DNA of 64,000 bases, from positions 1,302,001-1,366,000 of the forward strand of contig NZ_AP017977.1 of NCBI RefSeq assembly GCF_000648235.2, in the 5' to 3' direction. The notes below the pieces were generated by a model. That model was not told the DNA's origin. It saw only the letters and a program-made list of their open reading frames with translations, and ran no database searches. This DNA comes from Neochlamydia sp. S13 (GTDB lineage Bacteria; Chlamydiota; Chlamydiia; Chlamydiales; Parachlamydiaceae). A program made the translations under genes and the position numbers. Shown here in pieces: positions 1 through 64,000 of the stretch; within the stretch, counting starts at the first letter, position 1; every line of letters starts with the position of its first letter.

Positions 1-175
1 CCCCTGACGTCGATTGGTAGCTTTAAGAGGATTGGGTATGCAGCCTAGCTTTATAAGCGTATTGCTTATAATTTCGCCTACAAATTTAGCCTGTTCAGGT
101 TATTTATAGTTATCTAGCAAGCTTAGTACAGCACCAGATCAGGTGGCTTAAAGCGATATAAATGCTAATATAAAT
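1..175 (-). repeat. Decayed lipoprotein-gene remnant, copy 1
   Basis: This stretch lies just 3' of the first intact lipoprotein gene. It carries a recognisable but broken copy of the 5' third of that same gene: around 85-150 the lipobox-encoding region can be read with several substitutions and indels. The same block of about 170 bases recurs at about 1388-1560, 4011-4186 and 4993-5169, each time directly downstream of a lipoprotein copy. It is part of the repeated cassette unit and has no open frame. Confidence 0.6.
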
Positions 176-727
176 TTATTTCTTATTTTTATCTTGAACC
201 ATTTTCAAAGCTTCCTCAAACTTTTCTTTTTCTACTTTCATGTATTTGTTAGGATTTTCAGCACTAGTATACTTGTAATCGATGGAAGCATTTATTGAAG
301 AGATCACACCATAGTTTGGATCAAAAATATCATTTCTAAATTTATCTTCCAAAAATATCCTAACTTCAACATCTTTAGCGCTGAATGGATAATTTTTTAA
401 GTAAGGTCTAATTTTTTCATGAGTATTGATAATTTGAAGTATTTCTTGTACGCAATCTACAATGATTTTACGCCCTTCCTCTCGGCTTAAGGGACCTGTT
501 TTTTCAAAACTTAAGGCTAGCATAGTCACCACTCCATCAGGCATGCCTATGCCTGTACCAATAGGACGCATATCATACTTTGAACGAAGCTTTTTGGAAG
601 CTTTATCTAAAATTTCGCCTACAAATTTCGCCTGTTCAGGCTCTTCATAGCTATTCAATAAGCTCAATACGCAACCAGATAGCATGAACATTAAAATGAT
701 AAGAATGGGAACATGAAATTTATTCAT
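176..727 (-). CDS. Putative immunity lipoprotein of Rhs orphan cassette (copy 1)
   Basis: A 183-residue protein with an N-terminal hydrophobic stretch and a lipobox (LSGC, cysteine about 19), so it is predicted to be a lipoprotein on the periplasmic side of a membrane. I do not recognise a named family. It starts 12 bases after the stop of a shortened Rhs tip (740-1189), the same spacing and order as the full Rhs gene and its lipoprotein at 5170-5721. It is one of four related copies and is nearly identical to 4187-4738 at the N-terminus. The C-terminal part (from about residue 120) differs most between copies. Immunity to the Rhs tip is inferred from position and copy pattern only. Confidence 0.75.
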   Translation of the reverse strand: MNKFHVPILIILMFMLSGCVLSLLNSYEEPEQAKFVGEILDKASKKLRSKYDMRPIGTGIGMPDGVVTMLALSFEKTGPLSREEGRKIIVDCVQEILQIINTHEKIRPYLKNYPFSAKDVEVRIFLEDKFRNDIFDPNYGVISSINASIDYKYTSAENPNKYMKVEKEKFEEALKMVQDKNKK

Positions 728-739
728 AATTTTTTGTCG

Positions 740-1189
740 TTACCTTTTATCTTCAAGAAAAGAGTTAATATGGTCTATTTTTACTTTTTTGTACGTAGAG
801 CTTTGGAAAGAGTGGTCATGAAAAGCGGCCCCTGGGCAAGAATTTAAGGTCACTGTGTCGCGTTTACTCCGTATTAATCCTCCCACATCAATATAAGGGA
901 TAGGATCGCGCCAAGCTTGTGCTCGATAGTGATAAGCTTTTCTACAGGAGTCAGCATATATATAAGCTGCTGGAGCAATGGCTAACACAGTAATTTGCTT
1001 GCGTAGCTTTTCATCATAACTTAAAAGAGCATTTCTGACATTTATAGCCCCTTGGCTATGGCAAATTTGAAAATACTCTCCGCGTGGATATTCGTCAAAG
1101 AATTTATTCCATGTTTCATGATTAACGCGTACTGGAGGCGTAGCTCTATAACATAGACCTAAACCTGATTCAACACAATCGCTAATCAA
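740..1189 (-). pseudogene. Orphan Rhs C-terminal tip (hydrolase-like), no Rhs core
   Basis: About 149 codons that match the last ~150 residues of the Rhs protein at 5734-11202 almost residue for residue, including the serine elbow HSQGA and the FHDHSF segment. The last ~15 residues differ (KKVKIDHINSFLEDKR against EGAIDDHISTFLKNRR). There is no credible start: the first codon usable as a start is a TTG within the homology, and the Rhs core is absent. This is the classical look of an orphan Rhs tip, a source of new tips by recombination or a relic. It is probably not expressed by itself, but the reading frame and the putative catalytic residues are intact. Confidence 0.7.
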
Positions 1190-1560
1190 TTAGAGGGCTG
1201 AGTAGGCAGGCTTTTTTAAAGCGTATAATAAGAAATATAAAATTTGAATCAATATTGTTAACACTCCGCCAGGCATGCCTGTACCTGTACCTATGGTGCA
1301 CATGTTAGAGTTTGCCTGGAATGTTTGGCGGATTCTCATACGCCTTTAAGCTAACCCTTATGCACCTCCATACTTTATAAAAGCATCCCCTGAAGTCGAT
1401 TGGTAGCTTGAAAGGATTGGGTATGCAAGCCTACCTTTATAAGGTCAATTACTTAAAATTTAGCCTACCAGGCTAGCCGTTCAGCTTCTTTATAGCTATC
1501 TAGCAAGCTTAGTACAGCACCAGATAGACGGCTTAAAGCGATAAAATTGGGAATATAAAT
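1190..1560 (-). repeat. Decayed lipoprotein-gene remnant between cassettes
   Basis: No intact gene. About 1255-1355 resembles the middle of the lipoprotein gene (the region encoding GIGMPDG) with many changes. About 1388-1560 is the repeated block also seen at 1-175, 4011-4186 and 4993-5169. The stretch joins cassette 1 to cassette 2 of the array. Confidence 0.55.
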
Positions 1561-1788
1561 TTATTTCTTACTTTCATTTTGAACCATTTTCAATGCTTCC
1601 TCAAACTTTTCTTCCTCTATCTTCATGTATCTGTTGGGGTTTTCAGAAGCGGTAAACATATAGTCTATTTGGGCTTTTGTAGAAGAAAGAGCCCCGAAAT
1701 GTGGGTAATAAATATTGTAGCCTGAGGGGTCCTCCAGAAAAATTGCAATCTCAATATCATTAGGGGTAAAGGGATAATTTTTTAAGTA

Positions 1789-3413
1789 GTTTGACATGAT
1801 TTAAAGGGTGTTTCATGCTTGAACAATATTTTGAGAGCATTTTTTCTCCCAAATTGCTATAATTTGTTTACGCCTAAATCATTATAAAGCTCTTAATTTC
1901 TTGCAAAGTTGACTATGAAACCAATCAAGTTAGATAACCAACAAGGTCGTCTTTTTAAATCCCGCTTTAGCGATGAACTTAACCCCAATCATCCTCTCAT
2001 CCAGCTATCCAAATTGATAGAATGGAAGCAGTTGGAAGAAGAGTTTGATAAGCTGTTTGTAGAAAAGATAGGCCAGCCAGCTAAGCCTGTAAGGCTAGTT
2101 GTAGGGCTCTTTATCTTACAGCATATGTATGGACTTTCGGATAAAAATGTGGTGCATCGATGGGTAGAAAATTCTTATTGGCAATACTTTTGTGGGTATG
2201 AATTTTGGCATCATGCGCTGCCTATCCACCCTACTTCTTTAATTAAATGGAGGCATAGATTAGGCGAAGCTGGACTTAGCAAGATTTTACAAGGGACGAT
2301 TGCAGCAGCTGTTTTGACAGGTGCAGTAAAAAAAAAGCCTTAAAAAAGTCATTGCTGATACAACCGTAATGCCTAAAGCTATTGCCTTTCCTACCGATGC
2401 TAAACTTTACTTTAAGTCTATTCAAGCGCTTGTAAAAATGGCCGATAGTAGCCAAATCACTTTGCGCCAAACCTACAAAAAGCTAGCTAAAACAGCATTG
2501 TGCATGCGTGCTCGCTATGCCCATGCCCGTCAGCTGAAAAGAGCTAAAAGAGAAGAAAAAAGGCTGCATAATTATTTAGGAAGATTAATTCGTGATTTTG
2601 AAAGAAAAACAGAAGGGCAAACTCTTGAGACAGAAAGCTCTTATCTTTTAGAAATTATCAAGCGTATTTATGCTCAACAAAGAAATGATTCTCGTAAAGT
2701 TTATAGCCTGCATGAACCCTATGTAGAATGTATTGCTAAAGGTAAAGTAGAGAAAAAATATGAATTTGGCTGTAAAGCTTCGCTAGTCATCACTCATCAA
2801 GAAGGATTAGCTTTAGATCTTAGAGCCATTCATGGCAACCCATACGATGGGCACACCCTTGAAGAAGCTATTAAAAATGCTCAAAACAACAGCGGCAAGA
2901 ATATTGAAGTAGCATTTGTAGATAAAGGTTATCGAGGCCATACAGTAAAAGGTAAAACCATTTTTATCTCTGGACAAAGAAAAGGCCTTACACAGTGGAT
3001 TAAGTCCCAACTTAAAAGGCGCCAAGCCATAGAACCTCATATCGGCCATATGAAGAATGATGGTAAACTGGGTCGCAACTATCTTAAAGGCTCATGGGGA
3101 GACCGTTATAACGCTATTTTATGTGGGATTGGCCATAACATGCGTTTAATCTATAACTGGCTAGTCGCTCAAAATTCTCCCAAACGTCTTTATTCAGGCT
3201 AAAAAAGCTTAATTTCTTCTTTAAATTGCTTTAAAAACCTATCTTGAAGGCTACCTCCTACGCTAAAACTCTTAAATTTTAGCCAATTTTCATTCTCACT
3301 AACAAGAATTCTTGGATTTCTACTTTTTTAGCTTATCCCTAAAAAGAAATTTACATTTTTCCTTTCTAAAACTGATGCAATGATGAAGTTTTTTAGGGTA
3401 AATCAGGTCGAAC
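1789..3413 (+). mobile_element. IS5-family insertion sequence, about 1.62 kb
   Basis: The boundaries are set by the split lipoprotein gene. The ends are inverted repeats of 15 bases matching at 13 (left GTTTGACATGATTTA, right complement GTTCGACCTGATTTA), flanked by the direct repeat TAAGTA (1783-1788 and 3414-3419). Inside is a two-frame transposase (1909-3202). The element lies within the Rhs cassette array and has inactivated one lipoprotein copy. Confidence 0.85.
1909..3202 (+). CDS. IS5-family transposase in two frames
   Basis: The first frame (1909-2343, 144 residues) is the N-terminal helical DNA-binding region typical of IS5 transposases. The second frame begins by about 2339 and runs to 3202. 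It carries the DDE catalytic centre: ADTT, then VDKGYRG, then the final glutamate in RRQAIEPHIGHM. The frames meet at a run of nine A (2328-2336); a +1 shift there joins them to a protein of about 430 residues. IS5 relatives are known to use frameshifting, so the element could be active, but a simple mutation is equally possible. The second frame alone lacks the first aspartate if it starts at the ATG at 2369. Confidence 0.8.
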
Positions 3414-3755
3414 TAAGTAGGGTCTAATCCTTTCATCGGTATTGATAATTTGAAGCATTTCTTGTACGCAATCTACAATGATTCTACGCCCTTCTTCTCG
3501 GCTTAAGGGACCCGTTTTTTCAAAACTTAAGGCTAGCATAGTCACCACTCCGTCAGGCATACCTATACCTGTACCAATAGTACGCATGCTATATTTTTTT
3601 TGAAGTTTTTTAGAGGTTTTATTTAAAATGTCGCCTACGAATTTCGCCTGTTTAGGCTCTTCATAGCTATCCAATAAGCTCAATACGCAACCAGATAATA
3701 TGAACATTAAAATGATACAAATGAGAACTTGAATTTTATTCATAACTTGTCGTCC

Positions 3756-3895
3756 TTATCTTCTATTTTTAAGGAAAGTACTAATATGGTCATCTATTGC
3801 TCCTTCATACGTAGGACTTTGAAAGGAATGGCTATAAAAGCCGCCCCTGGGCAAGAATTTAAGGTTACTGTATCGCGTTTACTCCGTATCAATCA
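3756..3895 (-). pseudogene. Rhs tip remnant (last ~45 codons), cassette 2
   Basis: Matches the final ~45 codons of the Rhs protein (from RSKRDTVTLNS to the stop). The FHDHSF segment reads FIAIPF here, so the putative catalytic histidine is lost. At about 3895 it switches abruptly into a decayed lipoprotein-gene sequence, at the same junction as in cassette 3 (about 4890). This suggests the two cassettes were duplicated after the deletion. Confidence 0.65.
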
Positions 3896-4186
3896 GGCAG
3901 GTCTGTACCTGTACCCTTGGTGCGCACGTTATAGTTTGCCTGGAGTGTTTGGCGGATTCTCATACCCCTTTAAGCTAGCCCTCATGCGCCTCCCTACTTT
4001 ATAAAACTATCCCCTTAAGTCGATTGGCAGCTTTGAGAGGATTGGGTATGCAAACCTAGCTTTATAAGCGTATTACTTAAAATTTCGCCTACCAGTTTAG
4101 CCTGTTCAGCTTCTTTATAGCTATCTAGCAAGCTCAATGCAACACCCGATGAGACAACTTAAAGCGATAAAATTGGGAATATAAAT
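3896..4186 (-). repeat. Decayed lipoprotein-gene remnant between cassettes 2 and 3
   Basis: Broken lipoprotein-gene sequence (GIGMPDG region near 3896-3990, lipobox region near 4080-4150) in the same arrangement as 1255-1560 and 4891-5169. No open frame. Confidence 0.55.
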
Positions 4187-4738
4187 TTATTTCTTACTTT
4201 CATTTTGAACCATTTTCAAAGCTTCCTCAAATTTTTCTTCCTCTATCTTCATGTACCTTTTAGGATTTTCAGCACTAGTATACTTGTAATCGATAGAAGC
4301 ATTTATTGAGGAAATCACCCCATAGCTTGGATCAAAAATATTGTTTCTGAATTTATCTTCCAAAAATATCCTAACTTCAATATCTCTAGCACTGAAGGGA
4401 TAATTGTTTAAGTAAGGTCTAATTTTTTCATGAGTATTGATAATTTGAAGTATTTCTTGTACACAATCTACAATGATTCTACGTCCCTCTTCTTTAGTTA
4501 AAGGGCCCGTTTTTTCAAAGCTTAACGCTAGCATAGTCACCACTCCATCAGGCATGCCTATGCCTGTACCAATGGTACGCATGCTATATTTTTTTTGAAG
4601 TTTTTTAGAAGCTTTATCTAAAATTTCGCCTACAAATTTCGCCTGTTCAGGCTCTTCATAGCTATTCAATAAGCTCAATACGCAACCAGATAGCATGAAC
4701 ATTAAAATGATAAGAATGGGAACATGAAATTTATTCAT
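4187..4738 (-). CDS. Putative immunity lipoprotein (copy 3)
   Basis: 183 residues with lipobox LSGC near residue 19. The first 32 residues are the same as in copy 1, followed by a domain ending in KYMK/RYMKIEEEKFEEAL. The region around residues 48-56 (QKKYSMRTI) is like copies 2 and 4 instead of copy 1 (RSKYDMRPI), so the copies look like mosaics. It is preceded by a 45-codon Rhs tip remnant (4750-4890). Function in neutralising the Rhs tip is inferred from gene order only. Confidence 0.75.
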   Translation of the reverse strand: MNKFHVPILIILMFMLSGCVLSLLNSYEEPEQAKFVGEILDKASKKLQKKYSMRTIGTGIGMPDGVVTMLALSFEKTGPLTKEEGRRIIVDCVQEILQIINTHEKIRPYLNNYPFSARDIEVRIFLEDKFRNNIFDPSYGVISSINASIDYKYTSAENPKRYMKIEEEKFEEALKMVQNESKK

Positions 4739-4749
4739 AATTTTTTGTT

Positions 4750-4890
4750 GTTACCTTTTATCTTCAAGAAAAGAGTTAATATGGTCTATTTTTACTTTTT
4801 TATACGTAGGACTTTGGAAAGAATGGTCATGAAAAGCGGCCCCTGGGCAAGAATTTAAGGTTACTGTATCGCGTTTACTCTGTATCAATC
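4750..4890 (-). pseudogene. Rhs tip remnant (last ~45 codons), cassette 3
   Basis: Matches the 3' end of the Rhs gene and keeps the FHDHSF codons. The extreme 3' end resembles cassette 1 (ending near KKVKIDHINSFLEDKR) and not the intact Rhs gene. The match stops near 4890 at the same junction as cassette 2. Confidence 0.6.
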
Positions 4891-5169
4891 AGGCATGCCT
4901 GTACCTGTACCTATGGTGCACATGTTAGAGTTTGCCTGGAATGTTTGGCGAATTCTCATACGCCTTTATGCACCTCCATACTTTATAAAAGCATCCCCTG
5001 AAGCGATTGGTAGCTTTGAGAGGATTGGGTATGCACGCCCAGCTTTATAAGCGTATTACTTAAAATTTCGCCTACCAGTTTAGTCTGTTCAGCTTCTTTA
5101 TAGCTATCTAGTAAGCTTAGTACAGCACCAGATCAGGTGGCTTAAAGCGATATAAATGCGAATATAAAT
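4891..5169 (-). repeat. Decayed lipoprotein-gene remnant between cassettes 3 and 4
   Basis: Third copy of the broken lipoprotein-derived block, similar to 1255-1560 and 3896-4186. It separates copy 3 from the lipoprotein gene that belongs to the intact Rhs gene. Confidence 0.55.
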
Positions 5170-5721
5170 TTATTTCTTACTTTCATTTTGAACCATTTTC
5201 AAAGCTTCCTCAAACTTTTCTTCCTCTATCTTTGAATTTTTTTTGGGGTTTTCTGAAGATTTATATTTGTAGTTAACTGATCCATCGATTTCAGAAATTA
5301 CACCATAATCAGGTTCATAAATTTTATTTCCATCTTTTGTCTTTAAAAAAAGCCTAATTTCAACGTTATTGGGGGTAAAGGGATAATTTTCTAAATAAGG
5401 TCTAATTTTTTCATTCTTATTTACTGTTTGAATCATTTCCTCTACACACCCTACGATAATTGCACGCCCTTCTTCTTTGGTTAGAGGGCCCGTTTTTTCA
5501 AAACTTAAGGCTAACATGGTTACCACTCCGCCAGGCATGCCTATGCCTGTACCAATGGTACGCATACTATATTTTTTTTGGAGCTTTTTGGAGACGCTAT
5601 TTAAAATGTCGCCTACAAATTTCGCCTGTTCAGGCTCTTCATAGCTATCCAATAAGCTCAATACGCAACCAGATAATATGAACATTAAAATGATACAAAT
5701 GGGAACTTGAATTTTATTCAT
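5170..5721 (-). CDS. Putative cognate immunity lipoprotein of the Rhs protein (copy 4)
   Basis: 183 residues, hydrophobic N-terminus and lipobox LSGC near residue 19, so a predicted lipoprotein. It starts 12 bases after the Rhs stop codon with an AAGGA ribosome site in front, so it is very likely co-transcribed with the Rhs gene. Its central and C-terminal parts (GDILNSVSKKL, FLKTKDGNKIYEPDYG) differ clearly from copies 1 and 3, while the N-terminus is shared with copy 2. A lipoprotein partner next to a lipase-like toxin tip recalls the Tle/Tli pairs of type VI secretion, where the lipoprotein protects the periplasm. That parallel is inference. Confidence 0.78.
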   Translation of the reverse strand: MNKIQVPICIILMFILSGCVLSLLDSYEEPEQAKFVGDILNSVSKKLQKKYSMRTIGTGIGMPGGVVTMLALSFEKTGPLTKEEGRAIIVGCVEEMIQTVNKNEKIRPYLENYPFTPNNVEIRLFLKTKDGNKIYEPDYGVISEIDGSVNYKYKSSENPKKNSKIEEEKFEEALKMVQNESKK

Positions 5722-5733
5722 AATTTGTCGTCC

Positions 5734-8700
5734 TTATCTTCTATTTTTAAGGAAAGTACTAATATGGTCATCTATTGCTCCTTCATACGTAGGGCTTTGG
5801 AAAGAATGGTCATGAAAAGCGGCCCCTGGGCAAGAATTTAAGGTCACTGTGTCGCGTTTACTCCGTATTAAGCCTCCTACATCAATATAAGGGATAGGAT
5901 CGCGCCAAGCTTGTGCCCGATAGTGATAAGCTTTCCTACAGGAGTCAGCATATATATAAGCTGCTGGAGCAATGGCTAACACAGTAATTTGCTTACGTAG
6001 CTTTTCATCATAACTTAAAAGAGCATTTCTGACATTTATGGCCCCTTGGCTATGGCAAATTTGAAAATACTCTCCGCGTGGATATTCGTCAAAGAATTTA
6101 TTCCATGTTTCATGATTAACGCGTACTGGCGTAGTAGCTGTATAACATAAACCTAAGCCTGATTCAATACAATCGTTAAGCAAATTATGCGTAGCATTAT
6201 GGATAACATCTATCGAATATTCCCAGCCTAATTCTCTAAGGTGGATGGCATTATTAATAGCCTCTAGTTGGGTTGTCATAATGCCATTATGAACACCTAG
6301 ACGAAAATTTTCCGATTTACTCCCTAGCAATACGGCTAATGAGGAGCTTTCACAGCGCACAAATTTTCTTTCAAACCTATCTGTAAAGCTAACTCTAGGC
6401 AGGCTTTTTGTATTTTCACCTTTTTCTCTAATGGGTGTTTTTTCTATTCTATAAGAGGCGCGCTCTTTGCCATACATGATCACACTTTCGCGGTGTTTTT
6501 CCCCACGGCTAGGACTGGAACTTCTTAATCCATACAGGTCTCTATCATTTAAAGGATTGTTTAAAAGATAGGCATATAGATTAGGGCCAGCCTCAAAGCT
6601 TAAAGGATCTGCAGTTACCCAGCGTGTGGTGGCGGGGTTGTAATAGCGGCGTCCAAAGTAAACAAACTGGGTTTCAGCGTCCACACGTTTAGAAGAAAAA
6701 CGCCAAGGGTTGATCGATTGCTTGATAAGCTTATTATTTTTGCCATAGATAGATTCTTGCCCATAAGCGGTATATCGATAAGTTTCTTCTATGCTATGGG
6801 TCTTGGCGTTAATCAGTAGGCGGATATTGCCTAACGTGTCATGGATGGGTATGTAAGCCTTACCTTGGAGTTCTAGCAAAACCGAAGCGTCTATTTCAGC
6901 TCCTTTACCTCTACCTAATATACGCAATTGCTGAATGTTGCCTTTAGAGTCGCAAGCGCCAATTTCGTTAAGTCCATGGTACATGTAACGAATTTCTTTC
7001 TCAGGTATCCACGTGTTTTCAACTTTAGAGCAGGAATAAAAGGTGCTGCTTAAACGGCGGTTAAGCTCATCATAGGCATAGGTGACCTGATGAGTAGGGG
7101 TATGAATGGCAATCAAGCGATCTAATGCATCGTAAGATAAGTTTAAAGAGCCTTTACGGATAAGGTTTCCATTTAGGTCGTAGACATGTGGGTCTAAGCC
7201 ATCATGAAGGAGCTGATTGAGAGCATTAACGGTATGGGGACGTTTATTTTTCTCCACCATATTATTGAGGGAGTCGTAGCGATAAATATGATCCCCTAAG
7301 CCTTTTTCGGATTGAAGCTGATATAAAGCATCGTATGTATAGGTACTGTTTACTTTGCCTACTGGGTCGAGGGTTGTTCTTTTTAAAAGATTGCCCACTT
7401 GATCAAAACCGTTATCAGGAATATCCTCTTTTAAGGACTTAGACGAAATGCTAATCAGACGAGAATAGGCATCGTAAGTGTATTGAATCGTGCCTGCTTC
7501 CGCCATCAATTTAGCCTCTTCTAATGCCCCCGAAAGATTGTAATGCTGATAGGTGTGTCGATAAGGGCCTCGACTAATTTGATGAAGGTAAAGCGATTTA
7601 TAAGAGTATTGAATAGAAGAATGGTCTGGAAGTATAATTTCCTGGATTCTATCTAAATTGTCGTAACTATATTTTTGAGTTAACCCATGGGATAAAGTTT
7701 CTTGGACCAAACGTTTATTTTTATCGAAAATACGCGTGGTAGACTTTCCTGTATGCTTATCCTCCACACCTACAACATTAGAGTTAGCATCATAAGTATA
7801 GCAGTAATGCAAAGAGTTATCAGTGGAGGAAAAAGAGGTGAGGCGACCTAGCCAGTCATAGGCGTAGTAAAGTTCTATCCCATCGGGTTTGATAACTTTT
7901 TCTTTTTGTCTATAAGCATTATAGACATACTTTGTTTGCTTTTGTTCAGGACTTCCTACGGCTTCCGTACAACTGATCAGATTTTTGGCAAAGTCATACT
8001 CAAAATGAGTGGTGACCAGCCGATCAGGTTGATGAGGAGTCAACACATGCTCAATTTGTTTACAGCAAAGTCCTTCTGCATCATAAAAAAACTCACGTTT
8101 TTGCAGGATAACGCCCATAGGGTCGCGACGAATTGCAAAGCGAACCTGCCCGCAGCTATCATGCTCCTGAAAAAAAGATTGGCCGATGGCGTCGATGGTT
8201 TCTTTAGCATATACATATTGGCCCTCTTGATTAAGGTGAAGATAATAAAAGAGGGTGCGTGTTGTATGTCCTTGAGGATCAATCAAAGTGGCAACATCCC
8301 CATAGGCATTATAGTGGGTAAAGGTGATAACAGGCTTTGATTGATGATAAGAAATTGTTTGGATGGGCTGGCCTTGCTCGTTGTAAAGATAGCCTATTTT
8401 AGTTAAAACCTGTCCTTCAGCATCCTCGGTTCGCTCTTCGATAAGGCGATCCTTAGCATCATACTCTTTAACGTTGGCAATATAGTCTTTTTCCTCGGAG
8501 CCAAAATATTCCAAAGTCTTAGCGAGCCGTTGGCAGGCATCATATTGATAAACAGTTTTTGCCTCATTTTTCGCCATGCTGGCCAGACGACCAGCAGCAT
8601 CGTATTGATAATAAGTAGATTGCCCTCCAGCATCCACTTCGGCTATCTTATGAAAATGATTGTAATGGGTAGTGGTTTCGCTAAGCTTTTCCCCTGTAGG

Positions 8701-11202
8701 AGCAAAAGTCATTTGCCGACAAGCTCTTCCTAAATAATCATACTCTGTCTGGGTAACCACTCCATTTAAGGAGATGCTTTTAGCAAGATATCCTTCAAGG
8801 GTATATGCATTCTTTTCGGTAGATCCATCAGGATATTGGATGAGGGAGGGCTGGCCTCGGATATTATAATTAAAAGTTGTTTTAAAACCTCGACGATCAG
8901 TTTTACAGATAGGGTTATCGGCAATATCATACTCAATACATTCAAAAGGCTGATAAGGTTGGCCATGAGAATCTAATAGCTTTGGATAGATTGTTTTGAT
9001 TAAACGTCCACAATGATCGTAAGTGTATTGAGTGGTCTCTCCCTGCCAATTGGTCATCGCTACTTTTTGGCTAAGGCCATTATAAGCATAATGGGTCGTT
9101 AACGTTTGATCAGCATGGATATCTTTAGAACAAATGCGTCGATTAGAAAAGTCATATTCATGCACAGTATGATAATCTTTGCCAGGGTATTGCTCAAAAA
9201 TAAGGTTGTCGTTTTCATCGTATTGATAGAAAGAGGTATGCCCTAAAGCATTAGTCTCTTTAAGAATATTTCCATGGGCGTCGTAATCCCAATGCAAAGT
9301 AAAGCGAGGCTGCCCGTTACTATCAAAATGTGTCTGCTGGGTTATACGCCCTTGATGATCATGGAAATTTTGAGTTTTTTGCAGTAAAATCTCTTCCTTA
9401 AGGGCAAGGTCTAAATACTTTTCTTCAATAATTTCAGGTAAACCCACAGGAAATTGATCGCGATAGCTTGTATACACACTATGGCGCTCTGTGATACCTG
9501 CCAGATCCTCTTCTTCTAAAGCATGCCCATCATCATAAACATAGCGTGTGATCGAACCATTGCTGTTATAAGTATAAAATTCGCGATAGATAATTTTGTT
9601 ATTCACGCGCATGAATTTTTTATGGAGTAAAGCAGATTTAGGGTAATAGACGTAAACGATCTCTTTACAACCATCTTGCTCACGTAATAAATGGTTATAT
9701 CCATCATCACTATACTCATAAGTGCGAATGTAGCTGTCATATTGTCCCGCTATAGGAATGCCCTCTTTATTTAGCACAGGGCCCTTTGCATTCCCCGTAA
9801 GATTTCCAAGCAACCATTCATGTTTTATATTTCCATTTTTGTCATAATCGTAATAGCGGCTGCTTAGTAAGTTACCCTGGCCATCTTGTAGGGTTTTAGT
9901 TGTTAAACATCCCTCTAAAATTGGCAAAGAGCTCCAAAAAAAACTTTGCGTGCGATAAAGATTAGCGTCTAACAGCTTATCGATGCCTGTTAAGCGTCTT
10001 TTTGAGTCATAATGATAGCGAGTTTCTTGGTTATGAAGATCGAGCACGCGGGTCGTCCCACCTGGATAGCTATAAATACGACTTTTACGGTTGATAAAGT
10101 TTACCTCATAGTAAAAGCGATGGGTAGGGTGCAGGGTTTGATCTGTTCCTACAGCAGCTTTTAAACAAGATACACGTTCATAAGGGGAAGTACATCCATC
10201 GTAAAAAGTTAAAGGTTTTTTAGTATAAGCGTAAGGGTTGGTTTCATCGTAATATTCAATTTGCTTGCAGCGACCATTGGGTAGGGCTTTTTGTTTCATG
10301 CGGTGGGTAGTATCATCGTAAGAATAGCAGATTTTGGGAGCGTGAGTAGAAATCACTTGATGGAGGTCATGTCTGGCCGGATAATTGCTGAAAAGATATT
10401 CACAGCTTCCGCTTTTATCTTGATTGGCATAGGCTACCATGCGGGGATTAAGCTTAAAATTATCATATTCAAAGTGAATCTTCCCTAAATCTTGCTTAAG
10501 GCTATTCGTATTACTTATCTCATCAATTTTCCACCCTAAAGGGGATTTTTGATAGGTATACTGCGTCTTAATTCCATAAGGTTTTTGTTCATAAGTAAGC
10601 CCATCTTGATAGCGAATCTCAGTCAGGGAAAGTGGCGTGCGATGACTAGAACCAAAATATTTAAGGCTTTTTGAACCATCTCTTAAGTACACGGCAAAAG
10701 TACCTGGTTTAGGAGAAATAATTTGCATCTGAAGATTATGAGGATTGCTTTTCCCACTGATAAATCCTCTAGAGCAATTGGTCAACCCCTGACTGTAATT
10801 GGTTGCATTGATGAAAAGGGTGCGCCCAATTAGGGTATTGGTATATAAAGTCTTCATGCCTTTTTCTTCGTGAACAACTCTGTTTAAGCTGCCGCCAAGC
10901 ATTTCTACATTTTCTGGCTCGTTAATGCTCCAGCCGCTGGTATGGGTGTAAATACGCTCTATATAGAGAGGATCTGGACCTGGGGTCCATAGATCAATAG
11001 CATGATCGATAAAGGTACCCGTGATGACGTTAACGCATCCGTCTACCATAGCTGAAGGCTCCCCACCTAAAGTGGCGATATTTTGCTCGCCTATAAGGGT
11101 TTCTTGGGAGGAATTAAAGTTTGCCAAGCCCACAGGTTCTTCAGTCGCTTGAAGAGGTAGGCAAACACTGCATAAGAAAAAAATTAAAAGAAAATTTCGC
11201 AT
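5734..11202 (-). CDS. Exported Rhs/YD-repeat protein with serine-hydrolase-like C-terminal tip
   Basis: 1822 residues. It starts with a Sec-type signal peptide (to about residue 20, LPLQATEEP) and has a GGAAGA ribosome site. From about residue 80 to 1500 it is built of YD repeats (many YDxxGRL units). The conserved Rhs core end (YFGRRYYNPATTRWVTADPL ... NLYAYLLNNPLNDRD) closes near residue 1553 with DLYGL in place of the usual DPxGL. The last ~270 residues are the variable tip, with a GXSXG-like elbow, HSQGA (serine 1718), and a later FHDHSF. The tip may belong to the chlamydial DUF687-type proteins; I could not verify this. Known Rhs proteins form a shell around a toxic tip. The target here is unknown. 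The cognate lipoprotein gene follows directly. Confidence 0.9.
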   Translation of the reverse strand: MRNFLLIFFLCSVCLPLQATEEPVGLANFNSSQETLIGEQNIATLGGEPSAMVDGCVNVITGTFIDHAIDLWTPGPDPLYIERIYTHTSGWSINEPENVEMLGGSLNRVVHEEKGMKTLYTNTLIGRTLFINATNYSQGLTNCSRGFISGKSNPHNLQMQIISPKPGTFAVYLRDGSKSLKYFGSSHRTPLSLTEIRYQDGLTYEQKPYGIKTQYTYQKSPLGWKIDEISNTNSLKQDLGKIHFEYDNFKLNPRMVAYANQDKSGSCEYLFSNYPARHDLHQVISTHAPKICYSYDDTTHRMKQKALPNGRCKQIEYYDETNPYAYTKKPLTFYDGCTSPYERVSCLKAAVGTDQTLHPTHRFYYEVNFINRKSRIYSYPGGTTRVLDLHNQETRYHYDSKRRLTGIDKLLDANLYRTQSFFWSSLPILEGCLTTKTLQDGQGNLLSSRYYDYDKNGNIKHEWLLGNLTGNAKGPVLNKEGIPIAGQYDSYIRTYEYSDDGYNHLLREQDGCKEIVYVYYPKSALLHKKFMRVNNKIIYREFYTYNSNGSITRYVYDDGHALEEEDLAGITERHSVYTSYRDQFPVGLPEIIEEKYLDLALKEEILLQKTQNFHDHQGRITQQTHFDSNGQPRFTLHWDYDAHGNILKETNALGHTSFYQYDENDNLIFEQYPGKDYHTVHEYDFSNRRICSKDIHADQTLTTHYAYNGLSQKVAMTNWQGETTQYTYDHCGRLIKTIYPKLLDSHGQPYQPFECIEYDIADNPICKTDRRGFKTTFNYNIRGQPSLIQYPDGSTEKNAYTLEGYLAKSISLNGVVTQTEYDYLGRACRQMTFAPTGEKLSETTTHYNHFHKIAEVDAGGQSTYYQYDAAGRLASMAKNEAKTVYQYDACQRLAKTLEYFGSEEKDYIANVKEYDAKDRLIEERTEDAEGQVLTKIGYLYNEQGQPIQTISYHQSKPVITFTHYNAYGDVATLIDPQGHTTRTLFYYLHLNQEGQYVYAKETIDAIGQSFFQEHDSCGQVRFAIRRDPMGVILQKREFFYDAEGLCCKQIEHVLTPHQPDRLVTTHFEYDFAKNLISCTEAVGSPEQKQTKYVYNAYRQKEKVIKPDGIELYYAYDWLGRLTSFSSTDNSLHYCYTYDANSNVVGVEDKHTGKSTTRIFDKNKRLVQETLSHGLTQKYSYDNLDRIQEIILPDHSSIQYSYKSLYLHQISRGPYRHTYQHYNLSGALEEAKLMAEAGTIQYTYDAYSRLISISSKSLKEDIPDNGFDQVGNLLKRTTLDPVGKVNSTYTYDALYQLQSEKGLGDHIYRYDSLNNMVEKNKRPHTVNALNQLLHDGLDPHVYDLNGNLIRKGSLNLSYDALDRLIAIHTPTHQVTYAYDELNRRLSSTFYSCSKVENTWIPEKEIRYMYHGLNEIGACDSKGNIQQLRILGRGKGAEIDASVLLELQGKAYIPIHDTLGNIRLLINAKTHSIEETYRYTAYGQESIYGKNNKLIKQSINPWRFSSKRVDAETQFVYFGRRYYNPATTRWVTADPLSFEAGPNLYAYLLNNPLNDRDLYGLRSSSPSRGEKHRESVIMYGKERASYRIEKTPIREKGENTKSLPRVSFTDRFERKFVRCESSSLAVLLGSKSENFRLGVHNGIMTTQLEAINNAIHLRELGWEYSIDVIHNATHNLLNDCIESGLGLCYTATTPVRVNHETWNKFFDEYPRGEYFQICHSQGAINVRNALLSYDEKLRKQITVLAIAPAAYIYADSCRKAYHYRAQAWRDPIPYIDVGGLIRSKRDTVTLNSCPGAAFHDHSFQSPTYEGAIDDHISTFLKNRR

Positions 11203-11274
11203 CTATTCTTCCAAAAGATAAAAATTTTCTTATACAAAGGAAGTGGTTTGGTAGCAATAAAATTTTAATTTAAC

Positions 11275-11510
11275 TTACGCAGACATAAAATTTTTCTGTA
11301 AAGTTTGCAATTCTTGATAAGCCATCTGATTAGCTTTAAGGATTAGCCTATATTCTAGAGCAAAATGATTAAGTGAAGTTTTGACTATGAGAAATTCAAG
11401 CTTGCAATAAGCGATAAAAGAGGCAAAAATATGGTCTCTTTGAGAACGAACAATTTTGGTTGGAGACTTCTTAAGGCTAGTATTTTGCTTTATCGATTTT
11501 GTAATACTGG
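11275..11510 (-). pseudogene. Transposase C-terminal fragment (IS4/IS701-like)
   Basis: About 75 codons resembling the last part of DDE transposases of the IS4/IS701 type: the segments RSQRDHIFASFIAYCKLE and LNHFALEYRLILKANQMAYQ match the usual closing helices. The catalytic part is missing. At its upstream side it runs into group II intron-like sequence, so it is a truncated relic. Confidence 0.6.
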
Positions 11511-11512
11511 TG

Positions 11513-11585
11513 AGCCGACCTGAGGAACTTCCCCACAAGCCTCTCGTAGAACGGTACGGGAACCTCTCAATTCATACCGCTCCCA
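11513..11585 (-). other. Possible group II intron 3' remnant
   Basis: Read on the minus strand, the sequence has the layout that follows the maturase gene in many bacterial group II introns: GAGCGGTATGAATTGAGAGG, then a complementary CCGTACCGTTCT, then a purine-rich segment and CCTCAGGTCGGCTCAC. The inner arms (GAGCGGTA / TACCGTTC) can pair. No maturase is attached here. A maturase fragment does occur at 22810-23215. Identification is by recalled pattern, not alignment. Confidence 0.4.
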
Positions 11586-11766
11586 ATTAAGCAAACGCCC
11601 CTATCATTCCTTTATTTTTTGTAATAGAATAGGACTTAACCTGACATTTGTGATAAAAATAAAGGAAACACGATTTATAAGTCATGAAGCTTGAAGCTCT
11701 GTTGCTCATTAAAAGTGATAACAGGGAAGTTGAAGTGAGCGACTTAAATCAATAAGGAGTGTCAAA

Positions 11767-12157
11767 ATGTCAAATTCAGCAAATCATCAAAAAGTTATAA
11801 AAAATAAACTTGGTGTTTTAAAGCTAGCTGAAACATTAGGAAATGTATCTTAAAGCGTGTAAGATGATGGGATATTCAAGAGATAGCTTTTATAGATTCA
11901 AAGAACTTTATGAAACAGGTGGAGAGGTAGCTCTTCAGGATATGACGCGTAAAAAACCCTGCATAAAAAACAGAGTGGATGAGTCTATCGAAAAAGGTGT
12001 GGTTGATTTTGCTCTTCAAAAGCCTGCTTATGGGCAGTTAAGAGTATGTAACGAACTTAAGAAACAAGGAATTTTTATTTCGCCAGGAGGTGTGCGCTCT
12101 GTTTGGCTAAAGATACAATCTTGAGACCTTTCAACAACGTCTTGAAAGCATTGGAAG
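11767..12157 (+). pseudogene. IS481-like transposase N-terminal fragment, frameshifted
   Basis: Starts at an ATG with a GGAG site and encodes a leader ending GNVS, which hits a stop. The frame then shifts to KACKMMGYSRDSFYRFKELY (helix-turn-helix) and continues to the ISPGGVRSVWL segment at about 12113. After a second shift it reads LETFQQRLESIGS before it is cut by the IS fragment at about 12158. Segments of this kind are typical of the N-terminal half of IS481-type transposases. The catalytic domain is absent. A second, more decayed copy lies at 31870-32092. Confidence 0.7.
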
Positions 12158-12435
12158 CTAAAATGAAAATAAATTCGATATTCTCTTAAATACTCCAACG
12201 CCATCAAGAGCTTGTCTTGGATACTTAGCCCGCCTCTTCTTCCTGCTCTTCTGTATCTTCTGTTTTGTGCTTCTACTAAAACCTCGACCATTCTTTCAAA
12301 TGTTTCACGCTTTACTCCTGTCAGCCTTCTAAATTGTTCGGCAGACAGCACTTTAAGCTCCTCATATTTTTCCATATCTTTTTCCTTAGTTTAAAGGATA
12401 AGAAAATAGCAAAAATTTAATTAAGCAAGAAGTCT
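12158..12435 (-). pseudogene. IS5-family element fragment (same IS as 14681-15609)
   Basis: Carries the outer inverted repeat (AGACTTCTTGCTTAATTAAA on the minus strand, ending at 12435) and the first ~70 codons of the transposase, nearly identical to the copy at 14741. The match stops near 12158, inside the codons for TYFHLG, where the IS481-like remnant begins. The rest of this copy has been lost. Confidence 0.8.
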
Positions 12436-12449
12436 AATAAAAAATCTCT

Positions 12450-13451
12450 TCAGATTATGAAGCGGTTTTTTAGGTAACTATAGTATTCATGTATTTCGAA
12501 AGGAATGTATATAGGATCTCTAATAAAAAATTCGTCATCTTCAATGATTAATTTTTCTCTCCAATATTCTGGTAGATTGAAGTTTTGTAAATGAACTTTC
12601 AAATTAGCAAGAATCGTTTCTAGTGAATATTTATGATAGATCTCATCTTTTTCTAGGGCGCGAAGAAGAATGATGAGGTCAAATTTTTTGTCTGGGTATT
12701 TTCTGAATAATTGAGAGAATAAATACCGTTGGCAAAGGCCTATTCTGAAACGAGGAGACCAATGTGTCAGAAATTGAGAAAAAAAGTCACAAAAATCATC
12801 GATTTCATTAGGATCATTCGGCATAGCTTCGATGTTTTTAGTAAGATTCTGTTCCGTTCTTTCTAAATTAAGGAAGAAAGAAGAACAACTTATAGGAAAG
12901 CTTAAAGACATATCATCATAAATACGACAGTATTCAAGAGCATCTTTAGAAAGAAGGATTTCTTTTTCAAAAGCTAAAGCTTGAAGGAAAATATTTTCTA
13001 TACGGATAGCTTGCTTATGTGCAGGCCAAAATGCTGAAAACCTATCTCGATTAAACGGAACGCCCCTTTCCCATTTCATAGATAGCATTTCAAATACCTC
13101 ATGGGCTTTAATGCAAGCTTGGTTATCTCCAACCGTATTAAAATATAGTTGGTAACCTAACTTCCCATGATTGAGTCGCTTCATGTGCTGCGTGATCGAT
13201 TCATCAGAAATTTTTTGACAAAGAGCAAGAACTTTATCTTTAAATAGCTTGGTCATTTCAGGGGTATTTTCAGCAACGCTAAGACGTTTGATTTCAAAAA
13301 ATTGGTGATATTCTTCTCGTTGCCTTGCATCCCATAGAAGAGATAAGCGAAAGAAGACCCAAGTAATGAAATCTAGAAATTCTTCCTTTTTTATTTTGAA
13401 AAAAATTGATCCATTAAAAGAAGGTAATTTTATTGAATTGATATTCATCAT
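12450..13451 (-). CDS. Hypothetical protein of 333 residues
   Basis: I do not recognise this protein. It has no signal peptide and no membrane span, is rich in aromatic and charged residues, and looks mostly helical (residues 18-70, 95-115, 135-175, 230-300). It stands alone between IS fragments and a decayed toxin-antitoxin locus, with long AT-rich flanks. The long open frame with ordinary codon use supports a real gene. Its setting suggests acquired or lineage-specific DNA. No function can be proposed. Confidence 0.6.
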   Translation of the reverse strand: MMNINSIKLPSFNGSIFFKIKKEEFLDFITWVFFRLSLLWDARQREEYHQFFEIKRLSVAENTPEMTKLFKDKVLALCQKISDESITQHMKRLNHGKLGYQLYFNTVGDNQACIKAHEVFEMLSMKWERGVPFNRDRFSAFWPAHKQAIRIENIFLQALAFEKEILLSKDALEYCRIYDDMSLSFPISCSSFFLNLERTEQNLTKNIEAMPNDPNEIDDFCDFFSQFLTHWSPRFRIGLCQRYLFSQLFRKYPDKKFDLIILLRALEKDEIYHKYSLETILANLKVHLQNFNLPEYWREKLIIEDDEFFIRDPIYIPFEIHEYYSYLKNRFII

Positions 13452-13610
13452 AGTATACTACTCTTTTTGTTTCGAAAAAATTGATATATTAAAAAGTTAA
13501 TGTTAGAATTTATTTTTATAACATGATTACTATACTTCAATAAACATAAATTGTAAATAGTATATTTCTGCTAACTCACTCAATAAATATAATATTTTTT
13601 GTTCAATAAA

Positions 13611-13928
13611 TTAATTTCTTAGAATCTGAATTAATCTTAAATTAAGCCCCCTCGCGACGCAAAGAGAAACAAGTGTATGCCATTTTGGGTTACCTATGCC
13701 TGAAAAAGTTTTATAAAGACTTTCACGCCCTACTTGAACCTTTTTAGCGAGAGCACCAATACCATATTGAGCTTCTGCAACATTGCGGGGAGCAATAAGA
13801 AAGAGTTGCTGGGACTCTTCGTCGCTTTTAAGGCTTTCTTCCAAAGCATCGTTTAGATACGCAACAGCTTGATCATGATCTTTAAGCTTTTCAAGAAGCC
13901 AATCTTCATATTTTTTATTTTTCGCCAT
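13611..13928 (-). CDS. HTH antitoxin of a HigB/HigA-like addiction module
   Basis: 105 residues from the ATG at 13928, which has a good GGGAG site in front and overlaps the preceding toxin frame by 14 bases. The pattern YEDWLLEKLKD, then AVAYLNDALEE and GIGALAKKVQVGRESLYKTF (helix-turn-helix) matches the addiction-module antidote family related to HI1420. Toxin-before-antitoxin order is the rule for this family. It should bind its own promoter and a RelE-fold toxin. The antitoxin frame is intact while the toxin is broken. Confidence 0.82.
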   Translation of the reverse strand: MAKNKKYEDWLLEKLKDHDQAVAYLNDALEESLKSDEESQQLFLIAPRNVAEAQYGIGALAKKVQVGRESLYKTFSGIGNPKWHTLVSLCVARGLNLRLIQILRN

Positions 13929-14196
13929 GTTTTTTCTCCCTAGATTGATATTCCTTTGCTTTATCAATATTTCTAGACTGTGATTCCTTATTCCCTCCAC
14001 ACAGAAGCAATATCACTTTGTTGCCTATTTTGAAGTAGTAAATCCGGATCCCTGGACCATAATGAATTCGTAATGCCGCTATTTCATCGCCTAGTGACTT
14101 ACAGCCCCCAAAATTTCCCAATTCACTCGGGCTAAACGCGTAAGAATCTTGGATCTTGTATGCATTTCTTGAATGCTTTCAAACCAATCGTCAAAA
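13915..14196 (-). pseudogene. HigB/RelE-like toxin, frameshifted and truncated
   Basis: The C-terminal frame (13915-14121) encodes LGNFGGCKSLGDEIAALRIH, GPGIRIYYF and LLCGGNKESQSRNIDKAKEY, the signature of phage-derived Gp49-like/HigB toxins. The N-terminal part continues upstream in another frame (FDDWFESIQEMHTRSKILTR, then LARV), so a frameshift lies near 14125. No proper start is visible beyond about 14196. The toxin is very likely inactive. Confidence 0.72.
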
Positions 14197-14204
14197 GGGT
14201 TGCG

Positions 14205-14680
14205 GCGGAAGGAGTTACGTAGAATTTAATCTCAATTTCCCTATAACTTTATTGCATCCTTTGAGATACATCACTTTCAAATAAAATCTAAGCCACTAAA
14301 AATGAACGCATTGACAGCTCTTGAGAGAACGCTAACCTGTCACAAGTCCGAAGTGTACCCAGTAGGGATTTGTTAATTTATGTAGCACTGCAAGTGACGC
14401 ACAAAAAAACGGTTCAAGCAGTCTTACAATCATCTTTCTTTCATCCAACTTTAAATTCAAGAAGCCAAAATTTAAGATCTACTTTTTTGGTGATACTATG
14501 CAAAAAGTCATTAAATAATTAAGAATGACTTGGCAAAATTGAATTTTTTGCTTTAAATGCGACGCCTACCTAAAAATCTAACTTATCATCACGTCTTCTT
14601 TTCTGTTAAAGGCCTGTTAAAGTGTTGCAATGAGTAATATTTGCTATGTTGCCTCGCTGCAAAATAGCCTAGAATAGATT
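14205..14680. other. Intergenic stretch, no gene seen
   Basis: About 480 AT-rich bases between the broken toxin and the IS5-family element. I see no open frame with protein-like features, no tRNA pattern and no clear terminator. Confidence 0.5.
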
Positions 14681-15609
14681 AGACTTCTTGCTTAATTAAA
14701 TTTTTGCTATTTTCTTATCCTTTAAACTAAGGAAAAAGATATGGAGAAATATGAGGAGCTTAAAGTGCTGCCTGCCGAACAATTTAGAAGCCTGACAGGA
14801 GTAAAGCGTGAAACATTTGAAAGAATGGTCGAGGTTTTAGTAGAAGCACAAAACAGAAGATACAGAAGAGCAGGAAGAAGAGGCGGGCTAAGTATCCAAG
14901 ACAAGCTTTTGATGGCGTTGGAGTATTTAAGAGAATATCGAACTTATTTTCATTTAGGTAGAAGTTATAGATTGAGCGAAAGTGGTTGCTATCGAGCATG
15001 TAGATGGGTGAAAGACACATTAATTAAAAGTGGGGAATTTTCGCTTCCTGGAAAGAAAGCTCTTTTGGAAAAGGATAGTGAATATGAAGTAGTGCTTATA
15101 GATGCATCAGAATCACCTGTAGAGCGACCTAAGAGAAGAGTTAAAGAAAAAAAAGATAAGGAATCGCAACAACAAGCAGAAGCATTTCTATTCAGGAAAA
15201 AAGAAAAGGCATACCCTAAAAAGTCAGGTGGTAGTCGATAAGAAGAGTAGGAAAGTTATCTATACGGCCTTTAGTAATGGTAAAAAGCATGATTATAGGT
15301 TGTTTAAAGAAAATAAGGTGCGCTGGACTGATAACCGCTAGTGGATATACAGGTATAAAAAAACTTCAAAGAAACTCCAGGCTACCAAAAAAATCTAGAA
15401 AGAGAAAACCGTTAACTCAGGAAGAAAAAAAGCAAAACCAAGCAATTTCTTCGGAAAGAGTGGTAAACGAAAATCTGATTGGGAGTTTGAAAAGATTTAA
15501 AATCATAAGCGATAGATACAGGAATCGAAGAAGAAGGTTGGGTTTGCGCTTTAATCTTATTGCGATGATCTACAGCTATGAAATTAAAATTTAATTACTC
15601 AAGAAGTCT
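14681..15609 (+). mobile_element. IS5-family element, full length (929 bp) but with broken transposase
   Basis: Bounded by inverted repeats of about 24 bases (left AGACTTCTTGCTTAATTAAA, right complement AGACTTCTTGAGTAATTAAA) at 14681-14704 and 15586-15609. A truncated second copy lies at 12158-12435. The transposase inside is frameshifted. The target duplication is short and not clear (TA-rich). Confidence 0.85.
14741..15594 (+). pseudogene. IS5-family (DDE_Tnp_4-like) transposase, frameshifted
   Basis: The first frame (14741-15241) gives the N-terminal region and the first aspartate (VLIDASESP). After a shift near 15160-15190 the next frame reads FYSGKKKRHTLKSQVVVD and SNGKKHDYRLFKENKVRW. 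After another shift at about 15340 the third frame reads SGYTGIKK and then ERVVNENLIGSLKRFKII with the catalytic glutamate. The aspartate before SGYTG is missing. The copy cannot make a full transposase without several corrections. Confidence 0.8.
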
Positions 15610-15774
15610 AATTTTGATACTGACCTTTTTTCCTTTGTTCTTTAGAGAAAGGTGCCCTTGCGGTGAGCATGCTTAACGAATAACCTTCAAATTGGAGAAA
15701 GTCTTGTTTATCAATGGTCTGGCTGTTTCCAGGAATGAAAATCAGGAAAGAAAATCATTTAAATAAAATTTCTA

Positions 15775-16215
15775 ATGGAATACTATGTAAGTATGGACAT
15801 ATTAGAAAAAATTAAAAAAATCGAAGCTCTGATTGCGAGCAGCAAAAGTGAAGGTGAAAAGCATGCTGCTACCCTTGCTAAAAACAGAATTTTAGAACGA
15901 CATAAGCAGGAACTAGTTGAAAAACCTCTTGAATATACAATTCACCTTAGAAACGAGTGGAAGAAAAAACTGTTTGTTGCCCTTTGCAATAAGTTTCAAA
16001 TTCAGACGTACCGTTATAAAAGACAGAAAAACACAACAGTTATGCTTCGCGCAGATTCAACCTTTGTTAACAATACACTATGGCCAGAATTTAATAAATA
16101 TGCGGCATTGCTAGAAGATTTAGTTCAAGACATTATCGATGACTTAATCAATAAGATTCATGATGTCAAAGAGGAGGAGGTTGTGATTGCAGGAGAGTTG
16201 ACTGAAACTCCTTAA
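15775..16215 (+). CDS. Small DUF2786-like protein
   Basis: 146 residues; the ATG at 15793 (MDILEKIKKI) is an equally good start. The N-terminal segment ILEKIKKIEALIASSKSEGE followed by HAATLAKNRILERHKQEL resembles DUF2786, a small domain common in phage and mobile DNA. The next part (NEWKKKLFVALCNKFQIQTY) also fits that family. The C-terminus is acidic. Its biochemical role is unknown. It lies between two transposase remnants, so it may have arrived with mobile DNA. Confidence 0.55.
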   Translation: MEYYVSMDILEKIKKIEALIASSKSEGEKHAATLAKNRILERHKQELVEKPLEYTIHLRNEWKKKLFVALCNKFQIQTYRYKRQKNTTVMLRADSTFVNNTLWPEFNKYAALLEDLVQDIIDDLINKIHDVKEEEVVIAGELTETP

Positions 16216-16300
16216 GTCTTTTTTCATAGCTCCAAGAGAGCCAAAATTTCAGATTCCGGCGAACATCGTTTTGGTATTATGTTGAATTGCAATTAGAAAA

Positions 16301-16594
16301 TTATAGGGAGTCGACCTGATTGAGAGCGCAAGTTTCCATCACGCTCATAAGGATGCCGGCAATTTTAGCTCCAGTTTCATTGCAAAAGAAATATGCATTT
16401 TTGCGATTCAAAACAGCTTTTTTCATCATTTGCTCTGCGATATTATTAGTTAATAAGACTCCAGGAATACCCAGAAACAGGGTAAATACTTCCCAGTGGA
16501 TATTTAGATAGAAAATCGCTTTACCCATGCTGCTATTTGGCTCCACTTTCTTATCTTGAATAAGGCTGCTACAATATTTCTTTATTCTATTCAT
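16301..16594 (-). pseudogene. IS66-family transposase C-terminal fragment
   Basis: About 97 codons with the IS66 closing motifs: EPNSSMGKAIFYLNIHWE, then GVLLTNNIAEQMMKKAVLNR with the catalytic glutamate in NNIAE, and the following KNAYFFCNETGAKIAGILMS. The rest of the transposase and the accessory IS66 genes are absent. Confidence 0.8.
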
Positions 16595-16792
16595 CAGAAA
16601 ATAGTAGATAAATATTCGTAAAAATTTTGATTAATGTTTGCACAAAAACTAAATTCTAAAATCCACTTTTTTCCTATAACCTTGTGGAAAGTGCCGAGCT
16701 AAGTTACAAGAGATTTATCCACAAAAACTTCTCTATCTTGAATTTCTATGATGAATAAGTTATAGTGCCTCTAACCTACTTACTGACTGGCT

Positions 16793-19318
16793 ATGGATCC
16801 ATTTGACCTAAGACTTTGGGAAGGCTTTTCTGCAGCCCTATCTGGCGCTTATATAGGCTCCCCTATTGTGGATCAAATCTGCATTGACTCTCGCTTAATT
16901 TCCTCTCCCCATGCACTATTTGTAGCTTTACCAGGACAAGTTGAAGATGGTCATGATTATATTGAACAAGCAGCCATAGCAGGCGCACGCTTTGCAATTG
17001 TACGCGATGATTGGCAACCAGCCAAGTTACCTGCTATTAATCTTTTACGTGTTTTAGATCCTTTAAAAGCTTTCCAAGAGATAGCTACGGCCTATCGACA
17101 TCAACTTAAGCCCTTTATAGTCGGCATCACTGGTACGCATGGTAAAACAATGGTTAAAGATTTGCTACAGGCGATGATAGCACCTACCAAAAGAGTAATA
17201 GCATCTCCTGGTAGCTTTAATAGCCAAGTGGGCGTGCCTTTAAGCATTCTCAACATCTCTCAACAGCATGAGATTGCGCTGATAGAAGCAGCGGTGTCCC
17301 AAGATAATGAAATGGATCACTTAGCAAAAATTATTCATCCTCAAGCCTGTATACTCACTCATTTAGGCAAAAAGCATCTGATCACTTTCGGCAACCAACA
17401 GGCCCTTGTAGCAGAAACTGTTAAGCTTATAACTGTCCCTCCTGAAAATAAATGGGCCCTTATCCCTGAAACTCCTTTTCTCGAGCCTTATTTAAAGCAA
17501 ATTAAAGCTCCTTACTATTTTTGGAATAGAGAAAGTCCTTTTCTTCCCCATGCTCATCTTTTAAACAAACCTTACGATGCAGAGATGCTTTATGGCATTA
17601 AATTTCCTTGCGGAACTTATTTAAAAGAAAGAATTAATGCTGGCTTCTATTATTTCATGGATCTTCTTAACATTTCAGTTAAAGCTGCCTGGCTCCTGGG
17701 AGTCTCTGCTGAGGTAATCAAAGAGGTCCTTTGTAACTATATCCTAGAGCCAATGCGCACAGAAATATGGAAGTCGCCAATAGGCGCAACATTTATCAAT
17801 GAGACTTATAGCTCTGATCCTCAATCTGTTGATCAAGCCCTTAAACATTTTGAGCACTCCTCTAATGAACAGCGTAGGATATTTATTTTTGGTGGCATAC
17901 GAGGAAAAAAAGAAAATAACACTTCGGAATATAGGCGCATAGGCCATGCTCTTATAAAAAATAAAGTGCAAATGCTAGCTTTAGTTGGCTCGCATGATTT
18001 TCAAGAAATCATTAACATAGCTAACCAAGCAAAAAGTCCTTTAGAAATTTGCCATTACAATAGCTATCGCGATGCCCTTGAGCAGATGCAAGCCCATATA
18101 AAAGGCAATGATTATGTAGTCATCAAAAATGAACGTAAAGAATCATTAAATAATTTAATAAAAATTTTTAATGATAGTATAGCCAGCAATCAATGTTTTA
18201 TAAATCTTGCTGCTATACAATCCAACATTGCAACCATTCGCCATAAGGTAGGAGCTAACACGCGCCTTATGGTGATGGTTAAAGCGTTAGCTTACGGCAC
18301 CGAGGAGATACGCATAGGAAAATTTTTATCCACCTGCGGAGTTGATATCTTGGGCGTTTCTTGTGTAGATGAAGGGGTAGTCCTTAAAAGAGCTGGCGTT
18401 AAGCAATCAATATTTGTGATCCATTCTTCTATTTATGAAATTGCAAAAATTGTTAAATGGGAGCTGGAAGTGGGGGTAAGTGAAAAGGAATTTATTACTG
18501 CCCTAGCAAGCGAGGCTTCTAAACAAAATAAAAGCATTCGAGTACACTTGCATGTTGATACAGGAATGAATCGCCTAGGGTGCCCAGCTAACAACGCCTT
18601 TGAGCTTGCGACTTTAATCAAAGATTGCCCCCATCTTATTTTAGAAGGCTTAATGACCCATTTTGCCTGTGCTGATGACCCCAAGCAAGACTCTTTTACA
18701 TTGGCTCAAGCGCAGAGCTTTGATGCTGTCATTGCCCAGTTAAAAAAGCATCATATTGCAGCTAACTATTACCATGCCTCAAACTCAAGCGCAGTTGTTA
18801 GATTTGATTTTAATCAGTATAACATGGTTCGCGTGGGTTTAGCTATCTATGGACTCCACTGCTCAGAAGCTACCCGCCAGGCAATGGAATTGCGACTCTC
18901 TCTTACGCTTGTTTCAAGGATAGCGGGCATTAATTATTGCAAAGCAGGCGATACCATTAGCTATGGCCGCAGTTACCTCGTAGAACGGGATAAACAAATA
19001 ATCGCTGTCCTTCCTATTGGATATTTTGATGGCCTTCATCGCCATTACAGTGGAAAAGGGTATGTTCTCATTCGAGGGCAAAAAGCACCTATGGTAGGAA
19101 AAATCTGTATGGATTTTATGATGGTAGATGTTACGGATATTGAGAATGTAGCCATTGGAGATGCAGTATTGATCTTTGGTGAGGATGAGCATGGCCAATA
19201 TCTTGCTCCTGAAGAAGTAGCTTCCCAGGGAGATTCGATTGTCCATGAATTGATTACCTGCTTAGGACCTCGTATTCAGCGAATATTTATCCATGAAGAA
19301 ACTAACCAAAAAAGCTAA
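16793..19318 (+). CDS. murF-alr: Bifunctional MurF ligase / alanine racemase fusion
   Basis: 841 residues. Residues 1-460 are a Mur ligase: N-terminal MurF domain, ATP loop GITGTHGKT (about 111-119), then a C-terminal ligase domain with TFINETYSSDP. It adds D-Ala-D-Ala to UDP-MurNAc-tripeptide. Residues 465-841 are alanine racemase: PLP lysine in VMVKALAYG (K497), VDTGMNRLGC, and the catalytic tyrosine region ISYGRSY (about Y724). The fusion thus makes D-alanine and uses its dipeptide in the same peptidoglycan route. Such fusions are known mainly from Bacteroidetes. No strong ribosome site precedes the ATG. The gene overlaps the convergent gene at 19315 by 4 bases. Confidence 0.93.
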   Translation: MDPFDLRLWEGFSAALSGAYIGSPIVDQICIDSRLISSPHALFVALPGQVEDGHDYIEQAAIAGARFAIVRDDWQPAKLPAINLLRVLDPLKAFQEIATAYRHQLKPFIVGITGTHGKTMVKDLLQAMIAPTKRVIASPGSFNSQVGVPLSILNISQQHEIALIEAAVSQDNEMDHLAKIIHPQACILTHLGKKHLITFGNQQALVAETVKLITVPPENKWALIPETPFLEPYLKQIKAPYYFWNRESPFLPHAHLLNKPYDAEMLYGIKFPCGTYLKERINAGFYYFMDLLNISVKAAWLLGVSAEVIKEVLCNYILEPMRTEIWKSPIGATFINETYSSDPQSVDQALKHFEHSSNEQRRIFIFGGIRGKKENNTSEYRRIGHALIKNKVQMLALVGSHDFQEIINIANQAKSPLEICHYNSYRDALEQMQAHIKGNDYVVIKNERKESLNNLIKIFNDSIASNQCFINLAAIQSNIATIRHKVGANTRLMVMVKALAYGTEEIRIGKFLSTCGVDILGVSCVDEGVVLKRAGVKQSIFVIHSSIYEIAKIVKWELEVGVSEKEFITALASEASKQNKSIRVHLHVDTGMNRLGCPANNAFELATLIKDCPHLILEGLMTHFACADDPKQDSFTLAQAQSFDAVIAQLKKHHIAANYYHASNSSAVVRFDFNQYNMVRVGLAIYGLHCSEATRQAMELRLSLTLVSRIAGINYCKAGDTISYGRSYLVERDKQIIAVLPIGYFDGLHRHYSGKGYVLIRGQKAPMVGKICMDFMMVDVTDIENVAIGDAVLIFGEDEHGQYLAPEEVASQGDSIVHELITCLGPRIQRIFIHEETNQKS

Positions 19319-20220
19319 CTCTCTTGCGCAAGAAGCTGAGGAAGTGCTTTTTCAAGGTTACTATGGAGAAACGTATAGCCCGAATCGATTAATTTCGAGC
19401 ATGAAACGCGCTGACTGGATAAAAGCAGCTCTTCGGCTTTTTCACCCAACACGACCCGTAAGACAAAGCTGGGAAAAGATAAAATGGTAGGTCGACCGAG
19501 TGCTTTTCCTAACGTTTTAGTAAATACATCATTGGTGACAGGGTGCGGAGCCACCACGTTAATAGGACCTTTCAATTTTTCTGCTTTCAAAACATGCAAA
19601 ATCACAGCAAGAACATCTTCTAAGATTACCCAGCTCATATATTGCTGTCCCGATCCAATTCTACCGCCAATTCCCCATTTGAATCCTACCAACATTTTAG
19701 CTAAAGCTCCCCCCTTAGTGCTAAGGACGATTCCAAAACGCAGGCAGGCTACACGCACATCCATCGTTTCTAGGGCGTGTGTAGCTTTTTCCCACTCTTC
19801 GCAAACGTGAGCTAAAAATCCCGTGCCATTTGAACTCTCTTCAGTCAAAAGAAGATCTCCCCTGTTTCCATAATAACCTATCGCAGAAGCATTAATGAAA
19901 AGCTTGGGAGGATTTTTCAAGCGAAAAAGACAACTTGCAAGAGTACGAGTGGCCTGAAGGCGGCTTTCAATAATAGATCTCTTTTTAGCTTCTGTCCAAC
20001 GTCCTTTAAAAATGTTATCACCGGCTAAATTGATAATTCCTTCGATGCCCTCTAGGTCGTTATCACTAATGGCTCCTTTTTCAGGAGCCCAGCTTATTTC
20101 ATTTTTAGCTAAGCCTGTATTTTTACGCACTAGTATCTTTACATAATGGCCTGCTTGCATAAGGGCTATGACTAAACTTTTTCCTATAAACCCGGAAGCA
20201 CCAGCAACCAAAATTTTCAT
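19315..20220 (-). CDS. TIGR01777-family NAD(P)-dependent epimerase (SDR39U1-like)
   Basis: 301 residues. The N-terminal Rossmann motif GASGFIGKSL (about residues 7-16), INLAGDNIF, INASAIGYYGNRGD and the C-terminal segment VVLGEKAEELLLSSQRV are typical of the TIGR01777 family of extended SDR proteins. The substrate of this family is not known. It forms a likely operon with nothing obvious downstream, because it meets murF-alr tail to tail. The gene for the thioredoxin-like protein lies 21 bases upstream on the same strand, so the two may be co-transcribed. Confidence 0.88.
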   Translation of the reverse strand: MKILVAGASGFIGKSLVIALMQAGHYVKILVRKNTGLAKNEISWAPEKGAISDNDLEGIEGIINLAGDNIFKGRWTEAKKRSIIESRLQATRTLASCLFRLKNPPKLFINASAIGYYGNRGDLLLTEESSNGTGFLAHVCEEWEKATHALETMDVRVACLRFGIVLSTKGGALAKMLVGFKWGIGGRIGSGQQYMSWVILEDVLAVILHVLKAEKLKGPINVVAPHPVTNDVFTKTLGKALGRPTILSFPSFVLRVVLGEKAEELLLSSQRVSCSKLIDSGYTFLHSNLEKALPQLLAQES

Positions 20221-20241
20221 TAAAACTCCTTTAAGCTTGTC

Positions 20242-20823
20242 TTAGACAAGGTCACAAGCATCGCTTGGCATCCAATGACGCTCTTTACCTTCCCATTTAA
20301 CATTACAGCCTATAGGATTTGTTAAAGGCGTAGTTACAGATCCACCCGCCAGATGCTCTGCTATGGCCTTCTCTAAATCATTTTGCCTCACCTTAGAGGT
20401 ATCTCTGGGACTATCAACTCCTCTACCCGTGTAAATGAGCTTGCGTTGTTGATCAAAAACAAAAAAGTGAGGTGTGCACAGGGCCCCATAGGCTTTAGCT
20501 ACTTCCTGAGAAGCATCATAAAGATAATACCAAGGAAAATGATGGATTTGCATTCTCTCCTGCATATGTTCAAAGGAATCGGCAGGAATGGTGGCTGCGC
20601 TATTGGAGTTAATGCCTACAAAAACTACTCCCTCATTTTTAAACTTTTCAGCTGTCTGGCGAGTCACATCATCGGATCCTGTCACGTAAGGACAGTGATT
20701 GCATGTGAAGAAAATGACTAGGATAGAAGCAGAGTCAAAATCTTTTAAGGAATAGTTTTTTCCATCTGTGGCTGGCAGGCAAAAATCTGGAGCTGAGGCT
20801 CCTATAGGTAGAGTAAATGGCAT
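20242..20823 (-). CDS. AhpC/TSA thioredoxin-like protein
   Basis: 193 residues with a thioredoxin fold of the AhpC/TSA type: [19 protein letters not shown] near the N-terminus, then [12 protein letters not shown] with a CxxC pair (CNHC), and [20 protein letters not shown]. The protein is predicted to be a cytoplasmic thiol oxidoreductase or peroxiredoxin-like enzyme; the physiological substrate is unknown. The sequence closes with a cysteine-containing tail (SDACDLV). It is followed after 21 bases by the SDR-type gene on the same strand. Confidence 0.88.
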
Positions 20824-21048
20824 AAATAAAGCCTTTTTTAAGGTTTATTTAAGTATCAGAAAAAATTTAAAAAAAGTCAATTTTATATACAGAGCATGGT
20901 GTAAATAATCGATTAAGCCTACGAGCTTTTCTCAATTTTCTCTCAAAAACTGTTGATAAAGCAAATGCACCATTTTTTTAAATAATTTTGCTAAAGAGAA
21001 AGTGTAGACAAGAATTAGAATGAATTGCAGAGCAAAAGAATGGATAAG

Positions 21049-22476
21049 CTAGTTTTTTATTTCTTGAAAAGCTGCCAGTGCTTTTTCACGGGCTTTTACA
21101 TGATCCACAATAGGCTTGGGGTAAGTAACTCCTAGCTCTATGCCAGCCTCTCTTAATGTTTTTTCTGGGGCTTCCCAAGGCTTATGAATCCATTCATTAG
21201 GTAAAGCGGCAAGCTCGGGCACCCACTGCCGCACAAAATCTCCATTTGGATCAAATTTTTCTCCCTGCGTGATGGGATTGAATATTCTAAAATAAGGCGC
21301 GGCATCCGCCCCACAACCTGCCACCCACTGCCAGCCTAAGGTATTATTGGCTAAATCTGCATCTACAAGGGTATCCCAGAACCAAGCAAAGCCTTCTTGC
21401 CATGCTATCAATAGGTCTTTGACTAGAAAAGAACCTACAATTAACCGTAAACGATTATGCATCCATCCGATTCTCCACATTTGCCGTATACCTGCATCAA
21501 CAAAAGGATAGCCAGTCTGGCCTTTCTGCCATGCTTTTAAATGATCGGGATTATTATCCCAAGGGAATTGATTAAACTCTTCTCTTAAAGGTTCCTTAGA
21601 AGTGTGAGGAAAATGATAAAGAAGGTGATAAGCAAATTCTCTCCATCCTAATTGCCGCAAGTAAGCCTCAACCCCTTCTTTACTAAGATCGCACTGCTCT
21701 TTAATGGTATGCCAAATTGTACGAGGGCTTATTTCGCCAAAATGAAGGTAAGGAGAAAGGCGTGAGACTCCAGGTAAATCAGGCCTATCCCTTAGATTTT
21801 TGTATTCGTAAATAGAATTTTTTATAAAATCCATTAAAGCTTTTTTTGCATTTAAGGATCCTGGCTTCCATGTGGCTTGAATACCTTTATCCCAGTGAAT
21901 ATGAGGAAGAAGGTTAAGCTCATCGATACTCATGCTATCCACACGAATAGAGACAAGTTTTTTTTTAGGTTCCCAGGCAAGAGGAAGTGGAGGATCAGGC
22001 AATTTCTGACAAGCTCTCCAAAAAGGAGTAAAAACTTGAAAAGGCTTTTTTTCTTTATTAAGGTTAGTCCAAGGCTCGAAAAGCAAGCTACTATTAAAAC
22101 TTTTAGTTTCGATTCCTAATTCATGAAAATGGCTTTTTAGAAGCGCATCCCTTTTAATAACAGCCGGCTCATAACGTCTGTTCCAGAAGATGGAAGTGCT
22201 ACCCGTAGACTGGCAAAGTTCTTCTAAAATTTTTTGTGTATTGCCCGCACGGATAACTAAATGTAGATCATTTTTCAACAATTCATCGGCTAGGCTTTGT
22301 AAAGAGTAATGTAACCACCATCGTGAGGCAGCACCTGGCGGCCAATCGCCTTCTTCCTCGGGAGAATAAATGTAAACAGGAAGAATAGAGGCTCCTTTTT
22401 GAAGGGCAGCCTGTAATGCAGGATTATCCTCTAAGCGAAGATCTTGTCTAAACCAAATAATAGTAGAGTCAGTCAT
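21049..22476 (-). CDS. phrB: Deoxyribodipyrimidine photolyase (class I)
   Basis: 475 residues, normal length for the family. The N-terminal antenna domain begins TIIWFRQDLRLEDNPAL. The FAD-binding domain carries LRQLGWREFAYHLL, GYPFVDAGIRQMWRIGWMHN, FLVKDLLIAWQEG and DADLANNTLGWQWVAGCGAD. The enzyme uses blue light to split cyclobutane pyrimidine dimers in DNA. It stands alone, with about 230 bases to the next gene. Photolyases occur in environmental chlamydiae but not in the human pathogens, which fits an amoeba symbiont exposed to light during transmission (inference). Confidence 0.95.
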   Translation of the reverse strand: MTDSTIIWFRQDLRLEDNPALQAALQKGASILPVYIYSPEEEGDWPPGAASRWWLHYSLQSLADELLKNDLHLVIRAGNTQKILEELCQSTGSTSIFWNRRYEPAVIKRDALLKSHFHELGIETKSFNSSLLFEPWTNLNKEKKPFQVFTPFWRACQKLPDPPLPLAWEPKKKLVSIRVDSMSIDELNLLPHIHWDKGIQATWKPGSLNAKKALMDFIKNSIYEYKNLRDRPDLPGVSRLSPYLHFGEISPRTIWHTIKEQCDLSKEGVEAYLRQLGWREFAYHLLYHFPHTSKEPLREEFNQFPWDNNPDHLKAWQKGQTGYPFVDAGIRQMWRIGWMHNRLRLIVGSFLVKDLLIAWQEGFAWFWDTLVDADLANNTLGWQWVAGCGADAAPYFRIFNPITQGEKFDPNGDFVRQWVPELAALPNEWIHKPWEAPEKTLREAGIELGVTYPKPIVDHVKAREKALAAFQEIKN

Positions 22477-22592
22477 ACCTAATTTATAAATTAAAGGTTA
22501 TTTAGATGCAACGCCTACTTCTATCTATAAAATAGAAACGGATTTTATTTTTTCTATTCGTAATTTTTAAAGAAGGAGGTTAAATAGACTAG

Positions 22593-22790
22593 GAATTATA
22601 ACGGCTGGTGTCACAGATAAGTTAAATGATGGGATAAGTATAGCGCTATTTATGCACCTTAAGAACGATTCTCACTATCAAGCGCAACCAGAGAGGATGA
22701 ATTCGCTGGCTGATTAAACCTTTGAGGGTTGATGATCCCGATCTTATTCAGAACTTATTAAAAAATAGTTTACTTTAGATCATAAAACCT
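22593..22790 (+). pseudogene. Decayed fragment of a paralogue of the giant TPR gene
   Basis: About 200 bases match 25905-26090 of the 8.3-kb gene downstream, the helical segment after the nucleotidyltransferase domain. Shared stretches include GATGAGTATAGCGCTATTTA (with one change) and the codons for LIKPFGFDDPNLI. Small indels and stops break the frame. A related gene therefore once stood here, or a partial duplication occurred. Confidence 0.75.
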
Positions 22791-22809
22791 CGAAAAGATA
22801 ATAAAGATT

Positions 22810-23215
22810 TTCGGATGGCTGAATTATACTTTCTGGCTATATCTTCAAGCTTAAAATCTGTTTTATTTCTTATATTCCATCGTCTTATAGTTACTTTCAT
22901 AGATTTCCGCGTTGTTTTACTTACTGCTAATGTAAAATTTACTACTATCCTATTTCGTTTGCTATTTTGGGCCTCCCTTGGTCGACAAGTATATCCTAAA
23001 AAATCAAATCTGATTTCTTTGTATTTTTCTTTACGATTTGTATCTTTGCAGTAGACAACCTTTGTTTTATTTGGTTAGAGCAGCGAACCACATTTCTCCA
23101 TTCGCTTTCCAAGCATTTGTAGAATTTGTTTGGCTTCTTATTCTGTCTGACGATGCAATAGGGCCTCATCGAAATATCTACACCATAGTATGTCAGGATA
23201 ATTTCTTATCATCCA
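22810..23215 (-). pseudogene. Group II intron maturase (reverse transcriptase) C-terminal fragment
   Basis: On the minus strand, across frameshifts and one stop, the frame reads WMIRNYPDI, then WCRYFDEALLHRQTE, then EAKQILQMLGKRMEKCG, then KTKVVYCKDTNRKEKYKEI, RFDFLGYTCRPREAQNSKRN and RKSMKVTIRRWNIRNKTDFK. This is the palm and thumb order of group II intron-encoded proteins. The catalytic YADD box has become YFDE. The gene is truncated at both ends. Confidence 0.8.
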
Positions 23216-23458
23216 TGCATCAAATACATTTTAAAGATCGTCACGTTGGTTACATCTTCACGCTACATAAGAAGACCTTTAGAAAATCTATATTTTTTAA
23301 GGTTTCGTTTGCAGGGTAAATGAAAACCTGAAGGATTAAAAAATTACTATATTCTTTACATTTATTTTAACGCCTTTTAAATTAAGGAGATAAGAAAGAT
23401 CATAACCAACACTACAAATGCATTAAGATGCAAGTAGGATTAAAAGGAGGATAAGAGA

Positions 23459-26400
23459 ATGATTATAGAAAACTTGTCTATTAACCCTTTTATATTTACT
23501 GCGTTTAAGAAAATAGGAAAAGAAAAACAACCTTATCTGAAGCTAAGCACCTATGTAGGGCTTAGCTTAAAAATTTTCAAAAAATTAGAAAAGCAAGACT
23601 TGTGCAAAGCACGATTGGTTTGTAAAGAGTGGAAGGAGCTAATTGAACTAACTGAGGAATGGAAAAGTTTTCATGCAAAAGAAGTGAGAACTAACTCACC
23701 AACAGAAAAACAACAATCTAACTTTTTAGCTCCTAGTCAATGGAACAAACATAGAATAGCTGAGTGCTTATGGCAGGATTCTTCAACTATTATTAGTGAG
23801 TCCATGATAGCAAAAGTAAATACTGCGGCTGACTATCTAAGTAAGGAAGGATTTGAATTAAAGGGTGTTCCCAGTGATGGTGACTGTTTTTTTAGCGCTT
23901 TTTTAGGAAGTTATGCTTGTCTTTCAAGGAAAATCCCTTTGCTAGACGATCAAAAAAACAAAATTTCCTATTTAAGAGAAGCGCTCTCAGGCATCATCAA
24001 GCATACGAACAACGAAAGAGCAGAAGAAATAATAAGAAAAAGATCTTGGGTAAGCGGCTTAGGTGAAGGAGATCTGCTAGCTTCGGATTTATCTATTCCT
24101 ATAAGATTGGTGACAGTCAATGAGGAACATTTGATTTGTGGCGTTAATGATATGCTTATCCTCCCAAGAGAGGGAATAGCTGCAGCTGAAACAACCCAGG
24201 AATGGGGCACTATTCCTGATGAAGAAAGACCTAAAGAATATATCCTCATTGTAGATTTAGGAGGTCATTTTATTTATGCCCAAAAGCCTTTAAAGCAGAA
24301 TAACTTTCTTCCTTTAAAATCAGCAACTTCCCCTACTCTCCTTTCGGGTGAAGACCATTCTTTTTCTCCTCATATAAAAGCTAGAATGAATAAAGTTAAA
24401 AGATTTTCCCTTATAAAACAGGATTTTAATGAGGCTGGTAAACAAGAAATATTTGATCCCTCCAATCCTTTAGCTACTCTACCCTTAAAAATTTTCCAAC
24501 GGATTTTCCTTTCTTTCAACAGTTTAAACGATGATGAATTAAGAAAGGTTCTTAATGCTAAAAGCTGTGCTCGCATGTTTAAGCAGCACCTACCTAGCAA
24601 GATGCAGTTGTTGACACGCTATCAACCTCAAAAATCGCCTGAGTATCTTAATAAGATTGCTGAATATCTAGACAAAATTGTTTATTCTATAGATGAAAGT
24701 AATAGTTTTTTAACAAAAATTAAGTTAAAAGAAGCAGAAGAAGCCTATACGCTAGCTTTAAAGCTGGCCACTCAAAAGAACGATTCCATCCAAGAGAGCA
24801 TCTGCATAGAAAAACTAGGTGATGTTTATGTGGGTAAAGGGACACCTGAAACGTTTCTGCAAGCGGCAGGACTTTACAATTATGCTTTATACCTTGCTCC
24901 CCCAGAGCGACAAATAATTCTTAGTGATAAGCTTTGTAGAGCCCAAAACTTGATAATTAGAGCCTGTAAGGGTAACCCCTTAAGTTTAGCGATAATGCAG
25001 GAGCAATTTATTACCAATCGCCAAGTATTAAAAAATTTTAGAGAGGAAGTAGAGGAGAAAATTCAAGTCCTGCCAGAAACGCCTTCTTTCCAAGAAGTGA
25101 GGGACCTTTACCGAGATGTTGCCCAGAGTATAAAAAGCTTTTTTAGCGCTTTGGTAAATCAGGCTATCGATGTCTTAGGCCCTGCGCCTTGTGAATATGC
25201 TATGATAGGCTTTGGTTCCCTAGCTAGAGAAGAGATGACTCCTTATTCCGACCTAGAATTTGGTATCATTATACAAGAGGATACTCCTACAAATAAAAAA
25301 TACTTTAAGAATCTTACGAATCTAATTCACTTAAAAGTTATCAACTTAGGAGAAACCATCCTTCCTGCTTTAAATATTCCTTGCTTACAAGCCATAAGTT
25401 TTTTTGATAGCATAACCTCACGGGGCTTTGCCTTTGATGGAGCAGGGGTAGAAGGAAAAGGCTGTAAAACCCCTTTCGGTAATGGTAAGACATTTGAGCT
25501 TATCCAAACTCCTGAAAAGATGGCCCAATATATTGGTAAGGATGAAAATGGTCAATGGTGGCATGATAAAGAGCCACATCTTCCTATGGAATTGCTAAAC
25601 TTTACTCCTTTGCTTGGCAATTTTGAATTAATTAAAGCCTATGATGGAAATATTCAAGAAGTGCTTAATATGCATTATCAAGAAAGCCTTGATCTGCGCC
25701 AGTACTTAGCCAAGCAACACCTTGTACTAGCTGATATGGAAGCTTTTAATCCAGGAATGGGCGATTTAGGTAGGCAGGGCATGCTTTTTAAAGTTAAAAA
25801 TGATTTTTATCGTTTTCCTCATTTGGCTTTAGACCGGCTAGCCCTTCTTAAAAAAGTAGAAGCTTCCGACACCTTTACTAGGATTGATAAACTAAGTGAG
25901 TTAAAGATTATAACGGAAGGCGCCGCCGAAAAGTTAAAGGATTGGATGAGTATAGCGCTATTTATGCGCCTCAAAACCTATTCACATTATCAAGCACAAC
26001 AAGAGATGATGAATCCGCTGATTAAACCCTTTGGCTTTGATGATCCTAACCTTATTAAAAAGCAATTTGCGTTAGATCATGAAGCGTTGGAAAAGGTAAA
26101 AAAAATTTATCGTATTTTTATTCCTTTCCATCAAGCTATCCAAGATTTTCTAGCAGGCCACGAAGAAAGCCTCAAATTATCAGATTTAGAGGACCACTCC
26201 CCGGATACACAAGGTGATATAGCCCTAAGGCTTTTTCAATATAAGGAAGCAAAAAAGTATTACAAGTTAGCAAAAAAAGCAAATGCAAAAAACCCATACT
26301 TTTTAGGTTTTCTGGGCATCATTTATAATGCCCAAGGAGACTTAGATAAAGCCGCGGAATACGTTAAAAGCGCTTTTGCCATTAACTTTGAGCTTGTTGG

Positions 26401-29400
26401 GGAAAATCATCCCCAAATGGCAGCATTTTACAATAACCTTGGGGGCATCTATCACAGGCAAGGCAATTTAGAGCAAGCGGCTAAGTATGCACAACAAGCA
26501 CTCGCCATTGATCTTAGGACTTTCGGTGAAAATCATCCCACAGTGGTAATTTATTATAATAATCTAGGGCAAAACTATCTAGAACAAGGTAATTTAGAGC
26601 AGGCGGCTGAGTATGCTAAAAAAGCTCTCGCTATTAGCCTCAAACTTTTTGGCGAAAATCATCCCAATGTAGCAACAATTTATAGCAACCTTGGAGGCAT
26701 CTATCTACACCAAAGCAATTTAGACAAAGCAACCGAGTACACAAAAAAAGCGCTCATTATTGACCTTAAGCTTTTTGGTGAAAATCATCCTACTGTAGCC
26801 CTCTGTTACAACAACTTAGGACAAATCTATCACGACCAAGGTAATTTGGATAAGGCGGCAGAGTATACTAAGGAAGCGCTTGCTATTAACCTTAAGCTTT
26901 TTGGGGATACTCATCCCACGGTGGCGAGTCTTTATAGCAATCTAGGAGCCATCTGCAAAGCAAAAGGCAATTTAGGACAGGCGGATGAGTATGCCAAGAA
27001 AGCGCTTAATATTGATCTTATGCTTTTTGGTGAAAATCATCCTACTATAGCAAATAATTATCACAGATTAGGTACAATCTGCCAAGAGAAAGGGAATTTA
27101 GACAAGGCAGCCGAATATAGCCACAAAGCTCTTACTATCGGACTCAAGCTTTTTAGTGAAAATCATACTACTGTAGCCACCTATTATAACAACTTAGGAC
27201 AAATTTATAAAGAGCAAGGAAATTTAGATAAGGCGGTGGAATATGCACAAAAAGCGCTCATTATTGACCTTAAGCTTTTTGGTGAAAACCATACTACTAT
27301 AGCAGCATGTTATAATAACTTGGGACAAATCTACCAAAGCCAAGGCAATCTAGACAAAGCGGCTGATTACACTAAAAAAGCTCTCGCCATTGGCTTAAAG
27401 CTTTTTGGTGAAAATTATCCCACGGTGGCGATTTATTACAATAATTTGGGACAGATCTACAAAGAGCAAGGCAATTTGGACAAGGCGGTTGATTATAGCA
27501 ACAAAGCTCTCGCTATTGACCTTAAGCTTTTTGGTGAAAATCATCCCAAGGTGGCAAGAGATTATAACAACTTGGGGCACATCTATCAAGAGCGAGGTAA
27601 TTTAGAACAGGCGATGGAGTATGCTAAGAAAGCTCTCGCTATTAGCCTTAAGCTTTTTGGTGAAACTTATCCCGAGGTGGCGATAATTTACAACAATCTT
27701 GGAGGGATCTATAAAGAACAAGGTAATCTAGACAAGGCGGCTGAGTACACCAAGAAAGCGCTCATTATTGACCTTGAGCTTTTTGGTGATAATCACGCTG
27801 CTGTGACAACAACTTACAACAACCTTGCGGACATCCATAAAGAGCAAGGAAATTTGGAAAAGGCAGCTGAGTATATCAGCAAAGCTCTTATCATTGATCT
27901 TAAGCTTTTTGGTGAAAAACATCCCATGGTGGCAAGAGATTATAATAACTTGGGACAAATTTACAAAGAGCAAGGCAATTCAGATAAGGCGATTGAGTAT
28001 AGCAGCAAAGCTCTTGCCATTCACCTTAAGCTTTTCGGTGAAAACCATTCTACTGTAGCAGGATGTTTTAACAACTTGGGACAGTATTACCAAGAACAAG
28101 GCAATTTAGGCAAGGCGGTTGATTATAGCAACAAAGCTCTCGCCATTAATCTTAAGCTTTTTGGTGAAAATCATTCCAATACGGTCATGACTTACAACAA
28201 CCTTGGGGGCATCTATCATAAACAAGGCAGTTTAGACAAGGCGATTGATTACACTAAAAAAGCTCTCGCCATTAATCTGAAGCTATTTGGGGAAAATCAT
28301 TCTAAGACGGCAATATTTTATAGCAACTTGGGACAATATTACCAAGAACAAGGCAATTTAGGCAAGGCTGCTGAATATATCAATCAAGCTCTCGAGATTG
28401 ACATTAAGCTTTTTGGTGAAAATCATTCCGATACGGCAATGACTTACAACAACCTTGGAGGTATCTATCATATACAAGGCAATTTAGACAAGGCGATTGA
28501 TTACACTACTAAAGCTCTCACCATTAACCTTAGCCTTTTCGGTGAAACCCATTCTAAAACAGCAATGTTTTATAGCAACTTGGGGCAGTATTACCAAGAA
28601 CAAGGCAGCCTAGAGCAAGCGGCTGAATACACTAAAAAAGCTCTCGCCATTAACCTTAAGCTTTTTGGTGACACTCATGCTGTGGTAGCAAGAGATTACA
28701 ATAACTTAGCTCAAATCTACCAAGACCAAGGCAATTTAGATAAGGCCGCTAAATACGCCAAAAAAGAGCTAGCTACTAGTGTTATACTTTTTGGCGACAA
28801 CCATCATACAGTGTCCCAAGGTTACCACACGTTGAGAAAAATTTATAAAAAGCAAGGCAATTTGGAGCAAGCCGCTAAGTATACTAAGAAAGCGCTTGCC
28901 ATTGGTATTAAGAGTGGAGGGGGAAATAGCTATGATATAGCAACAGCTTGCAACAAATTGGGACAAATTTACAAAGAGCAAGGCAATTTAGACAAGGCAG
29001 CTAAATACATCGAGAAGGCACTTGCCATTAACCTTGAACTTTTTGGTGAAAAACATCCCATGGTGGCAAGAGATTGCAATAACTTGGAGCAAATTTACAA
29101 AGAGCAAGGCAATTTAGATAAAGCAATGGAATATATTAATAAATCTTTTGCTATTGAACTTAAGCTATTTAGTGAAAATGACCCCAAGATGGTAGAAGAT
29201 CACAATAATTCCAGAATGATCTACCAAAAGTACGGCAATTTAGACAATGCAGCTGAACGCACGCAGAAAGCACTAGCTATGGACCTGGAGCTTTTTGAGG
29301 AAAATCATATTGCTATAGCAAGCGATTACAACAACCTGGGACAAATCTACCAACACCTCGGCAATTTAGATAAGGCCACTGAATACATTGGAAAAGCTCT

Positions 29401-31732
29401 CGCCATTGACCTTAAGCTTTTTGATGAAGATCATCCCATGGTGGCAAGAGATTATAATAACTTGGCGCAAATCTACCAAGACCAAAGCAATTTAGATCAG
29501 GCGATTGAGTATAGCAACAAAGCTCTTGCCATTCACCTTAAGCTTTTTGGTGGCACTCATGTTATGGTAGCAAGAGATTACAATAACTTAGCCCAAATTT
29601 ACCAAGACCAAGGCAATTTAGATCAGGCGGCTGAATGCACTAAAAAAGCTCTCGCCATTAAAATTAAGCTTTTGGGTGAAAATGATTTTGCGGTGAAAAG
29701 CGAGTACTACAACTTAAGGCAAATCTACCAAGATCAAGGCAATTTAGAAAAGGCCGCTAAATACGCCAAGAAAGAGCTTGCTACTACTGTTATGCTTTTT
29801 GGCGACAACCATCATACAGTGTCTCAAGTTTACCACACGTTGAGAAAAATTTATAAAAAGCAAGGCAATTTGGAGCAAGCCGCTAAGTATACTAAGAAAG
29901 CGCTTGCCATTGATATTAAGAGTGGAGGGGGAAATAGCTATGATATAGCAACAGCTTGCAACAAATTGGGACAAATTTACAAAGAGCAAGGCCATTTAGA
30001 CAAGGCAGCTAAATACATCGAGAAGGCACTTGCCATTAACCTTGAACTTTTTGGTGAAAAACATCCCATGGTGGCAAGAGATTGCAATAACTTGGAGCAA
30101 ATTTACAAAGAGCAAGGCAATTTAGATAAATCAATTGAATATATTAATAAATCTTTCGCTATTGAACTTAAGCTTCTTAGTGAAAATGACCCCAAGATGG
30201 TAGAAGATTACAATAATTTTAGAATGATCTACCAAAAGTACGGCAATTTAGACAAGGCAGTTGAATGCACGCAGAAAGCACTAGCTATGGACCTTGAGCT
30301 TTTTGATAAAAATCATATTGCTATAGCAAGCGATTACAACAACCTGGGACAAATCTACCAACACCTCGGCAATTTAGATAAGGCCACTGAATACATTGGA
30401 AAAGCTCTCGCCATTGACCTTAAGCTTTTTGATGAAGATCATTCCATGGTGGCAAGAGATTATAATAACTTGGCGCAAATCTACCAAGACCAAAGCAATT
30501 TAGATCAGGCGATTGAGTATAGCAACAAAGCTCTTGCCATTCACCTTAAGCTTTTTGGTGGCACTCATGTTATGGTAGCAAGAGATTACAATAATTTAGC
30601 CCAAATTTACCAAGACCAAGGCAATTTAGATCAGGCGGCTGAATGCACTAAAAAAGCTCTTGCCATTAAAATTAAGCTGTTGGGTGAAAATAATTTTGCG
30701 GTAAAAAGCGATTACTACAACTTAAGGCAAATGTACCAAAAACAAGGCAATTTAGAAAAGGCCGCTAAATACGCCAATAAAGAGCTCGCTACTAGTATGA
30801 GGCTTTTTGGCGAAAATCATCATACAGTGTCTCAAGTTTACAACGACTTGGGACAAATTTATAAAGAGAAAGGTAACTTTGAACAAGCCGCTGAGTATAC
30901 CAAAAAAGCGCTTGCCATTGATATTAAGAGTGGGGGGAAAAACAGTTATGGTGTGGCGACAGCTTATAGCAACTTAGGACAAATTTACAAAGAGCAGGGC
31001 AATTTGAAACAAGCGGCTGAGTATACCAAGAAAGCGCTTGCCATTGACGTTAACCTTTCGGGGGAAAATAGCTATCGTTTAGCAACAGATTACACTAACT
31101 TAGGACAAATTTACAAAGAGCAGAGCAATTTAGACAAGGCCGCTAAATATGCCAAGAAAGTACTCGCCATTAACCTTAAGCATTTTGGTGAAAAAAGTCC
31201 TGTAGTAGCAAGAGATTACCATAACTTGGGAATACTCTACCAAGAGCAAGGCAATTTAGATAGGGCTTTGGCATATGCACAAAAAACGCTTACTATTATT
31301 ATTAAGCTTTTTGGTGAAAATAATCCCATAGAAGCAAGCGATGACGATAACTTGAGAACAGTCTACCCAGATCACAGCAATCTAGATAAGGTAGCTGAGC
31401 ATACACGACAAGCGCTTGCTATTGCTATTGACCTTGAGAGCCGTGGTGAAAACCCTCTTAAGGTAGCGACAATTTATAATAATCTTGGAAGAACCTATAA
31501 AAAACAAGGCAAATTAGACAAAGCGGCTGACTATACATTAAAAACGCTTACTGCTGTTCTTAAGATTTTTGAGGAAGATCATCCTATGGTAGCAAAATTT
31601 TATAACAACTGTGGAATAACTTGCGAAGAAAAAGGCAATTTAGAGCAAGCCGCTCAGCATATCAAGAAAGCGCTTGCTACTAACCTTAGTTTTTTTAAGG
31701 AAGCAGCTTATAAGTCAGAGATCTTAAAGTAA
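23459..31732 (+). CDS. Giant F-box/OTU/nucleotidyltransferase-like/TPR protein
   Basis: 2757 residues with a strong AGGAGG site. Domains in order: F-box-like helix set at about 30-75 (LSLKIFKKLEKQDLCKARLV); OTU cysteine protease at about 120-280 with D140-G-D-C143 and histidine about 270 in GGHFIYA; a second F-box-like segment near 340-385 (LPLKIFQRIF); a nucleotidyltransferase-like domain near 584-602 (GFGSLAREEMTPYSDLEF, with DLE where DLD is usual); a helical region; then about 43 TPR units of 42 residues (about 944-2750) of kinesin-light-chain type (NNLGQIYKEQGNLDKA). F-box and OTU domains act on host ubiquitin in known effectors, so a secreted host-targeting protein is inferred. No Sec signal is present. 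Confidence 0.88.
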   Translation: MIIENLSINPFIFTAFKKIGKEKQPYLKLSTYVGLSLKIFKKLEKQDLCKARLVCKEWKELIELTEEWKSFHAKEVRTNSPTEKQQSNFLAPSQWNKHRIAECLWQDSSTIISESMIAKVNTAADYLSKEGFELKGVPSDGDCFFSAFLGSYACLSRKIPLLDDQKNKISYLREALSGIIKHTNNERAEEIIRKRSWVSGLGEGDLLASDLSIPIRLVTVNEEHLICGVNDMLILPREGIAAAETTQEWGTIPDEERPKEYILIVDLGGHFIYAQKPLKQNNFLPLKSATSPTLLSGEDHSFSPHIKARMNKVKRFSLIKQDFNEAGKQEIFDPSNPLATLPLKIFQRIFLSFNSLNDDELRKVLNAKSCARMFKQHLPSKMQLLTRYQPQKSPEYLNKIAEYLDKIVYSIDESNSFLTKIKLKEAEEAYTLALKLATQKNDSIQESICIEKLGDVYVGKGTPETFLQAAGLYNYALYLAPPERQIILSDKLCRAQNLIIRACKGNPLSLAIMQEQFITNRQVLKNFREEVEEKIQVLPETPSFQEVRDLYRDVAQSIKSFFSALVNQAIDVLGPAPCEYAMIGFGSLAREEMTPYSDLEFGIIIQEDTPTNKKYFKNLTNLIHLKVINLGETILPALNIPCLQAISFFDSITSRGFAFDGAGVEGKGCKTPFGNGKTFELIQTPEKMAQYIGKDENGQWWHDKEPHLPMELLNFTPLLGNFELIKAYDGNIQEVLNMHYQESLDLRQYLAKQHLVLADMEAFNPGMGDLGRQGMLFKVKNDFYRFPHLALDRLALLKKVEASDTFTRIDKLSELKIITEGAAEKLKDWMSIALFMRLKTYSHYQAQQEMMNPLIKPFGFDDPNLIKKQFALDHEALEKVKKIYRIFIPFHQAIQDFLAGHEESLKLSDLEDHSPDTQGDIALRLFQYKEAKKYYKLAKKANAKNPYFLGFLGIIYNAQGDLDKAAEYVKSAFAINFELVGENHPQMAAFYNNLGGIYHRQGNLEQAAKYAQQALAIDLRTFGENHPTVVIYYNNLGQNYLEQGNLEQAAEYAKKALAISLKLFGENHPNVATIYSNLGGIYLHQSNLDKATEYTKKALIIDLKLFGENHPTVALCYNNLGQIYHDQGNLDKAAEYTKEALAINLKLFGDTHPTVASLYSNLGAICKAKGNLGQADEYAKKALNIDLMLFGENHPTIANNYHRLGTICQEKGNLDKAAEYSHKALTIGLKLFSENHTTVATYYNNLGQIYKEQGNLDKAVEYAQKALIIDLKLFGENHTTIAACYNNLGQIYQSQGNLDKAADYTKKALAIGLKLFGENYPTVAIYYNNLGQIYKEQGNLDKAVDYSNKALAIDLKLFGENHPKVARDYNNLGHIYQERGNLEQAMEYAKKALAISLKLFGETYPEVAIIYNNLGGIYKEQGNLDKAAEYTKKALIIDLELFGDNHAAVTTTYNNLADIHKEQGNLEKAAEYISKALIIDLKLFGEKHPMVARDYNNLGQIYKEQGNSDKAIEYSSKALAIHLKLFGENHSTVAGCFNNLGQYYQEQGNLGKAVDYSNKALAINLKLFGENHSNTVMTYNNLGGIYHKQGSLDKAIDYTKKALAINLKLFGENHSKTAIFYSNLGQYYQEQGNLGKAAEYINQALEIDIKLFGENHSDTAMTYNNLGGIYHIQGNLDKAIDYTTKALTINLSLFGETHSKTAMFYSNLGQYYQEQGSLEQAAEYTKKALAINLKLFGDTHAVVARDYNNLAQIYQDQGNLDKAAKYAKKELATSVILFGDNHHTVSQGYHTLRKIYKKQGNLEQAAKYTKKALAIGIKSGGGNSYDIATACNKLGQIYKEQGNLDKAAKYIEKALAINLELFGEKHPMVARDCNNLEQIYKEQGNLDKAMEYINKSFAIELKLFSENDPKMVEDHNNSRMIYQKYGNLDNAAERTQKALAMDLELFEENHIAIASDYNNLGQIYQHLGNLDKATEYIGKALAIDLKLFDEDHPMVARDYNNLAQIYQDQSNLDQAIEYSNKALAIHLKLFGGTHVMVARDYNNLAQIYQDQGNLDQAAECTKKALAIKIKLLGENDFAVKSEYYNLRQIYQDQGNLEKAAKYAKKELATTVMLFGDNHHTVSQVYHTLRKIYKKQGNLEQAAKYTKKALAIDIKSGGGNSYDIATACNKLGQIYKEQGHLDKAAKYIEKALAINLELFGEKHPMVARDCNNLEQIYKEQGNLDKSIEYINKSFAIELKLLSENDPKMVEDYNNFRMIYQKYGNLDKAVECTQKALAMDLELFDKNHIAIASDYNNLGQIYQHLGNLDKATEYIGKALAIDLKLFDEDHSMVARDYNNLAQIYQDQSNLDQAIEYSNKALAIHLKLFGGTHVMVARDYNNLAQIYQDQGNLDQAAECTKKALAIKIKLLGENNFAVKSDYYNLRQMYQKQGNLEKAAKYANKELATSMRLFGENHHTVSQVYNDLGQIYKEKGNFEQAAEYTKKALAIDIKSGGKNSYGVATAYSNLGQIYKEQGNLKQAAEYTKKALAIDVNLSGENSYRLATDYTNLGQIYKEQSNLDKAAKYAKKVLAINLKHFGEKSPVVARDYHNLGILYQEQGNLDRALAYAQKTLTIIIKLFGENNPIEASDDDNLRTVYPDHSNLDKVAEHTRQALAIAIDLESRGENPLKVATIYNNLGRTYKKQGKLDKAADYTLKTLTAVLKIFEEDHPMVAKFYNNCGITCEEKGNLEQAAQHIKKALATNLSFFKEAAYKSEILK
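28742..30757 (+). repeat. Tandem 1008-bp duplication inside the TPR gene
   Basis: The block starting at 28742 recurs at 29750, exactly 1008 bases later (eight TPR units of 126 bases), with few changes; a third start of the same block is seen at 30758 but diverges after about one unit. Marker units such as SGGGNSYDIATACNK, ENDPKMVEDHNN/YNN and GGTHVMVARDYNN appear once in each copy. Confidence 0.9.
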
Positions 31733-31833
31733 AAGGAAAGCATTCATCGTTTTTAATTATCTGCAATAGATAAAACTTAATCTGTCATTGGTGATGAACC
31801 TAAAAAATATAAAAACACCATAAGACTTTAAAG

Positions 31834-31857
31834 CCTGCCGCCTATAAAAGCGGCAGG
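31834..31857 (+). terminator. Strong hairpin after the TPR gene, no T-run
   Basis: CCTGCCGC and GCGGCAGG pair perfectly around an 8-base loop, about 100 bases past the stop of the giant gene. No run of T follows, so it is a weak candidate for a terminator. It could also be part of the decayed IS481-like element that starts just beyond. Confidence 0.35.
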
Positions 31858-31869
31858 GCTGATCTGAAG

Positions 31870-32092
31870 CAAGCGACTAAGATCAATAAGAAGTGACAAA
31901 ATGTCAAATTCAGTAATTCATCACAAAGCTATCAAAAAAAGTGGGGTATTTTAAAGCTAGCCGAAACATTAGGAAATGTGCCTTAAAGCTTGCAAAATGA
32001 GGAGATATTTTAAAAATTGCTTTTATAAATTCAAGACCTTTACGAAACAGGTGGAGAAGCAACTCTTCAAGAGATGATACTAAAAAAAGCCT
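31870..32092 (+). pseudogene. Decayed IS481-like transposase leader, second copy
   Basis: Similar to 11740-11960: the leader ATG (31900) and following codons, the GAAACATTAGGAAATGT stretch, and GAAACAGGTGGAGAAGCAAC are shared with the other copy. Many stops and indels. No catalytic domain. Confidence 0.6.
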
Positions 32093-32094
32093 TG

Positions 32095-32530
32095 GTGTCC
32101 TACTCTTGGATTGTCTACTTAAGATAGGTCTTTTCCTTCCTTTGGTTTTTCCTCCCTCTTAAGCATATCCCTCAGGAGTCTGGGGCTTTCACTTTCTGAC
32201 TATCAGCTATGGCTGCTAATGATTCTTCCTTCTTTTCCTTACCTTCTTTTCTTCTTTCATAGATAGGTTTTTATCTCCTCCAATTTCCTAGCAAGCTTCC
32301 GCCTAGAAAAATAATTAAACTTTAGCTTACAAAAAAGAAAATTGTGGGGAGCGTGCCTCTCTTGGCATCCTATACGGTTTACATAAAACTAGCATCTACT
32401 AATGCCTTTCGTTGAGGGTACCTAAACAGCCTCCATCCTTTTTCATAGAAAACAGAGAAAACATGCTTTATTTCTTCCACTCTTTATCACTTAAATCGTC
32501 ACGAGAACTTCTATGCATTGAGCCTCTCCT
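32095..32530 (-). pseudogene. Decayed IS5-family transposase (IS402-like)
   Basis: On the minus strand, scattered pieces in different frames follow the IS402-type order: RDDLSDKEWKK, RYPQRKALVDASF, GCQERHAPHNF (compare the usual GCQWRMLPHDF), IADSQKVKAPDS and KTKGRKRPIL. Several stops lie between them. This is an old, dead insertion. Confidence 0.5.
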
Positions 32531-32807
32531 TCCTTTGAATTTGCTTCCATCTTATTAGAATAAGAGCCAACCCTTAAAAAGCTCAAAATTTACATCAGGA
32601 TATCCACTTGCTATTTGAAGGAGCGAATGAAAAAAAAGCTTGGCGACTTTGATACTGCTCTGCGCCAAAGCATAAAAAAAACCAGATAGATGAAAAATGT
32701 GATCATGAGTTACTTAAAATGATCTGTCACCTGCAAAATTTTTAGCTTCTGTTGCATAATAAGCAGACTCTCATTATTATAAAGCGATTCATTTCAGGAG
32801 CTATAAA

Positions 32808-33107
32808 ATGGCACATATTGACAAAGATACTATTCAGAACCTAATGGCTTTAAGTCGCATCGAGTGCACAGAAGAACAAAAAGAAGTCCTGCTTAACAAT
32901 TTAAAAAAAATTATTGGATACTTCGAACAATTGAATGAAATCAATACCGATGATGTGCCACCTTGTGATCATGTTCTTACTGATATGTACAATGTGATGA
33001 GAGAAGATGTGCCTGGGCCCACCCTGCCCCGTGAAAAGTTTTTATCCAATGCTCCTGCGCACATTGGAGGAATGATAAAAGTTCCTACCATCATTAAGCA
33101 AAACTGA
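32808..33107 (+). CDS. gatC: Asp/Glu-tRNA amidotransferase subunit C
   Basis: 99 residues, usual length. It has an AGGAG site. Segments MALSRIECTEEQKEVLLNNL and LNEINTDDVPPCDHVL are typical of GatC, the clamp that wraps GatA and GatB. It is the first gene of a gatC-gatA-gatB operon, with 17 bases to gatA. Confidence 0.95.
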   Translation: MAHIDKDTIQNLMALSRIECTEEQKEVLLNNLKKIIGYFEQLNEINTDDVPPCDHVLTDMYNVMREDVPGPTLPREKFLSNAPAHIGGMIKVPTIIKQN

Positions 33108-33124
33108 TTATCTGAAGGAAAGAC

Positions 33125-34582
33125 ATGATACACACACTGACCGCATGCGAAATTAAAGATAAGTTTTTAAAAGGAGATCTTACCGCGCTAGCTGTTACGG
33201 AAGCTTTTTTAAAGCGTATCGATCAATATGACAGCCAGATTGGAGCTTTTCTTGCAGTGTACAAAGAGCGTGCGATTGAAAAAGCTAAGCAGCTAGATAA
33301 GAAGAAAGCTTTAGGGGAAAAATTAGGAAAGCTTGCGGCTGTTCCCATAGCTATCAAGGATAATATTCATATTAAAGAAGAAATTTCTACCTGCGCTTCT
33401 AAATTCCTCGTTAATTATCGCGCTCCCTTTGATGCTACGGTTGTTCGCCTTTTGGAAGAAGAAGATGCTATTCTTTTAGGCAAGACTAATATGGATGAAT
33501 TTGCGATGGGCTCTTCTAATGAAAGCTCTGCTTTGCAAAAAACTTATAACCCCTGGAACTTAAAATGCACTCCTGGTGGCTCTTCAGGTGGATCTGCTGC
33601 TGCTGTTGCTGGACGCTTATGTCCCCTTGCGCTAGGTAGCGATACAGGAGGATCTATCCGTTTGCCCGCTTCCTTTTGTGGAGTCGTGGGCTTTAAACCT
33701 ACCTACGGAAGAGTTTCTCGCTATGGATTAGTTGCTTATGCTTCTTCCCTGGATCAAATAGGCCCTTTTGCTACCAACACGCGAGATGCCGCTTTAGTGA
33801 TGGAAGTGATTGGAAAGCACTGTGAAAAAGATTCTACCAGCTTACCCGCTGAAGCGGACGATTACCTTGCGAAGATGAATAGTGACATTAAAGGAAAAAA
33901 GATTGGAGTGCCTTGGCATTTTTTAGATACTCTTGCTGCCGAACCTAAAGAAGTCTTTAACAATTCTTTAGAAGTTCTAAAAAGCTTAGGAGCTGAAATA
34001 GTAGAAATAGATTTAAGTATTTTAAAGTATTCTTTACCTGTCTATTACATTTTGGCCACAGCCGAAGCTTCTACCAATTTAGCACGCTTTGATGGAGTGC
34101 GCTATGGCCACCGTTCGAGTCGCGCTCAAACCTTAGAGGAAATCTATGATTTTTCAAAAAGTGAGGGCTTTGGAGAAGAAGTGAAGCAAAGAATTCTTTT
34201 AGGCACCTTCGTACTTTCCTCTGGTTATCAACAGGCCTACTATAAAAAAGCACAAAAAATTCGCACTTTAATTATACAAAGCTATCAAGAAGCTTTTAAA
34301 AGATGTGACTTGGTAGCTAGCCCCGTTAGCCCTTTTGCGGCATTTGAAATAGACTCGATTAAAGATCCTATACAAATGTATTTAGAAGACATCTACACGA
34401 TAGGCATTAACTTAGCAGGCCTTCCTGCCATCAGCATTCCTGCCGGTTTTTCTACTGAGGGAAAACCTATGGGCTTGCAATTAATAGGCCCCCAAAAAGA
34501 TGAGGTAGGTGTTTTCCAAGTCTCCCACGCTTTTGAAAAGGCGACCGCCTATCATATGCACATGCCTGAACTAGTGAAATAG
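33125..34582 (+). CDS. gatA: Asp/Glu-tRNA amidotransferase subunit A (amidase)
   Basis: 485 residues with a GAAGGA site. The amidase signature is complete: lysine 78 (PIAIKDNI), serine 153 ([10 protein letters not shown]) and serine 177 ([11 protein letters not shown]). The subunit releases ammonia from glutamine and passes it to GatB, which amidates Glu-tRNA(Gln) and Asp-tRNA(Asn). Chlamydiae depend on this route. It sits between gatC and gatB with gaps of 17 and 10 bases. Confidence 0.96.
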
Positions 34583-34592
34583 GAGAAATTCA

Positions 34593-36053
34593 ATGACGCA
34601 GCATACTAACTGGGAAGCCGTAATTGGTCTTGAAATACATGCCGAACTTAACACCAAAACTAAACTGTTTAGCGTAGCTCCCAATCATTTTGGCGATGAA
34701 CCTAACACAAACATTACAGAAGTCTGCACAGGCCAGCCAGGAGCTCTACCCGTACTTAATAAGGAAGCCGTTCGAAAAGCCGTGCAATTTGGATGTGCCA
34801 TCAATTCTACTATCGCTAAATTTAGCAAATTTGATCGCAAATCCTACTTTTATCCTGACAGCCCTCGCAATTTTCAGATCACGCAATTTGAGCAGCCTAT
34901 TGTATTGGGAGGAACTGTTGTCGCCGAGGTTAATGGAATAGAAAAAACTTTTGCTGTCAACCGGGTACACTTAGAAGACGATGCGGGCATGCTTAAACAT
35001 TTTACCAATTTCGCGGGTGTGGATTATAATCGCGCAGGTGTTCCTTTGATTGAAATTGTGTCTGAACCCTGCATTCATTCGGCCGATGAAGCTGTAGCTT
35101 ATGCATCAGCTATCAAAGCCATTTTACAATATATTGATGTTTCGGATTGCAACATGGAAGAGGGCTCGTTACGCGTGGATGCAAATATTTCCGTGCGCCT
35201 GAAAGGAGAAACTGGGCTTCGTAATAAGATTGAAATCAAAAACATGAATTCTTTCAGCAATATGCATGTAGCTATTGAATGCGAAATTAAACGCCAGATC
35301 TCTGCCTACATGAAGCACCCTAACACCCCTTACCACCAAATTATCCAACAGTCCACTTATCGATGGGATCCGGAAAAAAAAGAGACGGTCATTATGCGCC
35401 GCAAAGAGCGAGCCGATGACTATCGCTATTTTCCTGAACCTGATCTTGTGCCTATTGTTCTGACCGATAGCTATATCGAGGAAGTACGTCAGTCATTACC
35501 GGAATTGCCTTTACAAAGAGAAAGGCGTTATGTAGCCGAGCTGGGTCTTTCTCCTCATCACGCCTTTGTTTTAACGCAAGATAAGCCGATAGCTGATTAC
35601 TTTGAGGAAGCTCTTAAAAATTGCTCAAATGCACGCAACCTTTGTAATTGGATCATTGTAGAATTTGCAGGAAGGCTTAAAGATTCGGGTAAAAATCTTT
35701 TAACTCTTGGTATTCCTCCCATTCAGCTAGCCAAGTTAGTAAACATGATTGACAAAGGAACGATCACTGGAAGAATAGCTAAAACTGTGGCTGATCAAAT
35801 GGTGGCTCAACCCCAAATGGATTGTGAAAAAATCGTAGCTGATAATCCTGATTTTAAACCGGTGAGCGATCAAGGAGAAATTGCAGCTATTGTAGATAGA
35901 GTAATAGCGCAAAACCCTCAATCTATTGCTGATTTTAAAGCAGGTAGAGAAAAAGCATTTGCTTTTTTAGTGGGCCAAGTGATGAAAGAGACTAGAGGTA
36001 AAGCAGCCCCTACCGTAGTAAACGAGATGCTCAAGCAGCGTATAAATTCCTAG
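34593..36053 (+). CDS. gatB: Asp/Glu-tRNA amidotransferase subunit B
   Basis: 486 residues with an AGGAG site 10 bases after gatA. It opens [20 protein letters not shown] and has [37 protein letters not shown] and the [14 protein letters not shown] segment, all hallmarks of GatB. The YqeY-like tail (from about residue 330) ends VNEMLKQRI. It binds tRNA and activates the acceptor carboxyl with ATP before amidation. Confidence 0.96.
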
Positions 36054-36463
36054 ATAATAAGCTAATAGGTTTGTCAAAAACTTCTATTTTCTGGCTTTAT
36101 TCTTTTAAATTTATTTTTAAATGTTTAAGGGAGAAAAGCTTAAAAACTAGGCACTCTTTTTAGCAAGCTTTTAGGTGAAAAAATTAAATAAAAACGCTCG
36201 AAAAATTATAAGCTCTACCTAAGATGTAGGTATTCACTTAAAATCCATTCAAACAAACTCTTCCTTTTTTGTTGGAGTTCAAGCCCGCTAAGGAAATAAG
36301 TAATAGACAACCTCTTCGCTCGTTTTAATTATTTCCAGCATTAAAAAATTTGTGCAAAAATTTTTATCTTGTAGCAATCTTTTTTCTAAAGCTACTCCAA
36401 TTAAAAGGGAGTGGATAAAAAGAAAAGCAGGACTCTTAGAATCCCCCTTTAAGCTTCAGATAA
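36054..36463. other. Intergenic stretch after gatB
   Basis: About 410 AT-rich bases. Apart from a weak terminator-like hairpin for the Inc-like gene near 36414-36446, I see no gene, tRNA or repeat. Confidence 0.5.
36414..36446 (-). terminator. Weak intrinsic terminator of the Inc-like gene
   Basis: On the minus strand GGATTC and GAGTCC form a six-pair stem (one G-U) around TAA, followed by TGCTTTTCTTTTT. It lies about 20 bases past the Inc-like gene's stop. Confidence 0.4.
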
Positions 36464-36868
36464 TTAAGCTTTATAAAGCATTTTTTCATTTGCTTTTTTA
36501 GAAAGATAGCTTCCTAATGAAGCTTGCCAAATGACTGCAGCAGTAGCAAGAAAGACAGGCAGCACTAACATGCCTATCCCCCAACAGCCGATAATTACAG
36601 GCACGGAATAAGCGGATAGAAATACTTTAATCCTGTTTACAGCCTTTTCTATCGATTTACTAAAAGCTATCCCTATTACTAATGAAATAAAGCACATTCC
36701 AGGATTGGTAGCAAAAAGAGCTATGGTTAATAAGCTAATAAACACAACGTTAGCCACTTCTTTCACTTTGGAAAAAGTCTGAGAAGCTTTCTCTCGCCAT
36801 GCAGGATTAACGGGCAGATGAATAGATCCTCTATCACTCTTCAAGTCGATAGATGCTAACGTCGTCAT
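36464..36868 (-). CDS. Inc-like membrane protein with bilobed hydrophobic domain
   Basis: 134 residues. After a polar N-terminus of about 38 residues there are two hydrophobic lobes: about 40-70 (VVFISLLTIALFATN, MCFISLVIGIAF) and about 87-117 (YSVPVIIGCWGIGMLVLPVF), separated by a short basic loop (KSIEKAVNRIK). This two-lobe layout without a Sec signal is the hallmark of chlamydial inclusion membrane proteins, which are secreted by type III secretion. It stands head to head with a SycD-like chaperone gene, 78 bases apart, which supports a link with secretion. Sequence homology to any named Inc is not claimed. Confidence 0.65.
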   Translation of the reverse strand: MTTLASIDLKSDRGSIHLPVNPAWREKASQTFSKVKEVANVVFISLLTIALFATNPGMCFISLVIGIAFSKSIEKAVNRIKVFLSAYSVPVIIGCWGIGMLVLPVFLATAAVIWQASLGSYLSKKANEKMLYKA

Positions 36869-36946
36869 ATAAACCTCTTTTTTATTGAGGAAGTATTATG
36901 CTAAATCAGAAGATAAGAAACAAGCCTGAAATGTTTTATTGACAAA

Positions 36947-37495
36947 GTGAAGAAGAAATTCATAATATCAGCCCCAACGGGGTTAAAAATGGAAAGCGAC
37001 GACATTGGTGAATTTAAAATAACTAAAAAAGTTAAAATGAAGCTTAAAAATAAAAAGCTTCTTAAAAAGCAACTTGCCCAAGGTAAAACTGCTCAGCAAA
37101 TTTTAGAATTTAGCGATGAAACCATGGCTAAATTCTATGGCGCTGCCTATCGCCTATTCGACCACCGCCGCTATGTGGAAGCTGCTCAAGCTTTCTTATT
37201 CCTAGTCACTCTTAATCCTTATAACCATGAGTATTGGGTGGGGCTAGGGATGTGCTCACAACTCAATAAAGATTACGAAGCTGCTATCGATGCTTACGAA
37301 ATGGCAGCTATATGCCGTATTGATAACCCTGTGCCCTATTTTTATCTAGCTAAATGCCTCTTTGCTCTGCATGATAGAGAAAGTGCCCTGCAAGCACTAG
37401 ATTTGGCAATAGAATATGCCTCCAACCATCCTGAATTTTTAGAACTTCAGCATCATGCCGAAAATGCTAAACGGCTTTTACTTAAAGATATATAA
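36947..37495 (+). CDS. SycD/LcrH-type type III secretion chaperone
   Basis: 182 residues from a GTG; the ATG at 36989 is an alternative start with a GGGG stretch before it. After a lysine-rich N-terminus come three TPR-like units: ETMAKFYGAAYRLFDHRRYV, FLFLVTLNPYNHEYWVGLGM and YEMAAICRIDNPVPYFYLAK, the standard build of class II T3SS chaperones that keep translocators soluble. Chlamydiae carry several of these. No translocator gene lies next to it here; the neighbour is the divergent Inc-like gene. Confidence 0.85.
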   Translation: MKKKFIISAPTGLKMESDDIGEFKITKKVKMKLKNKKLLKKQLAQGKTAQQILEFSDETMAKFYGAAYRLFDHRRYVEAAQAFLFLVTLNPYNHEYWVGLGMCSQLNKDYEAAIDAYEMAAICRIDNPVPYFYLAKCLFALHDRESALQALDLAIEYASNHPEFLELQHHAENAKRLLLKDI

Positions 37496-37536
37496 ATATT
37501 ATTTTTTATATATTCTCTTACGCTTCTAATATTTAA

Positions 37537-38439
37537 TTAAGCCCGAGGGTGAAATTCATCGAAGCTTTTTTGCAAGCGAGACTTGCTTATCTGCGTGTAT
37601 CTATCCGTACTACTGATACTTGCATGCCCAAGCATTTCTTGGATAACGCGTAAGTCAGCTCCATTTTCTAATAGATGGGTGGCAAATGAATGTCGAAGAG
37701 AATGAGGGGATATATTTTTAAGGATACCTGCCTTTTTCATATATGTTTTGATCATCCTCCATACACTCACCCGATCGATAGGTTTTCCCCGGCTAGAGAC
37801 AAATAATTCTTTAGTTTTTTCACTCTCTGCTAATGAGCGATAATGATGAAGATAATGATCGACAGCTTGGATAGCTTTAAATCCTATAGGAACTAAACGT
37901 TCTTTCTTTCCTTTACCCATCACCCGCACATATTCATCATCGACATCATAAATCTTCAAGCTACAAACTTCAGAGACCCGCAGTCCGCACGCATACATAA
38001 TTTCTAGCATGGCTTTATCTCGTGAGCCTTGTAACGTCTCTACATCGGGAGCTTCTAATAATCTTTCAATTTCTTCGTAGGAAAGCACTGTAGGGATAAG
38101 CTGCCAAGCTTTAGGCGTAGCAAAATATAAGGAGAAATTGGTTGGCAAATTTCCTTCTCTTTTTAGAAATCGACATAATACTTTAATGGCGATGAGATTG
38201 CGTACAATACTTGAACTGGCATATCCTGCAGCTTGTAGAGAGGCCACAAAATCCATCAAATGTTCTTCATCGACCTGTTGTATAGCAGTCAAGCCTTTCT
38301 TTCTTATAAAAGCAAAGAATGCAGCTATATCTCGCTGATAAGCTTCTATAGTATTTACTGCTAACCCTTTTTCCGATCCTATGTAGCTTAGAAAATCTTC
38401 AAAAATAGTATCCAAGAGACTAAAAGAGGATTTCTGCAT
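37537..38439 (-). CDS. xerD: Tyrosine recombinase XerD
   Basis: 300 residues from the ATG at 38439, five bases after the upstream gene's stop; an upstream TTG at 38466 would overlap that gene and is less likely. The N-terminal SAM-like DNA-binding domain (FLSYIGSEKGLAVNTIEAYQ) is followed by the catalytic domain: arginine in ACGLRVSEVC, lysine in GKGKKERLVP, HSLRHSFATHLLENGADLRV, then LGHASISSTDRYTQ with the tyrosine. The ending FHPRA resembles that of XerD. It resolves chromosome dimers with XerC at dif and aids decatenation. Confidence 0.92.
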   Translation of the reverse strand: MQKSSFSLLDTIFEDFLSYIGSEKGLAVNTIEAYQRDIAAFFAFIRKKGLTAIQQVDEEHLMDFVASLQAAGYASSSIVRNLIAIKVLCRFLKREGNLPTNFSLYFATPKAWQLIPTVLSYEEIERLLEAPDVETLQGSRDKAMLEIMYACGLRVSEVCSLKIYDVDDEYVRVMGKGKKERLVPIGFKAIQAVDHYLHHYRSLAESEKTKELFVSSRGKPIDRVSVWRMIKTYMKKAGILKNISPHSLRHSFATHLLENGADLRVIQEMLGHASISSTDRYTQISKSRLQKSFDEFHPRA

Positions 38440-38443
38440 GGCT

Positions 38444-38950
38444 TTATCGAGATAACTTTTCGGCAATTTTTACTTGAAGAGCTTTAATGTCGCTAGGGCT
38501 CAATGGCTTTCGTTTAACAGCCCACATCTCTTCTGTAGCTGCCACCTCATAAATAGCGACAACAGATCCATCCTCCTGCGGCAGCTCTTGCCTTAAATAA
38601 ATAATTTTTCGTCGCGCTAGATAAAGTGCCAATATGAATGCTTCTGCCCATTCTTCTTCAGAAGGAGATTGTAATAAGTTTTTCAATAAATAAAAGGCTT
38701 TTTCATCACGTGTTTTAAAAGATATTTCTTCCTTTTCTTTTTTTGAAACGACCTTAGCTTTCCAAGCCGTTTTAGCCCTTGTGCTAAAATCTTCTTTAGC
38801 AAATTTTTCCCAACAAGCTAAGCAAAAGTCTTTCCTCTGGTATCCTTCTTCTTGAAAAAGCAAGATCGAATAAAACTCCATCCCTGGAATCAAAGGTTCG
38901 TTGCCATGCATACAATGCGCGGCACGTTTGGGAATCTCTATTTTCAACAT
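38444..38950 (-). CDS. Conserved hypothetical protein with possible zinc site
   Basis: 168 residues. The N-terminal third has cysteines and histidines placed as in a small metal site: HCMHGNEPLIPG near residue 12 and DFCLACWEKF near residue 37. The middle is helical (EEWAEAFILALYLARRKIIYL) and the end is basic. I do not recognise a named family, though the layout resembles conserved proteins of the chlamydia-planctomycete group. It lies just upstream of xerD and downstream of pgi on the same strand, 18 bases after pgi, so these three may form an operon. Confidence 0.75.
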   Translation of the reverse strand: MLKIEIPKRAAHCMHGNEPLIPGMEFYSILLFQEEGYQRKDFCLACWEKFAKEDFSTRAKTAWKAKVVSKKEKEEISFKTRDEKAFYLLKNLLQSPSEEEWAEAFILALYLARRKIIYLRQELPQEDGSVVAIYEVAATEEMWAVKRKPLSPSDIKALQVKIAEKLSR

Positions 38951-38968
38951 ATTTTTCTCCCTAGGACA

Positions 38969-40588
38969 CTACAAAGTCTCTAAATGGCGGATCATTGCCT
39001 CGCCTAAAGCAAACTCAGATTTTTCGCCTATTCCTCTTTTAAAAGAAAATTGATCAATAATTTTATTAGCTAAAATTTTACCCAATTGCACTCCCTCCTG
39101 ATCAAAGGAATTAATCCCCCAGATAAATCCTTCAAAGGCCACTTTATGCTCGAAGTAGGCAAGTAATGAGCCTAAAATGTGGGGTGTTAACTGACGGGCT
39201 AAAAGAATATGAGAAGGCCTATTGCCAAAAAAGCTTTTATTTATATTGTCAGGATTTTTTTGGCCGGCTGCTAAAGCTATGGCTTGCGCAAAAAGATTAG
39301 CTAGCAGCTTCTCTTGAGAATAAGTGCCTTTATATAAAAAATCTTTTTTATGCTGAGATTCTTTAAAACCAATAAATTCCACAGGAATGGGAGCTGTTCC
39401 TTGATGAATAAGCTGAAAAAACGAATGTTGGGCATTGGTACCTGGCTCCCCCCATATGATAGGCCCTGTCTGAAAGTTAACTTGATTTCCTCTTCGATCG
39501 GTATGTTTCCCGTTAGATTCCATGTCAAGCTGTTGAATATGAGCAGGAAAACGTGATAAAGCTTGAGAGTAAGGAATAAGCGCCACGGTAGGATGCCCTA
39601 AAAAATTTCGATTCCAAATGCCTAATAAGGCTCCTAATAAAGGCAGATTATGCTTGATACTTGGATTTAAAGCCACCTTATCCATCGCGTTGGCGCCTCT
39701 GAGTAGCTCCCAAAACACTTCAAATCCAAAGGCAAAAGAAAGCATTACTCCCCCTACCATTGAGGTAGTAGAATAACGTCCTCCAATCCAATCCCAAATG
39801 TAAAAGCTTTCTAGGTATTGCTGGGGGTTATCCATAGGACTGCCACGACCTGTGACAGCTATAAAATGATTACGAGGATGAAGGGAAGCTTTTTGGAAGT
39901 GTGAGCGAACGATTTCTTCATTCGTTAATGTTTCAAGGGTGGTCCCAGATTTTGACACGCAAACCACTAACGTAGTAGACAAATCTACATTTTTAAGAAC
40001 CATGGCTGCATCATCAGGATCTACATTAGAAATAAAATGCACTTTTCGGCCCTTTTTTTGCAAAGGCTGCAAAGCTATATAATGAGCTTTAGGTCCTAAA
40101 TCCGAACCTCCAATACCAATCATGATTAAATCTGTAAAGCGCTGGTCTTTATCAATTTTATTGATAAAATGCTGCAGCTTATCGATCTCTTTTTTAGCCT
40201 CTTTTGTTGCTTCGCAGGCCTCTTTCGCTTGATTAGGAGCCTCAAAAAAATCTCTTACCGCGGTATGCAAAACCTTTCTATTTTCACTTGGAAAACCTTC
40301 GATTTTATTAACAACTTCACCCGCCTGCATCTTTTTCATTTCTTGTAGTACGCCTGCTTCGCGTGATAGCTCCACCAAAGCCTGCATAACCTCTTCTGTC
40401 ACCTGCTCTGTACCATACAAAAATTTTATACCACAAGCTTCAGCACTAAGCTGCTGCAAACGAGCTGGAGTTAAGAGATGGGGATCCGTTAAGTCGCAAG
40501 GATGCTTGGCCAGTTCCTTTAACGTGGCAGTAGCAAGAAAGCGATCAAATGATCGACTGTTCACACAACATTTTTCTACCATAGACAT
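38969..40588 (-). CDS. pgi: Glucose-6-phosphate isomerase
   Basis: 539 residues from the ATG at 40588, which has GAGG six bases before it; an ATG four codons upstream lacks a good site. Family motifs: DLIMIGIGGSDLGPKAHYIA, VSKSGTTLETLTNE, IWDWIGGRYSTTSMVGGVML and GEPGTNAQHSFFQLIHQGT. It interconverts glucose-6-phosphate and fructose-6-phosphate in glycolysis, in the cytoplasm. Length is normal for bacterial Pgi. It leads the probable pgi-168aa-xerD run. Confidence 0.96.
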   Translation of the reverse strand: MSMVEKCCVNSRSFDRFLATATLKELAKHPCDLTDPHLLTPARLQQLSAEACGIKFLYGTEQVTEEVMQALVELSREAGVLQEMKKMQAGEVVNKIEGFPSENRKVLHTAVRDFFEAPNQAKEACEATKEAKKEIDKLQHFINKIDKDQRFTDLIMIGIGGSDLGPKAHYIALQPLQKKGRKVHFISNVDPDDAAMVLKNVDLSTTLVVCVSKSGTTLETLTNEEIVRSHFQKASLHPRNHFIAVTGRGSPMDNPQQYLESFYIWDWIGGRYSTTSMVGGVMLSFAFGFEVFWELLRGANAMDKVALNPSIKHNLPLLGALLGIWNRNFLGHPTVALIPYSQALSRFPAHIQQLDMESNGKHTDRRGNQVNFQTGPIIWGEPGTNAQHSFFQLIHQGTAPIPVEFIGFKESQHKKDFLYKGTYSQEKLLANLFAQAIALAAGQKNPDNINKSFFGNRPSHILLARQLTPHILGSLLAYFEHKVAFEGFIWGINSFDQEGVQLGKILANKIIDQFSFKRGIGEKSEFALGEAMIRHLETL

Positions 40589-40765
40589 AAAAAACCTCAT
40601 CTGAATAGGATAGCCTTGTTATAACCGATGAACAATAAATGATGAAGGGCAAACTTAAGATTTATCAACAAAATTTTATTACATTTTTGTCCCTTGAAAA
40701 GGAAAACTCAAATTCTAAGCTTTTCCCTTATCCAAAACCTTAATATAAAAGGATGTTAGGCTGTC

Positions 40766-41812
40766 TTACTGGCCATCTTTATTATTCATCATGCTAAAAA
40801 ATCCTTTTTCACTTTTTACATAAGGGATTTCTTTTGCTAACCCTAGGGAAGGGCCCACAGTAATGACTGTCCCCCCGGCAGCACAAAAGCCTTGCAGGTT
40901 GCGCTTACCTTGCCTTGTTAAGCTGGGGGAAATGACGACTAAATAGTCTAGCCCTTCCCATTCATGAAGAAGATAATTTTCAGGGATAATATTAAAAGCA
41001 ACTTCTTTCTTTAATAAATCGTGTAAGATGTCTTCTAGCTCTTGATAAGTTTGTTGATCTATCCACTGATAGGGAGGAAGGCAAACACCTACCGGTGCAG
41101 GCTTAAAATTAAATAAGTGGGGAAGCTTACTATTTTCAATGATCAGATGTAATCTACTCCATCGTTCTCGATGGGTAAGCTGAACTTCTAAACTTAAACT
41201 TAAAGATAGATCTTTATCCAAAGTCACAAAGATAGGCATTTCCTCAGGCATTCGATTGGCTAAAAGTGTTAAATATTCTGCTCCCACCTCGCGTGCAAAT
41301 AATGCTTGAGAGGTAGAAAAGGGTAATTGATCATTCTCATTACCCCTCGTAGTTTTCCACTCTCTATAATTAGATTGCAGCTCATCATCCCAGCTCATTT
41401 GAGATTTAAAGTTTACGGGCCCTCGGTAAATGTTTACCCCCAAGGTTTGAGCTTTAAATTTATTCCATAAATTATCCCGAAAGTGCTCAAGAGAAAGAAG
41501 CAGAGATAAAAACTGGGTTTGATTAGATAAGGGAAACTCTAAACGATCAAATAAACCTAAGTCTAGGTCCCAAAAAAGTAGAAAGCCTTCTTTCGAATAA
41601 TTTTCTGCCACCTTTTCTATTTTTTTCCAATCAAGGCTTGCCGTCACTTTACCATCTAATTTAAGTGAAATAACATTATAGCCAGCAGGAATTTCTTCAT
41701 CCTCCGCTTGCCATTCATAAAGATTAGGATTAAAAATTTTTCCTTGGTAATAAAAGTAAGGTTTATCCCAAACTAGCCTTTCTGTATCTTCAGAAATATC
41801 CTCGGTATTCAT
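40766..41812 (-). CDS. Conserved hypothetical protein downstream of trmB
   Basis: 348 residues with no signal peptide. The first ~60 residues are acidic, the middle is rich in tryptophan and aromatic residues (FWDLDLGLFDRLEFP), and a segment near residue 300 (EGLDYLVVISPSLTRQGKRN, then GGTVITVGPSL) resembles the end of a Rossmann-like or amidotransferase-like fold, similar to unclassified bacterial glycosidase-related proteins. I cannot name it. Its ATG overlaps the stop of trmB by four bases, so translation is coupled. This indicates a real gene even without a known role. Confidence 0.75.
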   Translation of the reverse strand: MNTEDISEDTERLVWDKPYFYYQGKIFNPNLYEWQAEDEEIPAGYNVISLKLDGKVTASLDWKKIEKVAENYSKEGFLLFWDLDLGLFDRLEFPLSNQTQFLSLLLSLEHFRDNLWNKFKAQTLGVNIYRGPVNFKSQMSWDDELQSNYREWKTTRGNENDQLPFSTSQALFAREVGAEYLTLLANRMPEEMPIFVTLDKDLSLSLSLEVQLTHRERWSRLHLIIENSKLPHLFNFKPAPVGVCLPPYQWIDQQTYQELEDILHDLLKKEVAFNIIPENYLLHEWEGLDYLVVISPSLTRQGKRNLQGFCAAGGTVITVGPSLGLAKEIPYVKSEKGFFSMMNNKDGQ

Positions 41813-42495
41813 TTCTTGATAAACCTATGATAGCGAATCATTTTACCTTTTGAACGCCAAAGTTCCTCAAAATAAGAAGTGCCATAATCGACTTCTTCTG
41901 TAGAAAAGTAGGGAGAGGGATAGTAAGATTTAAAATCTGAGGCTGACAAGAAAACTTGAATCGCCTCTTGCGAGTAGCTTATATCATCCGTAACAAAAGT
42001 GAGAGCTTTATCTGTTTGCATCACCCGAGCTAATTCATGGACAAATTGAGGCTGTATTAAACGATGCTTAGCATGTCGCAATTTAGGCCAAGGATCCGGA
42101 AAGTTGATGAACACGTTAGCAATACTAGCTGAAGGAAAATAATTGCTAGTGGCCATTAACCCTTCTCCACAAACTACAATCAGATTTTTGAGTGAGCAAT
42201 TTTTAATTTTAGACCAGATTTTTCGCACACGGGTAAATTTTCTTTCAATGGCTACCCAATTAAGATGAGGATGAGCCCCTGCTTGTGCTACTATCCAAGC
42301 TCCATTTCCACTGCAATATTCTAAATTGACGGGTTGCTCATTACCAAACAGCAAAGGATGAGACCACCCAGGAAACTCAAAATGATTTTGAGCAAGATGC
42401 CTATCGGGTAAGTACCAAACGCCATCATGGATGGTAACCTTTCTATCATTTTTAGGAAAGGGTGGTATCAAATCAGCAGGTTTCATAATTCCCAT
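41809..42495 (-). CDS. trmB: tRNA (guanine-N7)-methyltransferase
   Basis: 228 residues. The SAM-binding motif is NLEYCSGNGAWIVAQAGAHP, followed by WVAIERKFTRVRKIW, then FINFPDPWPKLRHAKHRLIQ, the signature of TrmB, which methylates G46 in the variable loop of tRNAs. The C-terminal region ends with TSYFEELWRSKGKMIRYHRF. It is translationally coupled to the 348-residue gene that follows. Confidence 0.93.
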   Translation of the reverse strand: MGIMKPADLIPPFPKNDRKVTIHDGVWYLPDRHLAQNHFEFPGWSHPLLFGNEQPVNLEYCSGNGAWIVAQAGAHPHLNWVAIERKFTRVRKIWSKIKNCSLKNLIVVCGEGLMATSNYFPSASIANVFINFPDPWPKLRHAKHRLIQPQFVHELARVMQTDKALTFVTDDISYSQEAIQVFLSASDFKSYYPSPYFSTEEVDYGTSYFEELWRSKGKMIRYHRFIKK

Positions 42496-42711
42496 ATTTT
42501 TTGAAACAAGTTAATATAATCTGTCATCAAAGTATGCAGCCAGGGTTACATCATTTCAAGCTGCGTAAATAGAAAACGGCTTTAAGTCAATCGATCCTTC
42601 ATCTATAATGCTTAAGAGGGAAAAAGAAAGCCTTTTTAAATTTTACTTAAAATAAGATATATCAAATCTGCCAAAAAGTCTACTGCTTATCTGTGTGGAT
42701 TAAGGAACTCT

Positions 42712-43605
42712 ATGATCGGTCGAAATAATGAATGTTGGTGTAAAAGTGGTAAAAAATGGAAAAAATGCCATTTTCCTCATCTCGATCCTAAGTTAAAAGA
42801 AACCGAACATTCCCAGTTTTTAAAGAAAGAATATTTGAAAAGGTACAATATTATCCTTAAAAACGAGCAGGAAATTAAGGGAATACGTAAAGCATGTCAT
42901 CTAGCTTCCTATATTCTAGAAGAAACCTGTAAAAGAGCTAAAGCGGGCATTACCACCCTGGAAATCAATGATTTTGCGCATCAGTTGCATTTAGAGATGG
43001 GGGCCATCCCTGCCCCTCTTCACTATGGACATCCACCTTTTCCTAAAAGTATTTGTACTTCTCTTAATGAGGTCATTTGTCATGGAATTCCTAATAAAAT
43101 CCCTTTAATAGAGGGAGATATATTAAATATTGACGTCACCTGCATTTTTGAAGGCTACTATGGCGACTGCAGCAAGATGGTTAGCATAGGTAAAATCTCA
43201 GAAGAAAAACAGTTAGTCATGGAAGTAGCGTATGAATGTTTAAAACGCTCTCTTGCTATTTGTAAACCTGGGGTGGAAATCAAAGAAATTGGTAATGTAA
43301 TAGAAGCTTATGCGCGCTCACATCACTGTTCTGTTGTCCATCAGTTTGTAGGACATGGGGTAGGAATAAACTTTCATGAAAATCCCCAAATTCCTCATGC
43401 CTATAATGGAAGCCAGATCCCTTTGGCACCGGGGATGATATTTACCATCGAGCCTATGATTAATGCAGGGGTTCAAGAGGCGATAATCGACCCAGAAGAT
43501 GAGTGGACAGCTCGCACTAAAGATGGTAAAGCGAGTGCTCAATTTGAGCACACTTTACTTATTACTCATGAAGGGCATGAAATTTTAACTAACTGGCAAA
43601 GGTAA
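42712..43605 (+). CDS. map: Methionine aminopeptidase with SEC-C zinc extension
   Basis: 297 residues with an AAGGA site. The first ~25 residues form a SEC-C zinc motif (ECWCKSGKKWKKCH), as in chlamydial Map enzymes. The catalytic domain carries the metal ligands: FPKSICTSLNEVICHGIPNK, DILNIDVTCIFEGYYGDCSK, VHQFVGHGVGINFHENPQIP, MIFTIEPMIN and AQFEHTLLIT. It removes the initiator methionine from new proteins. It stands alone on the plus strand between convergent and divergent neighbours. Confidence 0.95.
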   Translation: MIGRNNECWCKSGKKWKKCHFPHLDPKLKETEHSQFLKKEYLKRYNIILKNEQEIKGIRKACHLASYILEETCKRAKAGITTLEINDFAHQLHLEMGAIPAPLHYGHPPFPKSICTSLNEVICHGIPNKIPLIEGDILNIDVTCIFEGYYGDCSKMVSIGKISEEKQLVMEVAYECLKRSLAICKPGVEIKEIGNVIEAYARSHHCSVVHQFVGHGVGINFHENPQIPHAYNGSQIPLAPGMIFTIEPMINAGVQEAIIDPEDEWTARTKDGKASAQFEHTLLITHEGHEILTNWQR

Positions 43606-43730
43606 CTGTTTTTAATTTCCCCCTAACACTCCCTTCTCATTTATATACCTAATCTCGTTTGCATTCATTGCAAGTCAGCAGTAAGAGCAAGTAGAGCTGT
43701 TTTTAACTTTTTCTATAAGCACAAAAAAAT

Positions 43731-45785
43731 TTATAAGCTAAGCTTAGTAATAATCTCGTTTAAACTCTCTACCTCTAGATAATAATTTTTTTCTAAACTA
43801 TCCAATTGGTTTTGCATTTTAATGATATGTTGCGTTAAGTGTTGCGCATAAGGGTCTACATTAAACTGCTCTTTTTCTTGAATAAGCAGTTGTAATTGAG
43901 AAATTTTTTCTTCGGCATAAAAAAGCTTTTGCCTGGTGTGCTCTAAAACAGTAGATTTATCATTAAATTGCTCTTTCAGCTGTAAGTACATTCCCTCGGC
44001 ACGACGTCTTAAAGCATACTCCTCATGAGGAGTGGGTGTAGACTGAAGAATAAGCTTTTGTTCTTTATCTTTACTGGCATGCTGCTTAGCATCTTCCTCT
44101 GCCTTTTCTATCGCCAGGCGGACTGCCTCCAGCTCCTGCATGTTTTCCTTTAAAGCTTCTTCTAACCGCACTTTTTCCTGCTCAAGACCCTTAAACTGTT
44201 GGACCTCATCTTGAAGCTTTGTAAGAGCAGCTTTTAAGCTTATCTTTTCCTGGTGCAAGTCTTCTATTTGGTTGGCCCATTTTTCTTGTAGATCTTGATA
44301 GGCTATTTTCTCTTCCTGAAGCTGAGTTAGTTCTTTTCCATGCGTTTGTAAATCTTCTAAAGCACTCTGTAGGCTAAATTGTATATTAAATATCTCTTGA
44401 TCTTTGGTGTTAATCAGCTCGCTAAGATTTTGAGTTTCACTCTTATGGTAAAGAATACAATCTTTAAGCTCATTTTGCGCTTGCTGCAGCTGCTTTTTTA
44501 CTTCAAGAGAAGCTTTTTTTTCTTCTTCCAGTTCCTCACAAGCTTCCTTTTCATTAAAACTTTTAAGCTCTAGCTCTTTTTGTAGGAAGTGCACTGTATC
44601 CTTAGAACGCTCAATTTCTTGCTTGGCAAGTTCTATCTCTTGAGTAGCTTGTTCAGATCGCTTTTCTAGCCTGGAGCTTTTCTCTTCAAAATCTTTTAGT
44701 GTCTGAGAAAGAGCTTCAACCTGCTCTTCAAAATGTTGAATTTCTAGCTGATGTTGGCTTTTTAACTTTTCTATATTTTCTGCAGAATGACTATCGAGGA
44801 TGCCCGCACCCTTTTCCAGCTCTTCATGGGCTTCTTGAAGTTGATCTTTTATATAGAGAATTTCTTTACGTTTTTCCAAAAGCTCATCTAGCATACGCTC
44901 ATTTCTAACCGCTTGATTATTCAGCTCTGCAGTGAGTAAATGCACCTCTTTCTTAAAAGCTTGAGCCTCTTGCTTAGAATTTGTTAACTCCTCAGTAAGC
45001 ATTTCTAATTGTTTATTTGCGCTTTGCATGTCCGCTTGGTATTGCAGTCTAAGCTTTTCTAAGGGGGGTTCATCCTGCATAAGCTTGAGTGCTTCTGTTC
45101 GTTTAGCTAGCTCTTTATTAACTTCAACAAGTTGATCGCTAAGCTGCAGCACTTCCCCACGCTTGTCCAGCAGCTCTTGTAATAGCTGCTCCTCTTTAAA
45201 AGATCTTATTTCAAGTTCATGTTTAATAGCTTGGGCATCAACCTTATATTTTTCACTTTCTAGCTTAACCTGCTCAATCTCCGCTTGAGAGCTTTTTAAA
45301 AGAGCGTCTAGATGATTATTTTTCTGCTGAGAGTGGTAGAGTTCTTGAGAGATTTTCTCTATCTTTTCTTGAGCATTTTCTTTTACATGCTGGCTTTCTA
45401 ACGTCCCCTTTTCAAGCTTAAAGACGCCTTCTTCTGTAGCAGAATAGGGAGATTGAATCCCTTGTATAAGAACTAAAGCAGTATCATAGCTGTAGCTGGT
45501 GATAAAAAAAGTAAGTAAAATGGAAAGAGTAATCCCTCCATACCACACCGGAGAATTAATTATTATCGGATGATAGAAAGAGAGCAAAAATGCTAATGAA
45601 AAACCAGCTAAAAGGAGACCGCCTCTTTTTAAATACCAGCAAACAGGTAACCCTAAAAGAAGAGTAAAGGCTAACAAGGGTGTGAGTGGAGTGGGCCGTA
45701 AGAGCATGATGAAAAGGGTAGCTAGGGCTAAGAGTGGACCTACCACGCTCCATAGAAAAAACTGACGTTCACGCGTTAAGTTCAT
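43731..45785 (-). CDS. Membrane-anchored coiled-coil protein
   Basis: 684 residues. The first ~105 residues hold three or four hydrophobic spans (residues about 12-28, 33-50, 54-75, 83-105), including LTPLLAFTLLLGLPVCWYL. From about residue 125 to 680 the protein is an almost unbroken coiled coil rich in glutamate, lysine, leucine and glutamine. Two related segments (RSFKEEQLLQELLDKRGEVL and QAVRNERMLDELLEKRKEIL) suggest an internal repeat, with a weaker third (KSFNEKEACEEL). No known family is recognised. It could be a structural or tethering protein at a membrane, possibly secreted to the inclusion; that is speculation. Confidence 0.75.
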   Translation of the reverse strand: MNLTRERQFFLWSVVGPLLALATLFIMLLRPTPLTPLLAFTLLLGLPVCWYLKRGGLLLAGFSLAFLLSFYHPIIINSPVWYGGITLSILLTFFITSYSYDTALVLIQGIQSPYSATEEGVFKLEKGTLESQHVKENAQEKIEKISQELYHSQQKNNHLDALLKSSQAEIEQVKLESEKYKVDAQAIKHELEIRSFKEEQLLQELLDKRGEVLQLSDQLVEVNKELAKRTEALKLMQDEPPLEKLRLQYQADMQSANKQLEMLTEELTNSKQEAQAFKKEVHLLTAELNNQAVRNERMLDELLEKRKEILYIKDQLQEAHEELEKGAGILDSHSAENIEKLKSQHQLEIQHFEEQVEALSQTLKDFEEKSSRLEKRSEQATQEIELAKQEIERSKDTVHFLQKELELKSFNEKEACEELEEEKKASLEVKKQLQQAQNELKDCILYHKSETQNLSELINTKDQEIFNIQFSLQSALEDLQTHGKELTQLQEEKIAYQDLQEKWANQIEDLHQEKISLKAALTKLQDEVQQFKGLEQEKVRLEEALKENMQELEAVRLAIEKAEEDAKQHASKDKEQKLILQSTPTPHEEYALRRRAEGMYLQLKEQFNDKSTVLEHTRQKLFYAEEKISQLQLLIQEKEQFNVDPYAQHLTQHIIKMQNQLDSLEKNYYLEVESLNEIITKLSL

Positions 45786-46283
45786 TACTATTACAAAAAT
45801 GCTCTAAAGTCTATTAATAGGGTCAACCTTATAACAAACTCATCAAAATGTAAAGTAGTAAGTGTGAGAGACTGCTTAATAATATTAAAAGGGAGCTTGG
45901 CTGCTGTAACCTGAATTTAATCAGTAAAGGCAATAGAGAGACCAGATATTTCTATTGGCGATGAAAAATTCTGCAGACTTAAATTAGAACTCTGATTGTA
46001 GAATATTAAACAAGGATATTACTTTTCCTTTCACTAAAAAGAGCCCTCACTCCATAAAAATATATGCTACAGGATAAAAAAATGCTTTTAGGTACGCTTA
46101 TTCCTTCCAATCATTTGTTCAAAAATAAAGGTGGGTCCGCCTACATTTCCTGCGCAATAAATATTTTCTTCTAATTAAGCAAGATAAAAGGTCAAGGTTA
46201 ATTTTATTAGTCTCTATTCCTTAGAATTAACGACCCCTGCTTTTTTCTTAGGAAAGAAGCCTTTTTAAGTAAGGCTTAATTCT
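45786..46283. other. Intergenic stretch, no gene seen
   Basis: About 500 AT-rich bases between the coiled-coil gene and a small acidic-protein gene. No convincing open frame, tRNA or repeat. Confidence 0.5.
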
Positions 46284-46487
46284 TCATAAGAAAGCTTCTT
46301 CTTCTTTTTCATCGATAAAGGATTGAGCTCCTTGTAATAGATAAGCAACTAGGGAAGCGTCCCCTTCATAAGTCATCTGCACCTGCATGTTACCATCTTC
46401 AACAGGCTTATCGCAAGTGATAAGAACATAACAAGCATGATTTTTAGCTAACGTATCGTATAATTGCTTTTGCTTATTAGACTTCAT
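46284..46487 (-). CDS. Small conserved-looking protein of 67 residues
   Basis: 67 residues, with a basic N-terminus (KSNKQKQLYDTLAKNH), a central beta-like stretch (CYVLITCDKP, MQVQMTYEGD), and an acidic end (FIDEKEEEAFL). An AGGAG site precedes the ATG (TAAGGAGAG, minus strand). I do not know the family. The ribosome site and the ordered character of the sequence favour a real gene. Confidence 0.6.
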   Translation of the reverse strand: MKSNKQKQLYDTLAKNHACYVLITCDKPVEDGNMQVQMTYEGDASLVAYLLQGAQSFIDEKEEEAFL

Positions 46488-46853
46488 CTACTCTCCTTAG
46501 CATTTGCCTCCACCTCTGATTACTTTTTGGCTTAAAGCCTCTTTATAGATTCTATTTATCAATTAAAAGCTCACTCTACCATTTATGCTTTTAACCTAAT
46601 ATTTGTCACATTATACGATGGGAGTAATTATGAAAAGTTAATTTGATAAGATTTTTTATTGAATGTGTAAGCTAATGTAAATAGGCACTCTACAAAAAAG
46701 TTTTTCTAAATTAGTGGGTCCTTTACCCTTTAAGTAGAGAAAAAAAGTCAAAAAAAAACCTCCTCTAAAGCTGAAGTGAAAAAAAATCTAAGCTTATTTT
46801 TATCTTCTTGCTTGGCATTTGCCTCAAAGAAAAGATAAACACCTACTATTCTT
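46488..46853. other. Intergenic stretch, no gene seen
   Basis: About 365 bases of very AT-rich sequence with homopolymer runs and no credible gene. Confidence 0.5.
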
Positions 46854-47096
46854 TTATTTAGTAAAATAGTCGTAGAAGGAGTCTGCCCTCATGCCTGGCC
46901 ATTCATAATTTTTTTCATTTAAATCACCGATAGGGCTATCTATCGCTCTTCCATATAGTAATCTGGCCTGCGTCTTCGGACCATAACAATCTTCTTTTAT
47001 TTGACTCTCCTGCTCACCAACATTCTGTTCCTCTCCTGCCTCTAAAGGCATATATCCTATCACCACTATTCCCATTAAAAAAGCTAATCTATACAT
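46854..47096 (-). CDS. Small secreted protein of 80 residues
   Basis: Starts MYRLAFLMGIVVIGYMPLEA, a likely Sec signal peptide cleaved near residue 20, with an AAGGAG site close before the ATG. The mature part is acidic and aromatic (CYGPKTQARLLYGRAIDSPI). No known family. The good ribosome site and signal peptide argue for a genuine gene encoding a periplasmic or secreted protein. Confidence 0.6.
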   Translation of the reverse strand: MYRLAFLMGIVVIGYMPLEAGEEQNVGEQESQIKEDCYGPKTQARLLYGRAIDSPIGDLNEKNYEWPGMRADSFYDYFTK

Positions 47097-47395
47097 TTTT
47101 TCTCCTTTGCCACCATAAATAGTATTATTTATTTTTTGAATAATTTTTCAATCTTTTAATCACTTAAAGAGGATAAAGAAGCTGAAAGCACCAGGATATT
47201 TCTCTCTTTTAACATTTTTTAGTCGGCCAGGTGTCATCATGGATAGGGATAGCTAATTTTAGACTTTAAGGCAGAAATAGTTAATATTTAAAAAAGATCT
47301 TTTCAAAAGTAGCTGACCTACCTATACTACAAGATGAATAGATGTAAATTTTTTAACTTTCACCTGATTATCCATCTTTAAATTGCTCAATCAAA

Positions 47396-49585
47396 ATGCT
47401 TATGGAAATTGTTGTTGGCTACATTGAGAGAATTACCTTTCAAAATGCAGAGACAGGCTATACGGTTGCACAGCTAAAAACAGCTCAATTAAAAGAGCTT
47501 GTATGTGTGGTCGGAGTCATGCCTACTGCTCTTCCTGGAGTTACGGCGCGCTGTAAAGGACATTGGAAGCAACATTTGGTCCACGGCCGGCAATTCATCT
47601 GTCAAGAATATCAAGTAGAAGCCCCTGCTGATCTTTTAGGAATCAAGAAATACTTAGGCTCAGGGCTGATCAAAGGAATTGGCCCTAAATATGCTGAGCG
47701 CATTGTGGAAAAATTTGGGATAGAAACCCTCAATGTAATTGATCAAGCTTCTCATAAATTATTAGAAATTGAAGGGCTAGGAGAAAAAAGAATTGAAAAA
47801 ATTAGATCCTGCTGGGATGAGCAAAAATCTGTGCGAGAGGTCATGATATTTCTGCAGTCTAAAGGTGTAAGTCCTGTCTATGCTCAAAAAATCTATAAAA
47901 ATTATGGTAATCATAGCATTGAGAAAGTTCAGCAAAACCCTTACATTCTTGCCCAAGAAATTACAGGCATTGGATTCAAAACAGCGGATGCTATTGCCAA
48001 AAAAATGGGAATGGAACACGATGCCCCTTCAAGAATTGATGCAGGCATTGAATTTATCTTATCCGAATTGGCTAAGGATGGACATGTCTGTTTTCCTTTA
48101 GAAGAGTTTGTTGCCGAAGCTTCAGAAAAGCTGGAGGTGGAGAGCCTCAAAGTGAATGCCCGTATTTCCTCTTTAAAAGATGAACGGCGCATCGAACTAT
48201 TCGATCTGGTTAACAACCAAAAGATTCAAACTTTTATCTGGAATATGTCCTTGTTTGTAGCAGAATCGGGCATTGCCCGTGAAATTAAACGGTTAAATAG
48301 CTGTGCATGTAATTTAAGGGCTGTGGATATTCCAAAAGCTCTTGAGTGGGTTCAGTTAAAGTTAAATATTAAATTAGCTAATAACCAAAGCATTGCTATA
48401 AAAAATAGCCTTTATCAAAAACTTCATATTATCACAGGCGGCCCCGGTACGGGGAAAAGTACCATCACGAATGCTATTTTAGCTATTACAGAAAAATTGA
48501 GTGGTAAGATTCTCTTGATGGCGCCTACTGGGCGTGCCGCTAAGCGTATGAGTGAAATTACAGGTAAAAAAGCCTCCACTATTCATAGTATATTGGAATA
48601 CAATTTTAAAAATGGGGGTTTTAAACGTAATCGCGAAAATCCTTTGGATTGTGATTTACTGATAGTGGATGAAGCCAGTATGATTGATACCTTTCTTATG
48701 TATAGCTTATTAAAAGCTATTCCCAATACATGCAGACTTATCTTTGTGGGAGACATTAATCAGCTACCAAGTGTAGGCCCTGGCAATGTCTTAAGCGATA
48801 TGATTAACTCACAGACAATCTCAGTCACCCTGCTAACAGAAATTTATCGTCAAGCGGCAGGCTCGCGTATTATTACTAATGCTCATAAAATTAATAGTGG
48901 GGTCTTTCCAGATATTCATAACCATAGTGAAAGCGATTTTTTCTTCCTTGAAGCTGTAACTCCTGAAGAAGTATTAAAAAACATTATCGCTCTTATTGCC
49001 CAAAGGCTTCCCCAAAGGTATGGCTACGATCCTCTCCATGATATCCAAGTGTTGACACCCATGCGTAAAGGAATCATTGGTGCCGACAACTTAAACACTG
49101 TTTTACAAGAGACTCTTAATAAAAACAGCAATCCCTTATTTAGAGCAGGGAGAAAGTTATTAGTCGGAGATAAAGTTATGCAAATCCGCAATAATTATAA
49201 AAAAGAGGTTTATAATGGAGAAATAGGAGTAATCAAAGAGATAGACATTATTGAACAACAAGTTCTTATACAAATAGAAGATCGTAACATTATTTATGAA
49301 TTTACTGATCTTGATGAAATTGTCCTTGCCTATGCTGTTTCCGTGCATAAATATCAAGGTAGTCAATGTCCTTGTATTATTATGCCTGTGCATACTACCC
49401 ATTTTGCTTTGTTATATCGCAACTTACTCTACACGGGGGTAACACGTGGGCAAAAGCATGTAATCCTTGTCGGAAGCAAAAAAGCGATTGCTATCGCTAT
49501 TAAAAATGATGAAGTAAAAAAACGTCATACCGGACTCTATCATGCTCTTATAGGAATTAATAATATTAGCGTAAGCATGCCGTAA
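47396..49585 (+). CDS. recD2: RecD2-type ATP-dependent DNA helicase
   Basis: 729 residues. The N-terminal OB-like part (VVGYIERITFQNAETGYTVA) is followed by helix-hairpin-helix units (GIKKYLGSGLIKGIGPKYAE, GLGEKRIEKIRSCW), as in RecD2 and not RecBCD-type RecD. The SF1B helicase core has Walker A GGPGTGKST, Walker B LLIVDEASMID, the SVGPGNVLSDMINS region and the closing motif VHKYQGSQCPCIIMP. It unwinds DNA 5' to 3' and acts in repair or replication restart. The start is ATG 47396 or 47402. The phospholipase D-like gene starts on the last base of its stop codon. Confidence 0.93.
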   Translation: MLMEIVVGYIERITFQNAETGYTVAQLKTAQLKELVCVVGVMPTALPGVTARCKGHWKQHLVHGRQFICQEYQVEAPADLLGIKKYLGSGLIKGIGPKYAERIVEKFGIETLNVIDQASHKLLEIEGLGEKRIEKIRSCWDEQKSVREVMIFLQSKGVSPVYAQKIYKNYGNHSIEKVQQNPYILAQEITGIGFKTADAIAKKMGMEHDAPSRIDAGIEFILSELAKDGHVCFPLEEFVAEASEKLEVESLKVNARISSLKDERRIELFDLVNNQKIQTFIWNMSLFVAESGIAREIKRLNSCACNLRAVDIPKALEWVQLKLNIKLANNQSIAIKNSLYQKLHIITGGPGTGKSTITNAILAITEKLSGKILLMAPTGRAAKRMSEITGKKASTIHSILEYNFKNGGFKRNRENPLDCDLLIVDEASMIDTFLMYSLLKAIPNTCRLIFVGDINQLPSVGPGNVLSDMINSQTISVTLLTEIYRQAAGSRIITNAHKINSGVFPDIHNHSESDFFFLEAVTPEEVLKNIIALIAQRLPQRYGYDPLHDIQVLTPMRKGIIGADNLNTVLQETLNKNSNPLFRAGRKLLVGDKVMQIRNNYKKEVYNGEIGVIKEIDIIEQQVLIQIEDRNIIYEFTDLDEIVLAYAVSVHKYQGSQCPCIIMPVHTTHFALLYRNLLYTGVTRGQKHVILVGSKKAIAIAIKNDEVKKRHTGLYHALIGINNISVSMP

Positions 49586-50634
49586 TGAGAAAAAGCAAAA
49601 CCCCTTTATTTTCTGAGAAATTTCTCATCCAGTCTGCCTTAATGCTTATCTCTAGCCTACTTTTAATTGGTACAGCTTTATTCCACGATGCTTTATGGAT
49701 AAAACCTACTCCTGTAGCAGGAGAAACACCTAAGTTTTTCTCCAATCAAACAGGTGATCAGCTGGAAAACGCTTACATTTCGGCTATAAGCAATGCTAAA
49801 AAATCTGTTCTCCTCCTTATTTTTTCTATGACGAGTGAGGAAGTCATCGACGCCCTACGCCAAAAAAGCCAAGAGGGTGTGCCTGTCAAAGTTATCTGTG
49901 ATGCCAAAGCGTGCCCCTATATTAGCAAAAAATTGGGCCCTCAGGTGGAGCTCATTCGTCGTTTAGGTAAGGGGCTTATGCATATAAAGATCTTAGTGAT
50001 TGATGATATAGAATGTTGGATTGGCTCTGCCAACTTCACCAGCGAATCTTTAAATATGCATGGTAACCTTGTCGTAGCCTTAAAAAACGAAGCTCTTGCT
50101 GCTACTATTAAAGAAAAGGCTTCTACTTTGCATGAGTATGATAGAAAGGGCGAGGTCACTCACCACACCTACTTGGCTGGTGACCAAGAGTTACAAATCT
50201 CTTTTCTTCCTGATGATAAAAAAGCAAGCGTGCGTATTAAGCAACTGATTCGAGAAGCTAAAAAAAGTATACGCATCGCTATGTTTACATGGACCCGCTT
50301 TGATATGGCTAAGGAAGTGGTGGAAGCCCAAAAGCGAGGTGTTAATGTAGAAGTAGTGTTGGACAGAAGTTCCTCTAACGGGGCTAGCGCTAAAATAGCA
50401 GAAATGCTTAAAAGCCACCGTGTTAAATTATTTTACAGTGCAGGTACAGCATTACTTCACCATAAATTCATGTGGCTAGATGATCATACGTTAGAAGTAG
50501 GTTCTGCCAATTGGACTAAAGCTGCTTTCACACAAAATGACGATTGTTTTTTAGTTCTCCATCCTTTAACTCATGAGCAACGCCAGCATATGCAAAACTT
50601 ATGGCAAGCCATTAAAGCAGACTCCATTCGTTAA
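49585..50634 (+). CDS. Phospholipase D-like protein, membrane-anchored
   Basis: 349 residues. An N-terminal hydrophobic segment (about residues 14-33, SALMLISSLLLIGTALFHDA) serves as signal anchor or signal peptide. Two HKD-type active sites follow: MHIKILVIDDIECWIGSANF near residue 132 and LHHKFMWLDDHTLEVGSANW near residue 292, matching the HxK(x)4D...GSxN pattern. PLD-fold enzymes cut phosphodiester bonds in lipids or nucleic acids; many chlamydial PLD-like proteins are lipid-directed. The ATG overlaps the recD2 stop by one base (TAATG), so the genes are coupled. Confidence 0.9.
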   Translation: MRKSKTPLFSEKFLIQSALMLISSLLLIGTALFHDALWIKPTPVAGETPKFFSNQTGDQLENAYISAISNAKKSVLLLIFSMTSEEVIDALRQKSQEGVPVKVICDAKACPYISKKLGPQVELIRRLGKGLMHIKILVIDDIECWIGSANFTSESLNMHGNLVVALKNEALAATIKEKASTLHEYDRKGEVTHHTYLAGDQELQISFLPDDKKASVRIKQLIREAKKSIRIAMFTWTRFDMAKEVVEAQKRGVNVEVVLDRSSSNGASAKIAEMLKSHRVKLFYSAGTALLHHKFMWLDDHTLEVGSANWTKAAFTQNDDCFLVLHPLTHEQRQHMQNLWQAIKADSIR

Positions 50635-50792
50635 TAAGCTAACCGCATGGCCTTAACTTGGCTTCAATTCTTTAAAACGCTTCCTTCACTTATCAGGGGC
50701 ATAAAAATAAACCAGCTAAAAAATTACAGAAAAATGGTTTAAATTTATTTACATTTTTTGTATCTATTGTTAGCTCAATCTAGGAATTTATC

Positions 50793-51575
50793 ATGAAAAT
50801 TGCGCTTATTGGATATGGTAAAATGGGACATCTGATCGAAGAGATCGCCTTACAGCAAGGACATACCATTATAGCTATACTCCCCTCTAGCGAGGCTGTC
50901 TCTTCTCTTAAAGAAAATTTAATTCAGCAAGCCGATATTTGCATAGATTTTAGTGCTCCTCAAGCCGTTTTAAGCAATCTTCAAAGGCTTGCTCCATTTA
51001 AGAAAAATATAGTCATGGGAACAACAGGCTGGGAGGAACATTTTGATGAAGTGAAAAAACTTATTCATGAACACCAAATAGGTTTTCTATTTTCTCCTAA
51101 TTTCTCTATTGGAGTCCATCTTTTTAAAAATATTGTGGAAGCTGCTGCCCAATTAATGAATGAATTTGAGGATTACGATGTGGCTGGGCAAGAACTTCAC
51201 CACTATCAAAAGAAAGATAGCCCTTCAGGAACAGCTAAAAGCTTGGTTTCCATATTGCTTGAAAAAATTCAGCGTAAAAAAAACCCTCTTTATGATAGGG
51301 TTGATCGTCCTATAGCCCCTCATGAACTTAATTTCTCAAGCGTGCGCTGCGGCTCTATACCTGGCACCCACACGATAATCTTTGACTCCCCTGCTGATAC
51401 TCTTACAATTACCCATCAGGCAAGGAACAGAGAAGGCTTTGCGCGCGGGGCCTTGGCAGCAGCCGAGTGGTTAATAGGAAAAAAAGGAATTTTTACTCTA
51501 GAGGATATGATTAGCTCCTCAAAAAACATTTCCAACACCTGCCATTTACCAGGAAATAATTATAATGAAACCTAA
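50793..51575 (+). CDS. dapB: 4-hydroxy-tetrahydrodipicolinate reductase
   Basis: 260 residues with an AGGA site. NAD(P)-binding MKIALIGYGKMGHLI, then CIDFSAPQAVLSNLQR, VMGTTGWEEHFDEV and the catalytic loop ELHHYQKKDSPSGTAKSL are diagnostic of DapB. It reduces the product of DapA toward diaminopimelate for peptidoglycan and lysine. Its end overlaps dapA by 11 bases. The usual chlamydial pathway continues through DapL, whose gene is not in this window. Confidence 0.95.
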   Translation: MKIALIGYGKMGHLIEEIALQQGHTIIAILPSSEAVSSLKENLIQQADICIDFSAPQAVLSNLQRLAPFKKNIVMGTTGWEEHFDEVKKLIHEHQIGFLFSPNFSIGVHLFKNIVEAAAQLMNEFEDYDVAGQELHHYQKKDSPSGTAKSLVSILLEKIQRKKNPLYDRVDRPIAPHELNFSSVRCGSIPGTHTIIFDSPADTLTITHQARNREGFARGALAAAEWLIGKKGIFTLEDMISSSKNISNTCHLPGNNYNET

Positions 51576-52449
51576 AATTTGCGGTGCCTATACCGTGCTT
51601 ATTACCCCCTTTGATAAAGAAGGACAATTAGATGAAGAAGGCTTAAGAAAAAACATTCGTTTTCAGCTATCTTATCACATTCAAGGATTAGTGGTCTTAG
51701 GTACAACAGGTGAAGCCCCTACCTTAAGTCAAAAAGAAAAAGAGAAAATTATTAATATCGCCCGAGAGGAAACAGAAGGTAAGTGCCTTCTTATGGTTGG
51801 TACTGGTAGCTATGCTACCCATGCGACTATCGAAAACACTTTAGCCGCCCAAGATGCTAGCGCTGATGCTGCGTTGGTGGTTACGCCTTACTATAACAAG
51901 CCCACTCAGGAAGGATTATATCAACATTTCTCTACTCTTGCTAAAGCGGTCAAGCTACCCCTTGTCATTTACAATATTCCCGGTAGGACGGGTCAAAACC
52001 TGCAGATCGAGACATTAAAACGTTTAGCTGTCATAGAAAATATAGTAGGAGTAAAAGAAGCCTCTGGAAATATTTTACAGATGATGGATGTAATTGAAAG
52101 TATAAGACTTATTAGATCTGACTTTAGCATTATGTCCGGCGATGATGCTTTAACTTATCCTTTGATGGCTCTAGGGGGACATGGCATCTATTCTGTTTTA
52201 AGCAATTTACTTCCTCAAGAGGTTAAAAAATTATGCGATCTAATGGTAGAAGGAGATTATCCTACCGCGCGTGCTTTGCATTATGAATTGCTTCCTTATA
52301 TGAAAAGTATGTTTATCGAAACCAATCCTATTCCAGTGAAAACAGCAATGAATCTAACAGGCCATGCCGCAGGCCCTTGTAGGCTACCTTTATGTGCGAT
52401 GAGCGACGAAAATCTAGAGAAATTAAAAAAGTGTCTAAAAGTTTTATAG
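51565..52449 (+). CDS. dapA: 4-hydroxy-tetrahydrodipicolinate synthase
   Basis: 294 residues with an AGGA site inside the end of dapB. The family motifs are GAYTVLITPFDKEGQLDEEG, VVLGTTGEAPTLSQKEKEKI, VVTPYYNKPTQEGLYQHF, YNIPGRTGQN, and the Schiff-base lysine in IVGVKEASGNI. It condenses pyruvate with aspartate semialdehyde, the first step of diaminopimelate synthesis. It is translationally coupled to dapB. Confidence 0.95.
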   Translation: MKPKICGAYTVLITPFDKEGQLDEEGLRKNIRFQLSYHIQGLVVLGTTGEAPTLSQKEKEKIINIAREETEGKCLLMVGTGSYATHATIENTLAAQDASADAALVVTPYYNKPTQEGLYQHFSTLAKAVKLPLVIYNIPGRTGQNLQIETLKRLAVIENIVGVKEASGNILQMMDVIESIRLIRSDFSIMSGDDALTYPLMALGGHGIYSVLSNLLPQEVKKLCDLMVEGDYPTARALHYELLPYMKSMFIETNPIPVKTAMNLTGHAAGPCRLPLCAMSDENLEKLKKCLKVL

Positions 52450-52557
52450 CTAGGAAAACGGTAAACAAGATAGATCGTTAATGAGGTGCTATAATAAGTT
52501 TATATTTTTTTACAAGTTAAGGCCTAACCTTTATTTAAAGTATAGAATTGGATTTAT

Positions 52558-55311
52558 TCATTCATTCATAGCATCTAAGAAGAAGGGAAGCCTGGCAGAT
52601 AACTGACTTATCTCCTCAGCAAGATTGCTTATTGGGTTATTTTCTAAGGCAAGCATTTGCAGCATAGATAACTCTCCTAGGCAGGAAGGGAATGAGCTAA
52701 GCTGATTATGCTCTAAAATAAGCTCTTGCAAATTAGATAATCTTCCTATCTCGCTAGGAACAGAAGTAAGCAGATTGTTGCTTATGTAAAGCTTTTGGAG
52801 TGCAGAGAGTTGTCCTATTTCACTAGGCAGAGCAGTAAGCTGATTATGCTCTAAAATAAGCTCTTGCAAATTAGATAATCTTCCTATCTCGCTAGGAATA
52901 GAACTAAGCAAGTTATTGCTTATGTAAAGCTTTTGGAGTGCAGTAAGTTGCCCTATTTCACTAGGCAGAGATGCAAGTTGGTTATCTTCTAGGATAAGCT
53001 CTTGCAGTCGGGACATCTGCCCTGTTTCAGCAGGAAGATGGGTAAGTCGATTGTGATTTAAGGTAAGTACTTTGAGCTTAGCTAGTTTTCCTATCTCGAC
53101 AGGGAGATGAATGAGTTGATTATGATCTAAAGTAAGTTCTTCCAGCTGAAATATCCGATCTATCTCATCAAAAAGAGAAGTAAGTTGATTATACTCTAAG
53201 GTAAGTTTTTGCAAGTAAAAAAGCCATTGCATAGCAGCAGGGAGATGGGTAAGTTGATTATGATCTAAGGTGAGAACTTGCAAATTAAATAGTTTTCCTA
53301 TTTGTTCGGGAAGAGAGGTAAGTTGATTATATTCTAAAGCGAGATCTTCTAAGTGAAATAAATTCTCTATTTCACAGGGAAGAGTTGTTAATAGATTATA
53401 ATCTAAGTTGAGAACTTGCAAATTAAACAGTTTTCCTATTTGTTCGGGAAGAGAGGCAAGTTGATTATGATCTATATTAAGCTTTTGCAACTCAGATAAA
53501 AGCCCTATTTCGCTAGGAAGTGTGATTAATAAATTGTTGCTTAGGTTAAACTTTCGTAGTTTAGAGAGCTGCCCTATCTCAGCAGGAAGAGAACTAAGTT
53601 GGTTATGCTCTAAAATAAGCACTTGCAATTGAAATAGACCTCCTATTTCTTTAGGAAGGCAAGTAAGTAAGTTACTGCTTGCATAAAGTCTTTGTAGTTC
53701 AGCTAGCTGGCCTATCTCAGCACAAAGAGAGCTAAGCTGGTTATGCTCTAAAACAAGCTCCTGCAATTGAAATAGATGTCCTATTTCTTTAGGAAGGCAA
53801 GTAAGTAGATTATTGCTTGCATAAAGTCTTTGTAGTTCAGTTAGCTGGCCTATCTCAGCAGGAAGCGAGCTAAGTTGGTTATGGTCTAAAACAAGTTCTT
53901 GCAGTTGGGATAAGCCTCCTATTTCTTTAGGAAGGAAAGTAAGTAAGTTGCCACTTGCATAGAGTTTTTGTAGTTGAGACAACTGGCCTATCTCAGCAGG
54001 GAGAGAGTTAAGTTGGTTATGGTCTAAAACAAGCTCTTGCAGCTGGGATAAGCCTCTTATTTCCTTAGGAAGAGAAGTAAGGAGATTATTACTTACGTAA
54101 AGCTTCTCTAAGTTCAATAATTGCCCTATCACAGGAGGAAGAGAGTTTAGCTGGTTATGTCTTAAAACAAGTCCTTGCAGTTGGGATAAATCTCCTATCT
54201 CTTGAGGAAGGGAGGTAAGTAGATTATTATCTACAAAAAGATTTTCTAGCTCCAACAATCCGCCTATCCCGGTAGGGAGAGAGCTAAGTTGGTTGTGTTC
54301 TAGATTAAGGTATTTCAGCTTGTGCAGCTGATTTATTTCTTCGGGAAGAATGGTAAGCTGATTGTGTTCTAAAGCAAGCACTTTAAGCTGGCTTAGCTGG
54401 CCTATCTCAGCAGGAAGAATAGTAAGCTGATTGTATTCTACAGTAAAGCCTTGTAGCCGAGATAGCTGACCTATCTCAGCAGGAAGAGAAATGAGTTGGT
54501 TGTGCTCTAGATAAAGACCATCTAGTTGGGACAATTGTCCTATTTCAATAGGAAGAGTGGTTAATTGGTTATGATCCAAGTAAAGAATTTCTAAGAGAGA
54601 TAACTTTCCTATCTCATTAGGAAGGGCTGTGAGCTGATTGTGATTTAAATATAGCTTCTGCAGCTTGAATAGCTGGCCTATCTCTGGCGGAAGAATAGTC
54701 AAATTGTTTTTGGTTAAAGAAAGTGTTTGTAGGCAAGACAATAATCCTATCTCGGATGGCAAATAAGTCAAACCGATTTTTTTTAGGTTTAAATCTACGA
54801 TATTTGCACCATATCTTTCCAGCCAAGGCCTAAGAAGAGCTCCTTTTTTTTCTACGGTCAAGTGTATGATTTTTTCATCCTCTAAATATTCTTTTCCACC
54901 CTCCAAAGCTTTCCATAATAAAAGGCGATTAATATTGACTAGGTAAGAGTAATAGTTAGCTAATGTCAAGTACCTCTTTTCCTCAGTCTTCCATTTAAAT
55001 TCTGAAGGAGAAAAAGATTTAGCTAATTTAAAAAGACGTCTGAAAATTTTATTTATCTTTTTTATATATGAAAGCTGAGCATCTATTTGATAGATTTTAT
55101 CTATAATGAGTGCTTGCCCGGTAACATTTCCTTTAGGAAAATGCACACGACCTATCTTTTTGTAAAGGTTTACCATTACTTCATTCGATAGAATATGTTG
55201 CCATCCCGCGCAAACGCTGAGCAAAGACGGGTGGGCACAACACTCCAAGATAGGCGTTAGAACTTCATTAGGTAATAGCTCAATGGTCATAGAAGAAGTA
55301 AAAAGATGCAT
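52558..55311 (-). CDS. F-box-like leucine-rich repeat protein (917 residues, 32 LRRs)
   Basis: Starts at 55311 with AAGGAG eight bases before the ATG. Residues about 8-55 form an F-box-like segment (ELLPNEVLTPILECCAHPSL). After a helical linker come 32 units of 23 residues (about 170-905) of the LPxEIGxLxxLQxLxLxxNxL type, then a 12-residue end. From units 9 to 19 and 27 to 31 they mostly alternate between HNQL and NNLL types, a 46-residue higher period. In eukaryotes F-box/LRR proteins choose targets for ubiquitin ligases; a host-directed effector is inferred, as for the giant TPR protein. No Sec signal. Confidence 0.88.
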   Translation of the reverse strand: MHLFTSSMTIELLPNEVLTPILECCAHPSLLSVCAGWQHILSNEVMVNLYKKIGRVHFPKGNVTGQALIIDKIYQIDAQLSYIKKINKIFRRLFKLAKSFSPSEFKWKTEEKRYLTLANYYSYLVNINRLLLWKALEGGKEYLEDEKIIHLTVEKKGALLRPWLERYGANIVDLNLKKIGLTYLPSEIGLLSCLQTLSLTKNNLTILPPEIGQLFKLQKLYLNHNQLTALPNEIGKLSLLEILYLDHNQLTTLPIEIGQLSQLDGLYLEHNQLISLPAEIGQLSRLQGFTVEYNQLTILPAEIGQLSQLKVLALEHNQLTILPEEINQLHKLKYLNLEHNQLSSLPTGIGGLLELENLFVDNNLLTSLPQEIGDLSQLQGLVLRHNQLNSLPPVIGQLLNLEKLYVSNNLLTSLPKEIRGLSQLQELVLDHNQLNSLPAEIGQLSQLQKLYASGNLLTFLPKEIGGLSQLQELVLDHNQLSSLPAEIGQLTELQRLYASNNLLTCLPKEIGHLFQLQELVLEHNQLSSLCAEIGQLAELQRLYASSNLLTCLPKEIGGLFQLQVLILEHNQLSSLPAEIGQLSKLRKFNLSNNLLITLPSEIGLLSELQKLNIDHNQLASLPEQIGKLFNLQVLNLDYNLLTTLPCEIENLFHLEDLALEYNQLTSLPEQIGKLFNLQVLTLDHNQLTHLPAAMQWLFYLQKLTLEYNQLTSLFDEIDRIFQLEELTLDHNQLIHLPVEIGKLAKLKVLTLNHNRLTHLPAETGQMSRLQELILEDNQLASLPSEIGQLTALQKLYISNNLLSSIPSEIGRLSNLQELILEHNQLTALPSEIGQLSALQKLYISNNLLTSVPSEIGRLSNLQELILEHNQLSSFPSCLGELSMLQMLALENNPISNLAEEISQLSARLPFFLDAMNE

Positions 55312-55778
55312 GTGGTTATCTCCTTAATTTTTTGGTCAAGACCCCTGCAAGATAAACTCAGCATAGGGTGAAAAGATAAAACTAGCAAGAAAATCTTTGC
55401 TACAAATCGTTAACACTGAGGCGTGAAGATATGAATATTGCCAGAGAGGCTATATAACCCTCTATCAGACAAAGTTGATGATGAGTTCGTTTCCCGCTTA
55501 ATCCTGCCTAGCGATTATTAAGTAGGCCTTTAATGAAATACTTAAAAGGCCCTCCAGGTACATCCTCTTAATTCTAGATATCACTTAAATAGGCTATTGA
55601 GAAATTCACTCATCTACAATTTTTTAGATAAAATCTTTAGGCTTAATTTTTAAAGGAATAAGGTTTCGTTGGCTACTTTATCATAACCACATTCTATTCT
55701 ATGTGAGGGAGAAAGCTTAAAAGGAAAAGTTAATTTCAAATTCAGATTTCGAAATATTTTATCAGCATAAGCAAACAA
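55312..55778. other. Intergenic stretch, no gene seen
   Basis: About 470 AT-rich bases between the LRR gene and the uracil-DNA glycosylase gene. No convincing gene, repeat or tRNA. Confidence 0.5.
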
Positions 55779-56465
55779 TCATTTGGCTTTTTTAATCTCT
55801 TCGAGTAGATCGTAAAACATTTTCTCCGTCAATGTACCTGTATTGACATTGCGCGGCGTAGGATGATAACTACAGTAAAGCTTAAGGCCATTTTCCAGCC
55901 TATAAGAAGCGCCGTGCTTAAATTTTATTCCTTTTGTCGATAAACCTTTCTTTTTTAATGCTAATAAAAAGGCATCGAAAGCTAATTTTCCCAGCACTAG
56001 GATTACACGTAATTTAAAGAGCATTTCTATTTCTTGCATATAATAGGGATGGCAATTCACACATTCTTGACGAGTAGGCTTATGCTTAGGAGGAAAACAT
56101 TTGACCGCTGCCGTTAGATAACAATCCTTTAATATTAAGCCGTCATCTAAAGACTCGGATATAGGTTGATTTGCCCACCCCTGCGCATGAAGCGCTTTGA
56201 CTAAAAAACGTGCAGTTGCGTCGCCTGTAAAAACGCGTCCCGTCCTATTTCCTCCGTCTCCCGCAGGGGCAAGCCCCGTGATCAATAACCAGGCTTGCTG
56301 ATCACCAAAGCCTGGCAAAGGCCTTCTCCAATATTTTTGATGCTGATAGAGAGGCCTAGCAGGTATAGTTTCGCGATGAGCTACAAGGCGCGGGCACTTT
56401 CGGCAATTGATGACCGTTGCTTGAAAATCTTTCCACATCGATAAATTATTTGTTTTAGTAGCCAT
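55779..56465 (-). CDS. Uracil-DNA glycosylase, family 5-like (UdgB)
   Basis: 228 residues. Motif GLAPAGDGGNRTGRVFTGD (about residues 64-82) and the later SYHPTPRNVNTGTLTEKM are those of UDGb, which lacks the usual polar catalytic residue in motif A. Four cysteines fit a 4Fe-4S site: CRKC near residue 20, CFPP near 118, CVNC near 134. It removes uracil, and in known members also other deaminated bases, from DNA. The family is best known from thermophiles, actinobacteria and others. A second start is possible at residue 10 (MWKDF). Confidence 0.88.
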   Translation of the reverse strand: MATKTNNLSMWKDFQATVINCRKCPRLVAHRETIPARPLYQHQKYWRRPLPGFGDQQAWLLITGLAPAGDGGNRTGRVFTGDATARFLVKALHAQGWANQPISESLDDGLILKDCYLTAAVKCFPPKHKPTRQECVNCHPYYMQEIEMLFKLRVILVLGKLAFDAFLLALKKKGLSTKGIKFKHGASYRLENGLKLYCSYHPTPRNVNTGTLTEKMFYDLLEEIKKAK

Positions 56466-56728
56466 ACCCCAACTTCTCCTTCCCCTTATTTATTATCGCT
56501 AAAATTATTAAAGAGTTATCAAGTTTCAAACGGCGCTTAACCCTATAATTTTTTTTTATAATACTGTAATCCATCCTCTTAAACATTAAAAACTTAGATA
56601 ACAGCCTTTCTTTTAGCTAGCCGGCTCCTACATCACATTCATTTTCAGGAATTTTTTATGCTATGTGCCATACATTTCTGACAGCATATACAGGACTAGC
56701 CTAGTTAATGAACCAATTTTATAGTTAA

Positions 56729-56830
56729 TGTCAAGCGACATGACAAATTGACCCCCTGGCGACATGAACTTTTGACCCCCACCTCTGGCCGGCGACACCA
56801 ACAATTGACCCCCAGCCATAGCAAAATTTG
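56729..56830 (+). repeat. Left inverted end of the IS21 element with four tandem 20-base sites
   Basis: Within 102 bases the pattern GACATGANNANTTGACCCCC occurs four times: GACATGACAAATTGACCCCC, GACATGAACTTTTGACCCCC, GACACCAACAATTGACCCCC and CATAGCAAAATTTGACCCC. IS21-type ends often contain repeated transposase-binding sites, which these probably are. Confidence 0.85.
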
Positions 56831-56866
56831 ACCCCTCCTCCACTAAAATTGGAGAATGTAAAAACT

Positions 56867-58171
56867 ATGCAAGAATACAATTGTTCCCCGGATAATTTAA
56901 ATCCTCAAGGGGAACTTATGAAACAACAAGAAGATGTGGAGTGTATGCTAACTTTGCATACACTGGGATGGGGTCACAAACGTATTGCTAAGGAACTTGG
57001 TATCAGTAAAAACACTGTGAAAAAATACCTGAAACAAAAAGGCTGGGTTCCTTATAAAAGTCCAAAACGAAAAAAAGTTACCTCTGGACTTGAAGATCGA
57101 ATAAAGGAATACTTTTTTATTCATAGAGGAAATGCAGACGTAGTTCGGCAAGAACTTCTAAAAAACCATTCTCGCTATATTTCTCTTCGCACTATTGAAC
57201 GAGCGGTAAAACCTTTTAGAGATGAGCTACAGGTAAAAGCTCAAGCCACCCTGAGATTTGAAACACCACCAGGAAAACAACTACAAATTGATTTTGGTTC
57301 CACTCGCCTATACATTCAAGATAAACTCACTCAAGTCTTCTTGTTTGTTGCCACCCTTGGTTTTTCAAGAAGAATTTACGTTAAGCCTTTTTTACATGAA
57401 CAACAATCGTCTTGGTTTAAAGGAATAGAGGAAGCCTTTTTCTATTTTGGCGGTACTACCGAAGAGGTGCTTGTAGATAATGCTAAAAGTTTAATAACTA
57501 AACATTATGCGCTTACTAGAGAAGTCCAATTTAATGAGCGTTTTACTGCTTTTGCAAATTACTGGAGATTTTGTCCTAAAGCCTGCGCTCCTTATCGTGC
57601 CAGAACAAAGGGTAAGGATGAGAGAGCTATAGGGTATGTTAAACGCAATGCTATCGCAGGGCACAAGTTCGCTAGCTGGGAATCTCTCGAAAGTCATTTA
57701 GAGCATTGGATGCACAATATTTCTGATCAAAGGCTCCACGGTACTACGCGTAAAATACCATTGGAAGTATTTGAAGAGATGGAAAAAGATGCTCTTCGCC
57801 CTTTAAAGGGAAAACCACCCTTCCTGCAGATTCGAGAACTTGACCGAATCGTTCATAAGGATGCTTGTGTGGAGATCGATACGAATAGATATAGTGTTCC
57901 TTGGAAGATAATTAAGGAACGGGTCTTTGTTCAGCTAATAGAAAATGAGGTTCGCATCTTCTATAAGCAAACTGAAATTGCTCGTCATGTAGAATGCAAA
58001 GGAAAATATCAAAATATTCTTAATCCCGAACATCTTAAAGGAATTGTAGGAACCTTTCGGCCAAAAGAGCATGAAGAGATTAAGTGTGTAGAAAATTTAA
58101 ATTTTATGGATGCGGAGTTATCTAGACCTCTTGCGGACTACGAAAGGTTAGTAGGAGGTAGCTGGTCATGA
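56867..58171 (+). CDS. istA: IS21-family transposase IstA
   Basis: 434 residues from the ATG at 56867, with GGAG about 12 bases before it; another ATG at 56918 has AGGGGA close by, and the frame is open back to a TTG inside the inverted end. Helix-turn-helix GHKRIAKELGISKNTVKKYL lies near the start. The catalytic core shows QLQIDFGST, VLVDNAKSL and KGKDERAIGYVKRN (D, D, E). It cuts and joins DNA with the help of IstB. It overlaps istB by four bases (ATGA). Confidence 0.93.
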   Translation: MQEYNCSPDNLNPQGELMKQQEDVECMLTLHTLGWGHKRIAKELGISKNTVKKYLKQKGWVPYKSPKRKKVTSGLEDRIKEYFFIHRGNADVVRQELLKNHSRYISLRTIERAVKPFRDELQVKAQATLRFETPPGKQLQIDFGSTRLYIQDKLTQVFLFVATLGFSRRIYVKPFLHEQQSSWFKGIEEAFFYFGGTTEEVLVDNAKSLITKHYALTREVQFNERFTAFANYWRFCPKACAPYRARTKGKDERAIGYVKRNAIAGHKFASWESLESHLEHWMHNISDQRLHGTTRKIPLEVFEEMEKDALRPLKGKPPFLQIRELDRIVHKDACVEIDTNRYSVPWKIIKERVFVQLIENEVRIFYKQTEIARHVECKGKYQNILNPEHLKGIVGTFRPKEHEEIKCVENLNFMDAELSRPLADYERLVGGSWS

Positions 58172-58950
58172 TAATAGAACAAAACAGGCTTGATTCCATG
58201 CTGACTCGGCTAAAGCTTTTAGCGATCAGAGATAGCTTAGATTATTTGCTCGATCAAGCTATTGAGCAAAAATTGACACTCAGAGAAAGTTTACAATTGC
58301 TTGTTGAACATGAATTATCCTGTAAAGAGGAACAACGGATTAAAATAGCGATAAAGATTGCAAAATTTCCATGTGTTAGGACATTAGAGAATTTTGAATT
58401 TGAGAGCCAGCCAACCCTGGATAGTAGGCAAATCAAAGAACTTTCTGCTTGCCGTTGGATTGCCCATGGGGAAGCCGTGTTATTTTTGGGGCCTCCAGGT
58501 GTGGGGAAAACCCATCTTGCTATTGCATTAGGCAGAGAGGCTATTCTTAAGGGTTATTCAACATTATTCATTTCAGCAACGGCTCTTCTTACTCGGCTTT
58601 CGAATGCTCATAAAAAAGGGCAATTAGAAGAAGAATTATGTCAGGTAAGTAAGCCTAAGCTCTTAATTGTTGATGAACTTGGCTATTTGCCTTTTGAAAC
58701 CGATGCAGCTCATTTGTTTTTTCAGCTTGTTTCCAGACGTTATGAAAAAGGCAGCATGCTCATCACAAGCAATCGATCAGTAGGAGAATGGGGCACAGTT
58801 TTTGGAGATAGTGTAATAGCAACAGCAATATTAGATCGTCTTCTTCATCACAGTCAGGTGATTACCATTCGTGGAGAAAGTTATAGACTGCGCGAAAAAA
58901 TGCGTTCGGGACTTGTAAAACGTGGCGAGCCAACGAACGAGAAAAAATAA
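58168..58950 (+). CDS. istB: IS21 helper ATPase IstB
   Basis: 260 residues with an AGGAGG site. AAA+ ATPase: Walker A LGPPGVGKTHLAIALG near residue 108, Walker B LLIVDELGYLPF, sensor segment SMLITSNRSVGEWG, and the arginine-rich end region HHSQVITIRGESYRL. IstB chooses the target site and activates IstA. Overlap with istA implies coupling. Confidence 0.95.
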   Translation: MIIEQNRLDSMLTRLKLLAIRDSLDYLLDQAIEQKLTLRESLQLLVEHELSCKEEQRIKIAIKIAKFPCVRTLENFEFESQPTLDSRQIKELSACRWIAHGEAVLFLGPPGVGKTHLAIALGREAILKGYSTLFISATALLTRLSNAHKKGQLEEELCQVSKPKLLIVDELGYLPFETDAAHLFFQLVSRRYEKGSMLITSNRSVGEWGTVFGDSVIATAILDRLLHHSQVITIRGESYRLREKMRSGLVKRGEPTNEKK

Positions 58951-58966
58951 AACTAGGACGAAGGGG

Positions 58967-59068
58967 CAAATTTTGCTATGGCTGGGGGTCAATTGTTGGT
59001 GTCGCCGGCCAGAGGTGGGGGTCAAAAGTTCATGTCGCCAGGGGGTCAATTTATCATGTCGCTTGACA
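58967..59068 (-). repeat. Right inverted end of the IS21 element
   Basis: Inverted copy of 56729-56830 with 101 of 102 bases identical. The last site merges with the coding end of istB at about 58950 after a 16-base gap. Confidence 0.9.
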
Positions 59069-59073
59069 GTTAA

Positions 59074-59406
59074 AAAGTATTTTATTGTTTAGGCTACTTT
59101 TTTAGAAATTTTTTTTGTTTTTTAAGATCCTGAAACGATCTTTTGTCTTAGATACAACTGAGAGCTTTCGGTAGGGGTTATAACACTCCTTCCCTTGATA
59201 AGGTTTAATGAAGTATTTTAAATTTAAACCTAAGCCCAGCTAAAAGGCAGAACTTTTGTTACATTTCCCTTTTATCATTTGCAACTACCCCATAACATTT
59301 TTTTAATTACTTACTAGTTACCCAGCCTCTATCAGAATATAAAATAATATTTTATCATCAATTTGCTAAGAATTCATTATAAAAATCTCTTGACGGCGAA
59401 TCTTAA
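59074..59406. other. Intergenic stretch, no gene seen
   Basis: About 330 AT-rich bases between the IS21 element and the AbiE locus. No gene or repeat recognised. Confidence 0.5.
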
Positions 59407-60060
59407 ATGGATAAAAATGTAGTAAAAAGTCAACATTTACCATCATTACTATCCATGAATGCAAAACAGAAAGCCCTTGATCTTTTTAAGAAAAACCACG
59501 GACTGCTTAGGACTGCAGAAGCGATCCACTTAGACATTCATCCTCGAACATTATATCAAATGCGAGATGAAGGGCTTTTAGAACAATTAGCTAAGGGAGT
59601 CTATCGTTTAACAGAGATACCTGATTTTTCTGAGCCTGACTTGGTACTGGTATCTAAGAAAATCCCCCAAGGTATTATTTGCCTGATTTCAGCTTTGGCC
59701 TACCATGAAATTACTACCCAGATCCCCCACTTTGTCTACGTTGCCCTCCCCCCTAAGTCTAGAAAGTCCCGTTTGGACTATCCCCCCATTCGTTACTTTT
59801 ACTATTCGGAGAAAGCCTATAGTCAAGGCCTTGAAACAACACTGATAGGAGGATACCCAATCAAAATTTATAATATTGAAAAGACCTTGGCTGACTGTAT
59901 TAAATTTCGTAATAAAATTGGCACAGGGGTGGTTATTGAAGCCTTAAAAATGTACTGGCAACGTAAGAATACCCAAATCGATAGATTATATGAATATGCA
60001 AAGTTAAACCGCGTGGAAAAAATTCTTCATCCCATGATGGAAACCATAGTAAGTCAATAG
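59407..60060 (+). CDS. AbiEi-type antitoxin (type IV toxin-antitoxin)
   Basis: 217 residues. The N-terminal winged-helix part (KALDLFKKNHGLLRTAEAIH, then TLYQMRDEGLLEQLAKGVYR) and the core (LALVSKKIPQGIICLIS-like, then GGYPIKIYNIEKTLADCIKF) match AbiEi, the transcriptional autorepressor that neutralises AbiEii. In known systems it binds inverted repeats in its own promoter. The AbiEii-type gene begins two bases after its stop. No strong ribosome site is visible at this ATG; the ATG at 59455 (MNAKQKAL) is an alternative. Confidence 0.88.
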   Translation: MDKNVVKSQHLPSLLSMNAKQKALDLFKKNHGLLRTAEAIHLDIHPRTLYQMRDEGLLEQLAKGVYRLTEIPDFSEPDLVLVSKKIPQGIICLISALAYHEITTQIPHFVYVALPPKSRKSRLDYPPIRYFYYSEKAYSQGLETTLIGGYPIKIYNIEKTLADCIKFRNKIGTGVVIEALKMYWQRKNTQIDRLYEYAKLNRVEKILHPMMETIVSQ

Positions 60061-60062
60061 AA

Positions 60063-60917
60063 ATGGAAAAGCTTAAGAAAAACCTAGATGAATCTATCTA
60101 TAGCCGTCTAAAGAATGTGGCTAAGCAAAGAAAAAGACCGGTTCAAGAAATTCAAAAATATTATGCAATTGAACGCTTTTTATTTCGTTTAAGTGTCTCG
60201 TCTCATCAAAATTCTTTTTATTTGAAAGGAGGTTTGATGTTGATGGTTTGGAATCCTATGAACCATCAACCGACGGTAGACATTGATCTGCTTGCTAAAA
60301 CCTCTAATACAATTTCCCATTTACAAAAGATCATCCATGAGATTTGTTCTACTGAAGTAATTCCTGATGGCCTGTTATTTGCTGTAGAGTCGTTAAGATT
60401 ATCGGAAGCCCAGTTAGAGGCAGAATATCATGGAATAAGTGCTTCATTTTCAGCTAAGCTATTTACAGCAAAGCTTCCCATGCGGATAGATTTTGGATTT
60501 AGTGATACTATCTTGCCTCAACCTACTATCGTAAAATATCCTACCCTTTTGGATTTACCTGCACCAACACTGAAAGGCTATACCCCGCAAACCTCAATTG
60601 CCGAAAAGTTTGAATCCATCATTCGCTTAGGATTTGCTAATACCCGCATGAAAGACTTTTATGACATCTGGCTATTGATTCAACAATTCGATTTCGATCG
60701 CGACGAACTGCAGGTCATCATCCAGCAAATTATCAAGAATCGTGGCACGATTGTTAAAAGCTCTCCTATAGCATTTGAGGAAGCCTTTTATAATCATTCA
60801 CTAAAGCAAGCTCAATGGAAAGCCTTTCTGAGAGATATTTCTCATGAAGTTATACCTTTAGAACAAGTAATGCTTGATTTAAGAAATTTTTTCAGCAACC
60901 TTATTTTTTTGGAATAA
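60063..60917 (+). CDS. AbiEii-type nucleotidyltransferase toxin
   Basis: 284 residues. The nucleotidyltransferase signature is present: FYLKGGLMLMVWNP, then TVDIDLLAKT, with two aspartates of the D-x-D site. AGFANTRMKDFYDIW-like RLGFANTRMKDFYDIWLL closes the AbiEii core. In known systems the toxin adds nucleotides to RNA ends and blocks growth, which serves as abortive infection against phage. It follows the antitoxin gene after two bases. It appears intact. In a host-bound chlamydia it could defend against chlamydiaphages or stabilise the locus (inference). Confidence 0.88.
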   Translation: MEKLKKNLDESIYSRLKNVAKQRKRPVQEIQKYYAIERFLFRLSVSSHQNSFYLKGGLMLMVWNPMNHQPTVDIDLLAKTSNTISHLQKIIHEICSTEVIPDGLLFAVESLRLSEAQLEAEYHGISASFSAKLFTAKLPMRIDFGFSDTILPQPTIVKYPTLLDLPAPTLKGYTPQTSIAEKFESIIRLGFANTRMKDFYDIWLLIQQFDFDRDELQVIIQQIIKNRGTIVKSSPIAFEEAFYNHSLKQAQWKAFLRDISHEVIPLEQVMLDLRNFFSNLIFLE

Positions 60918-61297
60918 ATATTTTATAAATTCACAAGACATGCAGTTGAGTTAATGTGTTAAATCCCTTCTTAGTAACCTTCAGAGATCGCCTTTAGACC
61001 TTAGTTTTTTTATAGACCGCATATTGAAGTAAAACCTTATGAAGAGCATCCTAAGCATGTTTTTTCGACTCTATTTGCATTTGAAACGTGAGGCGCAGAA
61101 TTTGACAATGAATATTTTTTGTTCAATAGTAATGTAATTAGTTACTTAGCTTAAAGGCAGTCATTTTATATTCTCTTCTGTTTTTTACTTTGATGAAATA
61201 TAATATGCCATTTTAGTTTCTCATGCGTTTCAATTATGCTATTGATTAACATTTGTACAAACGTGAATGGTGCTGATAGACGTTAAGGGGTAAGAAT
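60918..61297. other. Intergenic stretch, no gene seen
   Basis: About 380 bases without a credible gene. A promoter for the antitoxin-like gene is expected near the end but no clear elements can be named. Confidence 0.5.
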
Positions 61298-61555
61298 ATG
61301 AATACTAGGAAAACTTTTTCTCAAGCCTGGATTGACCTAAAAGCAATCGTCAATCATGTAGCATTTTTTCCTTATCGCTATATTTTAACTTATAAGGGTA
61401 AAGATTTGGCCGCCATAGTGCCTATCGAAGATTTAGAAATGCTAGAGGCCCTAGAAGATGAGCGTGATATCGAGGTAGCACAACGTGTAGACGAAGATAT
61501 TAAAAAGCATGGCACCGTTAAATGGAAAGATGTTAGAAGAGATTTCGGGCTGTGA
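61298..61555 (+). CDS. Phd/YefM-like antitoxin, orphan
   Basis: 85 residues with an AAGGGG site. The segments AWIDLKAIVNHVAFFPYRYI, then LAAIVPIEDLEMLEALEDER and the acidic end resemble Phd/YefM antitoxins, in which the N-terminal half binds DNA and the C-terminal half covers a toxin. No toxin gene follows: the next 240 bases hold only short broken frames. It may be an orphan regulator or a leftover of a pair. Confidence 0.68.
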   Translation: MNTRKTFSQAWIDLKAIVNHVAFFPYRYILTYKGKDLAAIVPIEDLEMLEALEDERDIEVAQRVDEDIKKHGTVKWKDVRRDFGL

Positions 61556-61798
61556 TTTCCGAGATTAAATTAAGTTGTACCATGCTTAAATATATTTAAT
61601 AGACAAGGCTAACTTGAGGTTGGGGATAAATATTAAAAGGTTGAGGTCTGCAAGATTATAGCCGAGCTTCCTATACATCGCTCAGCTACAAACTAGCAGA
61701 CCAATTAAAACATCCGACTAGGTTAAATTTTGTAGTTACCTCAAAAAAGCATCAAGGCCACACTTGAGAGTGACATAGTATCTACTTATTATTAGGAT

Positions 61799-62419
61799 TT
61801 ATTTAAGCCCACATAACTTTATTCCAGGAAGTGCCCCCAAAAATTTTTCTAAAAATAGAGGGTCTACTCCTAAAGTAATTATAATCTCAGGTCTTTCTTT
61901 CATGGCATAAGAATGCTTATAATCTGATCTGTCAAGAGTTTCTTTAAGAAGGTTTATTTTACTTTGCTTGTCTTCATCATTAAGAAACTCTTTTTCTGCC
62001 TTAGCAATAACTTCTTCATATGAAAGTATGTTATAACTCTTAATAATATATTTTATAGATCCCTCAAAATCATTTCCGAAATTTAAGACTTTTTGTGATC
62101 TTTTTTCAAACTTTTCCATTATTTCAGGGACTGCCTCTATTAAATCTGGGGCCTTGAAAGTTATGTATTCATCCTGTGAGTGCCGCTCCCTCCATTTCAA
62201 AAAGCTTTTTGTATTTATAAAAATTACTGTTGGCTTTTTATCGACAAAACAGTTAATTTTAGTAGCAAAGCCTAATTTTTCTAAAACACATCCAATTATA
62301 TTGAATCTATAATAATTCACTCCTGCTCTATGGGTCTTGGGATTAATATCATTTATCTTATTAAATCCATTGAAAAAACAGCGCCCATTATTAAAATTCA
62401 CGTTAATATTAACACTCAT
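61799..62419 (-). CDS. Hypothetical protein of 206 residues
   Basis: No family recognised. The first ~100 residues look like mixed alpha/beta (VNINVNFNNGRCFFNGF, PTVIFINTKSFLKWRE); the remainder is helical and charged. It ends PEIIITLGVDPLFLEKFLGA and GIKLCGLK. No signal peptide. It lies on the same strand as, and 260 bases after, the protease gene at 62683, so the two may be functionally related. Function unknown. Confidence 0.6.
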   Translation of the reverse strand: MSVNINVNFNNGRCFFNGFNKINDINPKTHRAGVNYYRFNIIGCVLEKLGFATKINCFVDKKPTVIFINTKSFLKWRERHSQDEYITFKAPDLIEAVPEIMEKFEKRSQKVLNFGNDFEGSIKYIIKSYNILSYEEVIAKAEKEFLNDEDKQSKINLLKETLDRSDYKHSYAMKERPEIIITLGVDPLFLEKFLGALPGIKLCGLK

Positions 62420-62682
62420 CCGCTACCTCGAATTTTTATGAGTTCTAATTTAGGTTAACTTAAATTGGCACAAACATTCTTCGCACTTAATATATTCCTT
62501 TTATTAATATAGCGTAAGAAAGGCCATTATTGAATGAGTTAGCCCAAGCAATTACTTCTAGAAGGATTAAAGGAAAACGCACTCATTCACATACTTGACA
62601 ATCACCAATTTATATAGTGAGATCCAACAAGGCTGTTAGCTATTACCTCAACATCCTCTTCTAGCAAATTTAATGAGCTGAC

Positions 62683-64000
62683 TCATTCTTTATTTTTAGA
62701 GCAAGCCTTAGTAATAATTTTTTCCATCCTCATTTCCTTAAATTTTTTATAATTTTTATGCATGTAAGTTAATATAAGCTCTCGCTGTCTTTCGGAAAAA
62801 GTAGTTTTTCTCTTCATCTCATATTTAGCGAGACGTAAAATTATTTTGGGAGAAAATTTGCTTTCAAATGAATTCTCAATCTCCATTAAGCGATTGACTT
62901 CCCCAAAGCGATTATCATAGGAATATTTAACACTTAAAACATCATGTTGAGCGAAAATAAGGCAATAATAGGCGCTTAAGTTTTGTGCGCAACTGATCTT
63001 ATATTCAAGAGTTTTGTTTTCCTGGGAAAATTTACCGTTTTTTTCGAAGGAATTAAGATAATATGCTTCTAAGTAATTTACTTTATTATCTAAATCCTTT
63101 TCAATTCTTTTTATGTTTCGTATATTATCTACTCTTATCCTCACTTCTTCATCAGCACGTTTTATCATCTTTTTGCGTATCTCAGAAAATGGGGAAAATG
63201 GAAGAAGATTTAATAGGAAAGGGCCTAAATATGCATCTCTATTAAACCTATAATCTAAATCACTTGTAAATTCTTCTGTTTCGATTGCTCGCTGATTAGA
63301 TTTTTTTATCCTTTTTTCTCTACCTGCTTGAGCCAATTGTGCTATTCTCACTTCTAAGGGAAGTTTAATTTCATTTAGCTTTTGGCACTTCTCATATCCC
63401 ACTGCTTTAATTTGCTGAGGGGTAGCTTGGAGAGCTTTAACTTTGTGTTCCCCAACTCCTTCGTAATTGTAGCATATCCCGTATTCATCTGTGATACCTG
63501 CAAATAGGATTCCAATAACTTTTTTCGAAATTCTATTGAACACAGGAGATCCTGAATTTCCTTTAAAGGCAGATAAATCAGTTTCGAAATAATGAGTTTT
63601 TACACCTTCAACTTTTGCTGTAGTAGCTAATTTAGCTGGAAGGCCATAAGGGTGGCCGATAATATAAACATTATCGCCCTTCGTTAGAGAAGAAAAATCA
63701 AGCTCTAAAGGTTTGATTCCTTCAAGAGATTTATCTAATTTAATGCATGCCCAGTCACTCACTTCTTCTCCTCGAGCATATTTATAAGAAGATATTTTTT
63801 TTATTTTATAAATGTCTTTTTCTTCATATTCGGTTTTAATTTGGCCATCATCATTTATTCTAAAGTTAAAAATGAACCTAATTTTTTCTATACGAGCCTC
63901 ATCCAAGCTAGCGGAGTTTAGCTTGCAAACACAATGAGCTGCTGTATAGACTACATTTTTACTAACTGCGAAAGCTGTACCAAAGCCAACGGCAAGTTCA
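62683..64000 (-). CDS. Trypsin-like serine protease, N-terminus beyond the window
   Basis: The frame stays open to the right edge, so the true start is outside. Visible catalytic triad: histidine in VVYTAAHC (about 63945), aspartate in VSDWACIKLD (about 63750) and serine in FKGNSGSPVFN (about 63555). This is the S1 (V8/trypsin-like) order. The protease part is followed by ~270 mostly helical, charged residues (from about 63400 to the stop) with no recognised domain, unlike simple S1 enzymes. The target is unknown; a host-facing or stress role is possible. An internal TTG at 63906 is not the real start. Confidence 0.85.
   Translation of the reverse strand, partial: ELAVGFGTAFAVSKNVVYTAAHCVCKLNSASLDEARIEKIRFIFNFRINDDGQIKTEYEEKDIYKIKKISSYKYARGEEVSDWACIKLDKSLEGIKPLELDFSSLTKGDNVYIIGHPYGLPAKLATTAKVEGVKTHYFETDLSAFKGNSGSPVFNRISKKVIGILFAGITDEYGICYNYEGVGEHKVKALQATPQQIKAVGYEKCQKLNEIKLPLEVRIAQLAQAGREKRIKKSNQRAIETEEFTSDLDYRFNRDAYLGPFLLNLLPFSPFSEIRKKMIKRADEEVRIRVDNIRNIKRIEKDLDNKVNYLEAYYLNSFEKNGKFSQENKTLEYKISCAQNLSAYYCLIFAQHDVLSVKYSYDNRFGEVNRLMEIENSFESKFSPKIILRLAKYEMKRKTTFSERQRELILTYMHKNYKKFKEMRMEKIITKACSKNKE

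What the first reader, a model, noticed from the sequence alone, without database searches (positions are those of the whole stretch)
23459..31732. F-box + OTU + nucleotidyltransferase-like + 43 TPR in one 2757-residue protein
Ubiquitin recruitment (F-box), ubiquitin removal (OTU with D140-G-D-C143 and H270) and a possible nucleotide-transfer domain (GSLAREEMTPYSDLEF) are combined with a huge kinesin-light-chain-like TPR solenoid. The opposing ubiquitin functions and a possible nucleotidylating or AMPylating centre in the same chain suggest an effector that edits host protein modification on cargo bound by the TPRs. I know no described protein with this full set.
Basis: partly seen in the sequence, partly recalled or inferred. 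Interest (0 to 1): 0.8.

Follow-up and report, generated by a model that had tools for sequence, protein, structure and literature searches.

The report
Chlamydial ubiquitin-editing, AMP-tagging giant effector
This 2757-residue protein, probably from an amoeba-dwelling Neochlamydia, joins an F-box likely to dock onto the host's ubiquitin-ligase machinery, a domain predicted to strip ubiquitin, a domain predicted to attach AMP to proteins, and 43 repeats that would bind targets; it belongs to a large family described in 2014, and the predicted AMP-attaching function is the new and testable part.

Summary
The ORF is intact (2757 aa) and carries an F-box, an OTU-fold protease domain (Cys143/His270), a DUF294 nucleotidyltransferase and 43 TPR units of 42 residues. 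The claim that no such protein is described does not hold: Domman et al. 2014 (PMC4209131) describe the NEX2 family of Neochlamydia (50 proteins; TPRs, mostly F-box and DUF294; ten with an OTU right after the F-box). This genome has 25 ORFs with both halves of this nucleotidyltransferase and 10 OTU places.

Best reading: a likely secreted effector that would dock on SCF, trim ubiquitin and AMPylate TPR-bound targets. No activity was tested.

The parts
23459..31732 (+). Whole gene: 2757-aa NEX2-type protein (F-box, OTU, mid, adenylyltransferase-like DUF294, 43 TPR)
23564..23671 (+). F-box, residues 36-71 (profile positions 9-44 of 47; the first 8 positions, with the usual LP, are not matched)
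   Evidence: Pfam F-box-like 3.5e-8; helices at 31-42, 45-54, 56-63, 66-73 with pLDDT about 70
23741..24298 (+). OTU-fold cysteine protease domain, residues 95-280; Cys143 at 23885-23887, His270 at 24266-24268
   Evidence: AlphaFold model and PDB matches; C143 and H270 in 36 of 36
24464..24703 (+). 'Mid' helical segment, residues 336-415: a second head module, which lies near the N-terminus of F-box-less paralogs; unknown fold
   Evidence: model pLDDT under 50; no significant Pfam match
25097..25498 (+). Nucleotidyltransferase core (DUF294), residues 547-680: G586-X11-D598-X-E600; D660 as predicted third metal ligand
   Evidence: Pfam 2.9e-9; model pLDDT 88; conservation 121 of 121, 18 of 18
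25499..26170 (+). C-terminal helical part of the adenylyltransferase-like module, residues 681-904 (DUF294_C, below its cut-off in the window protein)
   Evidence: DUF294_C in 18 of 18 members at E up to 1; aligned with DrrA to model position 491 = residue 904
26252..31675 (+). 43 TPR units of 42 aa, residues 932-2739
   Evidence: spacing 126 nt
28772..29779 (+). 8-unit TPR block, first copy (residues 1772-2107)
   Evidence: lag-8 identity peak, single units up to 100%
29780..30787 (+). 8-unit TPR block, second copy (residues 2108-2443)
22577..22798 (+). Decayed remnant of another copy of this nucleotidyltransferase's C-terminal part, with stops, just upstream
   Evidence: 54% identity over 69 residues, 4 stops in frame

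Best explanation
The gene encodes a member of the Neochlamydia NEX2 family, likely a type III secreted effector, whose F-box would dock it on the amoeba's SKP1-cullin ubiquitin ligase, whose OTU domain is predicted to cut ubiquitin, and whose DUF294 module is predicted to transfer AMP onto proteins that its 43 TPRs would hold. Shown: domain order, predicted folds, invariant catalytic residues, family features and mosaic evolution. Inferred: the genus (from named relatives), secretion (a NEX2 representative passed a heterologous type III assay in PMC4209131; this protein was not tested), SKP1 binding, deubiquitination, AMPylation (rather than AMP removal, another nucleotide or another acceptor) and target choice by the TPRs. 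The F-box-OTU pair is reused with at least four different bodies, so I infer that the OTU serves the docking step itself: it would clear ubiquitin from the effector and its SCF neighbourhood, so that the effector sits on SCF without being degraded while the body modifies the target. The TPR array would set the target: it has 43 units here but 16 and 14 in two counterparts with closely related heads.
For: Architecture and residues. OTU fold; the missing third acid (I272 at His+2) has an active precedent, Simkania SnOTU with Leu236 there (PMC10643670 passages), and the aromatic residue after His is kept (F271, 36 of 36). Adenylyltransferase-type fold; a sequence profile against PDB finds DrrA first, 6.8e-6, with the G-X11-D-X-D stretch and part of the C-terminal helical region aligned; SidM_N in 17 of 18 members at E up to 1, best 1.9e-6. 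Family: 25 ORFs with both halves of this module in the genome, the window gene counted; published NEX2. Cassette reuse. Purifying selection is strong on the nucleotidyltransferase (dN/dS 0.14 against the G028 counterpart; 0.08-0.17 in 15 of 15 pairs among 6 paralogs) and clear on the OTU (0.42; 0.17-0.39).
Confidence: 0.5

Rival explanations
1. Classical SCF substrate adaptor: F-box plus TPR bring host targets to ubiquitination and degradation; the OTU only protects the effector from auto-ubiquitination, and the nucleotidyltransferase is a structural or regulatory domain.
For: 15 of the 25 nucleotidyltransferase ORFs in the genome lack an OTU, 11 of them with an F-box (9 F-box only, 2 F-box plus mid). 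This is the role PMC4209131 proposes in general for its F-box families (sections 8 and 13 read, other passages seen).
Against: The nucleotidyltransferase is among the most constrained parts (dN/dS 0.08-0.17), its active-site residues are invariant in 121 of 121, and the core exists without a detected F-box in other bacteria and in amphioxus, so it is unlikely to be passive.
Confidence: 0.2
2. The DUF294 module does something other than add AMP to a protein: it removes AMP (as the N-terminal GlnE domain does), transfers UMP (as the GlnD type does, recalled), or modifies a small molecule or nucleic acid.
Confidence: 0.2
3. The protein is a decaying or neutral member of a birth-and-death family with no present function.
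For: A decayed piece lies near by (22577-22798), broken or split copies exist at C2:4372-8152 and C1:1265115-1268497, and 2 of 4 genomes of the genus lack both OTU and nucleotidyltransferase matches.
Against: A 2757-codon frame is open; catalytic residues are invariant; dN/dS well under 1 in OTU and nucleotidyltransferase.
Confidence: 0.06

Closest known systems
NEX2 family of Neochlamydia (Domman et al. 2014, PMC4209131)
   Same: F-box, OTU (ten members), DUF294, C-terminal TPRs in this order; large paralogous family; named relatives here are Neochlamydia sp. AcF65, AcF84, AcF95, TUME1, EPS4
   Different: In the sections and passages I saw, DUF294 is called a putative nucleotidyltransferase, with no adenylyltransferase fold, AMPylation, mid module or reuse of the F-box-OTU pair on other bodies; [quoted passage not shown]
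DrrA/SidM adenylyltransferase domain (Legionella) and the GlnE domains
   Different: DXE instead of DXD; fused to F-box, OTU and TPR; 10-16% identity in the structural alignments; GEF and PI4P-binding parts of DrrA were not looked for beyond Pfam
OTU deubiquitinases of intracellular bacteria: Wolbachia wMel OTU (6w9r), Simkania SnOTU (8cmr)
   Same: Fold; Cys/His; SnOTU likewise lacks an acidic third residue (PMC10643670 passages)
   Different: Sequence identity about 13-17%; SnOTU is described with a transmembrane region, whereas here an F-box precedes the OTU
FICD (human AMPylase with TPRs)
   Same: TPR-guided AMPylation of a bound target (PMC12409994 passages)
   Different: Fic fold, unrelated to the nucleotidyltransferase fold; two TPR motifs (recalled), not 43

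Membership tests
NEX2 (PMC4209131) | multiple C-terminal TPRs | tested here: met
   43 units
NEX2 (PMC4209131) | N-terminal F-box in most members | tested here: met
   Pfam 3.5e-8
NEX2 (PMC4209131) | DUF294 in mid protein in most members | tested here: met
   2.9e-9, above cut-off
NEX2 (PMC4209131) | OTU directly after the F-box (ten members) | tested here: met
   predicted fold and catalytic residues, residues 95-280; Pfam does not call it
NEX2 (PMC4209131) | functional type III secretion signal (shown for a representative) | not testable with these tools
   published for a NEX2 representative, not for this protein
OTU deubiquitinase | OTU fold | tested here: met
OTU deubiquitinase | catalytic Cys and His | tested here: met
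   C143 and H270 in 36 of 36
OTU deubiquitinase | polar or acidic third residue at His+2 (variable in the family) | tested here: not met
   I/V/A/L/G in 36 of 36; not required in SnOTU
OTU deubiquitinase | cleaves ubiquitin | not testable with these tools
   no assay
DUF294 nucleotidyltransferase (PF03445) | Pfam score above the gathering cut-off | tested here: met
   37.4 bits against 21
GlnE/DrrA protein adenylyltransferase | nucleotidyltransferase fold with C-terminal helical domain | tested here: met
GlnE/DrrA protein adenylyltransferase | GX11DXD motif | tested here: not met
   GX11DXE; E600 in 121 of 121. So it is said to work like these enzymes, and is not filed as one
GlnE/DrrA protein adenylyltransferase | transfers AMP to a protein hydroxyl | not testable with these tools
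   no assay
SCF F-box protein | F-box profile above cut-off | tested here: met
   33.5 bits against 24.3
SCF F-box protein | complete first helix with LP | tested here: not met
   profile positions 1-8 unmatched; family consensus reads YAEISLKIF there
SCF F-box protein | binds SKP1 | not testable with these tools
   no complex prediction was available

The most novel reading that the evidence does not exclude
NEX2 is a family of SCF-docked protein AMPylases with an optional built-in deubiquitinase: ubiquitin-ligase docking, ubiquitin erasing and AMP writing in one chain, with the head swapped by recombination and the target set by an expanding and shrinking TPR array. This would be a new nucleotidyltransferase-fold class of protein AMPylase beside GlnE, DrrA and MntA, with over 80 Neochlamydia-type proteins and a core shared with Amoebophilaceae, Rickettsiales and amphioxus.
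Probability: 0.3. Interest if true: 0.78.

Novelty: new member of a known kind. Interest (0 to 1): 0.5.

Why it matters
The architecture is known, but in the papers I could find its enzymatic centre has no assigned function. A whole-domain match to protein adenylylating enzymes, with invariant active-site residues, turns a family of uncharacterised proteins into predicted AMPylases that can be assayed directly. The F-box–OTU pair raises a sharp question: why would an effector dock on a ubiquitin ligase and carry a ubiquitin eraser? The reuse of this pair on several unrelated bodies suggests that the eraser serves the docking step. The same core in amphioxus points to an animal AMPylase-like family (inference; I did not search the literature on it).

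Tried and rejected
Second F-box in the 'mid' segment: suggested by its LPLKIF...DEL...CARVFKQ pattern and by its place near the N-terminus of F-box-less paralogs; Pfam finds none in it and profile-profile comparison with the F-box gives probability 3.5. Not supported.

Recombination exactly at the OTU/nucleotidyltransferase border: the two trees reject each other (AU p 4e-5 and 8e-6, 36 proteins), but my control, the two halves of the nucleotidyltransferase, reject each other as strongly (p about 5e-5 and far less). So the family is mosaic throughout, or the trees are poorly resolved, and the test gives the border no special status. Direct cases stand: P0017 and P0019 are 100% identical in 7 of 7 blocks of 50 columns over the first 350, and 56-94% in the next 12 blocks (a last, incomplete block is left out); the window gene and its G028 counterpart have dS 0.09-0.29 in the head, 0.51 in the helical segment 416-545 and 0.85-1.3 from residue 546 on.

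OTU by Pfam: no match at threshold. D650 as a metal ligand: kept in 120 of 121 sequences (one gap) but replaced in 3 of 18 of another alignment, while D660 is kept in all of both, so D660 is preferred. Its likeness to the GlnE D-x-R-L-R-P stretch is recalled, not tested. Counterparts of DrrA's further metal residues (Asp150, Asp249; PMC8605245 passages) were not placed. Named genome-contig scan with one protein: 50 stretches matched a pattern, none confirmed; with an alignment: 28 loci.

Literature: listings for Neochlamydia with AMPylation (1 paper), DUF294 with effector terms (20 of 47 shown), DrrA/GlnE with Chlamydiae, NEX2, SidM with DUF294, chlamydial OTU (20 of 35 shown) and Neochlamydia with OTU and adenylyltransferase terms (20 of 339 shown) showed no title or abstract start that assigns AMPylation to this family; most of these papers were not opened and only open-licence PMC papers are held. 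What I saw of papers: sections 8 and 13 and passages of PMC4209131; passages of PMC12409994, PMC8605245 and PMC10643670; the start of the abstract of PMC7641770 (MntA); search listings of the rest.

Full report
WHAT IS THERE. Window 23459-31732 (+) is one open frame of 2757 residues. Pfam gives an F-box at 36-71 (F-box-like 3.5e-8, F-box 9.1e-7), DUF294 at about 547-629 (2.9e-9), DUF294_C and SidM_N below their cut-offs (2.5e-4 and 5.8e-5) and TPRs from about 932 to the end. A 42-residue scan places 43 TPR units at 932-2739, the first one degenerate; an 8-unit block (1772-2107) is repeated as 2108-2443 with single units up to 100% identical, so the array has grown by block duplication. The most variable unit positions are 3, 12, 13, 16 and 17; that such positions line the inner face of the solenoid is recalled knowledge of TPRs, not tested.

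FAMILY AND LITERATURE. Named close relatives are from Neochlamydia (AcF65, AcF84, AcF95, TUME1, EPS4); the genus of the window is inferred from this. PMC4209131 (sections 8 and 13 read, other passages seen) defines NEX2: 50 proteins in two Neochlamydia genomes, C-terminal TPRs, F-box in the majority, DUF294 in most, OTU directly after the F-box in ten; a representative carried a functional type III signal in a heterologous assay, while computation predicted secretion for only two NEX2 members. So the finding is a member of a described kind. In this genome the OTU piece has 10 places, two of them identical copies. Counting the window gene, 25 ORFs hold both halves of the nucleotidyltransferase: 24 in the stretches fetched (heads: F-box 9, F-box+OTU 6, F-box+OTU+mid 3, F-box+mid 2, mid 2, none 2, some of them cut short) plus the window gene (F-box+OTU+mid); 23 of those 24 show the full motif, the other being a 5'-broken frame.

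THE MID SEGMENT. Residues 336-415 are a second head module. In 9 of 86 Neochlamydia-type proteins it is present with no F-box or OTU found by BLAST, in 8 of these at about residues 22-110, where an F-box would sit; 18 of 86 carry F-box+OTU+mid as here, and 7 F-box+mid. The window protein thus looks like an F-box–OTU head placed in front of a mid-headed body. Its fold is unknown.

CASSETTE REUSE. Of 35 hits to the F-box–OTU region, 34 (P0002-P0036 without P0036) carry a precomputed F-box; the query held both parts, which favours such hits. A search with the OTU alone gave 10 places in this genome, 10 of 10 with an F-box in the same frame. The pair also sits in front of NB-ARC–TPR (P0024 scanned; P0021 by its precomputed domains), an OLD-like AAA ATPase (P0035 from Protochlamydia sp. 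W-9; G032 L106, whose F-box is below cut-off), and about 1400 residues with no Pfam match (G032 L105). Of 7 loci outside Neochlamydia scanned (both G032) have an F-box match and 5 have none: with HEAT repeats (L104), with LRR and ankyrin (L103, cut by its locus), or with nothing else found (L107, L108, L067). OTU relatives are found in 8 of 176 genomes drawn from the phylum and 4 of 38 of the family; nucleotidyltransferase relatives in 34 of 232 of the phylum. Two of four genomes of the genus, own included, have neither part.

DISTRIBUTION OF THE CORE. Nucleotidyltransferase relatives recur in Amoebophilaceae, Rickettsiales-type, other proteobacterial and Cytophagales MAGs (28 loci with the chlamydial ones) and in amphioxus proteins (29-34% identity). 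Of 13 such proteins scanned, chlamydial and metagenomic ones included, 12 carry DUF294, 10 a TPR family match, and none shows an F-box or OTU at E up to 0.001 (for one only 25 of 31 families were shown).

EVOLUTION. Against the counterpart in G028 (L069) dS is 0.09-0.29 over residues 1-415, 0.51 over 416-545, and 0.85-1.3 from 546 on: head and body do not share one history. P0017 and P0019, from two strains, are 100% identical over the first 350 columns and 56-94% in the next twelve blocks of 50. Whole trees of OTU and nucleotidyltransferase reject each other, but so do the two halves of the nucleotidyltransferase, so recombination is pervasive or trees are weak, and the border is not shown to be special. 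Against G028, dN/dS is 0.14 in the nucleotidyltransferase and in mid, 0.16 in its C-terminal part, 0.21 in the TPRs, 0.36 in 416-545, 0.42 in the OTU, 0.47 over residues 1-95, and 1.2 in the 45-codon F-box core and in the 55-codon linker 281-335. Among 15 pairs of 6 paralogs (not independent) it is 0.08-0.17 in the nucleotidyltransferase, 0.17-0.39 in the OTU and 0.13-0.83 in the F-box. TPR number is 43 here, 16 and 14 in the counterparts P0009 and P0025 (P0007, partial, 5), and 2-33 in the 24 other ORFs of the genome.

MECHANISM. I commit to an SCF-docked editor: the F-box would bind SKP1; the OTU would remove ubiquitin from the effector and its SCF neighbourhood; the adenylyltransferase-like module would AMPylate whatever the TPRs hold. 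Only anatomy, conservation and predicted folds are shown; every biochemical step is inferred. The main rivals are a plain degradation adaptor with a self-protecting OTU, and a nucleotidyltransferase that removes AMP or transfers another nucleotide.

SURROUNDINGS. The nearest neighbours scanned are housekeeping genes: photolyase upstream on the other strand, an amidase (gatA-like) and gatB downstream. ARAGORN finds no tRNA in the window.

Noticed in passing
window 22577-22798: Decayed piece of another copy of this nucleotidyltransferase's C-terminal part with four stops, just upstream of the gene.
   Followed up: partly
L054 1-12897 (C1:1386500-1399396) and L059 1841-14739 (C2): At least 12.9 kb is 99.98% identical between the chromosome-size contig C1 and the 231-kb contig C2, including two NEX2 genes; either a recent transfer between replicons or assembly redundancy.
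   Followed up: partly
C2:4372-8152 and C1:1389031-1392810: Within that shared segment one copy of a NEX2 gene is broken on C2 and open on C1.
   Followed up: no
window 5734-11202 (-): 1822-aa Rhs-repeat protein with a DUF687 match near its C-terminus; several same-strand 183-aa ORFs lie beside it (176-727, 4187-4738, 5170-5721).
   Followed up: no
P0098, P0101, P0113 (Branchiostoma): Amphioxus proteins of 1515-2857 aa combine two or three DUF294 nucleotidyltransferase stretches with TPR matches; one also has a peptidase M28 domain.
   Followed up: partly
L106:2574-6395 and P0035: F-box + OTU fused to an OLD-like AAA ATPase, in a genome of the same family and in Protochlamydia sp. W-9.
   Followed up: partly
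L104:7088-10936: HEAT-repeat protein with the same kind of OTU at its very C-terminus, in another family of the order.
   Followed up: no
window 16793-19318: 841-aa fusion of a Mur ligase with alanine racemase.
   Followed up: no
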